A stretch of 64,000 nt of DNA. It comes from Ectocarpus siliculosus. Its lineage: Eukaryota; Sar; Phaeophyceae; Ectocarpales; Ectocarpaceae. The notes beneath the pieces are model-generated. The model searched no databases. It was given only the letters and a program-made list of their open reading frames with translations, and was not told the DNA's origin. Below, in pieces: positions 1 to 64,000 of this stretch. Position 1 is the stretch's first letter. Each line of letters starts with the position of its first letter. The stretch covers positions 5,708,864 through 5,772,863 of the forward strand of contig FN649740.1 of NCBI GenBank assembly GCA_000310025.1. The letters run 5' to 3'. Position numbers and translations under genes: made by a program.

Positions 1-10
1 TTCGTATCTA

Positions 11-336
11 TGAGGACACTGGCTATTGTCGGAGACAGATGCCGGTGCCGTGGCAGTATTATCCCACTGCCAGGGGAAGGCTATTTCCTCTCGTGATGTG
101 TAAACGAGGAGAAGAGGGTAGAAAGAGAGAGTGGCCATAGCGGCAGAGGGAGAGGAGAGTCGAAGACTCTCCGCTTCCACTTTCGGCAAGTGGCCAGGGA
201 CTTCGGAAGATATCCATCTCCGACGGTGCATTTCCTGTCACTCTCCTTGTGACAAGATACCCCGAGGGAGCCATATCTTCCTACACTTTGTATGTGCACA
301 CATGGTTGGTTATACTCCTGACAGGTGTCCTCCACA
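11..336 (-). repeat. 3' LTR of retrotransposon copy A
   Basis: This is a 326-bp repeat, identical by eye to 5644-5969, 13119-13444 and 21421-21746. It starts TGAGGACACT and ends GTCCTCCACA on the plus strand, so the ends are an imperfect inverted repeat around GAGGACAC. It adjoins the polypurine tract, which makes it the 3' LTR of a minus-strand element. Confidence 0.93.
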
Positions 337-337
337 T

Positions 338-351
338 CACCCCCCCCTCTA
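338..351 (-). other. Polypurine tract, copy A
   Basis: The minus strand reads AGAGGGGGGGGTG immediately before the 3' LTR. That is the expected position and composition of the plus-strand primer of an LTR retrotransposon. The same tract lies at about 13446-13459 in copy B. Confidence 0.7.
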
Positions 352-629
352 TGCGCCACAAGTCCATCTGTGCTAAAGATGTGCTTTTGGCGGCCATAGA
401 CATGAGTGGCTCATGGAGACACATGTATTGGAGTTAACCTACCTGGTACAACATCATCAACTCGGCCTGATTATCATACAACGCGTGTTAAAAAACACGG
501 AGTCTTCAGACAGAGTAGTGATAGATGTGGTCCATACTAGTATAGTCTAGAAAAAAAAATTGTGGGTACTGGGCTATCAAGATGACAGCTAGTGTACTAA
601 AATATTTCGCATGATAATGCTGTGGGGTT

Positions 630-1205
630 GATGAGAGATAGACTCGTAATGAGGTGACCCTCCGGCGAGTCTGTCTTTTCATCATAAAATAATATCGTGA
701 TGAGGAATAAACTTGTAATGAGGTGACCCTCTAGCAAGTTTTCTCTATTCATCATCGAAAAATAAGATCTTGATGGGGGATGAACTTGTAATGAGGTGAC
801 CCTCTGGCAAGTTTATCTGTTCACCAAAACATAAGATATTGATGGAGGATGAACTTACTTGTAATGAGGTGACCCTCTCTCTGGCAAGTTTATCTATTCA
901 TCAAAACCAAGATCTTGATGGGATGAACTTGTAATGAGGTGACCCTCTGGCAAGTTTATCTATTAATCACAAATAAGATCTTGGTGGGATGAACTTGTAA
1001 TGAGGTGACCCTCTGGCAAGTTTATCTATTCATCACAAATAAGGTATTGATGGGGGATGAACTTGTAATGAGGTGACCCTCTGGCAAGTTTATCTATTCA
1101 TCAAAAAAATAAGATCTTGATGGAGGATGAACTTGTAATGAGGTGACCCTCTGGCAAGTTTATCTATTCATCAAAAAATAAGACTATTCATAAAAAAATA
1201 AGATC
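630..1205 (-). repeat. Eight-unit ~70-bp tandem repeat in the 3' untranslated region, copy A
   Basis: Eight degenerate units have GGTGACC cores at 653, 722, 795, 868, 938, 1004, 1072 and 1142, spaced 66-73 bp. Most units contain the inverted repeat AACTTG ... CAAGTT around the palindromic GGTGACC core, so each could form a hairpin. The array lies between the pol stop (1412) and the 3' LTR and is repeated, also with eight units, in copy B. Confidence 0.88.
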
Positions 1206-1411
1206 TTGGGACAGCGGTGGTATCATTCAATTCTCCTCGCGAGTGCTTCCCCAAACACTTCAAAAATAGGTTGTTTCCACTGGATACAACCAACCACCGT
1301 GGCTACTGGTCCTGTGCTAAATATATATATAACACAGAATAATAGTAGTATAAATTTGTCTCAAGTCTCGGAAAAGATAGACATGGCAACTGTTAGGAAC
1401 GATAGAATAAA

Positions 1412-4400
1412 TCAATCGTTTAATTTCCGGGCCCTAGTTCGTTTTCGTTTGCTAGTACGGCAGGGCAATTGAGTATCACTCTGTGTCGTAGCAGAACGCG
1501 ACTTGGGTAATGGACCCTCCTTTAGGAGCCTTCTTCGTCGCTTCTTGGTTTTGTTCGGTGGCTCAGAGCCACTTTGCGTTGCCAATTTCCGACTTAAAGG
1601 TTCTTGAGGAGTAGCTGCCTGTTTTCGTTTTCGTTTCCCTGTTTTACTGGGTGATTTTGGGTCTCCCTGTTCAACTGGGGCACGAGACGACGATTTATTA
1701 GGCTGCACGATTTCCAAACCACAACGGATTCGGTAGGCAGATATCATTTCTTGACATTGTGGAATTTCGTCTGCTCTATATTCAAGGTCTGACTCAGGGC
1801 CGTAGCCTCGAAGACGCAAACGATACTTGTAGTTGTACGGGGTTTTCGGCCCCTTACCACTCTTATGACTTACCACTTTGTCAACGACGTAGGATTCAAT
1901 TTTCGGTTGAGCTTCGTCGGGATGGTCTAGCTCGGGCAACGGAATCTGGCGTCCTAAGAAAAACTCGGAAAGCTTATCAAAGTCTGGCGCAGGTGGCGTT
2001 TTCCTCGCGTAGTACTGTTTAATGTGGGCTAAATGGACCGAAACTTCTCGAGTTTCGTTCTGGCGTCTCACTCTATATACCACCGGTGATAATTTAGAGC
2101 AGATGACGTAAGGTCCTCTCCACGGTAACAATAATTTCGGATTTGGTCCATCCGAATCCTGGTATGGGCGGTACACAAGTACTAGATCACCAGGTTTAAA
2201 CACAGGGATAGGGCGCAGTTTAGCGTTCTTAGCAGCTTGTTTTATTGTGCGTTCCGATAGGTTACGGCGCGCTAGTTCAAAAGCAACCTGTAGATTTTCC
2301 TGTGTTGTTTTAGAGAATTCCTCGGTATTCGCTGTTGTTCCCACATGAGGGATGCCGAGGATAATGTCAACTGGTAGTCGTGGCTTCCGACCAAACATAA
2401 GAAAGAATGGTGTTTCATGCATGGTGGAGCTAAATGACGTGTTGTAAGCCAGTTGGACAAAAGGCAGCAATGATGCCCAGTTATCGCGGTTCATGGAACT
2501 ATGCATGGCAAGCATTGCGTGCATGGTAGCATGTACTCGTTCTGAGACAGAATTACCCTGCGGACGGTATGGTGTCGTGCGGGTTTTCTTATAGTTCAGA
2601 ATACGCTGTAATTGGTGGGCTACACTGTTCTCATATTCAGGTCCTTGGTCGGAATGCAACAGTTCAGGCGATCCAAAGATGCTGATGATGCGGTCGATAA
2701 TGGCCTGAGCGACAGTGATTGCTGACTTGTTGGGAATCGGAGTCAACACGGTGAATCGGGTTAGGTGGTCCATCATGGATAGGACATGTTTGCACCGTAC
2801 CCCGGCGGCTGAAACTGATTCTACTTTATATTCAACTAGGTCAACCGAAATACGTTCAAACGGTCTTTGTACTGGTACATGTCCCGTTGGTAATTTGTTC
2901 CGGTTGTGGGCTGTTTTCCGACGTTGACAGGCTTGGCATTCTTGACACCAAGTACGGACGTCCCGATTCATGGTTGGCCACCAGTACTTTTGGCGAATCT
3001 TCTCATAAGTCGGTCTAGACGCTAAGTGGCCCCCAGATAATACGTGGTCATGATAGGCGTGTAGCACTAGTCCGGTAAGGGCGTAAGGCAACACCAATTG
3101 GTCACTAAACGTACTACGTTTCCGGAGGTAGCCTGGTAAATACGATTTAAACAGCAATCCATCACGCACGAAGTAGTACGACATGGAAGTGGTTGTCTCG
3201 TCATCAGGTAATTGAGCGTCAGGTTTTGTAAGATAGTCGATATATTTGCCATATTCAAGAGCTTGTTTTTCACGCAAGATATCGCGGTTAATAGTTTCAA
3301 ATACGTTGGTCGCGCTAATATAAACTGATTTCTCAGCGAATAATTCGCGATCACTTTGAACCGGTCGCAAGTTTTCCAAACGATCTGCAGACACTTGGTA
3401 CGGACGTGGTGGGACATTTGAATGCAGCGCAGGGTCATCAGGCACATTCCTACATATCGGTGCAAGTTGCGGTGCTTCCAACTGTTGTTGGTGATCGAAC
3501 GCAAACAACCGAGATAGGGTGTCTGGGACTACATGTAACTTTCCCGGCTTGTGTCGCACTGTAAAGTCAAAGGACTGCAAAGCGATTGCCCATCTGGTCA
3601 GCATATTAGACGTGTCTTGCATTGTGTACAAATATCTCAATGCCGCGTGATCCGTGACAACTTCGAAATGTCTGCCCCACAAGTAGGGTCGCCAGTGTTG
3701 TAAACTCAAAACCACACCGTAACATTCCTTCATCGTCGCAGAGTAATGACGTTGAGCCTTGTTAACTCGTTGGCTAAAATAAGCGATAATATTCACATCG
3801 TCGCCGTTCTTTTGGCCCAGGAATGCTCCTGCACCAACTTCACTAGCATCTACGTGAACCACGAAGTCTTTGGTAAAGTCAGGGAAACATAACACAGGTG
3901 CTTTGCTGAGTAACCGTTTGATCTCTGCAAAAGCCTTATCATGTTCCTGGTTCCAACGTTTTGCGATCGATTTTACATGCTCTTTTTGTGTGAGTTCGAC
4001 TAGCGGTGCGATCACGGTAGAAAGGTCGGGTATAAATTTCCTCACATAGTTCACCATTCCCAATACTGAGCGAAGCGCTTTGATTGTTTTGGGTGCAGGC
4101 AAATCGACAATAGACTTTATACGATCTTCCCCAACACGAATCCCTTTTGCCGACAGTATATGCCCCAGGTATTTTACTTCCTGTGGTCCAAATTGTACTT
4201 TGGAGGGTTTCAAGGTAAGACCGGCCGCTTGGAGTGCTTGGAGCATGCTTTCTAATAAGGTTAGATGGCTCTCCCAATTTGAGCTGCAGCAAATAATGTC
4301 GTCCATATACACCAAAAGTCCACTGCGTGGTCCGAAGTGAGAGAATGCCAGAGACATCATACGGGCAAATAGAAAAGGAGCATTCGCAATTCCGAAGGGG

Positions 4401-4472
4401 AGGCGTTTGAAAACCCATTTCCCTTTGTGTGTCACAAACGCAGTCTTTTCTTGTTCTGCTTCGTCTACTTCG
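1412..4472 (-). pseudogene. pol of copy A (RT, RNase H, integrase, chromodomain), broken from its 5' part by a frameshift
   Basis: The open frame carries most of RT, including the catalytic YMDD box in LLVYMDDIICC, then RNase H (start VHVDASEVGAGAFLG). It continues with an integrase HHCC finger (CQECQACQRRK) and an integrase core with SDQGPEY and a SERVH glutamate. A GPY/F-type module (WRGPYVI) is followed by a C-terminal chromodomain-like segment (YKYRLRLRGYGPESDLEYR) and a basic tail. The order RT-RNaseH-IN is diagnostic of Ty3/gypsy (Metaviridae). An extra A near 4473 (CGAATTT against CGATTT in copy B) shifts the frame inside RT, so no full polyprotein is made from this copy unless the base is a sequencing error. 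The stop codon TGA is at 1412-1414. Confidence 0.9.
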
Positions 4473-5570
4473 AATTTGGTGGTAGGCTGACTGGATATCG
4501 CAGACAGTAATAAATTTTGCACCTCCAACGGTATCAATATGGGATTCTATATCTGGCATGGGCCAAGATTTTCGAATTAAACTCTTGTTAATAGTCGATA
4601 TTTCTTTCGGAAGGTCGTTCTGGCGAAAGGTAAACTTCTGGTTGTGTCCCGATGTATGCGTTGAGGTAGGGGTGCTTGTGGGCATAGAAAAACGCGCAAG
4701 CGGGGGCGTAGACAGTGCGACAGGGTTGCTAGTCCTGTGTGCGCTGTCCTGGCTATCCGGAGTAGGGGCCAACTCGGGTGCTACAGGGTTGCTAGGCCTG
4801 TAATCACTATCTTGGCTATCCGGAGTAGATGTTAAATCAGGGGCTAGGTTCCGAGGATGGACAGGTGTGTTCTGAGTGACAGCGGGCAAGATTGGTTGAC
4901 GAAAAACTAGGCCGGTGGAGGTACTCCCTCCACTGCTCTGATTTCCCTCAACTGGTATACTGCTACGTGCTGTCGAAGAAGTATTCACCTGGGCCACCTC
5001 TGCTGCAGAGGCCCGAGTCGTGGTGGGTGGAGTTGCGGTAGGACGGAAGAGGGACACCAGCCACTCGGGTGGATTCGACTGCTCCTTCCAGTGGCGGGAG
5101 AGCATGTCAGCGAACTGTCCCCCAGCGGAGGTCATGAGCGCCTGTCGGTCATCCGCGGACACGTCCTGTGACCGGAAGCCCTCGAGCAACTGGTACATGA
5201 TGTGCCGTTCGCTCTGGTTAGCCCATTCCTCGTCGCCGTCATGTTCCTCGTCACCGTCGTTGTCCGAATTCTCCGGGGTGGCTCCTTTCTCCTCACCGGT
5301 GCCCGGCTCGTCCTCTTCGGGAATCGACTCCTGTTGGGAGTGGTCTCCCCGAGAGGGACGATGCGCAGACACGCGTTGAGAGGGGGTGCCCCTTCCCGGC
5401 GTTTCAGAGATCAACGGTGACGGGGAAACAGTGACGCCGAGCTGTTTCCGCAGCTCCTCCAGCTCCTGCGCCTGCTTCGCCAGCGCCGCATTCTGGTCAG
5501 CGACGAGTGCGTTCGCCTCCCTGACTTCATCGCGTAAGTCTCTCCGCTTTTGTGAAGAGGTTTTCGGCAT
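4473..5570 (-). pseudogene. Truncated gag fused in frame to RT fragment, copy A
   Basis: The frame starts at ATG 5568-5570, 73 bp inside the 5' LTR. About 325 residues of gag follow: a coiled-coil-like N-terminus rich in Glu/Gln/Leu and a long Ser/Thr/Pro-rich region. At about 4594 it jumps directly to the RT segment beginning NKSLIRKSWPMPD. The missing part, known from copy B, is the rest of gag with its zinc knuckle, the TGA, the protease and the first part of RT. Because 2601 is divisible by three and gag and pol share a frame, the join is in frame. The frame is lost at the extra base near 4473, although an unrelated frame stays open to 3939. Confidence 0.85.
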
Positions 5571-5624
5571 GTTGTTTCTCTTTTTCTTGGTTGTCTCTCC
5601 TCGCTACAGTAGCACGGCGAAGCC

Positions 5625-5642
5625 GTGTTCTAGTCGACGCCA
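5625..5642 (-). other. Putative tRNA primer-binding site, copy A
   Basis: One base inside the 5' LTR the minus strand reads TGGCGTCGACTAGAACAC. The initial TGG would pair with the CCA end of a primer tRNA. The matching tRNA cannot be named from this window. The same sequence lies at 21402-21419 in copy B. Confidence 0.55.
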
Positions 5643-5643
5643 A

Positions 5644-5969
5644 TGAGGACACTGGCTATTGTCGGAGACAGATGCCGGTGCCGTGGCAGTATTATCCCAC
5701 TGCCAGGGGAAGGCTATTTCCTCTCGTGATGTGTAAACGAGGAGAAGAGGGTAGAAAGAGAGAGTGGCCATAGCGGCAGAGGGAGAGGAGAGTCGAAGAC
5801 TCTCCGCTTCCACTTTCGGCAAGTGGCCAGGGACTTCGGAAGATATCCATCTCCGACGGTGCATTTCCTGTCACTCTCCTTGTGACAAGATACCCCGAGG
5901 GAGCCATATCTTCCTACACTTTGTATGTGCACACATGGTTGGTTATACTCCTGACAGGTGTCCTCCACA
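5644..5969 (-). repeat. 5' LTR of retrotransposon copy A
   Basis: A 326-bp repeat identical by eye to the 3' LTR at 11-336. It is followed on the plus strand by TCTA, the right half of the target-site duplication. Short open frames inside it recur in all four LTRs and are not genes. Confidence 0.93.
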
Positions 5970-5973
5970 TCTA

Positions 5974-7772
5974 TGAGATTGTGCCGTGTTCAAAAATATT
6001 CAACAAAATGACCAATACAAGAAGCATGTACCACTCCCTTCGCGGTTATGCCCCCCGCTGAAGGTTAACATTGCTTGAGGCACGAAACGCCCTCGTCGCC
6101 ATTGGAACGGTGTTCTTACCTCCCCTGACATTTTCCCTACCGAGGATATATCAAAACCGAAGCCTTTCATATCCTCAACGAAGGTTGCGATGAAGAGACT
6201 GGTGGTCGGTTTCGAGGGAAAATCCAAGTCATCTCCACGCCAAGCACTCGAAAACGACCTTCCGGCTCCAAGTGTTGGTGTTAGATGGAATAAGTTGAGG
6301 GCATCATGGAGCAGCGGCCAGCACGTTGGTACACCGAAGGGCGCCGCTATGGTCCGAAATGTCGGCTTACCGCTTACCATTCACGATCCATCGTTGTACA
6401 TATTGTCGCAGCTCCACCTGTAATCGCTTGCACTTCGTATCCAGCAAACAGCTTTCATTACCAGCTGCCCTGGACGACCAGCAGGGGGGAGGGTTGGATC
6501 GTCAACGGTACATGTATGGACCCAGATTTGCGGCATTTTCGGACCGCAGCTTCAGCGTTCGACATCACTCCTCCTCAGTAACAGAATCTGGGCCCGCATT
6601 GCCGCTTGATGATATCCTCTAGACTATGACGTACTACTGTAATTTCCCATCGAACGTCAACAAGTCGCATTTTTTGCCTTCAATTGAGACGGAAGTGCTT
6701 TCGTTGTCTTGATTTGAGAGAACGTTTAGTCTATGGGTAAAGAATTCAGACTTTGTGATAACCTGGGATGCAGAAGTCCCAACCGCTGCTCTGTTCGACA
6801 ACAATAGGAGATGGTTCAGAAGTTTCCCTGCTGAACACTTGCCGACTGGTCTATGTGTGATATCTCGTGTGTGAGCGTTCCGTGATTTTTCGGATATTTT
6901 CGAAACGAATGGAACCCCCCGATGACGGGAGGTTCCGCGTGCCGCATATATATCTAGAGTAGGGCACTTAGCGCGCCCCCCGCTGCCGTGAGGGCGGCGG
7001 GCCCCGAAAAATACCGCCTTTACACTAGAAGTCATCCAGGTAACAAGGTTTTGCACGCCAGTGTCTAAAATGTATTGGGTGTCTTCGGGTGTTTTTTGAT
7101 GGATCGAAGTCGTCGGAATCTACACGTACGTATGACAATTCCGAGAAATCAGATGTGTACTCAAATATATGTGGAAAGCATGTCGTCGCGAGACAGTAGC
7201 AGTTGTCAGTCACAGGTTGTAGGCGGTGTGGTCAATTTGAGATATCTAGGTATGTAGTCGGAGAAGAGATCCTGGGTATGTAGTACGTGTGTACGAGAAT
7301 AAAATTGCGTCGAATAGTTTCTGCGTAAGTGATTTTCTCCGCACTCTCCAAGAAATCCGAGGGCGTGTTGTTTCAGGGCACCACCTCACCGAAGTAGACA
7401 CTCACTGGCAAAATCGCATACGAACCTAGGTGCATGCATGCGTAGGCCTGCGGTGAGATGATTACCATGTTGGAGAGCAGGAATACTCCGCAGCACCGGT
7501 GGCACAACATACACAGACACGTACGTTCAGTGTCATTAGCAGTTCTCAGCGAGCGTGTTTTTACAGAGCAGCACAGCAGCACAGCAATAGCTCTAATCGT
7601 ATCTGGATACCACAGACTCGTCCGATCGTAGTGGTGTAGCATGGAAACGGGACGTATCGTGGCGCTAATTAACGATTGGAAACGTTAGGCTATATCTGTC
7701 CAGAAGGTTGGTGGGAGGCGCGGCCGTGAGTTTTGATTCGTTTCCGATAAAAATTGGCTTAAGCTATGTATA
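5974..7772. other. Region without a recognisable gene
   Basis: Several open frames of 60-140 codons occur on both strands, for example 6000-6380 and 6634-7056 on the minus strand. None shows a known domain, a start context or splice signals that would support it. No repeat shared with the rest of the window was seen. Confidence 0.5.
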
Positions 7773-7993
7773 TACCGTATATGACACAAGATAACACACC
7801 CCCTTGGCCGATTTTCAAAGCTCGATTTCTCAACAGCAGGAAGAGTCACAGCGCCGAAAACGGCGGCGTTGGAACCGTCTCGTCGAGAGCTGTTCGAAAA
7901 CGTATTGTTTCATTTATGCATCTTCTTCGTCGTGGAGTAATCGAGCTTTGAAAATCGGTCCAGGGGGTGTGTTATCTTGTGTCATATACGGTA
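7773..7993. mobile_element. MITE with ~55-bp terminal inverted repeats, copy 1
   Basis: The left end, TACCGTATATGACACAAGAT onward, is mirrored at the right end (ATCTTGTGTCATATACGGTA). The inverted repeat continues for about 55 bp with few mismatches. The outermost TA at each end can be read as a TA target duplication around CCGTAT...ATACGG, as made by Tc1/mariner-type transposases. It has no coding capacity. A second copy of the same length lies in opposite orientation at 11913-12133. Confidence 0.85.
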
Positions 7994-8845
7994 GTCTATA
8001 GGCAGACATGATCCAATAAAAAGTTGTGTGTGTGTCGCGTCGAGTAAAGTGTGCGGTGAACATTCATTCGTCATCGTCAAGACGCGGCGGAATATCCGCG
8101 GATCTCCGGCGTGTAAATCATATGAAGAACTGCATCCATCAATATATCATGTCGTAGGTGAAGGTAATGCTATGACTCCTACTGTACTACTGTAGTACCC
8201 AGTCACTCCGAAAAAAAAAAAAGTCGAACAAATGTTTGTCAGCCTTTGTTCGGGGGCTACGGTCCCTCCGAAGAATCTGAGCTCCTTGCCAGACAAAGGG
8301 TGACTTGGCTTACGTGGGGACGCTTTTCATACTGAAGCCAAGTCAGCAAGTTTTTCCAGTACCAGGCGATGTTCACTTCTTCAACCAAGGGGGCACGCGG
8401 GAGATGTTTTACAGCAAGTCAACGGCCAGGAGAGGCATCACACATCATATTACACAGCGTACGACCTCCGCCGAGCTGATAGGCCAAGGCTTCTCACGTG
8501 CGTTGCACATAGCGAAGCCTAGGGTGACCACAGTGCGGTAAACAGGCAGTTGAGTGTTGTGTCTCCAAAGTGTAACCTACAAGTATGCATCGGCGGAGAG
8601 TCAACAATCATCGTTCGTTCAGAGTTTGGTGCAGAGCAGTACACACGATATTTATTTTTTTCGAAAAAACAAAAAAACACACATTCTACTGTAGGCTACA
8701 GTAACATACACTAATAGACTAGTCAGTGATTGGTTGACGACGACGACGTTCCTACATAGCAATAGTTAACTTAGAGTGATTACAGACTGACTTGCTGTCG
8801 GGCTCAGCGGTTGTTATAGGGAACAAGCGCCATGTTCATTTTGTG
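7994..8845. other. Region without a recognisable gene
   Basis: Contains short A/T runs near 8209 and 8650 and no supportable coding region or structured repeat. Confidence 0.5.
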
Positions 8846-8907
8846 GGGGGCCGCGGCGGTTTTGTTGTACAGGAACAATCTCAAGCGCGTTCCATTTTGG
8901 AGCACAT
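8846..8907 (+). repeat. Short dispersed repeat, first copy
   Basis: About 60 bp from GGGGCCGCGGCG to TTTTGGAGCACATG recur with few changes at 10562-10622. The unit contains the inverted repeat GGAAC...GTTCC. It directly precedes the SINE-like sequence at 8920. Confidence 0.65.
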
Positions 8908-8919
8908 GAGACACCGGTC

Positions 8920-9041
8920 GCCCCGGTGGTTTAGTTGGTATCCGCGAAACCTTCTAGAGGTCAGGTCAGGGGTTCGGATCCCGGCGTAAGCGAGCTTTTC
9001 TTGCAAAGTGAGTTTTTCTCTCGCTTCCCCTCCTGGTCTAG

Positions 9042-9083
<42 letters not shown>
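8920..9083 (+). mobile_element. tRNA-derived SINE-like element with (TTG)n tail
   Basis: The head has an RNA polymerase III box A-like TTTAGTTGGTA (8930-8940) and a box B GGTTCGGATCC (8971-8981) at tRNA-like spacing. The flanks that would form an acceptor stem do not pair, so it is not a functional tRNA. About 70 bp later it ends in a (TTG) run at about 9051-9083. A tRNA-like head plus simple-repeat tail is the layout of a tRNA-derived SINE. Confidence 0.6.
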
Positions 9084-9084
<1 letters not shown>

Positions 9085-9708
9085 CTTCACATTAAAAACC
9101 GTTCCGATCTCTCTGTACTCAGTACCTTCGTATGTCCGTACTGATCCAACACTCGACGCGGTCGATTCCCGTGGTCACAGGTTAACTTACCCTAAAAAGG
9201 TACTCTCAAATGAACTGGCCCCGAGGGGTCCGCAAGTCAATAGAAATCAACGACAGATATTCTGGAATCCTCCACTCCCTCTGCGCGCTATGCAAGGTAT
9301 CAACTGAGACTAGCAGTCACTATCTATCATGGGTCGGAGAGAAAGAGGTACACCCCCTGGTTCAATCTTGGTACTTCACAACGCAAGCAGAGACCAGGCC
9401 ATCTGGCACAAAAAAGAGAGAAAAAAAGAAATAAGAGAAAAAAGAGAAAAAATAAAAATGGAAACCGTATAAGGAGAAGAGAAAAATAAAATGAAAATAA
9501 AATGAAAAAGGGCGAGGACAAAGAGGGACCAGGCCGAAAAATAACAAGAAATATGAGGCAGAACAAGGCACACGGTGGAGAGACCACTAACGAACAAGCA
9601 AACACGCAAGCATGGCCACCAACCAGCGATACATTGTAATGGTACAAAATCACTACTGGGGGGTTGGTGCAATGGTGCAGCGTTGGGGGGGAATTGGCGA
9701 AGAGAAAT

Positions 9709-10360
9709 TCAATCCAGCACGTGTCGTGCCACTCGGTCCGTCTCTTCTCGTTTGCTTTCTTCCCTCGCCATCTCGTCCGTCTCCTGCCCCCCTCCCGCCA
9801 CATTGGTTGTTGGCTTGTGGTTTCGTTTGAGCGCTCGTTGTCGGCTGGCCTCTTCTTCCTTCTCGTGCCAGGAGGTCATGAACCTCTCAGCTCCCTGCAG
9901 CACCGCCGCATGCCAGGGTACTCCCCCCTCCACCTTCGCGCCTTCCGTCCACCTTAACTTCGGTGCCGTGTCTTTCGGTACAGGAATTCCGAGACAACAT
10001 GGAGTCGGTTTTCGTAGATCCGTGGTCGGCCCCGAATGCCTTCAGGTCGTCGAGCACACACTTCGGCCAGTTCTGTTCCTGTCCCCCCCTACGTGGCTTC
10101 TCCCCCCCCGCCAGCTCGCCGAGCATCAGTCGTTTCGGGAGTCGCCCGTCCGGCTGCCTTGCCAGTGCTCCCGCGAACAGTAGGCGTCGTTGTCGGATCG
10201 TGGCTTCAACGCTCTGGCATTCGACCCTCTTGAGCGTCTGGGCGTACGAGAGCTGCCGGTAGGTGTCTTTCTTACGCTTGTACCCTATAACTCGAAGGAG
10301 CAGTCGGTGATGTGTCGACCGCAGCGTCTGATAGTGGCCGCTGAGTGGTGACCATGTCAT
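9709..10360 (-). pseudogene. Decayed 3' end of a non-LTR (LINE) retrotransposon ORF
   Basis: Minus-strand frame 10360-9887 reads RVIGYKRKKDTYRQLSYAQ and ATIRQRRLLFAGALARQPD, followed by LPKRLMLGEL. This conserved region follows the RT domain in many LINE ORF2 proteins. The match continues in another frame at 9933-9709 (FMTSWHEKEEEASRQRA), so at least one frameshift separates the two parts. No RT catalytic core or upstream ORF is present, so this is a 5'-truncated, decayed copy. The strand-specific purine/pyrimidine-rich DNA at 9400-9520 may be part of its 3' untranslated region. Confidence 0.75.
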
Positions 10361-10552
10361 GTCATGGGTCTAGTGGACAGCGCTAGTTCGTGTGTACACA
10401 GCGGGAAGAGAGTGCTAAACTCTTCTCGCATTAAAAATCGAACCGCAGGAGGGGAGGGTAGAGAGGGGCTCTTCTGTGTGACCACGGGTTGGAGTAAACG
10501 GCACTAGTGCTGTGAGCGCTGATTTGAAGCGATGACAAAAAAAAAAAAAAAA

Positions 10553-10637
10553 ATACCGCACGGGGCCGCGGCGATTTTGGTGCACAGGAACAATCTCAAG
10601 CGCGTTCCATTTTGGAGCATATGCATACCGCACGGGG
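10553..10637. repeat. Short dispersed repeat, second copy, bracketed by 13-bp direct repeats
   Basis: ATACCGCACGGGG occurs at 10553-10565 and again at 10625-10637. It brackets about 60 bp matching 8846-8907. A poly-A run (about 10537-10553) abuts the left copy. The arrangement resembles a short insertion with target-site duplication, although it is very small. Confidence 0.6.
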
Positions 10638-11912
10638 TGTCAAGCTCCAGAGTCCAGAGTCCAGAGTGGTAGTTGCCTCCACCGGGCCGGCGCTTCCCTG
10701 TGTCTGGCAATGGTAGTGAACTGCTCCATCATCTGCTTCCCACCCCCCAGCCCATTTCAAGAAACAAACAGCACAACAACCACGTGTGTGTGTGTATTGC
10801 TATGTGTACCAGGTACATGTAGCCCCGACGTTGTACTGTAGGTGTAGCTACAGAAGGCCGTGCTTAAATAGCTGTGCATCCCTCAACCCATGCCTGGCCT
10901 TGTCTTTAGTAGTCATGGACACGCGTCTATCGGCTATCGCACTCTTGCCTCAGAAGCAGAATGAGACTGTGAGAACGTCTGTGGAAACTATTCTAACTCG
11001 GAGCTCGGAGCTCGGAGCTCGGAGCTCGGAGCTGCCTTGTGGGAGGTTCCGAACCCGAACCAAGAACCAACAAGCCTTCCATCTTCCAACCGACACCACG
11101 ACGCACGACACACAGCACACACAACAACCTATACACGACACATACTATGCTGTGTAGGGATACATCTCGGGACCTCATACGTGTGAACCTTCGCTCAGCC
11201 TTGCGCAGCCGTGTACTGGTGTACTGGTAGCGGCAGGTCGCTTGAGTTTACAGAGACGTTTGAACTTTTCCTCAGCCTTGCCCAGCAGTGTACTGGCAGC
11301 GTACCGCTATCGTGTGCAGCGGCGGCGGATAAGCACGGAGAAATCTCTTGCTGGTAGAAACCAAACGTTCGGCCTCGTTCCACGGCGGAGAGATGGCTGT
11401 CAACCAACCAAGACACACAATCACCCTTCAACTCGGAGGCGACCTTTTGCGACTTGTTCGACCGCCTTCAAACCACAGCCAGCCGCATAGCCGATCAACA
11501 CTCGCAGCCACTCGGAAAGGGGGGGGACTTTCGCCGGCCGTCGTCGTGTTTGCCTGAAACGCAGGTGGGCAGAGGTTTGACGTGTAGGAATACCCTCGTT
11601 CATGAGGGGAAAGGACGGGAAGCGAAGCGAAGGGAACGGAAGTAAAACCGCATGGCGACAATCAAAAGCCATCGCACTGCTGTGTGTGCGTGTGCGTGAG
11701 TGTGGTGTGCAGCAGTGGTATCCATGGACTTCCACAGCTAGCTTCAATCTCCTGTCTTGTAGTATAATAAATAGGTACTTCATGGATGACAAGATAGGAT
11801 AGCTGTCGCTAAAACGAGCGACAGCTGATAGATGTTGTCGTCAGACGTGTGCGTCCACGGGCGGAAGTGCGTGTTACTGAGGGGTATTCCGACGTATCGA
11901 CTCCCCATCAAA
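10638..11912. other. Region without a recognisable gene; 7-bp tandem repeat
   Basis: The only clear structure is a tandem array of CGGAGCT (about 10998-11033, roughly five copies). Open frames on both strands are low in information and match no family known to me. Confidence 0.5.
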
Positions 11913-12133
11913 TACCGTATATGACACAAGATAACACACCCCCTGGCCCGATTTTCAAAGATCGATTACTCGACGACGAAGAGGATACATAAACGAAATG
12001 ATACATTTTCCAAAAGCTCTCAACGAGACGGTTCCAACGCCGCCATTTTCGGCGTTGTGAGTCTTCCTGCTGTTGAGAAATCGATCTTTGAAAATCGGTC
12101 AAGGGGGTGTGTTATCTTGTGTCATATACGGTA
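11913..12133. mobile_element. MITE with ~55-bp terminal inverted repeats, copy 2
   Basis: Same 221-bp length and ends as 7773-7993, but the internal sequence matches the reverse complement of that copy, so the two insertions are in opposite orientation. TA borders both ends. It is non-coding. Confidence 0.85.
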
Positions 12134-12378
12134 TATAAAACGAATCGGTGAAGAAAAATCCCCGATCGGTAGAGTGCGATCGCGAAAGGCCTCGTTGTCA
12201 CAAGACGATCAAGTGTCAACGCACACGTGATGGGCAGACGCCTGCGTTTGTTTTCACGCGGATGCTGGTGTACACAACAAAAGAGGGCGGACCCTAGATA
12301 TTCTACATGTATAACGCATACACACGAGTGAAGATCCAACAACTGTCCGTAGCGGAAGCATCAAAGCTTATTTTCCAA

Positions 12379-12505
12379 TAAAGTGGCAATAATGCCACTA
12401 TTGACTAGTCAATAGTATGTAGCATTATTGCCACTAAATCGATTAGTGGCATTGCCCTGAATAGTGGCAAATTTTCCTCTTGCCACTACATGCCACTATA
12501 TCGGG
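12379..12505. repeat. Cluster of inverted TAGTGGCA/TGCCACTA repeats
   Basis: AGTGGCAATAATGC at 12382-12395 is exactly reverse-complemented at 12422-12435. Its loop contains the palindrome ATTGACTAGTCAAT. Further AGTGGCA and TGCCACT motifs follow to about 12500, so the segment could fold in several ways. Confidence 0.75.
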
Positions 12506-13114
12506 ACCACTACTGTATGCAGATACTCTATCCTCGACGATACTCAAATTTAGATAGAGATCAAAGATAGATGCGACTTTCCATATCAAACACAAAAAAT
12601 TAAAGCAACTAGTGTCGGAGAAACTAGTTCATCCCCGACAAGTACTCCAAACCATCAAACCTTCCCCACACCACACACGTGATGACTACTGAGAATCACA
12701 ACGCAGACGACAAGGAAGGACGAGCGGGAACTGATCGTGACGGGTTCGGTCGTAGCATATGCGGAGACGACAACGCCTATTTAGGCGCTAAAAAAATCAG
12801 CTCACACACCACTCAAACACGCGTCAGCGTAACATAGCGTACCATGAACGAGACAAAGCGCCAAATATCAGTAGAGAGGGAAACGAACGCCATGATTTGG
12901 AGGTGGCAAAGCAAACAAAGCCTAAATATATATATTGAATCGTCCCGTGAAGCAACGACTTGAAACAACAGGCAGGCGATGAAAGTCGCCTTAAGTCCGG
13001 CCCATCGTGTCCCATCAGAAAACAACGGCTAGCACAGAAGTTGCTTGCCAGACGCTCTTCTCCTTCTTCTTGCATGTCCTCAGCTTCGGTCGCGTCAACC
13101 ATAATAATGCGAGT
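12506..13114. other. Left flank of retrotransposon copy B, no certain gene
   Basis: No recognised domain. The last 110 bases before the element are open on the plus strand (from about 13007) and would continue in frame across the empty insertion site into 21751-21811, where a GTAAGT follows. This is a weak hint of an interrupted exon. Confidence 0.35.
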
Positions 13115-13118
13115 GTTC

Positions 13119-13444
13119 TGAGGACACTGGCTATTGTCGGAGACAGATGCCGGTGCCGTGGCAGTATTATCCCACTGCCAGGGGAAGGCTATTTCCTCTC
13201 GTGATGTGTAAACGAGGAGAAGAGGGTAGAAAGAGAGAGTGGCCATAGCGGCAGAGGGAGAGGAGAGTCGAAGACTCTCCGCTTCCACTTTCGGCAAGTG
13301 GCCAGGGACTTCGGAAGATATCCATCTCCGACGGTGCATTTCCTGTCACTCTCCTTGTGACAAGATACCCCGAGGGAGCCATATCTTCCTACACTTTGTA
13401 TGTGCACACATGGTTGGTTATACTCCTGACAGGTGTCCTCCACA
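13119..13444 (-). repeat. 3' LTR of retrotransposon copy B
   Basis: Identical by eye to the other three LTRs in the window. Its outer edge abuts GTTC, the left half of the target duplication. Confidence 0.93.
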
Positions 13445-13445
13445 T

Positions 13446-13459
13446 CACCCCCCCCTCTA
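13446..13459 (-). other. Polypurine tract, copy B
   Basis: Minus strand AGAGGGGGGGGTG directly before the 3' LTR, matching the copy A tract. Confidence 0.7.
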
Positions 13460-13736
13460 TGCGCCACAAGTCCATCTGTGCTAAAGATGTGCTTTTGGCG
13501 GCCATAGACATGAGTGGCTCATGGAGACACATGTATTGGAGTTAACCTACCTGGTACAACATCATCAACTCGGCCTGATTATCATACAACGCGTGTTAAA
13601 AAACACGGAGTCTTCAGACAGAGTAGTGATAGATGTGGTCCATACTAGTATAGTCTAGAAAAAAAATTGTGGGTACTGGGCTATCAAGATGACAGCTAGT
13701 GTACTAAAATATTTCGCATGATAATGCTGTGGGGTT

Positions 13737-14290
13737 GATGAGAGATAGGCTCGTAATGAGGTGACCCTCCGGCGAGTCTGTCTTTTCATCATAAAATAAT
13801 ATCGTGATGAGGAATAAACTTGTAATGAGGTGACCCTCTAGCAAGTTTTCTCTATTCATCATCGAAAAATAAGATCTTGATGGAGGATGAACTTGTAATG
13901 AGGTGACCCTCTGGCAAGTTTATCTGTTCACCAAAACATAAGATATTGATGGAGGATGAACTTGTAATGAGGTGACCCTCTGGCAAGTTTATCTATTCAT
14001 CAAAAACAAGATCTTGATGGGATGAACTTGTAATGAGGTGACCCTCTGGCAAGTTTATCTATTCATCACAAATAAGATCTTGGTGGGATGAACTTGTAAT
14101 GAGGTGACCCTCTGGCAAGTTTATCTATTCATCACAAATAAGGTATTGATGGGGGATGAACTTGTAATGAGGTGACCCTCTGGCAAGTTTATCTATTCAT
14201 CAAAAAAATAAGATCTTGATGGAGGATGGACTTGTAATGAGGTGACCCTCTGGCAAGTTTATCTATTCATCAAAAATAAGATCTATTTCA
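13737..14290 (-). repeat. Eight-unit ~70-bp tandem repeat, copy B
   Basis: GGTGACC cores at 13760, 13829, 13902, 13971, 14037, 14103, 14171 and 14241. The units are the same hairpin-forming type as in copy A. The fourth unit lacks the short duplicated ACTT and CT present in copy A, so the arrays differ by small indels. Confidence 0.88.
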
Positions 14291-14513
14291 TAAAAAAATA
14301 AGATCTTGGGACAGCGGTGGTATCATTCAATTCTCCTCGCGAGTGTTTCCCCAAACACTTCAAAAATAGGTTGTTTCCACTGGATACAACCAACCACCGT
14401 GGCTACTGGTCCTGTGCTAAATATATATATATAACACAGAATAATAGTAGTATAAATTTGTCTCAAGTCTCGGAAAAGATAGACATGGCAACTGTTAGGA
14501 ACGATAGAATAAA

Positions 14514-17500
14514 TCAATCGTTTAATTTCCGGGCCCTAGTTCGTTTTCGTTTGCTAGTACGGCAGGGCAATTGAGTATCACTCTGTGTCGTAGCAGAACG
14601 CGACTTGGGTAATGGACCCTCCTTTAGGAGCCTTCTTCGTCGCTTCTTGGTTTTGTTCGGTGGCTCAGAGCCACTTTGCGTTGCCAATTTCCGACTTAAA
14701 GGTTCTTGAGGAGTAGCTGCCTGTTTTCGTTTTCGTTTCCCTGTTTTACTGGGTGATTTTGGGTCTCCCTGTTCAACTGGGGCACGAGACGACGATTTAT
14801 TAGGCTGCACGATTTCCAAACCACAACGGATTCGGTAGGCAGATATCATTTCTTGACATTGTGGAATTTCGTCTGCTCTATATTCAAGGTCTGACTCAGG
14901 GCCGTAGCCTCGAAGACGCAAACGATACTTGTAGTTGTACGGGGTTTTACGGCCCCTTACCACTCTTATGACTTACCACTTTGTCAACGACGTAGGATTC
15001 AATTTTCGGTTGAGCTTCGTCGGGATGGTCTAGCTCGGGCAACGGAATCTGGCGTCCTAAGAAAAACTCGGAAAGCTTATCAAAGTCTGGCGCAGGTGGC
15101 GTTTTCCTCGCGTAGTACTGTTTAATGTGGGCTAAATGGACCGAAACTTCTCGAGTTTCGTTCTGGCGTCTCACTCTATATACCACCGGTGATAATTTAG
15201 AGCAGATGATGTAAGGTCCTCTCCACGGTAACAATAATTTCGGATTTGGTCCATCCGAATCCTGGTATGGGCGGTACACAAGTACTAGATCACCAGGTTT
15301 AAACACAGGGATAGGGCGCAGTTTAGCGTTCTTAGCAGCTTGTTTTTTTGTGCGTTCCGATAGGTTACGGCGCGCTAGTTCAAAAGCAACCTGTAGATTT
15401 TCCTGTGTTGTTTTAGAGAATTCCTCGGTATTCGCTGTTGTTCCCACATGAGGGATGCCGNNNNNNNNNNNNNNNNNNNNNNNNNNNNNNNNNNNNNNNN
15501 NNNNNNNNNNNNNNNNNNNNNNNNNNNNNNNNNNNNNNNNNNNNNNNNNNNNNNNNNNNNCTTCCGACCAAACATAAGAAAGAATGGTGTTTCATGCATG
15601 GTGGAGCTAAATGACGTGTTGTAAGCCAGTTGGACAAAAGGCAGCAATGATGCCCAGTTATCGCGGTTCATGGAACTATGCATGGCAAGCATTGCGTGCA
15701 TGGTAGCATGTACTCGTTCTGAGACAGAATTACCCTGCGGACGGTATGGTGTCGTGCGGGTTTTCTTGTAGTTCAGAATACGCTGTAATTGGTGGACTAC
15801 ACTGTTCTCAAATTCAGGTCCTTGGTCGGAATGCAACAGTTCAGGCGATCCAAAGATGCTGATGATGCGGTCGATAATGGCCTGAGCGACAGTGATTGCT
15901 GACTTGTTGGGAATCGGAGTCAACACGGTGAATCGGGTTAGGTGGTCCATCATGGATAGGACATGTTTGCACCGTACCCCGGCGGCTGAAACTGATTCTA
16001 CTTTATATTCAACTAGGTCAACCGAAATACGTTCAAACGGTCTTTGTACTGGTACATGTCCCGTTGGTAATTTGTTCCGGTTGTGGGCTGTTTTCCGACG
16101 TTGACAGGCTTGGCATTCTTGACACCAAGTACGGACGTCCCGATTCATGGTTGGCCACCAGTACTTTTGGCGAATCTTCTCATAAGTCGGTCTAGACGCT
16201 AAGTGGCCCCCAGATAATACGTGGTCATGATAGGCGTGTAGCACTAGTCCGGTAAGGGCGTAAGGCAACACCAATTGGTCACTAAACGTACTACGTTTCC
16301 GGAGGTAGCCTGGTAAATACGATTTAAACAGCAATCCATCACGCACGAAGTAGTACGACATGGAAGTGGTTGTCTCGTCATCAGGTAATTGAGCGTCAGG
16401 TTTTGTAAGATAGTCGATATACTTGCCATATTCAAGAGCTTGTTTTTCACGCAAGATATCGCGGTTAATAGTTTCAAATACGTTGGTCGCGCTAATATAA
16501 ACTGATTTCTCAGCGAATAATTCGCGATCACTTTGAACCGGTCGCAAGTTTTCCAAACGATCTGCAGACACTTGGTACGGACGTGGTGGGACATTTGAAT
16601 GCAGCGCAGGGTCATCAGGCACATTCCTACATATCGGTGCAAGTTGCGGTGCTTCCAACTGTTGTTGGTGATCGAACGCAAACAACCGAGATAGGGTGTC
16701 TGGGACTACATGTAACTTTCCCGGCTTGTGTCGCACTGTAAAGTCAAAGGACTGCAAAGCGATTGCCCATCTGGTCAGCATATTAGACGTGTCTTGCATT
16801 GTGTACAAATATCTCAATGCCGCGTGATCCGTGACAACTTCGAAATGTCTGCCCCACAAGTAGGGTCGCCAGTGTTGTAAACTCAAAACCACACCGTAAC
16901 ATTCCTTCATCGTCGCAGAGTAATGACGTTGAGCCTTGTTAAATCGTTGGCTAAAATAAGCGATAATATTCACATCGTCGCCGTTCTTTTGGCCCAGGAA
17001 TGCTCCTGCACCAACTTCACTAGCATCTACGTGAACCACGAAGTCTTTGGTAAAGTCAGGGAAACATAACACAGGTGCTTTGCTGAGTAACCGTTTGATC
17101 TCTGCAAAAGCCTTATCATGTTCCTGGTTCCAACGTTTTGCGATCGATTTTACATGCTCTTTTTGTGTGAGTTCGACTAGCGGTGCGATCACCGTAGAAA
17201 GGTCGGGTATAAATTTCCTCACATAGTTCACCATTCCCAATACTGAGCGAAGCGCTTTGATTGTTTTGGGTGCAGGCAAATCGACAATAGACTTTATACG
17301 ATCTTCCCCAACACGAATCCCTTTTGCCGACAGTATATGCCCCAGGTATTTTACTTCCTGTGGTCCAAATTGTACTTTGGAGGGTTTCAAGGTAAGACCG
17401 GCCGCTTGGAGTGCTTGGAGCATGCTTTCTAATAAGGTTAGATGGCTCTCCCAATTTGAGCTGCAGCAAATAATGTCGTCCATATACACCAAAAGTCCAC

Positions 17501-19433
17501 TGCGTGGTCCGAAGTGAGAGAATGCCAGAGACATCATACGGGCAAATAGAAAAGGAGCATTCGCAATTCCGAAGGGGAGGCGTTTGAAAACCCATTTCCC
17601 TTTGTGTGTCACAAACGCAGTCTTTTCTTGTTCTGCTTCGTCTACTTCGATTTGGTGGTAGGCTGACTGGATATCGCAGACAGTAATAAATTTTGCACCT
17701 CCAACGGTATCAATATGGGATTCTATATCTGGCATGGGCCAAGATTTTCGAATTAAACTCTTGTTAATAGTAGAGCGGTAGTCAACGCAGAATCGAGGAG
17801 TGCCATCAGCTTTTGCTACGATGGTAACTGCAGATCCCCACGAACTGGGTCTCTGTTCAATAATCTCCTCGTCTTCCATTTGTTCCACACACTTGTCGAT
17901 AACTTCTTGTGCTCTAGGATTAGTACGATAGGGAGCACGGTCGACTGGTTTAGTGCCTGGTTCTAGCGGAAAATCTGCCTTGGCTATCTTGCATTTTCCG
18001 AGCTCCTTCGGAGATAATGAAAACACGTTACGATATTTCGCGCATAAATCCAAGACTTGCGAGCATTGTTGAGGAGTAAATGTAGTGTTCGTGAACGCTT
18101 TTTTCATGGCTCGTTTCAACTCGTCTCGCTTGTGTCTGAATGTGGTTTGGTCGCTATTGACAGCGCTAACTGTTTTATCGGCAACCGATTTTACAGGCGA
18201 AATGTACCCTAAAATAGTGTCACGCGCAATGTGAACGTGTCGTTTGGATGGATTAGCAACTTGTACCGCAGCAGACTTGTCCGTCGCTGACCAGTTGCAT
18301 ACCGTTCTAGCGACTACGATTGTACGGAACGCTTCGGGTATATTTTCAGACGTTTCGATGTCTTTGGCAGTGACAATCCGTGGTTCGATCAACGCAGGCG
18401 TGTTTGCCTGTGGTGCGTGTTTCGTCACGACGTCTAGTGCCATTTCACTTTCGGGGGGAATGCAGTATCTCCTAGAGAGATATACGGGCACTGCTCCTAT
18501 CGATGGGTCAAGCGTCACTATAGATATTTGCGCGGGGGCATCATTATTAGTGTCCGCTTGACTATTCGTTCGTCTGTGAGTTGCCGGAATTTTTCGTGTT
18601 GAATTTTTAAACGAAAGTTGCTCACCGCACCAATCAAGGACGGCACCGAAGGCATTCATAATGCTATTATCGAGCAACATCTTATCCGGACCTAGATTGG
18701 GCAACACGAGAGCTTCCACTGGTAATGTGATATCTCCCAGTGTGAGCTTAAATCGGATGTATCCTAGGATTTCTAACGCTGATCCGTCTGCGCTATTCAA
18801 CTGAATTGCGCCAGGAGGCACAGGTTTCAGAGGCAAACGTTGCAGGACCGGATGCGATTTAATAAAAGACGCTGATATACACGGTACATCAGCTGCTGTG
18901 TCGATAGTAAGGTCGGACACAGCGTGATTACAAACTCGGGCAGGAATTCGCACTCTCTTGGAGGACGAATTTAACGCATTCGGGTGTTGTGGGTATTTAC
19001 TCAGTGCTGACGCATGAAACGCCGCATAAGTGGGTCCACCACTCGATGCACTTGAAACAGAGGCATGTCTTTCCGTGTTATGATTAAATGGCATACTACC
19101 AGTCAGTACAAATTCAGCTTGCGGGGCTAACCTAGAAGTCGGCACACGAGTGCGCTTGTTCTTCCTATTTTTCCCTGCTTTGCTACTTGACCGACTATGA
19201 AACAGTGCCTGGGCAGAATCTGCTACCGATGTCTCAGAATTACTGCTAGAATCTTGAACGGACTTCACATCACCACCTCTCACCCGAGGAAAAAATGATT
19301 CCCTCGATTTTCTACTGTCATGCACATACGGGGCTGAGTCAACTCGGGCATTCTGTGCTACATGAGTTTCCTCAGCTAATGGTGTGCTATCGACCTGTCT
19401 CCCTACGAGCGAGGAGTCCCGTGAAGGGCCCCG
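14514..19433 (-). pseudogene. pol of copy B: protease, RT, RNase H, integrase, chromodomain; interrupted by a gap and a frameshift
   Basis: The frame is open directly after the gag TGA and reads through to 15561. The protease has an active-site-like LTIDTAADVPCI and a later MLLDNSIMNAFGAVLDW. RT includes CVDYRSTINKSL, the QSAYHQI box and YMDD. RNase H follows (VHVDASEVGAGAF), then the integrase HHCC finger and core with SDQGPEF and the SERVH glutamate. Beyond the gap the frame resumes to about 14950 with the GPY/F-like module, then shifts inside the chromodomain because of one extra A (GGTTTTACGG against GGTTTTCGG in copy A). The unrelated C-terminal peptide obtained by translating straight through the gap is an artefact of its 100-N length. 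Confidence 0.9.
15461..15560. other. Assembly gap inside pol of copy B
   Basis: Exactly 100 N. Aligning the flanks (GGGATGCCG and CTTCCGACC) to copy A leaves only 26 bases between them, so 100 is a placeholder length that disturbs the reading frame. Confidence 0.95.
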
Positions 19434-19439
19434 TCATGC
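19425..19439 (-). promoter_or_regulatory. In-frame gag/pol TGA-CGG, candidate stop-codon readthrough site
   Basis: The gag frame ends GCA TGA at 19434-19439. The next codon is CGG, and the frame then stays open through the protease with no further stop. UGA followed by CGG is the context of type II readthrough signals known from plant viruses, which also need a downstream RNA stem. The GC-rich sequence after the stop could supply one. The alternative is a single nonsense mutation (CGA to TGA) in a one-ORF Gag-Pol. Copy A cannot decide because this region is deleted there. Confidence 0.5.
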
Positions 19440-21347
19440 TTTTGTCCAAGTCCATCCCTTCTCCAGTGCGTGCTTTTTCTTTAGCCCACACTGTTCGATG
19501 GGGTGGTTGAACTTGCACCCCGGGTAGGGGCACGGTTCTGCCTTCGTTGCCGAAGAAGAACTGCCCTTGCCCGTGGTGCGCGCCTTTTTAGGGGCGCCCT
19601 GACTCGAACTGGTCTTGGTGGGGCCCCGCATCGACTTGAGCCTCGTTACTTCAGCTTGTAGGTCTTTAATGACCGCCGTGTTCGAGGACACGGTTTGCTT
19701 CAGCTGTGGGGGTTCAGGGTACGCAACAGCGGATACGGTGTCGGATATGGGTGACGCTGCGCCTCTCAGATTATTTGCCTCGTGTTTTTTCGCGCGGAGT
19801 CTTGCGTCCTGAAATGAGTTTGGGGGGTCCTCTCGAACACACTCTACTCTAATGTGAGGTTTCAGGCCGTTCTCAAATGTGGCAGTCATGAAAACGTCCC
19901 ATGCGTGTTCGTAGTGGCTAATGTGAGAGGGACCTGAGCGAGCCGCCTCTGCTAGGAGGCGTGTGCGGGCCTGAGTAACTTTCAGCGCAAACCCGTCCAC
20001 TGTCGTCTCTCCTTCCTGCCTCAGAACGGCTATCTCTCTGGCTAATACCGCAATGCGGTTGGGCGCGGAGAAATGAAAGGTAAAAGCTTGACAGTATTCG
20101 TCCCAAGTTGCCGGTGCTCGTGGCCTGACAACTTGTCCTGTGTTCCGAAGTGCGGTCAACCGGTGTGCCGATCGCCATTCGAGAGTACCACTAACCAGTT
20201 CCACTAGAGTGTCATAGGCTTGGCCTCGAATGACGAAGGGGAGGAATTGAATCGCTCTTTGGTCTACTACAGATTCGGGCGGGTCGTCTGCTGCAACAGA
20301 GGCTAGTTTCACACGTGCTCGGTATCGGGTCAGAATCTCAACAACATCGGAATCTCCTGGTGTCCCCGAAAACGATATTTCTTTCGGAAGGTCGTTCTGG
20401 CGAAAGGTAAACTTCTGGTTGTGTCCCGATGTATGCGTTGAGGTAGGGGTGCTTGTGGGCATAGACAAACGCGCAAGCGGGGGCGTAGACAGTGCGACAG
20501 GGTTGCTAGTCCTGTGTGCGCTGTCCTGGCTATCCGGAGTAGGGGCCAACTCGGGTGCTACAGGGTTGCTAGGCCTGTAATCACTATCTTGGCTATCCGG
20601 AGTAGATGTTAAATCAGGGGCTAGGTTCCGAGGATGGACAGGTGTGTTCTGAGTGACAGCGGGCAAGATTGGTTGACGAAAAACTAGGCCGGGGGAGTTA
20701 CTACCTCCACTGCTCTGATTTCCCTCAACTGGTATACTGCTACGTGCTGTCGAAGAAGTATTCACCTGGGCCACCTCTGCTGCAGAGGCCGGAGTCGTGG
20801 TGGGTGGAGTTGCGGTAGGACGGAAGAGGGACACCAGCCACTCGGGTGGATTCGACTGCTCCTTCCAGTGGCGGGAGAGCATGTCAGCGAACTGTCCCCC
20901 AGCGGAGGTCATGAGCGCCTGTCGGTCATCCGCGGACACGTCCTGTGACCGGAAGCCCTCGAGCAATTGGTACATGATGTGCCGTTCGCTCTGGTTAGCC
21001 CATTCCTCGTCGCCGTCATGTTCCTCGTCACCGTCGTTGTCCGAATTCTCCGGGGTGGCTCCTTTCTCCTCACCGGTGCCCGGCTCGTCCTCTTCGGGGA
21101 TCGACTCCTGTTGGGAGTGGTCTCCCCGAGAGGGACGCTGCGCAGACACGCGTTGAGAGGGGGTGCCCCTTCCCGGCGTTTCAGAGATCAACGGTGACGG
21201 GGAAACAGTGGCGCCGAGCTGTTTCCGCAGCTCCTCCAGCTCCTGCGCCTGCCTCGCCAGCGCCGCATTCTTGTCAGCGACGAGTGCGTTCGCCTCCCTG
21301 ACTTCATCGCGTAAGTCTCTCCGCTTTTGTGAAGAGGTTTTCGGCAT
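19434..21347 (-). CDS. Gag polyprotein, copy B
   Basis: A frame of 637 codons starts at ATG 21345-21347, 73 bp inside the 5' LTR. Residues about 8-45 look like a coiled coil (alternating Leu/Ala with Glu, Gln and Lys). A long acidic and Ser/Thr/Pro-rich region follows, then a capsid-like part around residues 330-520 containing WDEYCQAFTFHF and EREIAVLRQ-like helical sequence. Near the C-terminus CPYPGCKFNHPIEQC is a Cys/His cluster (C-X4-C-X3-H-X4-C), a variant of the usual CX2CX4HX4C zinc knuckle. The protein would package element RNA into virus-like particles. It shares its frame with pol, separated by one TGA. Confidence 0.9.
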   Translation of the reverse strand: MPKTSSQKRRDLRDEVREANALVADKNAALARQAQELEELRKQLGATVSPSPLISETPGRGTPSQRVSAQRPSRGDHSQQESIPEEDEPGTGEEKGATPENSDNDGDEEHDGDEEWANQSERHIMYQLLEGFRSQDVSADDRQALMTSAGGQFADMLSRHWKEQSNPPEWLVSLFRPTATPPTTTPASAAEVAQVNTSSTARSSIPVEGNQSSGGSNSPGLVFRQPILPAVTQNTPVHPRNLAPDLTSTPDSQDSDYRPSNPVAPELAPTPDSQDSAHRTSNPVALSTPPLARLSMPTSTPTSTHTSGHNQKFTFRQNDLPKEISFSGTPGDSDVVEILTRYRARVKLASVAADDPPESVVDQRAIQFLPFVIRGQAYDTLVELVSGTLEWRSAHRLTALRNTGQVVRPRAPATWDEYCQAFTFHFSAPNRIAVLAREIAVLRQEGETTVDGFALKVTQARTRLLAEAARSGPSHISHYEHAWDVFMTATFENGLKPHIRVECVREDPPNSFQDARLRAKKHEANNLRGAASPISDTVSAVAYPEPPQLKQTVSSNTAVIKDLQAEVTRLKSMRGPTKTSSSQGAPKKARTTGKGSSSSATKAEPCPYPGCKFNHPIEQCGLKKKHALEKGWTWTKA

Positions 21348-21401
21348 GTTGTTTCTCTTTTTCTTGGTTGTCTCTCCTCGCTACAGTAGCACGGCGGAGC
21401 C

Positions 21402-21419
21402 GTGTTCTAGTCGACGCCA
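21402..21419 (-). other. Putative tRNA primer-binding site, copy B
   Basis: Minus strand TGGCGTCGACTAGAACAC one base inside the 5' LTR, identical to copy A. Confidence 0.55.
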
Positions 21420-21420
21420 A

Positions 21421-21746
21421 TGAGGACACTGGCTATTGTCGGAGACAGATGCCGGTGCCGTGGCAGTATTATCCCACTGCCAGGGGAAGGCTATTTCCTC
21501 TCGTGATGTGTAAACGAGGAGAAGAGGGTAGAAAGAGAGAGTGGCCATAGCGGCAGAGGGAGAGGAGAGTCGAAGACTCTCCGCTTCCACTTTCGGCAAG
21601 TGGCCAGGGACTTCGGAAGATATCCATCTCCGACGGTGCATTTCCTGTCACTCTCCTTGTGACAAGATACCCCGAGGGAGCCATATCTTCCTACACTTTG
21701 TATGTGCACACATGGTTGGTTATACTCCTGACAGGTGTCCTCCACA
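21421..21746 (-). repeat. 5' LTR of retrotransposon copy B
   Basis: 326 bp, TG...CA on the plus strand. Its right edge abuts GTTC (21747-21750), the second half of the target duplication. Confidence 0.93.
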
Positions 21747-21750
21747 GTTC

Positions 21751-22557
21751 CTGCCATTGAGAAAAAACGTCCGCACCCTCAGAGGAGGAGTTCGAAGAAA
21801 AGAGCAGGAAGGTAAGTACGTGACCGGCAACGGCCCAAAAGAAGTCGACGCTCACTGCAATACCCGGCCCATTAGGGAGGGTCTGAGTGAGCGTAGGCCA
21901 TCGATACGTTTGCTCGGAAGTCTTGCTTGCGGGCTCGGCAAATGAAACATGGCCGAATCCACCAACGACAGACACATTCATACCAATCCACCAGAGAGAA
22001 CGCTCCAACATACGTTAAGTCCGAGCGGTGTCCAGGTAGAAAGACGTGGTAACGTGGCATGCTCGCAAAACCCAAGGCCACAACAACATGGGCACGTATT
22101 TCCGCGGAGTCTTCGAATACGTTTCAGGCAAAACCGTTGGGGATCCCAAACATCGATAATGTATATGCCGCCACACACTCATTTCCGACAGCTGTTAGTT
22201 CCCGGACATAGTGTTCGGGTAAAACGAATATATGGGCAGCCGCAGTGGTACCAACGGTGGACGAGAGACAGACGTCTGGCTCCGCAGAAGCGAGAGCCGG
22301 AGGAGGTGAAAGACTGAATTATTGTACGGGAGTGCAAAGAAAGACGCGATATTCCGCCAGACCAACATTCGGGGGCGGACTCAGACGTCAGCATCGCCAT
22401 GTTGGGTCCATACCGACGGAAATACCGTATTAGATACTCCTTGGAAGGGATAAGCCCACCCAAGCCAATGCTCTGCATCAAGAAGGGTGGGTCCATAGCT
22501 TCGTGGAAGCGGTAAGCCCACCCAAGCCGATGTGTGGCATAAAAACAGTAAAGCTAT
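21751..22557. other. Right flank of retrotransposon copy B, no certain gene
   Basis: The minus-strand frame 22011-21747 reads like a hydrophobic segment (FFWAVAGHVLTFLLF), but no family was recognised. The plus strand has a good splice-donor-like GTAAGT at about 21812. A direct repeat around TAAGCCCACCCAAGCC occurs at about 22451 and 22511. Confidence 0.35.
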
Positions 22558-22849
22558 TCATACCTGTGCATCATCCACCACACACAATGGTGGTGTTGTC
22601 ATGTCCATCAGCGCCGTTTTCCACCAACAACGGTGGTGAAGCAGCGGTGGCGTGAAAAGCGGCAGACGCAATGTGCATGCAGCATCTGCGTGAGCGGTCC
22701 GCCGGTGTGTTCGCAAGCGAAATCTAGCGGACCACATGCATGCGTCCGAGGAGGAAGGATCACCCGCCAAAGATCCATCACCCGGTGGCTCAATTTCATG
22801 AATGGTTGTGCACACGGGGGCTGGCATCTCCGAGTGCTCCGGTTGCAAA

Positions 22850-23700
22850 GTCTTGTCGGGTCCGACCTGGCGCACACTCAAGAGCGTGCGCGTCGCAACA
22901 AGCGCTTTGCCCGGGAAATTCTGACCACAAAAGGCGACGCAGCACGCGGGTCGAGGGCATCGACACCGATGCCCCATAACGTGTCGAAGGAACTAGCCTC
23001 CGGAATCTGTCTGACCCCCGTAGCCAAAAACAAATCGCGCGGGTCAGCGTTTGGGGAGGATTCCGTATACAACAGCGAAGAGACAGCATCCTCACGTCTG
23101 AGCTCCCACAAAATGTGGCCAAAACTGCGCACCTTCCGTCCAAGAAAGACTGTGTTGGCTTTGGTCCGAGTTAGCCATGATTTTTCATATGCGAAGTCAT
23201 AGCCGAAAATGAGAGCTATCCCACTATCATCATGAACTATATCCCGCACACATAGCGGATACCGTGGACCAAATAACGCACAGGGCGTCCAATTGAGAAA
23301 AAGAGGCGGCGGTTTCCAAAAGAGGAAAACCTCATGGTTGTAATGTTCCTGACGGCCGTCAAGAACAGGGGCCTGCCGCGCGGGTGCGCTTTCCTTCCGC
23401 GAAGAAATATCATCAAGGGAAATGGCACCGGCAACCGGCAGGACAATCTGGGTGCCGTCCGAAGAGGGGCCGGATTGTGGGTTACGAGGAGAGGCAGGCA
23501 AGCGGTGAACCAGCGGCAGAAGCGTGCGAAACCAAGCGGTCTACGCGGGCGTTTTCGCGCAAAACGTCGGCGTAGGCCTGTTCATTTAAAGCGGCCTTCT
23601 TCGCGGGCGCTCGACCAATATGGCCAGCGGCCGCGGGAGGCTCGGGACCGCTATTTCGTGACAAAGAACGTCAACCTTCCAATTTGGGAAAACCGTTACC
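22850..23700 (-). pseudogene. Decayed NADAR-domain (DUF1768, YbiA-like) gene
   Basis: The minus-strand frame 23501-22878 shows NADAR-type signatures in order: VFLGRKVRSFGHILWELRR, then DLFLATGVRQIPEASSFDT, then LWGIG. The expected end, similar to GQNFPGKALVATRTLLS, is found only in another frame from about 22945 down, so a frameshift follows the WGIG segment. The upstream Ala/Pro-rich part (23664-23482) also joins only by changing frame. The N-terminal segment where the catalytic glutamate normally lies reads CVRDIVHDD, without an obvious match. NADAR proteins hydrolyse N-glycosidic bonds of riboflavin intermediates or ADP-ribosylated substrates. This copy is probably inactive. Upstream minus-strand exons to about 24100 (Pro/Gly-rich, with GTAACG at 23699 and GTACGT at about 24091 as possible donors) may belong to it. 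Confidence 0.55.
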
Positions 23701-24406
23701 TGCGCTCGGCAACGATGGTGCAATCAGCACCGTGCGACGTTGATGCTCCGTAGAGGAACGTCGCGAAGGGTCTGGAGGGGGCGCGGTGGGTACAAGCGTA
23801 GTCGAGCCACCGCGGCGGGCTTGGGGCTGTCCCGAAGGTCCCTGAGCTCCGACGAGGTTGACTAGACCACCCGGAGCCGCCGAAACGATGGGAGGCGCGG
23901 AAGCCATGCCTCCAGGGGGCATAGACATCGGGGCGAGCGTCCGTGAGATACCCGGCCTCTTATTTTTCCGGCGCCCACACCACAAGGCCGTAGTCGGCGC
24001 CGACAAGTCACGACGGTCGCCCAAAACAAGCTGTGATGAGGCGCGGGGCGATAGATGTCTGAGAAACAAAATGTTGAGAAACCGACACGTACCTGTGGCG
24101 GCGATGGACGCTGGAGCCGCGGCGACACCAGCGGCCGGTACCGGGAACGGGGTGCGTGCGTCCGAGTTGCATCTCCCAGAGCGGTGGCCTTCTCCCGATG
24201 TATGCCCACTGTTTTTACCTGAGCCACCTCGTGTTTCGCATGCGAACGGTAGAGCATCATGCGATTTGGCCAACGCGGAACATGCCGGCACTACTTCATG
24301 CGAGGTTATGGCTGGGGTAAAAAGACCGGTGTATCCGTGAAATTGCCCGCAGTTGAGAGTTGCGACATTTGCCAGAAAATCGCCGCAAATCTGCAGCCGC
24401 AGCCTG

Positions 24407-27400
24407 CTCATCGCGTGGATGATCATCGCACCGTGGGGCATCTACTACGCGAGGTGAGCTTTATCGATACGATCCATCTGTTCTATAATATATGGGAACC
24501 ACCGCCTGAGGCCACATTGTGGCCTGAAAGCAAGCAGTCTGGTGCAGATCATCTCGTTCTCGTGGCTGGCTTGGTGAAACGGCAACATCACGTTTCCGAT
24601 CGGGAGTGGATGACCGGGCAACAAAAATAGACCCAGCACGTCCAAATTCTCGCCCATTCCGAAATCCAACACGAAAAATGTCAACCATGGACCCAATCAC
24701 GGCGTGTTTGCCACGGCTTGCCCCCGGTGGTAATCCTGGTACATATGTCATGCGTGCTGTCCGTCCAACTGGGGACCGCGGAGGTTGATTGTCGAAATCA
24801 CAACCATGCCCATGGCGGCAACTCAATTCGCACTTTGACTCAGAGACTGCTGTAGTGCGCATAACGTTCGTGCCCGAATGTGACTCATCAGACCGTACGC
24901 ATCATCCAGGTACCGAAAGGGCGACGCGACCAAGTGGGCTGGGCGCGAATGGTACGAAATGCACGAGGAAATCATGATCGTTGCCTCCGAAGCCGTGCTC
25001 CCCCTCGGGATCACCGCCGTCTTTGCTTCCAGGGGCAGGACCTCGGAAGCGCACGCGCACTGGGGGTACTACATGATCGCGGCGGTCGCATTGCAGATCT
25101 TCACGGGTTGGATGAGGACCAAGGGGTTAGAGGTGAAACACTCGAACTTTTCCTTGCTTCACAGGGTGAGATGAGCAAGACATGGTGGTTCTCCGCAAGT
25201 CTTGTACAACATTGTTCGAGTCCACACGCCGACAACGTCCAGACTGTTGTGTTAGCCTGCACTGGTAGGTATCATATATTTTGCAGGCGAAAGTTGTTGT
25301 GTTTGGGGCCAGCGCCGTTCGCTTCGGCTGGTGCTTTCGTAGTTCAGAACGCCCTTGCCGCAATGCTTGAAGATACGCTGATTTCAGCTGAAGTAGCAAC
25401 ACCAAGGGAAGGCAGCCTCGAAAGAGTGTTTGCTACCGTTCAAGAAGGGATAGGATGACACGTTAGAGGTGATGGTTAAGCAGAAACCTTGTTCTAACGA
25501 CCTCCTGGTGGAACCCCTTTGCTCAACAGTTCAACAAGCACTTCCACATCTGGGCTGGACGGTTCTCATACATAGCCGGACTAGTTCAGCGCTACCGAGG
25601 GCTGGAGTTCGTGTCCTCGGACGATGATCTCTTATTCTCTGCTGGTGATGGACCTAGAGGTGAAGCCGCGGTAGTGACATCACCAATAACTTCAAGTCGT
25701 CCTGTGCCTCCGATAGTGGTTCTTTCAGAATCACGTCGCACGTTCTGCACTGTCAGATCCGAGCGTGTGTGTTCACATGCTGCGTCGTTCAAACCGTTCT
25801 TTTTCTGCAAGAGGATACGGCGGCGGCGCCGTTCGCTAGCAATACTCTACATCCTGCAATATCTCAACAAGGGCGTTGCTCTGCTTGTTTTGCTTCTTCG
25901 GTATTCGATCATGGTGACAATTTCCTGTCGGACTGTGCTGGTTTGATTGGGATCTCCTTCTCAGCTTCGCTCAACTCTTGCTGAAGTGTCCAGTTCGCCC
26001 TGGTTCGATCACCTTACAGCTCGGCAGCTTCGGTTGGATCAAGGACATCTTGTTCCCTGCCTGGTTCGCGCTCATCTCGGGAGGCTTTCTTATCCTTGAG
26101 ACACAAAAGCAATACCAAAGATTCTTCAACAAGGGAGCTGCCAGCGTGTGTGGCGTCGTGTTCATTGTCAACGAGGGTACACAATGAATTGATTCACAAA
26201 AAAGGCGGTCGTCTGATTCCGCGAACGTTGGACCTGCCTATCTACAGCGTTGCAGCATTTAATGACAAGGTGAACGAAGGCAATGAGCGTGTGGCGCGGT
26301 TGTTGTGTCAGGCGTGTTTTCACCGCAGGGTGTGTGTTCCGCAGAACTTCTTTGAACAGCATGGTAGTTTGTGCGAGACATCGACAATGGGATGCAACAT
26401 ACACGGACGAGCTTGAGTGTACACCCGACCAAAACAGTTCGGGGAGTCGGGGATTATTGCGGGGTAGCACTTGTCGTCCTCTCGAGAGCCCCCTCTTGGA
26501 TGGGCTTGACACGTATATTCCTAGGCCATATTATGTTACAAGTCAATGTCTCGGCGCCATGAGCCTCTAAAGCGAACCTTCTGCCACTCACACACGTCGG
26601 CAGAAAACATCTGACCAATACAACCCATAATATGCATGCCCTAGATCCCGCGAGATACGCAATAAGTCGAAACGATCTCCCAACGCCCACCATTTCACCT
26701 TTCTCTTCGTGTCTCATGCGAACCATATCCAACACCACACACCTTGTGTGATATGAGGTTCTCTTGGGGACCGAAAACGACCTACCTCTCTCCGATCAGG
26801 TGTTGAGCGGCCAGTCCTGGTTGATGGTGGATGAAGCAGTTCTGGATGTGTCCGACTTCGCGCAGAGGCATCCAGGAGGTAGACGGCTCATCCTCAACGC
26901 CTTGGGCACCGATGTTACTCAGGAGCTGATCGGACAAGAGCATTCTGTGGGGCATGCCATGTCCTTCCCGCCTCACGTTCACACAGGGGTGAGTACGCGT
27001 TTGACAGGACAAATTTCCCTTGTCTTGAATGTGTGTAGACCAGACGTTCAGTGTCAGGTTCATCGTTATGGTATCTCCTGAACAGCACCAGGCCGTACCG
27101 TGCTCGACGAAGCTCTGCGAACCGACTCGACCATCATACCCAGACCTTTCGGATTCACCGTGCGGCAACGAAAGGGCAACCCAGGCCGGACGTCTGCCAG
27201 AGTGACCGCCTTCACTCCCAATACCCCCGCAGAAATGTCTTTGCTAACGGCGGCAAGGGATCGGGCGTTGTGATATTTCTTGAATCCGAGGAAGGAATTT
27301 TCGCCACTAGCTAAGGAGCGTTCCCACACCTTGTCGTGGCCGCTGACCGGCAGAGTGCATGGCGAATCATCCGGTCGCTTGTAGTTGGCTACATCGAGGA

Positions 27401-30400
27401 GAACGACGCCGGGGAACCGTCGGCTGCCATGGAAGACAGGAAGGCGCAAGAGGAGGAAGCAGAGACGGTCGAACCCTCGACGGGAGATCCCACCTTCTCC
27501 AGCACAAACCCCATGTTTCGCGTCGCAGGCAAGGCGCCAATGCTGAACAACCGGCTGTTCCTGGGCGAAGACAACCTGGCAAGTCAGGAATCGACAGTAT
27601 GAACACTGACAACGATAGGACTCTGATCTGGAACAACGAGAGCACAGCCAAACAAGTGCATGCAGATATTTCGGAGCATCCATGTGTGTGCGCCTGAATC
27701 GCAACCACTTGGTTGTGACCTACAGAATCCTTGAACCGATGGGAAGCTTGGCACCATACTCTGTAAGCAAGTTGTTGACTGCAGATGACTCATACGATCG
27801 GCACGGGGGGGGGGGGGAGGGGGAGGGGGGGGGGGNNNNNNNNNNNNNNNNNNNNNNNNNNNNNNNNNNNNNNNNNNNNNNNNNNNNNNNNNNNNNNNNN
27901 NNNNNNNNNNNNNNNNNNNNNNNNNNNNNNNNNNNNNNNNNNNNNNNNNNNNNNNNNNNNNNNNNNNNNNAGCCAGGAAGTAGGCTTGTTGAGGGGGGGG
28001 GGGTAAAACGTGTTGTCTGGGACAGCAAAGAACCGGCAGATGCCGGTAGGGCCATCCAATGGCTAATTGGTAGGAGTAGAAACGGGAATCGAATAATCGA
28101 ATATTCTCTCATGGGATTTTCCGTGGGGTGTGGGCGTGCAGCTCAAGGCGCCCATGAACCATCATTGGGCTGTGAAGGGCCAACTCGGTAGATACGGAAG
28201 AACGAGGGTCAGCACCAGAAATCCTGCCCTGCCATCCCACAAGCTGCGCAATGCGCCAGCAATAGCTCCCGACTATTCCTTGAGATTGCGGTCGCCTCGC
28301 ACGATGCGAACTTTTCGTATTGCACGCGGCGGATAGGCCATGGGAGGCGTGTGGAACCAAACTTTCTTTCGTTGGCTTTCTTGATGTTCAACGTTTCCTC
28401 CAGGGGCGTAAGGCGATGCGGCTGAACGACTTGGCGGCCATTCCCGCACACATTCCCACTCCAGCAAAGCGCCCGTCAACAGTGGCGGGGTCCAACAGCA
28501 CGTCAAGCCTGTTCGGGAACCAGTCCCAAGAAATGGGCGTCGTGAGTCTCCAAGTATTTCCTGTTTTTTTCCCGCTGACTGGGTAGACGTTCCGGAACCG
28601 TGATTCTCAGGAAGGCAGTGTAGATGCACTGCTCCTGACCAAGTGTAGGGCAGCCAGTGATGATGAATGGTGATGTGGTTGCTTGCCCCGCTGTTGGTGC
28701 TGCTGCGCTGTTTTCCCCGACGTTCGATCCGGGTTGACTCAGCGCGTGGAAAACACCCGGCATTGCTGCAGAGAATGTCGAGGTCGACATGTGAGCTGAT
28801 ACGCACGTGCTTTCTGTTGAACTGGAACGATTTTGTTTTTTTTGTTTCAAAGCCTCAGCGTGCCGATGAGACGGGTGGCGGATTTCGAAGCAGTACGGGC
28901 TTGCTCGAGCGATTTCAAGTATGCCCCCTGCTCTTCCGAGAGAGGATGGGAGCCGCCAGTGCCGTGGGCCGCGGTCACTTGTGCAGCAAGCGCCCGGTCT
29001 ACAGATACATTTTTTCTTGTCCCGCCAAGGCGCAAGCCCAGGTAAGCACACCGTGTCCGCTGCGATCACTCGTACGTCTTGATTGAAATGCTTCACCTCC
29101 TGCCTCTCCTTCGTCGTGCTCCGCTGTAGACGCAAGGACACGCCCACCGAGGAAACTATCTTTTTTTCAACTCCCTCTGCTCTCGGAAAACACGACTGCG
29201 AGAGACAGGGCGATCGCTGAGATAAGTCATCGTTCCTGACTGATACACGAAACATCAGAAAACCGACAAGAGGGCGGATACATCGGTTAGGGCCTGTCGA
29301 ACACGTACGTTGAATGTGACACCCATGGCAGCACGGGAAGTGAGGTCGGTGAAGCCGATGCCTCTTGTGGTCCCGCCGTGGGCGCTGACATGGCGCCAAA
29401 TCTCATCCACGCCGCACGGCACGAAAACGCCAATTTTTCGTCGGACGAGGCCTTTCACGCTGGCATCTCTTAGGTCTCGCAACATTTACACCACAGATTA
29501 TTTATTGTGCGGTACCACATTTTTTGGACCACGTCCTCGGCCAACGGACATGCAAATTGCCATGTGACGATATGTGTACCGCCCCATTTATTCTGGACGG
29601 TCTTCAAACCTTTCGAATGCTTTTTGGGCGCATCAGCTGCGGTGATATAGGACGAAGGGCACCCAGGAGGCTACTTTGGATTTTTTCACCATTATTTTCT
29701 TGCCCCTACGTTGTTCACGAAAAATATTCGAGTGTGGTCCAAGTTGCTGCGTACACAAGCCAAATTCACCCTCGATACACGGGCAATATTTCTTCGGTCC
29801 CGTCATTTTCGGCGCAACAGGCGCAGGTGATTTCGGGTGTCTGCTACTTCAACATGCGCGCACAGGAAGAGGGAAAGGTGAGGTCTGAAACGAATGAGCA
29901 GGGTAAAAGCTCTGTGGGTTCGCACTTTCATTAACCTTTTTGGGCTCGGGTAACTAAAGCATTATGGCCACTCGCGCGGCCCTAGCGACCACATGAGTGA
30001 AAGATAGCGCATCCTGTGCTCGCCGATATCATTGGCCTTTTTCAATGTTTTTTTTTCTTGCATAATCGGTGAAGCTCAACAACAAACACCGATCATATTC
30101 GGGCTACTTCGACCACCACCGCATCTGCCTCCCGTTCCTGTTTGTGTACTGACGGCAGTTCCACATAAGAGATGACAGATGGTGCTCGCCTCCATTGGGC
30201 CTGATAGAAACACGAAACGTAACCATACAGGGAGTCCCCTTGTACCCTCCGAAACAGCAGTGTATGAGAGTTAATTATCGTTTAGTGCGCATAGAACAAC
30301 TCTGGGAGGTCCACAAAAAATGTTAAAATGTTGTTGTGGGTGGCCGGAGGTCCTGACGAAGATAATCAACTGTGGTCGCCCTCTCCAGACCCCACCTTGA

Positions 30401-33400
30401 CAGCTCATCTAGATCATCAATCTGGTCAAAGGCGATTTATTGACAGAAATCGGGGATAAACCTCCCACCGAGTTGAGCGTACTACAACAACAGCCGGACG
30501 ACTACCACAACCTGCATCATCAGTGAGTGAGACATCAAATATTGTTCGACAATATCCGCCAATTTCAGTTTCAAGAACCACAGCGAAGCGGCCATTGTCA
30601 CCAGTTTTCTATGAGTACATGTCGTTCTTTGTTCAGTCCAAGCCAAACTGCGCTACTGAGCACGTGTGCGTCGCCTCGTGGTCAACGGCTTTGCCGTTGA
30701 TCGCGGGTAACGATCCTGCGACGAGGTGCTCATCTCAACGTGGTTTGCGTCTTGGCGACAGGGCATAGTTCAGCGGGCGTACAACGCCTTTGCTGTGAGG
30801 TTGCTGGACGTTGAACCACCCACACCGGGCGGGAGGGTGGCCTGGAGCAAGAACTCTGCCAAGCTACCGAAGGTCAACACACTCCAAACATATCGGTCGG
30901 GCGAAATATGGTCTCGATATTGACGACGTAGGTTTCTTTGGCAAGGTACAGAGCAACCTGGACGGCAGAGGGTGTCGGGGCAATGGGGAACACGGCAAAA
31001 CTCTGGATATGCCCTAAGGGGCAACATATGTGCCGTTAGGCTCGTTCGAGGCCGGCATCAGTACCTCCGTAGACGTATGTGTCTAAATATCGTGACCATT
31101 TTTTCTGTGTGTGAAAGGTTGTACCCGCGGAGGAGACTGCGGAGGGCATACCGTGCATCGAGATGCGCATCAGGATGTACCACGACGGGGCCATGAGCAA
31201 ACTGCTAGAAACAATCTCGAAGGTGAGCTCTACGATCGACCCCGTAACGAGACCACTTCACCAGGTTGGCGAGGTTGCTTGCGTTGTGTTTTGCCGCAAA
31301 CGTTCCTCGGGTATCGAACTTTAGTGTCTCGTAAGGCCTTTGCCGCAGGTTGTCTTTTTGGGACGTGCACAGGTCTCGATAGAGTTGCGGTACACCGGTG
31401 AAAGACAATTTTCTTTCTTGGTTTGACTTCTGAAACTTTGTGGCACGCGTACCAATCGTCTTGAGGGTCCTAGGTAGATCAAGATGCGACAGAGGTTGAA
31501 ATGTTGTTACTTCACCTTGAAAGGGTTGTCGTGGATGAAATTGATGTACGGAAACATGCATCAAGTAACGTACTCTAGAGGCAATTGTTCGACCGAGGAA
31601 ACCTGTACACTTAGCGCATACATCGTTAGATAAAGAGTCATGCTGAAGCTCAGTAACACAATCGACCTTTCCCAATCAAAGTCATGCTTCGCCTGGATGC
31701 TGAGCACCCAGACTGCACGAAATTGCGCCCAAACGACCCGTCTCCAGGATACAGACAACGCTGCCGTCCAGCTGCAAGGACCGTTCCTCATCAACAAGCT
31801 CGCTCCGCCACCGGCCCACAGCAACGTCATCATGATTGCGGCAGGCACAGGCGTCAAACCCAAGTAAGCAGCACATTCTCTGGCGCGTGTACTCTGCTTC
31901 TATTACATCTCTTCTGATTCTTGTGGCGACATCGCCAAGTGCGCACTGTGTCGCGGAAATTCTCTCCGCTGACAAGGCTCATGAGCTGATTTCGGCTTCT
32001 ATTTTCGTTTGTCTTGGGTTCGAACCGCAAGCTGCACTTGAGCTTGTTTTCGTGGATACTCTCGGCCAGCGTTTATGTAAAGGAAAGACTCGCTTGAGAT
32101 CTTGGAACCATACCCCGGGCGTAGTGGGTGACGATTAGGCAAAAGAAGCGAAGTATAGACTGAAGATAGCAGTGCTGCCGAGCTGAGGCACCTTCCTCGG
32201 AGTGAAGGGGTCGGGTCATTTGAACCCCCGTGACTTAACTTTTATAGGAGCCGAAACCAAACAATTTTACTAGCTTGGACTAGACATCCCCTCCTTTTAG
32301 AATAGAAGACGGAAAAACTTGGAGTTTGGTCATTAAAACGTGTTGGGCGGTGTAGCCACATCTGCTCTCGTACATCGCCGTGCAATGGATTTCAGATATC
32401 GTTTATTCACCACTTCGTAATGAATTACCTATGGCGTTGTCCAGACCCTGGTCGGGGCACACACTTGTGCCTTGTCGCACGGCCGTATCTCTCGCCGCCA
32501 AGGATGTCGTGACACCGCCGCACGACACATTAAACGAAAGTGGTGCTAAAGCTGCGCGATGACGAAAGCAACGACGTTCCGCAGCTGGTTGGCGCCCTCT
32601 CTTGACTTCCCCACGCAACCTACTCTCCCCCCGCGTGAACTGACTCTCGATATAACGTCACTTACCGGTGGTCTTCAACGGTCGAACAAACCGCCTACGG
32701 CAACGGCAGTGCTCCAGCAGATTCGGAACTATCTCAGCGTTTCCAGGTGGGCGGTAAACCGTAACAAATGGCGATAATCACCACTTGCACGACTTTTCGG
32801 AACGCGTGGTGTCTTGCCGCCAGCTCTTGCGAACAGCAGCAGACACGATATCTCGCGCTTGCTGCGGGATCCCTCCCTTCGCACCGCAATTTGCCCCAGG
32901 GACACAAGGTTCTCCAGCGGGTCGCGGCTGGTCCTCGTGTGCCAGAGCACGACCGAGGCCGACTTCTACGGTACCGACGAAATCATGGCCATGCAGGTTA
33001 GGCACCTCTGCATGGCTCAGTGTGCAAAAAGTTGGAGGCATCTCCAATTGGCAACTTGGCCATACGGACATGGCTGGCCCTTTGCCTTCCGCCCGAGGTT
33101 CCCTTCCGAGAAAAGTCCCGACCTACACCCCTACCTTTTCCGCCGGTGCATCCGGCTGGCCCTTTCTTATTGAATGGTTACGAATCCAGGAGAAGAGTGA
33201 TGGACTCCTCGAATTGACTGCTCTCACCAGTGAAGGAGGTCGTTGTCGGAATGCTCCCAGTGCAGCCTTTCGTAAGACGCGTCACATAGCCCGGAACATC
33301 TTCGCTTCGCCGGCGCCTTCGAATACCAGCTCCGCTAATCCCTTCACTCTTGTCGGGTACGGCAACGCGAATGTTTGACACCCTTTGATTACCCTTCCCT

Positions 33401-35775
33401 TACACAGCGACTATTTGTTTGAAGTGAATGTCCGCTGTCCGATAATAGCAGGGTGTACCAAAGAATTACCGTTTTTCACGTGTCCAGCCTTGCTCTGCTT
33501 GGCCAACTCGCTTTGCAAAGTCCCTGCAAGGCCAAATCACCTAGCGGGCGCAGCATGTGTAATTCTGCACCACCTTGGTCGGTGCTTGATTGCCGTGGGT
33601 GCGCTTCCCTGCTATGGAGTTCGAAGTTCCCATATTCCCTTGTCCCATATCTACATACACTTGTGGTTACGGCAGACGCCTCTCTCACAACCAGGGTACG
33701 ACGAGAGTCCTACTTGTGACCGGCTGTTATGCAACCACAATACCACGAATGCTGAGCCAACGTTGTGCTGCAATCGTCGCCAGGTCCAACCTAGACAGCA
33801 ACGGCTCTGGGAAACCTCCACCCTATATCACTCCGTCCCGAGTCGGTCGAGGGGATCAGCAGCAGCCACCCCCGTATCGCACTCCGGGTCATGACGAGAA
33901 GAAGCAATCTGCCTCTGCAGCAGGGGCCAAGAAAGAAAGGACACCGAATGGCGTTAGCAAGCTACTTCCCAAGAAGGTGAGACGCACCACTTGGCAGTAA
34001 CGCACCGGAAAATTCGCGTACGTGAAACCTACGCCCAGACCTATTTTTGTCGCACGGATGTAGCTCTAGCGTTTCCCAGACAGTTGAATGGCGAGCCCCG
34101 GACGTATCATTTTGTCCGTGACTAATAGCCATTACTGTCCAGCGGTCTCTTTCTTGGGTTGGTTGGTCGGCTGGACTATCCTGTAGTAGGTTGCCGTCGT
34201 GCTCTTCCTTGTTGCCGTCCGGAAAGTGCAGGGAGGACGGCCTCTGAACAACGGCTACATCTAGCGGGGGATCGCTTCGTCAAACGGGGAAAATATAGAT
34301 TTCACCCTGATACTGTTAAGCTCCAACGCTTCTGGTTGCTTCGAGGGCACTGGCAGGTTTTCTGCGCGGAACGACTCATTTCCACGCGCGCAGCGCGATG
34401 GCTTGCCGGAGAAAAACGCCAAACAGTGTCGCTCCCGAAAGCTGTAATACACGAGCAAGGCCCGTGTACTCTCCGCGGGATATTGTTGATGGTCGGGTCG
34501 TACCGCATCAAGGCAGGGGGTCTTGTTCGAGCTCTTGGTGCTGTAGTTTGATGTTTGATATGTACCGTGCGTCTGAAGGCAACGGCTAGATCGGCTTTGT
34601 TGCGTGGAAAAGTGCTGGTGATGTTCATGTCATTCCATCCCGCATATTAATGATCACACGTGATTTCGTGGCGCCTTGCACGTCCCGATGGATGGCTGTT
34701 GTTCATGCTGCTGTAGTCTTGGCGCAACTCGAAACGGGCTGAGAGCTCAACGCCAGGAGCTGGCCGACGCGCACCTATGCAGGACACCAGCGTAAGTTTG
34801 ACGATATGTGCGTGCGTGCAGAGAAACGTCCTACAACAGAGGTTGGAATGTCAGGATGGGGGGGGGGGGGGGTCGTGCGGGTTATCGTGGGAATGTTCGG
34901 ATCTGCCTCAGATAGGTGTACAGGGCTCGTCACCATTGAACCTACGCCCCGTCCGCCGAATTTTGTCATTGCCAGTCGTATCAAGTGGGAGGTGGTCTTG
35001 TTCGAGGCAGAATAAACCGGGAGATCCTCGACACGGCCTTCGGCGAAGCCCTGATCACCTCAATCGCGGCGTACAACAACCAGCGAGCGGTGAACAGCCT
35101 TCTTCGCAGTGACCGCGACGGCGAGGACGAGGAGGAAGGGCAAGACGTGGACGATGGGGACCTGGTTGGCACCGACCGAATCGCAGGGAAACTTCAGGTG
35201 ACAACTCAGAAAAGTTGTTGGATCGTGACTGGTATCTTCAGTTGATTTTGTGCAAAGAATGGCGCATGTGCGTCGGTGAAACAGTTCCCTGCCACGAACC
35301 TGTCGACTGCATGTACGACTTATTCCACACCATTGTCTAGGAAAGCAGCAGCAGCAACACCATCACCACACACCAGCGGTGTCTGGGGACATACCTTTCG
35401 ACACTCCTTTGATTGCTTCTTCGTCGAATGGAGAGTTTGGGAACTCGCATTTGGCGAATTGCTCTCATGAGATGAAATGAACGCTTCCTCCTCCTCGCCA
35501 AGAGCGACTCCAGAAGCACAGTATATCGCTATCCTATGTATGGCACCATCGGTGAGTCGAGCCCGGACAGCGGAGAACCAGGTATGTACTGTAGTCTACA
35601 TGTAGACATTGTCCGTCATAACAATACGAGCGTTTTTACCACGTCGCAACACGTCGTATCATTTGTGCTCCGCTGTCAGGTGGTTGTTTCAGGGCCTAGC
35701 GAGTTCGTGGTCCACGCCAGGCAGCTCCTTGCCGAAATGGGGGTCCCCGCTGGCTGCATGGTGTTGCTTGACTGA
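24407..35775 (+). pseudogene. 5'-truncated tandem copy of the peroxidase-DOMON-b561-b5-reductase gene (b561 to C-terminus)
   Basis: Exons homologous to exons 9-26 of the 44728-60973 gene: 24407-24453 (partial), 24910-25165, 25530-25659, 26020-26269, 26800-26988, 27354-27578, 28404-28541, 28853-29041, 29827-29877, 30762-30872, 31118-31222, 31748-31863, 32710-32746, 32900-32996, 33190-33356, 33784-33976, 34976-35197, 35680-35775 (stop TGA). Most lengths equal those of the full copy. Three differ by frame-breaking amounts: exon 11 by -5, exon 12 by +7 (creating TGA after IVNEGTQ) and exon 20 by +1. Homology starts abruptly inside the first b561 helix (LIAWMIIAPWG), and no peroxidase or DOMON exon lies upstream. 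Cytochrome b5 (HPGG) and the reductase motifs are otherwise well kept, so decay is recent or the indels are bypassed by altered splicing. Confidence 0.85.
27836..27970. other. Assembly gap in a G-rich intron
   Basis: 135 N preceded by about 30 bases that are almost all G (27805-27835) and followed by another G run near 27995. It lies in the intron between exons 14 and 15 of the truncated copy. Unsequenced G-rich simple repeat is the likely cause. Confidence 0.9.
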
Positions 35776-38700
35776 CCCAGCCATGCTTCGATCGGCGGCC
35801 ACTGATACAGTAAACGTGGAGATGATCTCCCAAGGTACTCCCTTCTCCTTTGAGAGACCCTTGCTTGGCCGCACCGCTTCCAGTCTAGTGGTTTGATTTC
35901 GGCTTCCATATGTCGCGCTCACCCTACTACCTAGAGTAGGTAGATTTCGTACAGAAAAAGACATGTAGACTATATATACAGTAGTCATGTCGCCATGTTG
36001 GCAGTTTTTGTTTTTGGTGAGATGCCTTCGTCTCTGTTCGCCGGACGTGTGTACCAGAGGGCTCGTGTTGAGTGATGAAGGAAGAACAAGACGTTGTGTG
36101 CGTTCTCTTATCACGCTGCGTGTTGCACGTGTTTGTGGTGGTATAGTGGGCTGTACGTGTGCATGCTATATGGGTGCGGTGAAGATGACGAATGAAGTCT
36201 TGCTTGCCTCGCCCATGTCTCCTTGCTCTCTATTAGGCTACATGTGTTCATTCCCGTTAACCGCCTTGTGTGAGGCCAAAATTTGGTCCTCTACCATCGC
36301 GTACAGAAGCTCCCCCAAGTACACATCCCATATCTCGTCAACATATCTCTTGGTCATCATACGTTGCACACATGCATCTTTGGAGATACTCGCACCATTT
36401 CCCTCCTACAGCAATACCCGCACCTACAGAGTGGATACAGAAAGGGCCACCACTTTAGACCCTCTACAGTAGTTTCGGCCGAGGCTGGGGTTCTTACTGT
36501 AGTTCCTGCTGTACATTAGCAGGGTCATGATCATGCATGTACTGTTGTACGAGATGATCGCTGTACTCTATCTAGACTTTACCGGTTTTTTGTGTAGGGG
36601 TTTCAACAGATGGAGCTCAATAACGGTGCTCAAGAAAAAAAAAAAAAACACTCCTGAGGGGCGGGTCTTGTGGTGAGGCAAGGTGAGGTGGTGATTTCTT
36701 AGGTGGTGGGTGGCGGCGCGTTCTGAACCTTGATTGCGCTCTATTTTTGATCCGTCCCTGCTACTGGAGCCGGGGGCTCGAACAGCGCGCGGCAGGTATA
36801 TATCGCGCCGCATTGCTCTCCTTCACGCAGATGTTGACCGTTTGTGCGGGTTGTTCTTTGTTGTGTGGTGCATGGTCTATGCATATGTAGCCTATGCATG
36901 AGATCGAGAGCGGAGAAGGAGGTGAAGGCACGCGCCAAGGTCTGCAACTGCGTACCTGGTGCCTGATATCTGTACTGCTGCAGACAACAACACACGGAGA
37001 TTCCTTTGGCTCTCCCATCAATTATTTTGGGAGGCTGTTGCGGATGAATCTGCGACAACAGATCCGTGTATGTATACGGCAGTCAGTCTCGTAGATAAAT
37101 AAATAACCAGCAGACAATTCGATGACAGTACAGATAGATGTAGAAGATAAAATACCGAATGATACCCAATGTGCCTCTCAACATCCAACATCCGGCTGCA
37201 TCTCTCGTCTCTAATCTTCTCTTGGCATATCAGCAGCTGACAGAAGATGGGATATCGCGCCGATCGAAGCGGATGTTCCGATTCCGATCTCCGACGAGAA
37301 GAAAAAAATCGCGCCAACCATGCATCGTGCGGTGAAGCCAAGAACGGAGTGTGTCCTTCGAAACCCAATTGTTTTATGTTGTGGCGGCCATTTTCAATTT
37401 TTTGTGTTCTGGCGGGCAAATAACCACAACTTCGCCTCTCCGACGCAGGAAAAAGCTAAGGAAATCGATTCCCAGCTTGTATGTCAACATGATGTCAACC
37501 TGTGTGGTTTCTTGTCGTTCAACAGATGGCCGTAATAACGACCAAGAAATTGAACCAGGAACGAACTCAACCACGCTTTTACTTACTTTCATTTCAACCC
37601 ACAGGCTCTCGCGACTTTGTCTACCATCTTCAAACTTTTCCATCAACCCACCCACACTCTCACTCACCGCCGGTCGAGGGGGCTGACTCTTGCAGGCCGT
37701 CCGTCCTGCCCGGCCTATACTGCTGTAACAGCAGGTAAGAATAGGAAGTCAACTTCACTTGCAGCAACCGAGGTCACCCCGATGTTACTAGGTGTTCGTT
37801 GTGAGTGCGAGAGTAGCGTAGCACATGATGGAGAATCCTGCTTGCGTCGGGACCAACACAAATACAGGCCACGGCCCTACTGTTGTATCCTCGCCTCGTC
37901 CGCGAGGTGTTCCTGAATACCGCTGTAGGAGAGAACGCCACGTAAGTAAGTGCAGATCGTGAGCCATGTGCCAGACGCAAGCACACAAGGACGGCGTGGG
38001 GTGGTTTGAAGGACAAATAATCATGAGCATCTGCCACAGTTGGAAGTGTGAAGGCGCTGGCCGCGTGTCGCCCCTACTCCTTACCCTATCAGCCTGAGTT
38101 TTGCGCTCCAAGGACCGGAATTTTCCCTCGCATCTTGATCAGATCGTGGTTAAAGTCTGTTCCTAGTTACCTCGGCTAACCGTGATTCACAGCAGTAGTA
38201 GCAGCACCGAGAGGTTGTGGGTTCGAATTGCCAACAATTTTCAGCGGGAAAAAAACGTTTCTCGAGTGGTTGTGCCAAATTCGACTTGAAGGGCGACGAG
38301 AGAGAGGGTGGTTGGATGGCTGCATGGCTGCGCAAAAACTTCATATTGAAGGGCAAATCGCTGCTCGGGAAACCGTGGAAATACAGGCAGCTTTCTCTGA
38401 CGCTATGAAGAGTAATTGCTAATCTATCTCAGACTCTTTTCTTAGATAGAGATGGATTCGCTCGGCCATTAGGTACACGTCCAGCAGTAGTACTTACATA
38501 TCCAGAAAATGAAATAAAGGCTGGGCAATACAGTTGGGAAATATTACAGCAGCAGAAAGAAAAAATGCTCCAATGCCAGTGCGCCCTGTCCCCTCCACTA
38601 TTGTTGTTACCCTATTTTGGAGCAAGATTTCACGGAAGCAAGCAATGGATCCAACCTCGCAGGTGAAATGTATGGAAGTAGCCCCGGCCCGGTGGTCTGG

Positions 38701-40308
38701 TTCGATTCTCTTCATGCAAGTTTTCTTGATTCTCTCTCTCTCTCAATACTGCTCCCTCCCCCAGCAATTTTCAGCGGAAACAGGAAAGACCCGACTGATG
38801 AGCCCGGCTGAATTAGCCCGTCTCGCGATGGTCGATGAACAAACGAAAAAAGTACCGGTACGTTCATGTACTGGTAGATATGTAGGTCAGTGCAAGTACC
38901 TCACGAGGAACCGTGTGGGGAAAGTATAACTTCGAAGAAAGTATACCTTCACGTAGTATCCTGTGCGACATTCACCTCCTCTTGTCGTATGAACCCCGGC
39001 TGAGATCACGTTGTTGGCAAAATATACAGCAAGGGGCCCGCATTCTAGAGTTAGATATTCAAAGGCAGGCTAGGCTCAAATTTATTGACGTAGGCCCGAG
39101 AGAAACATAGCCCAGTGAGTGGTGGATCAACATCGTACTTCTGTTCGGGGTGTCGGCGCGTGTACTGCGTTTTCACGCTCGTGGGCTCTTTTGTGGAGAG
39201 CGTTTTGCACGAAGGATTGACTCAAGTTCCTTGTTTCAACGAGTCAACGAGACAGAGACATGGGCAGGCAAGCAGAGCCGGTTGCGCGTCAAGTCCATCA
39301 CACCAACCATATACGTCTGCGTACCCCCCCGGGAGATCTCGGAGATTCCTGCCGAGTACACACACAAACAGTATACAGGTGTAACAACCTGTGCTCGACA
39401 CTAGTGGCGGCGAAAAGTCGAGCCTCGACCCGATTTTAAGGATTTTTTCTTGATGTCTCCGGGCCCGTACTATAGTAGACTATTTCACCCGCAACAAGCC
39501 TGTGTATGTAGACTATGTGTATAATAGCACCAGCATACACGTAATAGCACGAGCAACACGGGGACCAATGAACACGTACGCTTCGGGCTTCTGTGAAGTA
39601 TGTCCAATTTCCCTCGAATATTTCCATTCGCCATCTGGTAAATGTACTATGCGTACCACGATCTTCCATGGAACCGATGGAAGCTTCCATAACTCTCTCC
39701 TTAGTTTAGGCACCATATTCCACGAGGTGGCCGGTGGGAATCTCAAAATTTCCTTCCAAGGATGGAAGTGATGGACTTCAACGAGGTTTCATGAAAGCTA
39801 CAACATGTTTCGCAGTAAGTTTGTTTGTACTTTGGTGCATGCTTCCGCGGTTTGTTATGCTCATGAATCTGGAGGTAGTATTATTTTTGAGTCGTGAACC
39901 CCCACGACTTCATCACGTCACCCGGGCGTACCCCACGCCAAATCTTGCCCGGGTTCCTCACACATACACCACACACAGACGTAAACCTAGGCAGGCTGTC
40001 ACACCTCATCTCGCTACCCCACTTTAACAGCCTTCTTTTCCCCCCTTTCCCATGCGTCTGCGCCCTACCTCCGATTGCTTCCGTCCCTTCACCAAACATA
40101 CCCCCCCCCTCCCCCCTACCTCCACCTTCAGACTCCCTCTCGCTCCCCCCATCCCCACCTTATCATTTACCATGACCATAAATTGTTGCCTCCCATATCA
40201 AGAGCGACTAATAACACGCCGCTTAGACTTCGAAAGAAAAACATACCACGTACAGTTCCACCCCTGAACAGACCAAATGACTTAAACATGAAATTAAATC
40301 CCGAGACG
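35776..40308. other. Intergenic region between the two gene copies, left part
   Basis: No supportable gene. Holds an A run near 36631, a polypyrimidine stretch at about 40095-40165 and box-B-like words (GGTTCGATTC near 38698, GGTTCGAATTG near 38219) that may be old SINE remnants. Open frames are short, overlapping on both strands and without domains. Confidence 0.5.
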
Positions 40309-41016
40309 CTACTTCGGCTTAGGTCGTGCGCCCTTCCACCGCGTCAGTTGCCCAGGCTGGATCCCCTTCCCAACAGCGTCCGACGCTAGCGCAAAGGACG
40401 CCTTCTGAACATCATCCAAATTGGCCCGCAAGTACGATTGAAACGCGTCCGACTTCCACCTCCCTTGTTGTTGAATTGCCCACGAAGACAACCCAATCGC
40501 CCCCAACCTAGTCGCGGCCCCTATCCTGCCGGAATGCGGCGCATACCCTTCCGGTTTCAATCCTTGACCAGCCACGAGAGCGCACATAGCTGTCGACGAT
40601 TGACCACACGTCCAAACCTTCCAAACCTTACCAGAAGGGTAAGCAGCAATGGGTGCCATCTCATCGAGCTGCGGATAGCAGCACATCAATTCCAGCAAAA
40701 CTTCGAGCCCGCCTATGCCCACCATCCCCGCCGGTACATCACCGGTCCCGTCCCACTCCCAATCGAACTTAGTGAACCCCGGGCACATCTTAACGCGCAA
40801 CACCACTGCCTCGTCATGATTTCCTTTCCACGCCTCGAACAGCACCTCTACTCTATCCGCACACCGCCACAAAGCCGGAGTAAGGAGTTGCACCTCACCT
40901 TTCCAAAACGCCACATTGCCGCGCGTATTCCCGAACTCCCTGTGAATCTTGCCGTTGCTATACGCGAAGATTTCCGATGGGCGGCACATAAACAAATATG
41001 ACACGGCTAGGGCTAG
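40309..41016 (-). CDS. Tyrosine recombinase catalytic domain (DIRS/Crypton/phage-integrase-like), N-terminally truncated
   Basis: An open frame of about 235 codons with the residues expected of a tyrosine recombinase in order: Arg I in YLFMCRPSEI, the H-x-x-R box in YAPHSGRIGAATRLGAIG, a Trp in the H/W position (QQQGRWKSD) and the nucleophilic Tyr in FQSYLRAN. Such enzymes cut and rejoin DNA through a 3'-phosphotyrosine. The frame is closed upstream by TGA at 41017-41019 and contains no N-terminal DNA-binding domain, so this is either the last exon of a longer gene or a truncated element. No reverse transcriptase is adjacent, which leaves Crypton-like, DIRS-remnant or domesticated origins open. 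No in-frame ATG precedes Arg I except the Met within LFMCRP. Confidence 0.75.
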   Translation of the reverse strand, partial: LALAVSYLFMCRPSEIFAYSNGKIHREFGNTRGNVAFWKGEVQLLTPALWRCADRVEVLFEAWKGNHDEAVVLRVKMCPGFTKFDWEWDGTGDVPAGMVGIGGLEVLLELMCCYPQLDEMAPIAAYPSGKVWKVWTCGQSSTAMCALVAGQGLKPEGYAPHSGRIGAATRLGAIGLSSWAIQQQGRWKSDAFQSYLRANLDDVQKASFALASDAVGKGIQPGQLTRWKGARPKPK

Positions 41017-41531
41017 TCACATCACCCGCCCCCCCGGTTTCCGGCCAATCACCGAGCCGAAGCCCACTCCTGACCTATACCTAACACACACGCGATGACC
41101 TCTACGACAGATCGTCCCTTCGTCTCACAGGAGCGGCTGCAGTGTGCACTCTTCTTATTGCTTCTTGCTGCAGCTGCTCAAGTTGTACTCCAATACGTCA
41201 TCACCACCATGCTCATCCAATCTCCCGATGAAACTTCCCCGCAATTTCTTGCCTACTTTGCCACTGTACGATTCAGTCCCGCGCCACAAACCCCAGATTT
41301 CCTTCGTTCAATCTTACACTTAGATGTTGGACACGCTTCTTCTTCCGTCCATCGAAATCATGAGCTCTTCCATTCGTTTTGCATCAACACACAAAAAATG
41401 TGGGGGGGGTGACATTTTTGGGCCACGTCGCCAGATTTCTCATGGGGTCATGAGACGATTCTCATGGTGCACCAAGTTGGTTGCATTTTTCTGTATTTGA
41501 GTTTTTCCGAGTCATTTCCCCAAATCCAAGG

Positions 41532-42285
41532 GTAGGTCTTACCGAAGAAATCAGATCTCGAAATCGCGTTCAGATTTGGTGATAAGACCGGAAGATCCAA
41601 AGAACTCTGTTGCTCATCGGCTGAAATGTTATGGAACCCGTCGAATCTTTAGGACTTAAAACAGGACGACCCAAAACCAAATCGGGATTTGAACAAAGGT
41701 GAAATCATTTAATCGGATCCCGATTTGGGTGAACAGCGTCCATAGTTGCGGCACCACGGTTTACTCGCATGCACGGCGCGTGCCCACCTACCCCCATCCA
41801 CACGAACTCCATCCACCGCCGAGCACAGAGGAAAGAGAGAGCACAAAAATCCGACCCAAAGGGAGGGTGACTGCGTATCGTTGTTGCACGTGACTGGTGC
41901 CGAAAAAAAACGTGTGTGGGATGTGTTGGTCTGTGGGGCAATCTCCCGTGGGTTGTCGAACTTTAAATGCACAGACGAATTGGCGGCTTTCTGTCGGACG
42001 AGGCTCGATTCAAACGCTCACATGCATATGGACATCGTGTCAGTACCGCACAGAGGCCATGTGCGCGTTGGTGTGTTCTTGTCGGGAGCGATAGCTCCCC
42101 ATGTGGTGTGGCCACGTCATAACAGTACGTCGCAATAGCAATCTGGCAGTTGGCAAGCGGCGGACCTCTCGGGTTGTTCGCGGTGGACTGCAGAGATTCG
42201 TTTCTGTTTGGCAGATCTCCCGTTAAGACATACATACTTATATCGACATGTGATTTCGAGATCTGATTTCTTTGTTAAGACCTAC
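41532..42285. mobile_element. 754-bp unit with 34-bp terminal inverted repeats
   Basis: GTAGGTCTTA...AAATCAGATCTCGAAATC at 41532-41565 is reverse-complemented at 42252-42285 with two mismatches in 34. The interior has no recognised coding region. No clear target duplication was seen at the outer edges, so a non-autonomous DNA transposon is likely but not proved. Confidence 0.6.
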
Positions 42286-44727
42286 TCTAATGACGCGCCA
42301 TCACGCACAACGGATCCTCATGGCGCACACCATGGGAGGTTTCTGAACCTCACGGGCGTTTAGAGTGCCCCATGACGTAAATTCGTTTGTTTCGGTAATA
42401 TTCATCTGTTGTAGTTTTCATGTGGCGCTACATGACGTACTACATGAGTCTGTGTTGACGAATATCTATTTGCTCATGTCGCCTCATGTTGCACCATGGT
42501 GAACCATTCCCATAGTCCCATGAGATATCTCATGGTCTGTCATGGCATGACATGAATTGATCTAAATCATTGCGCCCCATGAGCAATTTCGTGGGCCCCC
42601 ACGAGATTCCATGAGATCTTTCTCGTGGTGCCTATATGCGTACGAGACCTCATCGTTCCTCATGGTGCCTCAAGGTGGTCCATCAAACGCTCGCTGTGTT
42701 TTCATGTTTGTTTGTGTTTTTCATTACCCCAAAATGTTGTTATCTGAAATGATGACAGTTCCAACATGGGAGCCCCTGAACCCCCTCCCTCGTCGTGACT
42801 TGCACCATCTTCAGCGTTGAAACATGATTCCAAGGGGGGTGGATGTGTTCTGTAGGGTTTGTACTCCGGCTTTTGGATTGTGGAAGCGCCCACCGAAAAG
42901 CCCAATCAAATAATAATTGGTCATGTACTTCGGAGTGTACACTGAAGTGTAGGAAGAACGGGATGGCCGGGCGGACTTCCTCTCTAAGGGCCTATCCCAC
43001 ATCTTTATCATCTGCGTGTCTCCTTCGACGTTGAGGTACGCATGTCTATTCTAACCTTTCTCTTTCTCTCCCCTAATAACACATACCATTCCTTGACAAT
43101 AAAACCATTGAGCAACCCCTGTAGGACCGGTCCTGACAACGGTGCCAAGCTTGAAGAAGCACAAGCCTGATCGTAGCTTGTCCCTACAGGGTTACGCTCT
43201 CGATCCACTATTGATTGTGAAGGAATGTGATATTGATTCTTATTGTTTTCAAGGGGAAAGAAAGGTCTGCACCATTGTAAACGCGCGTCTCAACATCGCA
43301 GGGGGCACGCAGATCGTGATGATGTGAGATAAGGCCTTGGATGTGCTCCTCAGGCATCCCACATCGTACTCTTCAGAAGCAGCACTATCTTTTTGTTTGC
43401 AGCAGCACCCCTTATGACTGACACCCGCAATCAACCCCGGATGAAGACCACTCAAGTACCTTGGCCTTCATTCGTCTGGGACCAAGCTCCGACCACAGTT
43501 TGTACTCCGTTGTTGATGTGCTTGAGAATGTCGGGCAGAATTTGCCGAAATATCGGGGTATATTCACTACCACACCGTGGTAGTGTCTAAACGTATACCA
43601 GAGGCCTATAACACAAGACGGGGTATGTATCTCGGTGTTTTTCAACATTCGGGTGTTTGCCTTCTTTTTTTTTCCCGGTATGCTCGTACCTGTAGAGATC
43701 CACTTCATTAAGGGTGCAATCCCCCAATGACTGTCGGGGGACAATTTCGATTCCCTCGTTTCGTGTTGGCGTTGAGACGAGATGACTGATTTTGGTCGAA
43801 CACCATCCAGGTTCGAATCCGCCACCCGCGATCAATACTTGCAGAACAATGGTGGAAAAAAACAAAATGGGGGACGAAAACAGATTGTCAAACTCGCGGA
43901 GCTTTGAATGATGTGGCCGGCGTAGGAACCCGTGAAATCCCATACAGGGCCCGTAGGAGTGTACCACGTGCACGTACAACATGAACAACACGTACATTTC
44001 CCTCGTCCTATCGTGTTTTTCCGAAGAGCAAACATCTGTGTATCGCCCTTGGTAGGCGTTACCCTAGCCGGGTTCTCGATTCCCCTGCAAGAAACGTCTT
44101 TCCGGGGCCTTTACTACGTGATTGTAGTGGGGTGAACTGGTGCCGCCACCCCACAGAGGTGTTGTCGGGGTACTCAGTGGGTGTGGAACGTTCTCGGAAT
44201 ATTTGTGGTACCTAGGTTGATCTGTCAAACTGGGTGTGTTCAGCTTTGTATCATGGTCCTAACCTCATAGCAGTTCCTCAGCTGGACCAAGTTACTCCGC
44301 CGAACAATATGTTCTTCCCGTGCTCAAGGAAATCTGCCACGACAGAAGCGCTTGATACTAGCCCTCCTACGGTCTAAATCAATTACCAGCGCAGTCGTTC
44401 ACAACCTTTCGCATTTGCAGCGCGGTACTGTGCAAGAAGTTGTGGCAAAGGATCGGCCAGAAAGTCGATTGGGGGCTCGTTCATGAGCACCGTTTGCAGT
44501 CATTGGACAAAGTTGCAAATGGCCCGACCTCAGGTGCGGTACAAGCACATGTTGAGAACTCCGTACATGTAGTTTATTGTAGCAGAAAGTGTGGGTGTTT
44601 GCATGGATATGTTCGACGAAAGGCGTTGGAACTCTCGATCTTCATGATATGCATATGCGAAGCTTCACTTTGCGCCTGCGGCAACTGACCACGCTACTTT
44701 CGCCGAATCGGTGCAGCCAAGACCAGG
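42286..44727. other. Intergenic region upstream of the full-length redox gene
   Basis: The first part (to about 42660) is rich in CATGAG/CTCATG and CATGG words. A box-B-like GGTTCGAATCC lies at about 43811. No gene was recognised. The last 500 bases should contain the promoter of the gene starting at 44728, but no element can be named with confidence. Confidence 0.5.
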
Positions 44728-47700
44728 ATGCGCTTGCCTTTTGGCGCCGTCTTCTTGATGGCGGTGGCAACGGCCGTAGATGAGGAAATGTTCACGCCGA
44801 GAAGTTACGACGGTACTGGAAACAATGAAGACAATCCTACTTGGGGCGCTGCGGGGACAACCCAGGTGTGGTGACAAGCGCAACAATGCGTCCATGACCC
44901 ACGACACTCTTCCTAAGTTGGTCGCACGTATATTCTATGGCGGAAAACAACAGGGCTCGAAGGCCTTTGAGCTCATTAGCGGAAAATGACGTTAAGTTGG
45001 GGTTTTTCGACTCTGTTTTCGACGCTAGCCAGTTCACTCGGCCGTCCCCCAACACCTCGCTTCGGTTGCACCTTCCTCCTCTTGCCATGCCCCGCGGCCT
45101 ACTTTCCAGATACGTTCGCCAGCTGAATATTCGTTTGCGGACGACGCATTCACTCCGCTGGAGGAATTTAGGCCGACTGCGAGGCAAGTACGGCCGTAAG
45201 AGGATCTTGTTTCATCGGAGGCGTCATGCCGAGAACCAGTTGTTTCTAACTTTGGTATGTTGGCACTGCCCTCACTCCGCGTTCGGGCTCGAACGGGCTT
45301 TGACATGTCTCGGCTACGTGCGCCTAACCCACTCATCACCGTCTGTACTCTGTACTCCTTTATTTCTCCCGCAACCGTTGACAGGGAGTTGATGACGGAC
45401 GTGTTCCTGTCGTCGCCACCGTCCGTTTCTGATATGAATGCGGTTTCCATCGCTTGGGGACAGCTGCTGCTTCTCGATTTGTCCTACACCGTCGACAACA
45501 GCTCGGAACCCTTCGAAATCGCTTGCGATGACGGAGGGGGCTCCGTTGACGTTTGGTGTCCTCTGGGGGAGGCATCTGATCCAATCCCTTTTTTCAGATC
45601 CCAAGCTACGGTGACTGATTCTGTCCGAAACCCGATCAACTACGCCTCCTCGTTTATCGACCTGGACTTCGTGTATGGAAGGAGCAAGGACGCTGCCGAT
45701 GCCCTTCGTACCTTTGATGGCGGAATGCTGAGTATGGCAGATGACAACATGCCCATCAAGAACAGCGACGGGACTTGGTTGGTAGGTTGGCGAGGCCAGT
45801 GTACTTGTAGAAGTTTAGAACAGCAGTGTCGAGCGCGCAGCAGAAGATTTATCCAAGTTGCGAGAACCTAGATGGTCGACAGGTCGTGTCTGTGACAAGC
45901 AACGGTTTGTATGTACATCTGCACTGCGGTCAACAACATGTTGTCTACATTCGTTGTCCCGATCTTCATTGTCCCGAACTTGTTCGGTTCGGGAACTATC
46001 CATCGATGTATTGCCAACCAGTTGACAATCTGTATTGGCCTCCATATTTTCTTGATTTTGCCGCTGTCACCTTGTCACCTCTACGGTAGATCGCGGATCA
46101 ACGGACAGCCAGATTTCCGCTGACGTTCGCCCTTCACGTCGTTCTCCTCCTCGAGCACAACCGCTGCTGCGTTGACGTCGCGCCAGCTCTGAACTACACG
46201 AGTGATGAGGTCAGTCATGCTGAAGATAAGATACCCGCTTCTTAGGGAGCACACAGGCTTGTGTCGTGCCTGATTCCTTGCCGCAACTTCGATGGAGCAT
46301 CATTACGTCGTCCTATTCGTTTCGATCGGAACAACAGAAAAAAATATTTGTAAAGAAAGAAATACGGAGTTGTCCGTTAAGGTGATTGGCTTGGGTTGCC
46401 ATACCCACCCCGCATAGCCAATAGTGGCAGTGGATCGGCGTGTCCCACGTGTGTGCGCCAGCAGGTGTGGCCACGTGCCCCCATTCATACGCAATCGCGT
46501 CGAAATTGTTCGTTTGACCAACCCCACATGCATTTTTTGGGCTTTGAAATATCAGATTGAACCATGAACCAGAATCGTCCCCTTTCGCGCAGGAAGCCAC
46601 ATTATATGCTTGGCGAACGCAGAGCGTAGTGTCATGTTGAGATCAGGAATATTTCACACGAAGAACCACTCATTCCTCTCTTCAGAGACTCGAGACTCGC
46701 TCAAATATTATGTCATGAGCTCGAACAGCAGTGCACATCATGGCTTTTAACGTATATAATTTTTCCACTGCTCACCCGATGTTGTTGCCCTAAGACGTGC
46801 GGTTACCTCGCACCTCACTGACGTGCAACCCGCCGACCTCACACACAACAAACTCCTCGGTTGCTGAACAGGATATGTATCAAGCTTGCCGAGGCTGGAC
46901 GATCGCCACATTTCAGCACATAACTGAAGATGAGTTCTTGATTCTACTAATGGGAAGAAGCATCGGCGACTGGACCGTGTACCAAGATGACGATGGCGGC
47001 AGCAGACGCAGGCTATCCCCAGAACAGCGGAGGGAGCTGTTGTTTACTTTCGACTACTACGACGACCTCTTGAACCCGTCCGCCGACGTCTTCGTGACGG
47101 TGGCCATGACCGCCGCGTTCGAGTCGGCGCTGCCTTCTACCCTCCGCATTGTGAGCGAGGGGTATGTTGCCACTGACTACGATCACCTTGAGCTCACCGT
47201 TGCGGCAGAAGATATCACGGGCCTGTTCGAGCACAGCGCGATCGGGGACATCCTGCGTGGAGCGGTTTTGTCTCCCGCGATGGCGGTATGGCCACACTTC
47301 GCTTCGGCGGTGTCGAACGCCTCGCCGTTGTTCAAACTCCCAGTTGACATGGTGCAGCGGGCTCGTGATCATGGGGTGCCATCGTACAACGACGTCCGGG
47401 AGGTGAGTCCTTAAAATTGTCAAAACGTTTTGGAGGCACCGGTTCCACCAACCTCGCTGTGTCGAGGGGAGGGTAAGGAGCGAGCCCTCTCGGTCACAGT
47501 TGCACGTGGGGTATTGATTGTCCCACGCCTCAGGGCGTGGCCGAATGCTCATCCCTAGGGAAGAAATGCTGGAGTATCAACCGGAGGTGAACCTTGAAGT
47601 GTAGGCCCTTACTGTCATCTTCGCCACGAAGCACCCCCACGTGTTCCCAGGCTATTACGAGGGGACACATTTCCATGAAAAGAATAATCCACCTGTTTAC

Positions 47701-48137
47701 ATGCACGAACAATACAACAGGCATATGAACTTTCCAAAGCCACGGCCTTTTCGGATGTCTCGGCGGACGACGACGTGGTGCAACTCCTATATGCTGCGTA
47801 CGGTGGAGAAATCGAAAACCTCGACGCGTGCGTCGGGGCCTTGGCGGAGGAGAAGGAGGCGAGCCTAGGTGGCAATTTCGGTGACCTGCTGCACACAGCA
47901 TGGGTGAACCAGTTGTACAGAACATTCTTCGGGGACCGGTACCACCACCTTCACTCGAGGCCGATCGAGAACGTGTCACTCGCGTCTATCTCAGGACTAA
48001 TCAATCAAACGCTCGGCGTGACTGACCTGCCGGCATCGGGTTTCACGGTGCCGGAAGTTACCGTGTGCACCGGGGAATGCGAAGCTGCGGGAATATCGGG
48101 GGTCTCGTTGGCAGAGCGCTACGCCATGTCGTGGGAG
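44728..48137 (+). other. Domain: signal peptide and animal-type haem peroxidase (exons 1-6, residues 1 to about 545)
   Basis: Family landmarks appear in order: SYDGTGNNEDNPTWGAAGT near the N-terminus, FRPTAR/ELMTDVF across intron 2, AWGQLLLLDLS, NYASSFIDLDFVYG, FPLTFALH with LLEHNR, FQHITEDEFL, RARDHGVPSYNDVR, and a C-terminal helix region (FGDRYHHL). The proximal histidine is kept (residue 226, codon 46156-46158) with its following Asn. The distal Asp-His pair expected after WGQ-x-x is Leu-Leu (residues 100-101, 45470-45475). The domain is complete in length for the family but probably lacks classical peroxidase chemistry. It should face outside the cytosol because of the signal peptide. Confidence 0.85.
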
Positions 48138-51100
48138 GTACACGATGTCGTTGAAGGAATGCTTGTTTCCTAGGTTCTCGGATTAGGACTGTACTGGTAT
48201 CACTCTGATCCCACAGAGTGGCTCATCGACACATTCACCGACGTCCAGCAGTGCGATATTCCCTTCTTCCCGGAGCTTTCGGATGTACACAGTTTGGATT
48301 GTTTCTTGGGTGAACGAACGGGCGGGTGGAAACGAAGGGCCCCTCCTACACGCCGCGACCGTAATCTTTCTTGGGATGAGGGTAGACCCTTGCCCTAGTC
48401 ATCCGAATTTTGATTCCTCGCGAACAAGCGACCTCGAAGGAGTGTTTCGACCGGGTTCGACTGCGTTGATCATCCATGTTTCACCACCTGGGGCCGCAAG
48501 CCCATGGGGGTTGTCGCCTAATGGGAAGTCTGCGATGGTCCCTTCTCTGCCACGTTTTGTCAGTAGTTGCGTGATCGACGATGTAGATGTGTTGGATGTT
48601 TGGACGCTGCACCACCATGCAGATTCTAATGATGCCGCTCCACGTTACTGAGCGGCATACGGTGATAGCGAAACGAGTTTTCCGGGCTTGACTCCCACGG
48701 CGATGCATCTGTTGAAACCCTTGGCCATTTCACAGGTGATTGATGATCAAACGATATCGATTTCCTTGAGTGTCCTGGGTATCGGCGACAGCGGGATGAT
48801 GGGCATCGGCTTTGGAGGATTGTCCATGACGGATGCCCAGGTGCGAGAAACCAAGCTATAATCTAATCGCTCCGAAATTCTGAACACAACAGTCTGTTTA
48901 GTTCTTCCTCCGTTGAGCGCTTCCGGCTGTCCTCCTCACGCTCGAACCTTATTCGGGTTATTTCGCTCAGGGGGGTGCGGACTATTTTTTTTTCTAGAGC
49001 AGTTTTTCAGGTGAAAGCGAAGATGTCACAATTTACAGGTCGTTCCACTGGTTGTCGTTACCGTTGTGTTCCACTTGAGTGTATATCAGCGCTATGCAAT
49101 AAAGCCGCAAGCAGGGAATGGCGGAAAGAGGCTCGAAAACAATGCTGTGTCTTGTCGTCCAGGCGGGAGGCTTTTCTCTCCTCCGGGGATGTGCTCAACT
49201 TTGGCAAACAAACCCCCGCTAGTGCCGGTGTTCGTTTGGGGAGAACTGTGTCCTACACCTTGTACGAAGTACCTCCCCACACACTCGGCCAGCTCAAAGC
49301 TGCTTGCGTCATGGTTTTTTTCTGCTGTTCATGACGTCGTTACGCCAGTCGACAGCAGTTGATGTCCATACTCTGTGACGGCCGAATACTCACCCGTATG
49401 ATTGTGCGCGCGGGAGTATGTATGCATCAACGATTCCAACCAGCTCACGGTCGTGCTCTATTCACGTGTTGCAGCATGCTGTTCAACACAATAGTCTACT
49501 TCCCGCCGTCTGCTCCGCCAACGCTCACCGCTGGTGTGTTGATGCATATGGTGCCCTCTAAAGGATTTCATTATCTGTGAGGTCTTCTCAACGGGCGGTG
49601 CCGAATGCATTGACCGGTCTCCCACTGGAGGGCGATCGGAGCCGCAGCCGGACACTTTGCAATCGGGCCTCCAAGTTACCAATGTAACGACGGACAAGAC
49701 CTGGACTACCGTGACGTTCTCGAGGGAACGGGCGACGCTGGATGCAGAAGACTACGACCTCTTTGAGGTGGGTGCTACACCTGCTGTGCATGTTATCTTT
49801 TGGAATATTTTTCGCGTCCACCTTGATGACGTCTTATATTTTGGGGAGTTCATTCCGCGGGTTCCGGTATACGCCAGTGATGCTGCCGCTGTGAATTCAA
49901 CGCCGATGTAAGGAAGAGCGTACCCGGCCTGTGTCAACCTTCCATATATGGACATTTTGGTTTCGGTACAAACAATATCCGTTAGCGGCGTGCATGCCGC
50001 CTCAAGTACGTTTTTTTCGTCGCTTATAGGATATCGAAAACGAAGAGGACACCCTCGTCATCTACGCGTTCAAGAAGGGAGAGGGCGTGGGCCAACATCC
50101 AAACACCAATCGTGGAGCGGCCACGATAAACTTCGTCACGGGAGACGTAGACACTCAGTGCGACGGCGAGACCAACTTCGTTTCGTTGCACGGCGCGCTG
50201 ATGCTCATCGCGTGGATGCTCATCGCACCGTGGGGCATCTACTACGCGAGGTGAGCAACCTCAAACGATAATTTGTTCTAGAGTTTTGGATGTCACTACC
50301 TGAGTCAAATCGCGACTGAAAGCTTTCGATAGCAAGAAGATCCCCTCTTTTCCGTGGCTAGCTAGGTGAAACCACAACTGATTGGTACTGACAAGTCAGA
50401 CGGGACGCTCGCTTTTTTGCCATTTGCGGAGCTGACCAGCAACAATACATGTCCGAACGGCTGATCCAACCTTGGCGTTTTTGGCCAGCCGTGCCTCCCT
50501 CCCTCACAGCCGTAGTATTTTCTTGCGCGATCTCCAGCCGAATAACACGGTGATTGGTTGCCGAAAGCACAACCTCGCTCATAACGATAAGTCGTCTCGA
50601 ACATTACTCGTAATGCATGTGACACACCATGGGCATTATCCCAGGTACCGCAAGGGCGACGCGATTAAGTGGGCTGGACGCGAATGGTACGAGATGCACG
50701 AGGACATCATGATCGTTGCCTCCGAAGCCGTGCTCCCCCTCGGGATCACCGCTGTATTTGCTTCCAGGGGCAGGACGTCGGAAGCACACGCGCACTGGGG
50801 GTACTACATGATCGCCGCGGTCGCAATGCAGATCTTCACGGGCTGGATGAGGACCAAGGGATTAGAGGCCAAACACTCGAACTTTTCCTTGCTTCACAGG
50901 GTGAGATGAGCAAGACATGTTGGTTGTCGATGAGACGTGTACACCATTTATTTTTTCCGCATGCCAGTACTTGGAGGACATTCTTCGCTATCCATTGACT
51001 CGCACTGGGTAGCTCTCGCAGGCGAAAGCCGGCAAGTTCCAGGCACGTGCCGTTCGCTTTGGGTGTTCGCTTGACGATCCACGCTGTTCATCTCAACAAT

Positions 51101-54100
51101 CGAACCAAGGCTACCCAGCCCCAACAACATCACTGGATACCATGAGAAAAAATGACAACACGTTTGAGGGCCTCAATTGCCAAGCATCTCCTAGGCTAAT
51201 CAGCTACTGCGGGAACTCCCTTGCTCAACAGTTCAACAAGCACTTCCACATCTGGGCCGGACGATTCGCATACGCAGCCGGAGTGGTGCAGTGCTACCGA
51301 GGGCTGGAGCTCGTGTCCTCGGACGATGAGCTCATATTCTCCGCAGGCGATGGCCTTGACCTGCAGGTGAAGCCATGGGAGCGAATCGTAGTCCCTCCTC
51401 ACCAAGTATTCTACGTCACCCCGCACCTGCATTGATCGTGACGAATGCGGGCAATATAGTTGTTTCCTACTTCATGAGGCGTACTCCGTAAGTTCCCAGC
51501 GTTGGTGTGATGACTTCCGTCGCTGAAGAGCTCGACTTGTATGTAGGAGTGCAAAGGACGCAGCAGAATCCTCGGGATATACAGGCAGAAACACCCCCGG
51601 CTGTGATATCGGAATATATGTGTCGCTGTACCCCTCTGCCTTCTTGGATACTGTCCTTGACGGTGACAATCTCCTGTCAGATCGCGCTGCTTGTCACATT
51701 AGCCTCCTTGTGTTCGCTCACCTCTTGCTGAAATTCCTGTTCGCACTATTTCGACCGAAATACAGCTCGGCAGCTTCGGTTGGGTCAAGGACTACCTGTT
51801 CCCTGCCTGGTTTGCGCTAGTCGCCGGCGGCTTTCTTGTCTTAGAAGCACAAAAGCAATACCAGCGATTCTTCAAGAAAGGGGCGGCTAGCGTGTGTGGA
51901 GTTGTGTCTATTGTCAACGAGCTACACGATGGCTCAATGCACAAAGGCAGGCTGATTCCGAGAACGTTGGACCTGCCTATCTACAGCGTTGCAGCATTCA
52001 ATGACAAGGTGAACGAAGACTGTGGACTTTTGGCGATCGGTAATAGTGTTTGGCGTGCTTCGCGCGGCAGGGTGTGCGCTTCATTGAACTGCTTGAATCG
52101 CATTAAACGTGGAGGCATCGACAACGGGTTTCAAGCTCTATTCAGTCTTTTCGTAGTACGCTCGGTCAAGAACAGTTCGCGGAGTCGGTTTTTCTTTACC
52201 GTGCAAAGGGTGTCGTTCAGAATAAATCTCCCGCTCAACACCTATTGTCCTTGGCCTAAGTTTGTTTCCAGTCAACGTCTCGACGCCATGAACCTCTAGA
52301 AGGAAACGTCTCCCACCAATTCGGAAAGGATCGTAGACAACATGTGCCAAATGCAACCCATATGTAGCATGCACCTCCTAGGTCCCGCAAGATACGCAAT
52401 AAGTCGAAACGATCTCCCAACCTCCACCATGTCGCCATTCTCTTGGAGTCTCACGCGGACCATAACCAACACCACACACCGTGCCTGATGTAAACGTGTC
52501 TTGCGGCCCAAAACTTACCTGCCTTCCGACCAACCTCTCTTCGATCAGGTGTTGAGCGGCCAGTCCTGGTTGATGGTGGATGAAGCAGTTCTGGATGTGT
52601 CCGACTTTGCGCAGAGGCATCCAGGCGGTCGACGCCTCATCCTCAACGCCTTGGGCACCGATGTTACTCAGGAGCTGATCGGACAAGAGAACTCTGTGGG
52701 GCATGCCATGTCCTTCCCGCCTCACGTGCACACCGGGGTGAGTGCGCGCTTGACAGAACCAAATTTCCCTCCTGTTGAAAATGTGTAGAACAGACGAATG
52801 TTAGGCGTATCGTTCTGATGGCCCTCGAACAGCACAAGAAGATGGTGTGACTGCCGACCACCTCAACCATCACACACAGACCTCTTGGAAACCATTGGAT
52901 GGCAACGCAAGGGCCAAATCCTGGACAACCCCCTCCGCAAATTGTCGTCAGGGGGGTGGATGATTGGATGATGCGATATATTTCGTAGCATTGCAGTTAT
53001 TATCGCCACCAACAAGGCTCCTGACCCACCTGTTGCGTCTACACCTTTTCTTACTCGCTGGCGGCAGAGTGCATGGCGAATCATTCGTTCGCTTGTAGTC
53101 GGCTACATCGAGGAGAAGGACGCTGCGGAACCTACGGCTGCCTTGGAAGATGACCAGGAGCAGGAGGGAGAAGAGAAGGTCGATACCACGACCGGTGATA
53201 TTCCCGTTCCTGACGCAAACAACCGAAGGTTTCGTGTCGCGGGCAAGGCGGTAATGCTGAACAACCGACTGGCCTTGGGCGACGATACTCTGGCAAGTGA
53301 CGATCCACGTCACGATACTCATGTGTCTCGAACAATGACCTCACAGCCAACGAATTGCATGTATTCGACAGGCGTTCCGAAGCATCCACATCATGATGCA
53401 TGAGTGTGCACCTGAGTCGAAATCAACAATTTGGATGTGAGATACTTTGTGGGCCGGCCGTTGAGAATTTCCACACCAAGCTCAGCTACTTGGTCACGTA
53501 GGTGCTTTCTCGACAACACGCTGTACACACCGCACCAGAAAACTCTCCCCACTTTCCCTCGATTTTGGGATCGCCTGCTGAGATGTGCCTTTCCGTATCA
53601 AACCATGCCGATAGGTCGTGAGGGGCGGCATGGAACCGATACTTGTTGTTCCCTTTGTTTCGTGGTATGCAACACTTCCTCCAGGCAACCAAGGCCATGC
53701 GGCTGAACGACTTGGCTGTCATTCCCGCTCCAACCAGGCGCCCCTCGAGAACGGCAGCGTCGAACAACCCAGCAAGCGTTGTGGGCAACCCGCCCATAGA
53801 AATGGACGTCGTAAGTCTCCAAGTCTCCCAAGTTTTTGTCTCGTGGACTGTGCAGACGTGCCGAGACCTTGTTTCTCAGTACCCGGCATAGTCTAGTGCT
53901 TGTTTGATGGACGCCCTGTTCCCAACTGAAAGATGGGCAGATGACCATGTAGTTGCACGTTCAGATTCCCCAGCTGTTGGTTTTGTGTGCTGCTGCTTTT
54001 TCCCGCGAATTTCAATCGGGGTCAATAACACACCACGTCGAAATCCCCCAGAGGGAACACCCGGCGTTGCCGGAGGGAAACACCAGCATTGTTTAGCACC

Positions 54101-57100
54101 TACAGTATGAGCGAAGCTCAAGGACAACATAAGAGCTGATACCCATGTTATTTTCCGTTGAACTGGAACGGAACGTTTGATACATCGAAGGCTCAGCGCG
54201 CCGATGAGAACGACGGCGGATGGGGAAGCAGCACGGACTTGCTCGAGCGATTTCAAGTATGCCCCCTGCTCTTCCGAGAGAGGATGGGAGCCGCCAGCGC
54301 CGTGGGCCGCGGTCACTTACCCAGCAAGCGCCCGGTCTACAGATACATTTTTTCTTGTCCCGCTAAGGCGCAAGCCCAGGTATGCACACCCTCGTTTCCC
54401 TTCATTATTATAGTGTTTTGCGTCAATCCTCCCCTTTGGCATGCTCCGCTGTAGACACGAGGACCCGCCAGCCAACGTAGCTCTCTTTTTTCCGCTTGCT
54501 TTGCATTCTGAACAGTCGGTCGGGCCTGTCTGTAGACAGAGAACATAGACAAAAAGTGGAAAACGTAGGTATCAAATGTCGTCGAAAGCATACGTTGACT
54601 ATGACACCCATGACGGAATTGGAGTCCATGAAGTCAATGTCTCTTCCTGTGGTCCCGCCGTGCACGTCTAAACAGCGCGGAACCCTATCCACGCCGCGGG
54701 ACACAAAACAAACGTGTTGGTCCAGAGGTCTTTTGTGCTGATGTCGCCTAGCTCTCGCATCACACGGGTTTTTCTGTTCTCTGTTGCGCGGTATACGTTT
54801 TCGACCACGTCTTTGGTCAACCAGCAGTTCATGTCATTTTCATGATTTTTTCGTTAGTTGCCTTGTGGTTTACACGGGAAAATTCTTCGGCCCCTATCAA
54901 TTTCGGTACAAAAGGCGCAGGCGGTTTCAGGGGTCTGCTACTTCAACATGCGCGCCCAGGAAGAGGGAAAGGTGAGGCTTGAAACGAACAGAGTCGTGGT
55001 GAATGCTCTGTGGGATCGCCGTTCTGCGCCAGGTACATGCCTACCTTTTCGTGCGCTACCACGGGTTGTTGTGACATCGTTGTCGCGTGCCCCGCCCTAG
55101 CGATCACGTGACTGAACACAACGCCCCTACGCTCGGCTGTATTGTGCGGGGTTGGTTTTCCTCTCGCCCAAGAGGCGATACTGCATTCTGACAAGTGACC
55201 TTTTCGGGTCTGTTGAACCATATCAATGGTCTAGATTGACTTGGCTCCCGCTGGAATGTTTGTGTTGGCCGTATTGATGGAATTTTCATCCAATCTGCCA
55301 CAAAGGAGGTCTCCCAATGTCCTCTAGAAAACGAATGCCGTCCGTGCTGCAATGGTTGCTGTTGTGGACTGCTGCTACTGGCATACGTCCGGAATAGTTA
55401 TAGGAGAGCTGGATGTGGCATGGCAGGGACCCCTACAGGTCTCAATCTCTCGCACTACCTACAGTTTCGCTAAACCGCCCATGGGACACCCATGGGTCTC
55501 CCATGGGTCGGCTATGGGCACTTCATGGGCCGGCCATAGGCAGCCCATAAACTGCCCAACGTGGGCACTTGAACCTAGAACTTCGCCACCGGGATATCAA
55601 CCTAGAACTTAGCCACCAGCGCCAACCTAACACGTTCGTGTGGGCTTGGGGTTAGGGTTACGGTTAGGGTTATTAGCCACTATTGTACCCGTTCCAACGC
55701 GGACAATCTGTTGCTTAGGAGTACACGGGTTCGGTTATAGGGCTCCCATTGGCAGCCCATGGGCTTCCCAAGGGTCGCCCATCGGCTGCCCATGGACCTA
55801 ACGGGGCGCCCATGGGCGGCCCATGGGTCACCCATGGGTCACCCATGGGAGTCCCATTGGTCGTTTGGGAAAACTGTGGAAAGTGTGGGAGACCCACAAG
55901 CCAACCCTACAGCATGGCTATCTGTGTCTCTCACTGAGATGCGAGGATGCGAGGTTTGAGCACACACGGTCAAGAACATTCTCTGTCGACCTGATCAGTG
56001 ACTTGAGATTTCCTACGGAGTATCGAAAATCGGCATGGATTTGTTTTTCGTCTTGTCGTCAGCGGCATTGTTCGTGATCTCAACGTCGTTTGCGTCTTCA
56101 CAACAGGGTGTTGTACAGCGGCCGTACAATGCCTTCGCGGTGAGGTTGCTGGACGTCGAGCCACCCACACCGGGCGGAAGGGTGGCCTGGAGCAAGACTT
56201 CTGCGAAGTTGCCTAAGGTCAGCACGCTTGAGACAAATCGAGCGAAAGAAGAAAATAATTCGATGTAGACGGCATACTCTAATCTGCTCCTCGTTCGCTA
56301 CACACACCTGCACCTGAAGGTTGATGCAAACTGTAGCCTCCATGGACATAGTCCGAACGACATGTTCAACCTGTGCCACAAGGCTCTCGTGCGAGCCCAG
56401 CACCTGTCCCATCGTTAACGTTAACGCACGGTGCCTAACTCGCGTGACGGTTTTTCCTCTGTGTGGAAGGTTGTGCCGGCAGAGGAGACTACGGAGGGCG
56501 TACTGTGCATCGAGATGCGTATCAGGATGTACCACGACGGGGCCATGAGCAAGCTACTAGAAAAACTCTCCAAGGTGAGCTCTACGATTGATTCCGCAAC
56601 ATGATGTTGTGCAATGGTTTCGCGAAGTTGCTCTGGCAGTTTTCTTACCATCCTCCTCAAGCCGAAATATTTTCGAGACTGAGGCCGTTTTCGTTTATCA
56701 AATATTTTGCCTCATGTGTGCTAACCTTCGGCGTAAGGTGCCGGTACACCGACCACTACCATTTGTTTTAATTGTCACAATTACACTGCTTGTGTTACGG
56801 GTAACAAAATCTCCTTCAAGAGTCGAGCATCAAAATGTGACAGATGATAGTTTTATCACCTTGAGTGGGGCGTTGTGGATGAAAGGGGACTTCGTGAACA
56901 TTTGCGGAGTCTAATACTCAAATTCTAGCTGCTGTTTGACCGAGGGAACCTGTAGACTCAGCTCTCGATTTTATTCCACGAATATCCGTCAGATAATCGT
57001 TTTTTTCTGCCAAGGCCAAGATCACAAACAATATTTGCTTTTCCACGCCATGCTCCGCCTAGATGCTAAGTAACCGGATTAGCGAATTTACGTTTACTCT

Positions 57101-60100
57101 TGATAAACGTCCATACAACTCGTCTCCAGGATACGGACAACGTGGCAGTCCAGCTGCAAGGACCATTCCTCGTCAACAAGCTCGCTCCGCCACCGGCCCA
57201 CCGCAACGTCATCATGATTGCGGCGGGCACAGGCGTCAACCCAAGTGCGCAAAGATGGTTACTGATGGATGTGTTGTCTCTACAATAGCGTATTCGCTTC
57301 CGGTGTGTGTGACGAAGACAACGTCGCCGAGTGCCCAGTATGCCGCGGATGTTCGCTCCGCGCCCTTGGAGCCAAAAACGGAAATGCTTTGAATTTGGGT
57401 ATTGAAACGTCTTCGAAGGTTTAACGACAGGGCTAAGGTTAGGCTAAGGGTTACTCTAACACTACCTGACCTTGCCGTGCAATATATGTCAGAAATTGGC
57501 CGTATAATACCTTAAGTACCTCAGGAATCTGTGCAGACCCATGTCGCAGAGGCCAATGTGCATGACCGCAGGAAATCGACGGCCTTTCCTATATATCGTG
57601 TCAGATAGTTCAGGGCCACCACCTTTGTCGTACTGTCTTATCCCCGCCGCCAGCGATGTCGTACTAGACCCCGGCCACCACATCAAACGAAGGCGTGCTC
57701 TGTGACGCAGTCAACGAAGTGTCGCAGCCGACTGTCGCCGTATCTTGACGTCCCCGCGCAACCTATGTATGCCCCCCCCCGCGTATCTCCTTCATTCGCG
57801 GCGTGACGTCCCTACTGGTGGTCTTCGACGGTCGAACAAATGACCGACGGCAATGGCAGTGGTCCAGCAGATTCGGAACTATCTCAACGTTTCCAGGTGG
57901 GCGGCAAATCGTACGTGGGATGGCCATCATCAGTACTTTCACGACGTTTCCGAAACCCTCTGGCGTGCCGACGACTCGCATGAACGGCAGAAGAAACTCG
58001 CGCGTAAAGCGGGATCCCTCCCTTCGTATTTTCAATGACCCCAGGGACACCACGTTTTCCACGAGGTCGCGGCTGGTCCTCGTGTGGCAGAGCACGACGG
58101 AGGCTGACTTCTACGGTACCGACGAAATCACGGCCATGCAGGTAAGTCACCTTTGCATGGATCAGTCTGGATATGCAGCAGGCATCTCCCATCGCTAACT
58201 CGGTGATATGGCGTGGCCGGCTCTTTGCCATTCTGGTGTCGCTCCCACTGTTGGACACGTCCCGAACATTGATCGGTGCAACATCCACCCCGCCCTGGCT
58301 TCTTGAATTGTTATTATCCAGGAGAAAAGCAACGGACTCCTCGAAGTGACTGCTCTCACCAGTGAAGGAGGTCGTCGTCGGAATGCTCCCGGTGCAGCCT
58401 TCCGCAAGGCCCGTGACATGGCCTGGAATGTCTTCGGTTCACCCGCGTCTTCAAACACCAGCTCCGCTAACCCCTTCACTCCTGCGGGGTACGGTGCCAC
58501 GATGATTTCGGGGTCATCAAATTATCCCCCGAAGACGCAGTGGGAACTGTTGGTTGATCGCTCTTTCGTCGCCATTTGAACGCGTAGGCGTACCATATTT
58601 TTCAGTATTCCGCGCTTGAAATCCGGGATTTGATCTGTCGGTCCGGCTTCTCCGCGGGTCCAGCCTTGTGTGTGCTCCGTTAAAATTGGTCGGCGAGGTT
58701 CCTGCGAAGGTGCGCTTGAACAAGTAGCGGGCGCAACAAAATTATTATCTACCGCCTTTGCTCCATTTCCGTTGGAGCGCTTGCCTCACCTTTGAACCTC
58801 GAAAATCACTTGCTCTAGATCAGATGCCGGCACGCACTTGTGGTTTCAGAGCACACCTCTCTCAGAACCAGGGTACGACGAGACCCCCACTGCCAAGCGG
58901 CCCATGTGCAATGACGTTGCTACGAATACTGCCGTGTTTTACCCGTCGCCAGGTCCAACCTCGACAGCAGCAGCTCCGGGAAACCGAAACCTCCACCCTA
59001 TTCCACGCTGGCCCGAGACGGTGGAAGGGACGAGCAGCCACCCCCGTACCGCACCCCGGGTCGTGAAGAGAAGAAGCGCTCTGCTGCAGATGCAGGGGCC
59101 AAGAAAGAAAGGGCCCCGACTGGCGTTGGGAAGCTACTGACCACGAGGGTGAGACGTACCACGTGGCAGGGACACATTTGCAATATGCGTACGTACGTGA
59201 CACCTACGCCCAGACCTAGTAACACGGATGTAGTTCTGGCGTTACCCAGGAAGTTGAATAGTGAGCGCAGGACGCATCATTTTGTCTGTGGCTAAATAAC
59301 CTGGTCTCAGGGATGCTCGCACCCAAAACGAGGCAGCTACGCCCAACAAGGACCACCAGTGGTCGCTCTCTTAGCTGATTGGTCGTCTCGATTACCTCGC
59401 AGCAGATTGCCGTCCTTCTCTCATAATCGCCCCGCTGAAAATTCAGTGTGAGGAAAGTTTCTGGAGAACAGTGACAGGCAGACGCAGAATCCTTGCGTTC
59501 CATGCGAAAAGGTAGATGTGACGTCCAGACCAGTACGCTCCAAGACTTCTGGTTGTTCGAGGGAATGGGCAAATTGGCAGAATTGAACGAGTCGTTCGCA
59601 CGATCGCAACGAGATGGCTTGCCGAACCAACCAATGACAGTGCAGCTCCCGAAAGCGCTATCGTACGAGAAAAGCCCGAGTACTCTCCGAGGGGTACTGT
59701 TGGATGAGCAAAGTGGGCGGGGCGGGGCATCTTCGAGTGGTGGATGACTACTGAGCAATAGGAGTGCCGTGTGTCCCGGGGACTTGCCTGCCTCACTACG
59801 GAAGCTATGGGGATGTTCTAACCACTGCATCATGTATGTCGACCGTATGTTTCGTGATGCTCGTGGCGCCGTGCGTGTTTCGATGGACGGCTGTTGTTCA
59901 TGCTGCTGCAGACGTGGCGCAACTCGAAGTGGAATGAGAGCCCAACGACAAGCGGTCGCCGTCGCGCACCTATGCAGGACACCAGCGTGAGCTTCAGACA
60001 TGTGCATGAGTTAGGAGTAGCGACCGACAATCAAGTTTGAAATGCCAGAAAAGGGCTCGTTGAGAGTTAAGGCTCCACATCGTGAGAAGGTTGGAATCTG

Positions 60101-60973
60101 CATCATCTGCGAGGCGTGGTCTCAGGTGAACCTACTCCCATTATCTCCCTCTCGCTGTTCTGGTTTGTCATCGCCAGAACTATCAAGTGGGAGATGGGCT
60201 GGTTCGAGGCAGGGTGAACCGGGAGATCCTCGAGACGGTCTTCGGCGAAGCCCTGATTTCATCAATCGCGGCGTACAACAGGCAGCGAGCGCTGAACAGC
60301 CTTGCTTGTAGCGACAGCGACGTCGGGGACAACAAAGAAGGGGAAGGCGAGGATGATCGCGACCTCATAGGCACCGACCAAACTGCCGGGAAGCTTCAGG
60401 TGGCCATCACGAGTAGTCGTAGTTTCTTGTCGTTAACAATTCATATAAACGATGATGAAAACCTCGCCACAAACCTGAGAGCTAGGGTGGCTATGGTTGT
60501 GACGATAAAGTGTAATCCAATAGAAACGGTTCTGCCGTTGGTTGTGAAGAAGGCAACAGCAATAACAGCACGAGCAACGTCTAGTCTAGAGGCCTATCGT
60601 TTTTCGAGGATTTCTTTCGATGGAGCACGTCGAGTGTGTGGCTACCTCTTCGTGCCAGGGAGAACGGCGAGTTTCAGACTCGCTTTTGACCTGTTACTCT
60701 CCCGAAGTGAACATTTCCTCCTCGTGGACAGTCGGTCCAATGGCGCAATCTTGGTGGGATACTTCTGGCAGTATCGACTATTCGATGCTGGACAGTGAAT
60801 GGTCAGGTATTCGTACATGACCGCCTGGAGAAACACGACGAACGTGTCCCGTCGAATCCCCTGTGCTCTGATGTCAGGTGGTCGTTTCTGGACCTACCGC
60901 CTTTGTGGCCAACGTGAAGCAGCTCCTTACCGAAATGGGGGTCCCTGCCGGCTCCACAGTCTTGCTTGACTGA
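44728..60973 (+). CDS. Haem peroxidase-DOMON-cytochrome b561-cytochrome b5-FAD/NAD(P)H reductase fusion protein
   Basis: Twenty-six exons, all phase-compatible, total 4767 nt (1588 residues plus stop): 44728-44865, 45110-45183, 45385-45781, 46090-46209, 46872-47402, 47721-48137, 48736-48840, 49564-49767, 50030-50250, 50645-50900, 51232-51366, 51766-52008, 52549-52737, 53068-53292, 53685-53810, 54191-54379, 54921-54971, 56107-56217, 56470-56574, 57130-57244, 57860-57896, 58045-58141, 58322-58488, 58953-59148, 60178-60399, 60878-60973. Introns 2 and 14 use GC donors. The chosen ATG begins a signal-peptide-like MRLPFGAVFLMAVATA. The inferred role is transmembrane electron transfer from cytosolic NAD(P)H to an extracytoplasmic DOMON/peroxidase ectodomain. 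Exon order and lengths in the b561-to-end part are corroborated by the truncated copy at 24407-35775. Weak points are the GTGTGG donor of exon 1 and the absence of transcript evidence. Confidence 0.85.
48105..50180 (+). other. Domain: DOMON (end of exon 6, exons 7-8, start of exon 9)
   Basis: The segment starts around ERYAMSWE at the end of exon 6 and continues VIDDQTISISLSV, GDSGMMGIGFGGLSMTDA and FIICEVFSTGG. It then reads TWTTVTFSRERATLDAEDY and TLVIYAFKKGEG, ending just before the first b561 helix. This matches the beta-sandwich pattern of DOMON domains, which bind haem or sugars and commonly precede cytochrome b561. The direct join MSWE/VIDDQ shows that 48138-48735 is an intron, despite an open stretch within it. 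Confidence 0.8.
50181..52008 (+). other. Domain: cytochrome b561 transmembrane core (exons 9-12)
   Basis: Hydrophobic segments with the family histidines: SLHGALMLIAWMLIAPWG (His about residue 716), WYEMHEDIMIVASEAVLPLG, AHAHWGYYMIAAVAMQIFTG, KHFHIWAGRFAYAAGVVQ, and a last helix LFPAWFALVAGGFLVLE. The family binds two haem b groups through paired histidines and moves electrons across a membrane. The helix order follows DOMON-b561 proteins. A cytosolic loop ends at NDK before the cytochrome b5 exon. Confidence 0.88.
52549..53292 (+). other. Domain: cytochrome b5 (exon 13) and linker (exon 14)
   Basis: Exon 13 gives GQSWLMVDEAVLDVSDFAQ followed by the haem-binding HPGG (His about residue 971) and a second histidine in ENSVGHAMSF (about residue 999). 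These are the two axial ligands expected for cytochrome b5. Exon 14 continues SAWRIIRSLVVGYIEE and an acidic linker, then FRVAGKAVMLNNRLAL, and ends at a GC splice donor (CTG|GCAAGT at 53293) that is conserved in the truncated copy (27579). Confidence 0.88.
53685..60973 (+). other. Domain: FAD/NAD(P)H reductase of the cytochrome-b5-reductase type with inserted PPPY linker (exons 15-26)
   Basis: The FAD-binding part includes RPVYRYIFSCPAKAQ, GVVQRPYNAFAVRLLD (in the place of the RxYT motif, with Asn for Thr) and CIEMRIRMYHDGAMSKLLEK. The NAD(P)-binding part has LQGPFLVNKLAPP, NVIMIAAGTGVNPM and RLVLVWQSTTEADFYGTDEI. A low-complexity insert of about 120 residues with two PPPY motifs (58990-59001 and 59038-59049) then precedes GRVNREILETVFGEAL. 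The C-terminal strand VVVSGPTAFVANVKQLL has Ser where the family usually has Cys of CGP. The end at LLD-TGA matches the usual C-terminus of the family. Confidence 0.8.
55478..55862. repeat. CCCATGGG palindrome clusters around a TTAGGG-like tract, inside intron 18
   Basis: Two clusters (55478-55556 and 55743-55862) contain at least eight exact or near CCCATGGG palindromes at 8-20 bp spacing. Between them GGGGTTAGGGTTACGGTTAGGGTTA lies at about 55648-55673. The truncated gene copy has no such block in the matching intron. Confidence 0.85.
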
Positions 60974-63900
60974 ATACCGAGCGATTTTCCGGTCGTCGGT
61001 GGCTGACCCAGCATGTGAGACGATGTTCTCTCAGGACGTTTCACCCTCCTTTGAAGAATGGCCGAGGGGTAGACCCGCCTAACCACACGAATTCGAAGTG
61101 TCATTGTCTTCGGGGAGGTTTGCACGTTGTCCTGTCTGAGGTTGGCCTGAAGCCTTTTCACGTAACATGGTCGGTGTTTATGGTGCCCATGGACGGCTTT
61201 CTCTCAGTCCCACGCCGAGCATAGTAGGGATGCTTGTTTGTACTCTGCTGTCCGGCCTATTCCTGTGTTCTGTTTTTTTCGTGTTATTTTCTTCGAGGAG
61301 CACTGAAATACCACAAGACGGTCACCGATCTTAGCCCAGGATTCCTGTAGCATCACATATATGTATGGCTGCCTATCTTTGTTTTCATGGGGGAAGGGCT
61401 GGGGTCCCGCGCGCCCGATAGACTGGGTCTGGCAGTTACGTTATTTAGGGACGGGGTTCGACATAGTTCGTTCAATGAGTGCTGAAGTGCGTTTATATCA
61501 AAGTTGTTGAACGACCGATTCATTTTAGGAAATAGTATCTGCGGGTAGGGGAGTAAGGGTCGCTTCCTTCGTGTTTGCTTCATCCAGATTATATTACTGA
61601 ACACAGGGGTAGGTTTGATGCAGGGATACACAAAACATGCCGTGGACTTTGTCAGTATTAATTGGTACGCCGGAATGTATCACGTATGGCTGGGCCCACT
61701 AACACAAGAACGGGATACGTCGACTTGACCATTGTTTTGTATTGTTTCGAGGTGTTACAAGTATCACGCGGCGTTGAAAATATAATTTAGTAATTTGGGT
61801 ACGCGTGAAAGTATCACTTAGGGCGCCCCCGAACGAGAGCACAAGAGAAGTCGATCTCTAGTCTACCATTCTGTCGTAGAGGACCAGAGAGAGAGAGAGA
61901 GAGAGAGAGAGCAGCGCAGAGATATGGAGCAAGGTGAACAAATTGCAGGGATTGCTAGCAGACTGAGTGAGCCATCCCACCGAGCGCTCCGTCCATCCGT
62001 CTTTTTTCGAATGTAGGGGAAAGGAGAGGACCGACTGTAGTGAATGAATGCAGGGACGACGATGCAAGCAATCCAAAGCGCACGCGCATCCAAGTAGTAG
62101 CCGACATAACTGACACGTACGTGCAGTTTTCTTATGAATGATGTTATTGCTATGTACCTGTCCTTAATCCGGAGTGTAGTGCAGTATACGGGCCCATGGC
62201 GCTCGGTCACAGGATCCCAGATGGTGGCTGTTGAAGCATTTTGAATTTTTCTTTCCGCAGCACTGAGCTGAGACAGACGTCTTTTCGTTGGTCAGCCGGT
62301 TAGGCCGGTGGATGCTACATAATAAAAAAGACACGCGCACACACACCGCAACTCCAAATAGATGGGCAATAAAACAAGAGGAGGAACAGTTGTCAACAAA
62401 AAAGAACCCGTACATCTCGGGAATAAATGTAGGCTTGTGGGTGTTGACGGTTGTCCCGTATCGGGTTTCGAAGAGGTGTTGTTGATTATGGTCGAAACGG
62501 TATATCTGCTTTTGCGTTCGTTCGCGCTCTCTCCGCACGGTGTCCACCCGCAAGTATCCTAGAACGTTCGTCTGCAGCAGCAATAACCAACCACATTTGA
62601 TTGATGTACATATATATGCAGAGCACCCGATCGTACAATGTTATAGCCACAGGTCAAAGGCAAACTCGAGTGCTGCGTGTGAGCCTGTCTGTACGCATCC
62701 TGTACAGCTGCAGCGTTGTAGCAACTCACGCTGTGCCGCTGGACTCTTTCGTATGCATACGAGAGGCTTGACTCTGAGTACGCAGGGCGTCCAAAGGAGA
62801 AGAACATGATTTGGTGTAAAATTACCGTGATAAGTGTGCAGACCAGAAAAGAACAAAAAGCGGAGGCCCAAAGAAGCGGAGGAGTCGAGAACCCCTGAGA
62901 AGAAGCAGAGTGAGAGGATGGGCGAATGCGCGTTCATCCTCGAAATCACGGAATCACACCTATCCGGCAACGTCAACGAATCACTCACACGTGTATTCTG
63001 GAAAGAGGTTTTTTACTGCGACAACATACTCGAACTTGCAACGAATGCACATTGCAGCTGGCACATTGTGTACTGCTTGCAAGCGTAATAATAAGTGATT
63101 TAGTTAATAAGTGATTACTTTCACTGACGTACGAATCAACGCAGAACACAGCTTCACCAACTGAAATACTTGCGAATTCGGCTGCGAGCGCATACGAATA
63201 CATCACAAGCACGCCAAGGGGGCACGTAAAGAGTCATCCCGCACACCTAGTACCCCCGGGCGGGCCGAAAAAACGTTTTCGACTTTTTTCCTTCTCATGG
63301 TGCGTAGAGCTCACTTGTCGCAAGCTGCATACGGGGAACACGTCGTGCTGTACTAATGACGATACACGCATACTTTGAGCGGGTTTAGGTGCTCTCTTGA
63401 TGTCGTAGCGTACCCCAAAGAAAAATGGGTTCCCCACCGCGGGCCCCTTTTGCTTTCTATAGGAAATAGACTGCTGTACCCCCCCCGGAAACCCGAATAA
63501 GACCATGGGTAGTACGTACTGTAGGTGTCGGAATTTGTTTTTTTCGTGCCCCCTCGAGCACGCAACAAGAGGGCACGTGGATTCAAATACGTGATGCACA
63601 CCCCAATACTGGATTAAGGACCAGATCAGGGGGAGGGGTGGGGGGGGGGGGGGGGTCTGTTGTATACCGTATACATAGATATATGTAGGAAATAGTGTAT
63701 AGTGTAATATAGTATAACCCATACATTTTCTATTGTATAGCATTTAGTATTCATATGACTATTCGAAACCTTACACCTCTCTTACGTACTTACTTCTTGA
63801 AGTAGGTTTAGACCGCTGCTGCTGTGTGTTGTTGTGGGTACATTGCATGTAGTAGATTTAGTGTGTGTGGTAAATCCTATATATGATGCTGCTGCTGCTG

Positions 63901-64000
63901 TGAACCCTGTCTTCTCTGTGGGGAACAGCAAGCAGACAGGGTGCTTGCTTGCTGATACCCTTCCTTGCTGTTGCAGGAGGACCCACATTGATTGCTGCTG
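60974..64000. other. Downstream region, no recognisable gene
   Basis: Contains the 3' untranslated region of the redox gene (end unknown), a (GA)n microsatellite at about 61886-61911, a G-run at about 63629-63656, and CTG triplets near 63881. Minus-strand frames such as 63234-63743 are interrupted by the G/C run and show no domain. Confidence 0.5.

What the first reader, a model, noticed from the sequence alone, without database searches (positions are those of the whole stretch)
44728..60973. Single-chain transmembrane redox system: peroxidase + DOMON + b561 + cytochrome b5 + FAD/NAD(P)H reductase
Seen: 26 phase-consistent exons give one frame of 1588 residues with the five modules in order. 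Known: DOMON-b561 proteins pass electrons across membranes, cytochrome b5 reductases feed cytochrome b5, and animal dual oxidases fuse a peroxidase-like ectodomain to a ferric-reductase-type core. Inferred: this protein is a complete NAD(P)H to ectodomain electron wire that mimics dual oxidase with a b561 core in place of gp91phox. It could serve wall cross-linking, iron or ascorbate reduction, or extracellular ROS production. I am not aware of this exact fusion being described.
Basis: partly seen in the sequence, partly recalled or inferred. Interest (0 to 1): 0.9.

Follow-up and report, generated by a model that had tools for sequence, protein, structure and literature searches.

The report
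Brown-algal transmembrane electron wire, pseudo-peroxidase head
A brown-algal gene encodes one long membrane protein that seems able to carry electrons from NAD(P)H inside the cell to the outside, capped by a peroxidase-shaped domain that has lost its working parts, a layout like animal dual oxidase but apparently built from different pieces.

Summary
My splice model has 26 exons (44728-60973, +), one frame of 1590 residues, and the stated order: peroxidase-like domain, DOMON, b561-like core, cytochrome b5, FAD/NAD reductase; four domains pass Pfam's cut-off, b561 does not. It is the Ectocarpus gene deposited as "peroxidase" (P0001). Single-chain homologues occur in other brown algae; two full-chain searches named none from elsewhere. 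A tandem sister with the same exons, one more complete locus and two with a module undetected lie in this genome.

Main correction: the peroxidase domain is very probably not a peroxidase. The distal Asp-His is gone in 27 of 27 family sequences showing it, and none of 37 showing the proximal segment has His there; human DUOX1 has lost its haem ligand too. The domain is still constrained (dN/dS 0.21). Ligands of DOMON, core and b5 are invariant in 11 of 11 aligned homologues.

Best reading: NAD(P)H -> FAD -> b5 -> two b561 haems -> DOMON haem -> extracellular acceptor, under a haem-less head. Acceptor and expression are unknown. The paper searches showed no description of this fusion.

The parts
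44728..60973 (+). Whole gene, 26 exons, 1590 aa: 44728-44865, 45110-45183, 45385-45781, 46090-46209, 46872-47402, 47721-48137, 48736-48840, 49564-49767, 50030-50250, 50645-50900, 51232-51366, 51766-52008, 52549-52737, 53068-53292, 53685-53810, 54191-54379, 54915-54971, 56107-56217, 56470-56574, 57130-57244, 57860-57896, 58045-58141, 58322-58488, 58953-59148, 60178-60399, 60878-60973
   Evidence: exon-by-exon match to sister copy
44728..44799 (+). N-terminus, aa 1-24, likely signal peptide by eye (no signal-peptide tool; not flagged by the hydropathy scan)
   Evidence: inference
44800..47960 (+). Peroxidase-like domain aa 25-500 (exons 1-6). Myeloperoxidase distal Asp-His falls on L100-L101, its haem-linking Glu/Met on R211/F212, its proximal His on E327 (F326 in the phmmer alignment); D102 and S159-F161-D163-D165 fit the Ca2+ site
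   Evidence: MPO residue roles recalled
48114..50143 (+). DOMON domain aa 552 to about 700; candidate haem ligands M590 and H685
   Evidence: ligand logic from passages of PMC10784544
50174..51882 (+). b561-like core aa 711-905; four conserved His H716, H754, H784, H827; five helices in a relative's low-confidence model
52555..53112 (+). Cytochrome b5 domain aa 950-1025; H971 (HPGG) and conserved H1008
54257..60970 (+). FAD/NAD(P)H reductase aa 1150-1590: QRPYNA (FAD), DGAMS, AGTGVNP, VVSGPTAF; long variable linker before the last strand
24405..35775 (+). Truncated tandem copy B: starts inside exon 9 (after the first core His), exons 10-26 present, net frame-shifting indels in exons 12, 20, 23 by alignment; no peroxidase or DOMON exon found

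Best explanation
The gene makes one plasma-membrane protein with extracellular N-terminus and cytosolic C-terminus (topology inferred from five helices and the DOMON position). The cytosolic FAD domain takes a hydride from NADH or NADPH and passes electrons one at a time to the cytochrome b5 haem, then to the inner and outer haems of the b561-like core and the DOMON haem, and from there to an extracellular acceptor, most likely a ferric or cupric complex or an oxidised phenol/quinone, less likely O2. The N-terminal peroxidase-fold domain binds no haem in the usual way and acts as a Ca2+-stabilised ectodomain that assembles, positions or gates the wire or binds a partner, as the ectodomain of DUOX1 seems to. 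Shown: gene structure, module order, conserved ligands and lost peroxidase residues, all in sequence. Inferred: topology, haem binding, electron path, acceptor, role of the ectodomain.
For: Splice model and domains. In the alignment of 11 homologues the columns of the DOMON Met and His, the four core His and both b5 His are invariant. Motif search in 28 sequences (30 held, P0024 and P0028 left out; a miss often means a partial protein; matches not tied to position): HG[AS]L 24, EMHx[ED] 25, HA[HKR][WL]G 25, FHI 26, RHPGG 25, P[HN]xH 25, Gx[GSQ][QK]H 19, QRxYNA 22, DGxMS 22, AGTG[IV][NK]P 21, of 28 each. His spacing 716/754/784/827 is close to HYP1's 211/245/278/314 (passages). Distal Asp-His absent in 27 of 27 family sequences showing the segment, seven different replacements (this gene and P0001 are the same gene); 8 of 8 non-family relatives showing it keep Asp-His. 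Constraint between tandem copies: dN/dS 0.21 peroxidase-like, 0.09 b561, 0.19 b5, 0.19 FAD/NAD. Module distances correlate over 55 pairs of 11 proteins, r 0.74-0.92 (pairs not independent). Foldseek lists cytochrome b5 reductases for the C-terminal part; myeloperoxidase, dopamine beta-hydroxylase, DUOX1 and CDH cytochrome for the N-terminal part.
Against: Cytochrom_B561 stays below Pfam's cut-off (0.67 here; best 0.024 in 11 relatives), and the b561 region found no PDB chain by sequence at E up to 10. No FAD-domain profile hit in this protein, and the FAD motif reads RxYN rather than RxY[ST] (motif recalled). Both structure models are poor (mean pLDDT 44.5 and 49.5). The hydropathy scan flagged only three of five expected helices, and also two stretches in the ectodomain. 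DOMON has the weakest constraint of the folded modules (0.45, on dS 0.115). No transcript, localisation or activity data. Some related loci are deposited as separate genes: P0033 'peroxinectin', P0028 'delta-9 desaturase', P0031 and P0021 (the last pair is cut inside DOMON, so probably an artefact).
Confidence: 0.62

Rival explanations
1. Convergent dual oxidase: the wire hands electrons to O2, giving superoxide or H2O2 outside the cell, for example for vanadium haloperoxidases or the oxidative burst, and the pseudo-peroxidase head steers the product as in DUOX.
For: Similar layout and the same kind of ectodomain decay as DUOX1; constitutive superoxide production in Ectocarpus cells is reported (passage of PMC4949667).
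Against: The characterised DOMON-b561 relative HYP1 reduces ferric and cupric substrates (passages of PMC10784544); no Pfam match to a ferric-reductase/NOX membrane domain, only to its NAD-binding part, weakly; b561 haems are expected to be six-coordinate (recalled).
Confidence: 0.22
2. Active peroxidase fused to its own electron source: the head uses haem to oxidise wall phenols or halides.
For: Strong An_peroxidase profile match and conserved Arg (R208) and Ca2+-site residues (P0013 has Asn at one Ca2+ position).
Against: Distal Asp-His, the haem-linking Glu/Met and the proximal His are replaced in every family row showing them.
Confidence: 0.05
3. Two neighbouring genes, a secreted or membrane pseudo-peroxidase/DOMON/b561 protein and a soluble b5-reductase.
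For: Split gene models in databases; no transcript data here.
Against: No stop or frame break between modules; same order in sister copy A and C18(+), and with one module undetected in C1 and in C4; nine deposited proteins besides P0001, from ncbi and eukprot, run through; the P0031/P0021 split cuts DOMON.
Confidence: 0.08
4. Receptor-like or adhesion role: the wire is used mainly as a redox sensor with the ectodomain binding wall ligands.
For: Apparently dead but constrained ectodomain.
Against: Electron-transfer ligands are conserved, which argues for flux; no signalling domain in the Pfam scans.
Confidence: 0.08

Closest known systems
CYBDOM proteins (DOMON + cytochrome b561; Arabidopsis HYP1, passages of PMC10784544)
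   Same: DOMON with Met/His ligand candidates, four core His at nearly the same spacing, probably five helices
   Different: HYP1 takes electrons from cytosolic ascorbate; here a cytochrome b5 and FAD/NAD(P)H reductase are built in, and a pseudo-peroxidase head is added
Animal dual oxidases (DUOX1, passages of PMC7794343)
   Same: Peroxidase-homology ectodomain without haem ligand but with a cation site, two-haem membrane core and cytosolic FAD/NAD(P)H domain in one chain
   Different: Core looks b561-like, not the NOX/ferric-reductase fold; DOMON and cytochrome b5 are extra; no EF-hand match
DOMON-bearing ferric reductases of Naegleria, Albugo and Phytophthora (passages of PMC3591440)
   Same: Extracellular DOMON on a membrane reductase, partly in stramenopiles
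   Different: Ferric-reductase core; cytochrome b5 and peroxidase-like domain are not mentioned for them in the passages seen
NADH-cytochrome b5 reductase and b5-reductase fusions (CYB5R3, Ncb5or, nitrate reductase)
   Same: CBR-type FAD/NAD module, best fold matches; beside cytochrome b5 in the fusions (recalled)
   Different: Not wired through a b561 core to the outside (recalled)

Membership tests
Animal haem peroxidase (catalytic member) | PF03098 fold | tested here: met
   E=3.7e-71; 11 of 11 relatives
Animal haem peroxidase (catalytic member) | distal Asp-His (haem ester and catalytic base) | tested here: not met
   L100-L101; 0 of 27 family sequences showing the segment have DH; 8 of 8 non-family relatives showing it do
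Animal haem peroxidase (catalytic member) | proximal His | tested here: not met
   E327/F326; 0 of 37 family rows with the segment have His in it; control: 2 of 3 non-family rows with letters there have it, the third (P0055) looks misaligned
Animal haem peroxidase (catalytic member) | Ca2+ site | tested here: met
   D102 and S159-F161-D163-D165 by alignment; residue roles in MPO recalled, DUOX1 site; binding not tested
CYBDOM | DOMON domain | tested here: met
   PF03351 2.5e-9, above cut-off
CYBDOM | b561 core by profile | tested here: inconclusive
   E=0.67, 10.6 of 23 bits; best relative 0.024
CYBDOM | four haem-ligand His on separate helices | tested here: met
   H716, H754, H784, H827; helices from the P0019 model, low confidence
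CYBDOM | ascorbate as donor | not testable with these tools
   a built-in reductase suggests NAD(P)H instead (inference)
Dual oxidase | NOX/ferric-reductase membrane core | tested here: not met
   no Pfam match to such a membrane domain; only PF08030, its NAD-binding part, weakly (7 of 11 relatives; 0.027 here)
Dual oxidase | EF-hands | tested here: not met
   no match
Dual oxidase | haem-less peroxidase-homology ectodomain | tested here: met
   by sequence only
Cytochrome b5 | HPGG plus second His | tested here: met
   PF00173 1.3e-10; H971, H1008
Cytochrome b5 reductase / FNR | RxY[ST], GxxS, GTGxxP and NAD-binding profile | tested here: inconclusive
   RPYN, DGAMS, AGTGVNP; NAD_binding_1 3.3e-6 above cut-off, no FAD profile hit; fold hits from a weak model

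The most novel reading that the evidence does not exclude
Brown algae invented their own dual oxidase: an NAD(P)H-driven b5-b561-DOMON wire that makes extracellular superoxide or H2O2 under a pseudo-peroxidase head, convergent with animal DUOX down to loss of the same haem residues, and feeding wall haloperoxidases.
Probability: 0.2. Interest if true: 0.88.

Novelty: new variant of a known kind. Interest (0 to 1): 0.62.

Why it matters
It would be a single-chain route from NAD(P)H to the cell surface built on a b561-like core, where the DOMON-b561 protein HYP1 depends on ascorbate. It has a constrained but apparently dead peroxidase head, so the puzzle of why DUOX keeps such a domain appears a second time. 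It was found only in brown algae here, including pieces in Choristocarpus and Discosporangium (P0026, P0037; their early branching is recalled, NCBI files them under Sphacelariales), which makes it a candidate for the surface redox chemistry of wall building, iron uptake and defence in this independently multicellular group.

Tried and rejected
Active peroxidase: rejected on residues. NOX/gp91-type core: rejected, no membrane-domain profile match. Chance joining of unrelated exons: rejected by homologues and sister copy. Presence of the fusion outside brown algae: not found, but each scored only about 8,000 best candidates, and 4 of 24 hits (P0003, P0005, P0006, P0015) carry no species; the Undaria code of P0007-P0009 and P0018 is read from its abbreviation. 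The head-only search cannot return the long fusion; it also listed distant peroxidases, one named from an insect (P0057).

Led nowhere: structure prediction with alignments of 16 and 17 sequences gave low-confidence models, so no haem distances were computed; the b561 sequence search of PDB gave nothing; NCBIfam gave only weak reductase hits, far below cut-off. The hydropathy scan flagged three of five expected helices and two ectodomain stretches. Regexes for the DOMON Met found nothing and for the proximal segment hit elsewhere; one search's profile alignment replaced the latter, and one search's regex, which demands Met, found the DOMON segment in 22 of 51 family sequences, so one search is the evidence for Met. 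One search's proximal regex excludes His at one position, so one search is the evidence there. Rows left out: P0028 and nine distant proteins (P0024, P0048, P0053-P0059; 24-30% identity, against 39% or more for those kept). Copy B statistics crashed and were redone.

Papers: ten searches (two were about DUOX), seen as capped listings; passages only were read of PMC11554258, PMC6881991, PMC3591440, PMC9421330, PMC10784544, PMC7794343, PMC4949667, PMC8307928. The library lacks most subscription papers; the 2024 brown-algal genome paper (DOI from memory) was not held.
Full report
Origin and gene model. The window is stretch 5708864-5772863, reaching the contig end, of contig C15 in a 189-Mb genome. 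The deposited Ectocarpus siliculosus protein P0001, named 'peroxidase', is 92% identical over residues 63-1590 and identical over long stretches, so the window is Ectocarpus (inference). A splice-aware dynamic-programming model, seeded on open stretches and then anchored on homologue matches, gives 26 exons and 1590 residues from 44728 to 60973. P0001 starts in a different frame of exon 1 and reads the exon at 58045 in another frame; other homologues support the model given here.

Modules. In 11 relatives, at E up to 10, b561 appears in 9 (best 0.024), NAD_binding_1 in 8 (best 5e-6), NAD_binding_6 in 7 (best 0.0013), FAD_binding_6 in 3 (best 0.044), DOMON in 9. By structure, a model of P0019 matches NADH-cytochrome b5 reductases first (E 2.8e-9), and a model of P0012 matches myeloperoxidase (3.4e-5), dopamine beta-hydroxylase (2.5e-4), DUOX1 (2e-3) and the cytochrome domain of cellobiose dehydrogenase (3.8e-3). 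Both models are of low confidence, so these hits only agree with the sequence evidence.

The peroxidase domain is a pseudo-peroxidase. In phmmer alignments to solved peroxidases and DUOX1 the distal Asp-His of the catalytic enzymes falls on Leu-Leu; DUOX1 has Leu-Ser there. A profile alignment of the fetched proteins shows the loss in every family row with the segment: 27 of 27, as LL, TY, TF, SY, GY, GF or AF (50 family sequences examined, this gene included, 23 lack the segment). The 8 non-family proteins showing it keep Asp-His. The proximal segment is present in 37 family rows and holds no His; at the place where P0053 and P0054 have His it carries Glu, Tyr, Leu or Gly. In the third non-family row with letters there, P0055, no His is seen either, probably through misalignment. 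The Glu and Met that bind haem covalently in myeloperoxidase (recalled) are Arg and Phe here. What stays is the Arg and the Ca2+-site pattern, with Asn at one position in P0013. Human DUOX1 lacks the haem ligand, shows no haem density and keeps two cation sites (passages of PMC7794343). The brown-algal domain is thus degenerate in a like way, yet dN/dS between this gene and its tandem sister is 0.21 there (548 codons), similar to b5 (0.19) and reductase (0.19); b561 gives 0.09, DOMON 0.45 on a low dS of 0.115, the late linker 0.36.

The wire. Candidate ligands are M590/H685 (DOMON), H716/H784 and H754/H827 (core), H971/H1008 (b5), with FAD and NAD motifs behind; all eight columns are invariant in the 11 homologues. 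HYP1 has core pairs 211/278 and 245/314 and M90/H174 in DOMON, and its H211L/H278L mutant loses current (passages of PMC10784544). HYP1 draws on ascorbate; the fused b5-reductase here suggests NAD(P)H. The second b5 His is taken as H1008 because the alternative at H999 is not kept in P0015 and P0018.

Distribution. One search returned 24 proteins: 15 named from brown algae, 4 with an Undaria code, 4 without species, 1 distant JGI protein with immunoglobulin and peroxidase domains. (27 proteins) added Choristocarpus and Sphacelaria. One search, with the head alone (31 proteins), added Discosporangium, environmental pieces and distant peroxidases, one from an insect. NCBI places Choristocarpus and Discosporangium in Phaeophyceae. 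Discosporangium shows the peroxidase-like part running into DOMON, Choristocarpus DOMON through the reductase, so the fusion probably predates the brown-algal radiation (inference; each protein is partial and the branching order is recalled).

Own genome. Copy A (C15:5690234-5706490) has all 26 exons in order with no new stop. C18(+) carries all modules collinearly. C1 lacks a detected C-terminal end in the stretch fetched; C4 lacks a detected b5. C18(-), C3, C26 and C313 show pieces without the peroxidase part in the stretches fetched, which for three of them do not reach far upstream; the whole-genome family search listed no peroxidase match near them (11 matches). Copy B in this window (24405-35775) begins inside exon 9 and has net frame-shifting indels in exons 12, 20 and 23, so it looks like a decaying duplicate, although an Ectocarpus relative has an 894-aa open protein of the same extent (P0016).

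Against one chain. Databases hold split models: P0033 'peroxinectin' (639 aa), P0028 'delta-9 desaturase' (1173 aa), P0031 and P0021. The last two come from contigs of equal length (912069) and break DOMON between exons 7 and 9, which points to annotation error. No RNA evidence could be consulted.

Function. The most economical reading is NAD(P)H-driven reduction of an extracellular acceptor, with the head as a structural or partner-binding domain. Metal or quinone reduction is favoured because HYP1 reduces metals; O2 reduction is kept as a rival, with a convergent dual oxidase as the boldest form. DOMON on ferric reductases is known in Naegleria and two oomycetes (passages of PMC3591440), a different core but the same idea.

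Novelty. The paper searches aimed at it listed no description of this fusion; only listings and passages of an open-licence library were seen. The modules are all known and the layout echoes DUOX and CYBDOM, so I rate it a new variant of a known kind.

Noticed in passing
window 24405-35775 (+): Truncated tandem copy of the same gene lacking the peroxidase-like part and nearly all of DOMON, with net frame-shifting indels in three exons; probably a pseudogene.
   Followed up: yes
window 10-5971 and 13119-21746 (- strand): Two closely related LTR retroelements whose terminal repeats of about 328 bp are all identical; the first is internally shortened. A 66-bp tandem repeat (642-1183; 13753-14284) lies inside both.
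   Followed up: partly
window 40312-41016 (- strand): Open frame of 235 codons that by eye resembles a tyrosine recombinase, within a stretch of strong GC skew (-0.25 at 40001-42000).
   Followed up: no
L023-L033 (contigs C15, C1, C18, C4): A small multigene family of the same fusion in this genome; DOMON between the tandem copies has unusually low dS (0.115), which may mean gene conversion.
   Followed up: partly
P0028, P0033 (deposited Ectocarpus siliculosus proteins): Deposited as 'delta-9 desaturase' and 'peroxinectin precursor' but appear to be partial models of members of this family.
   Followed up: partly
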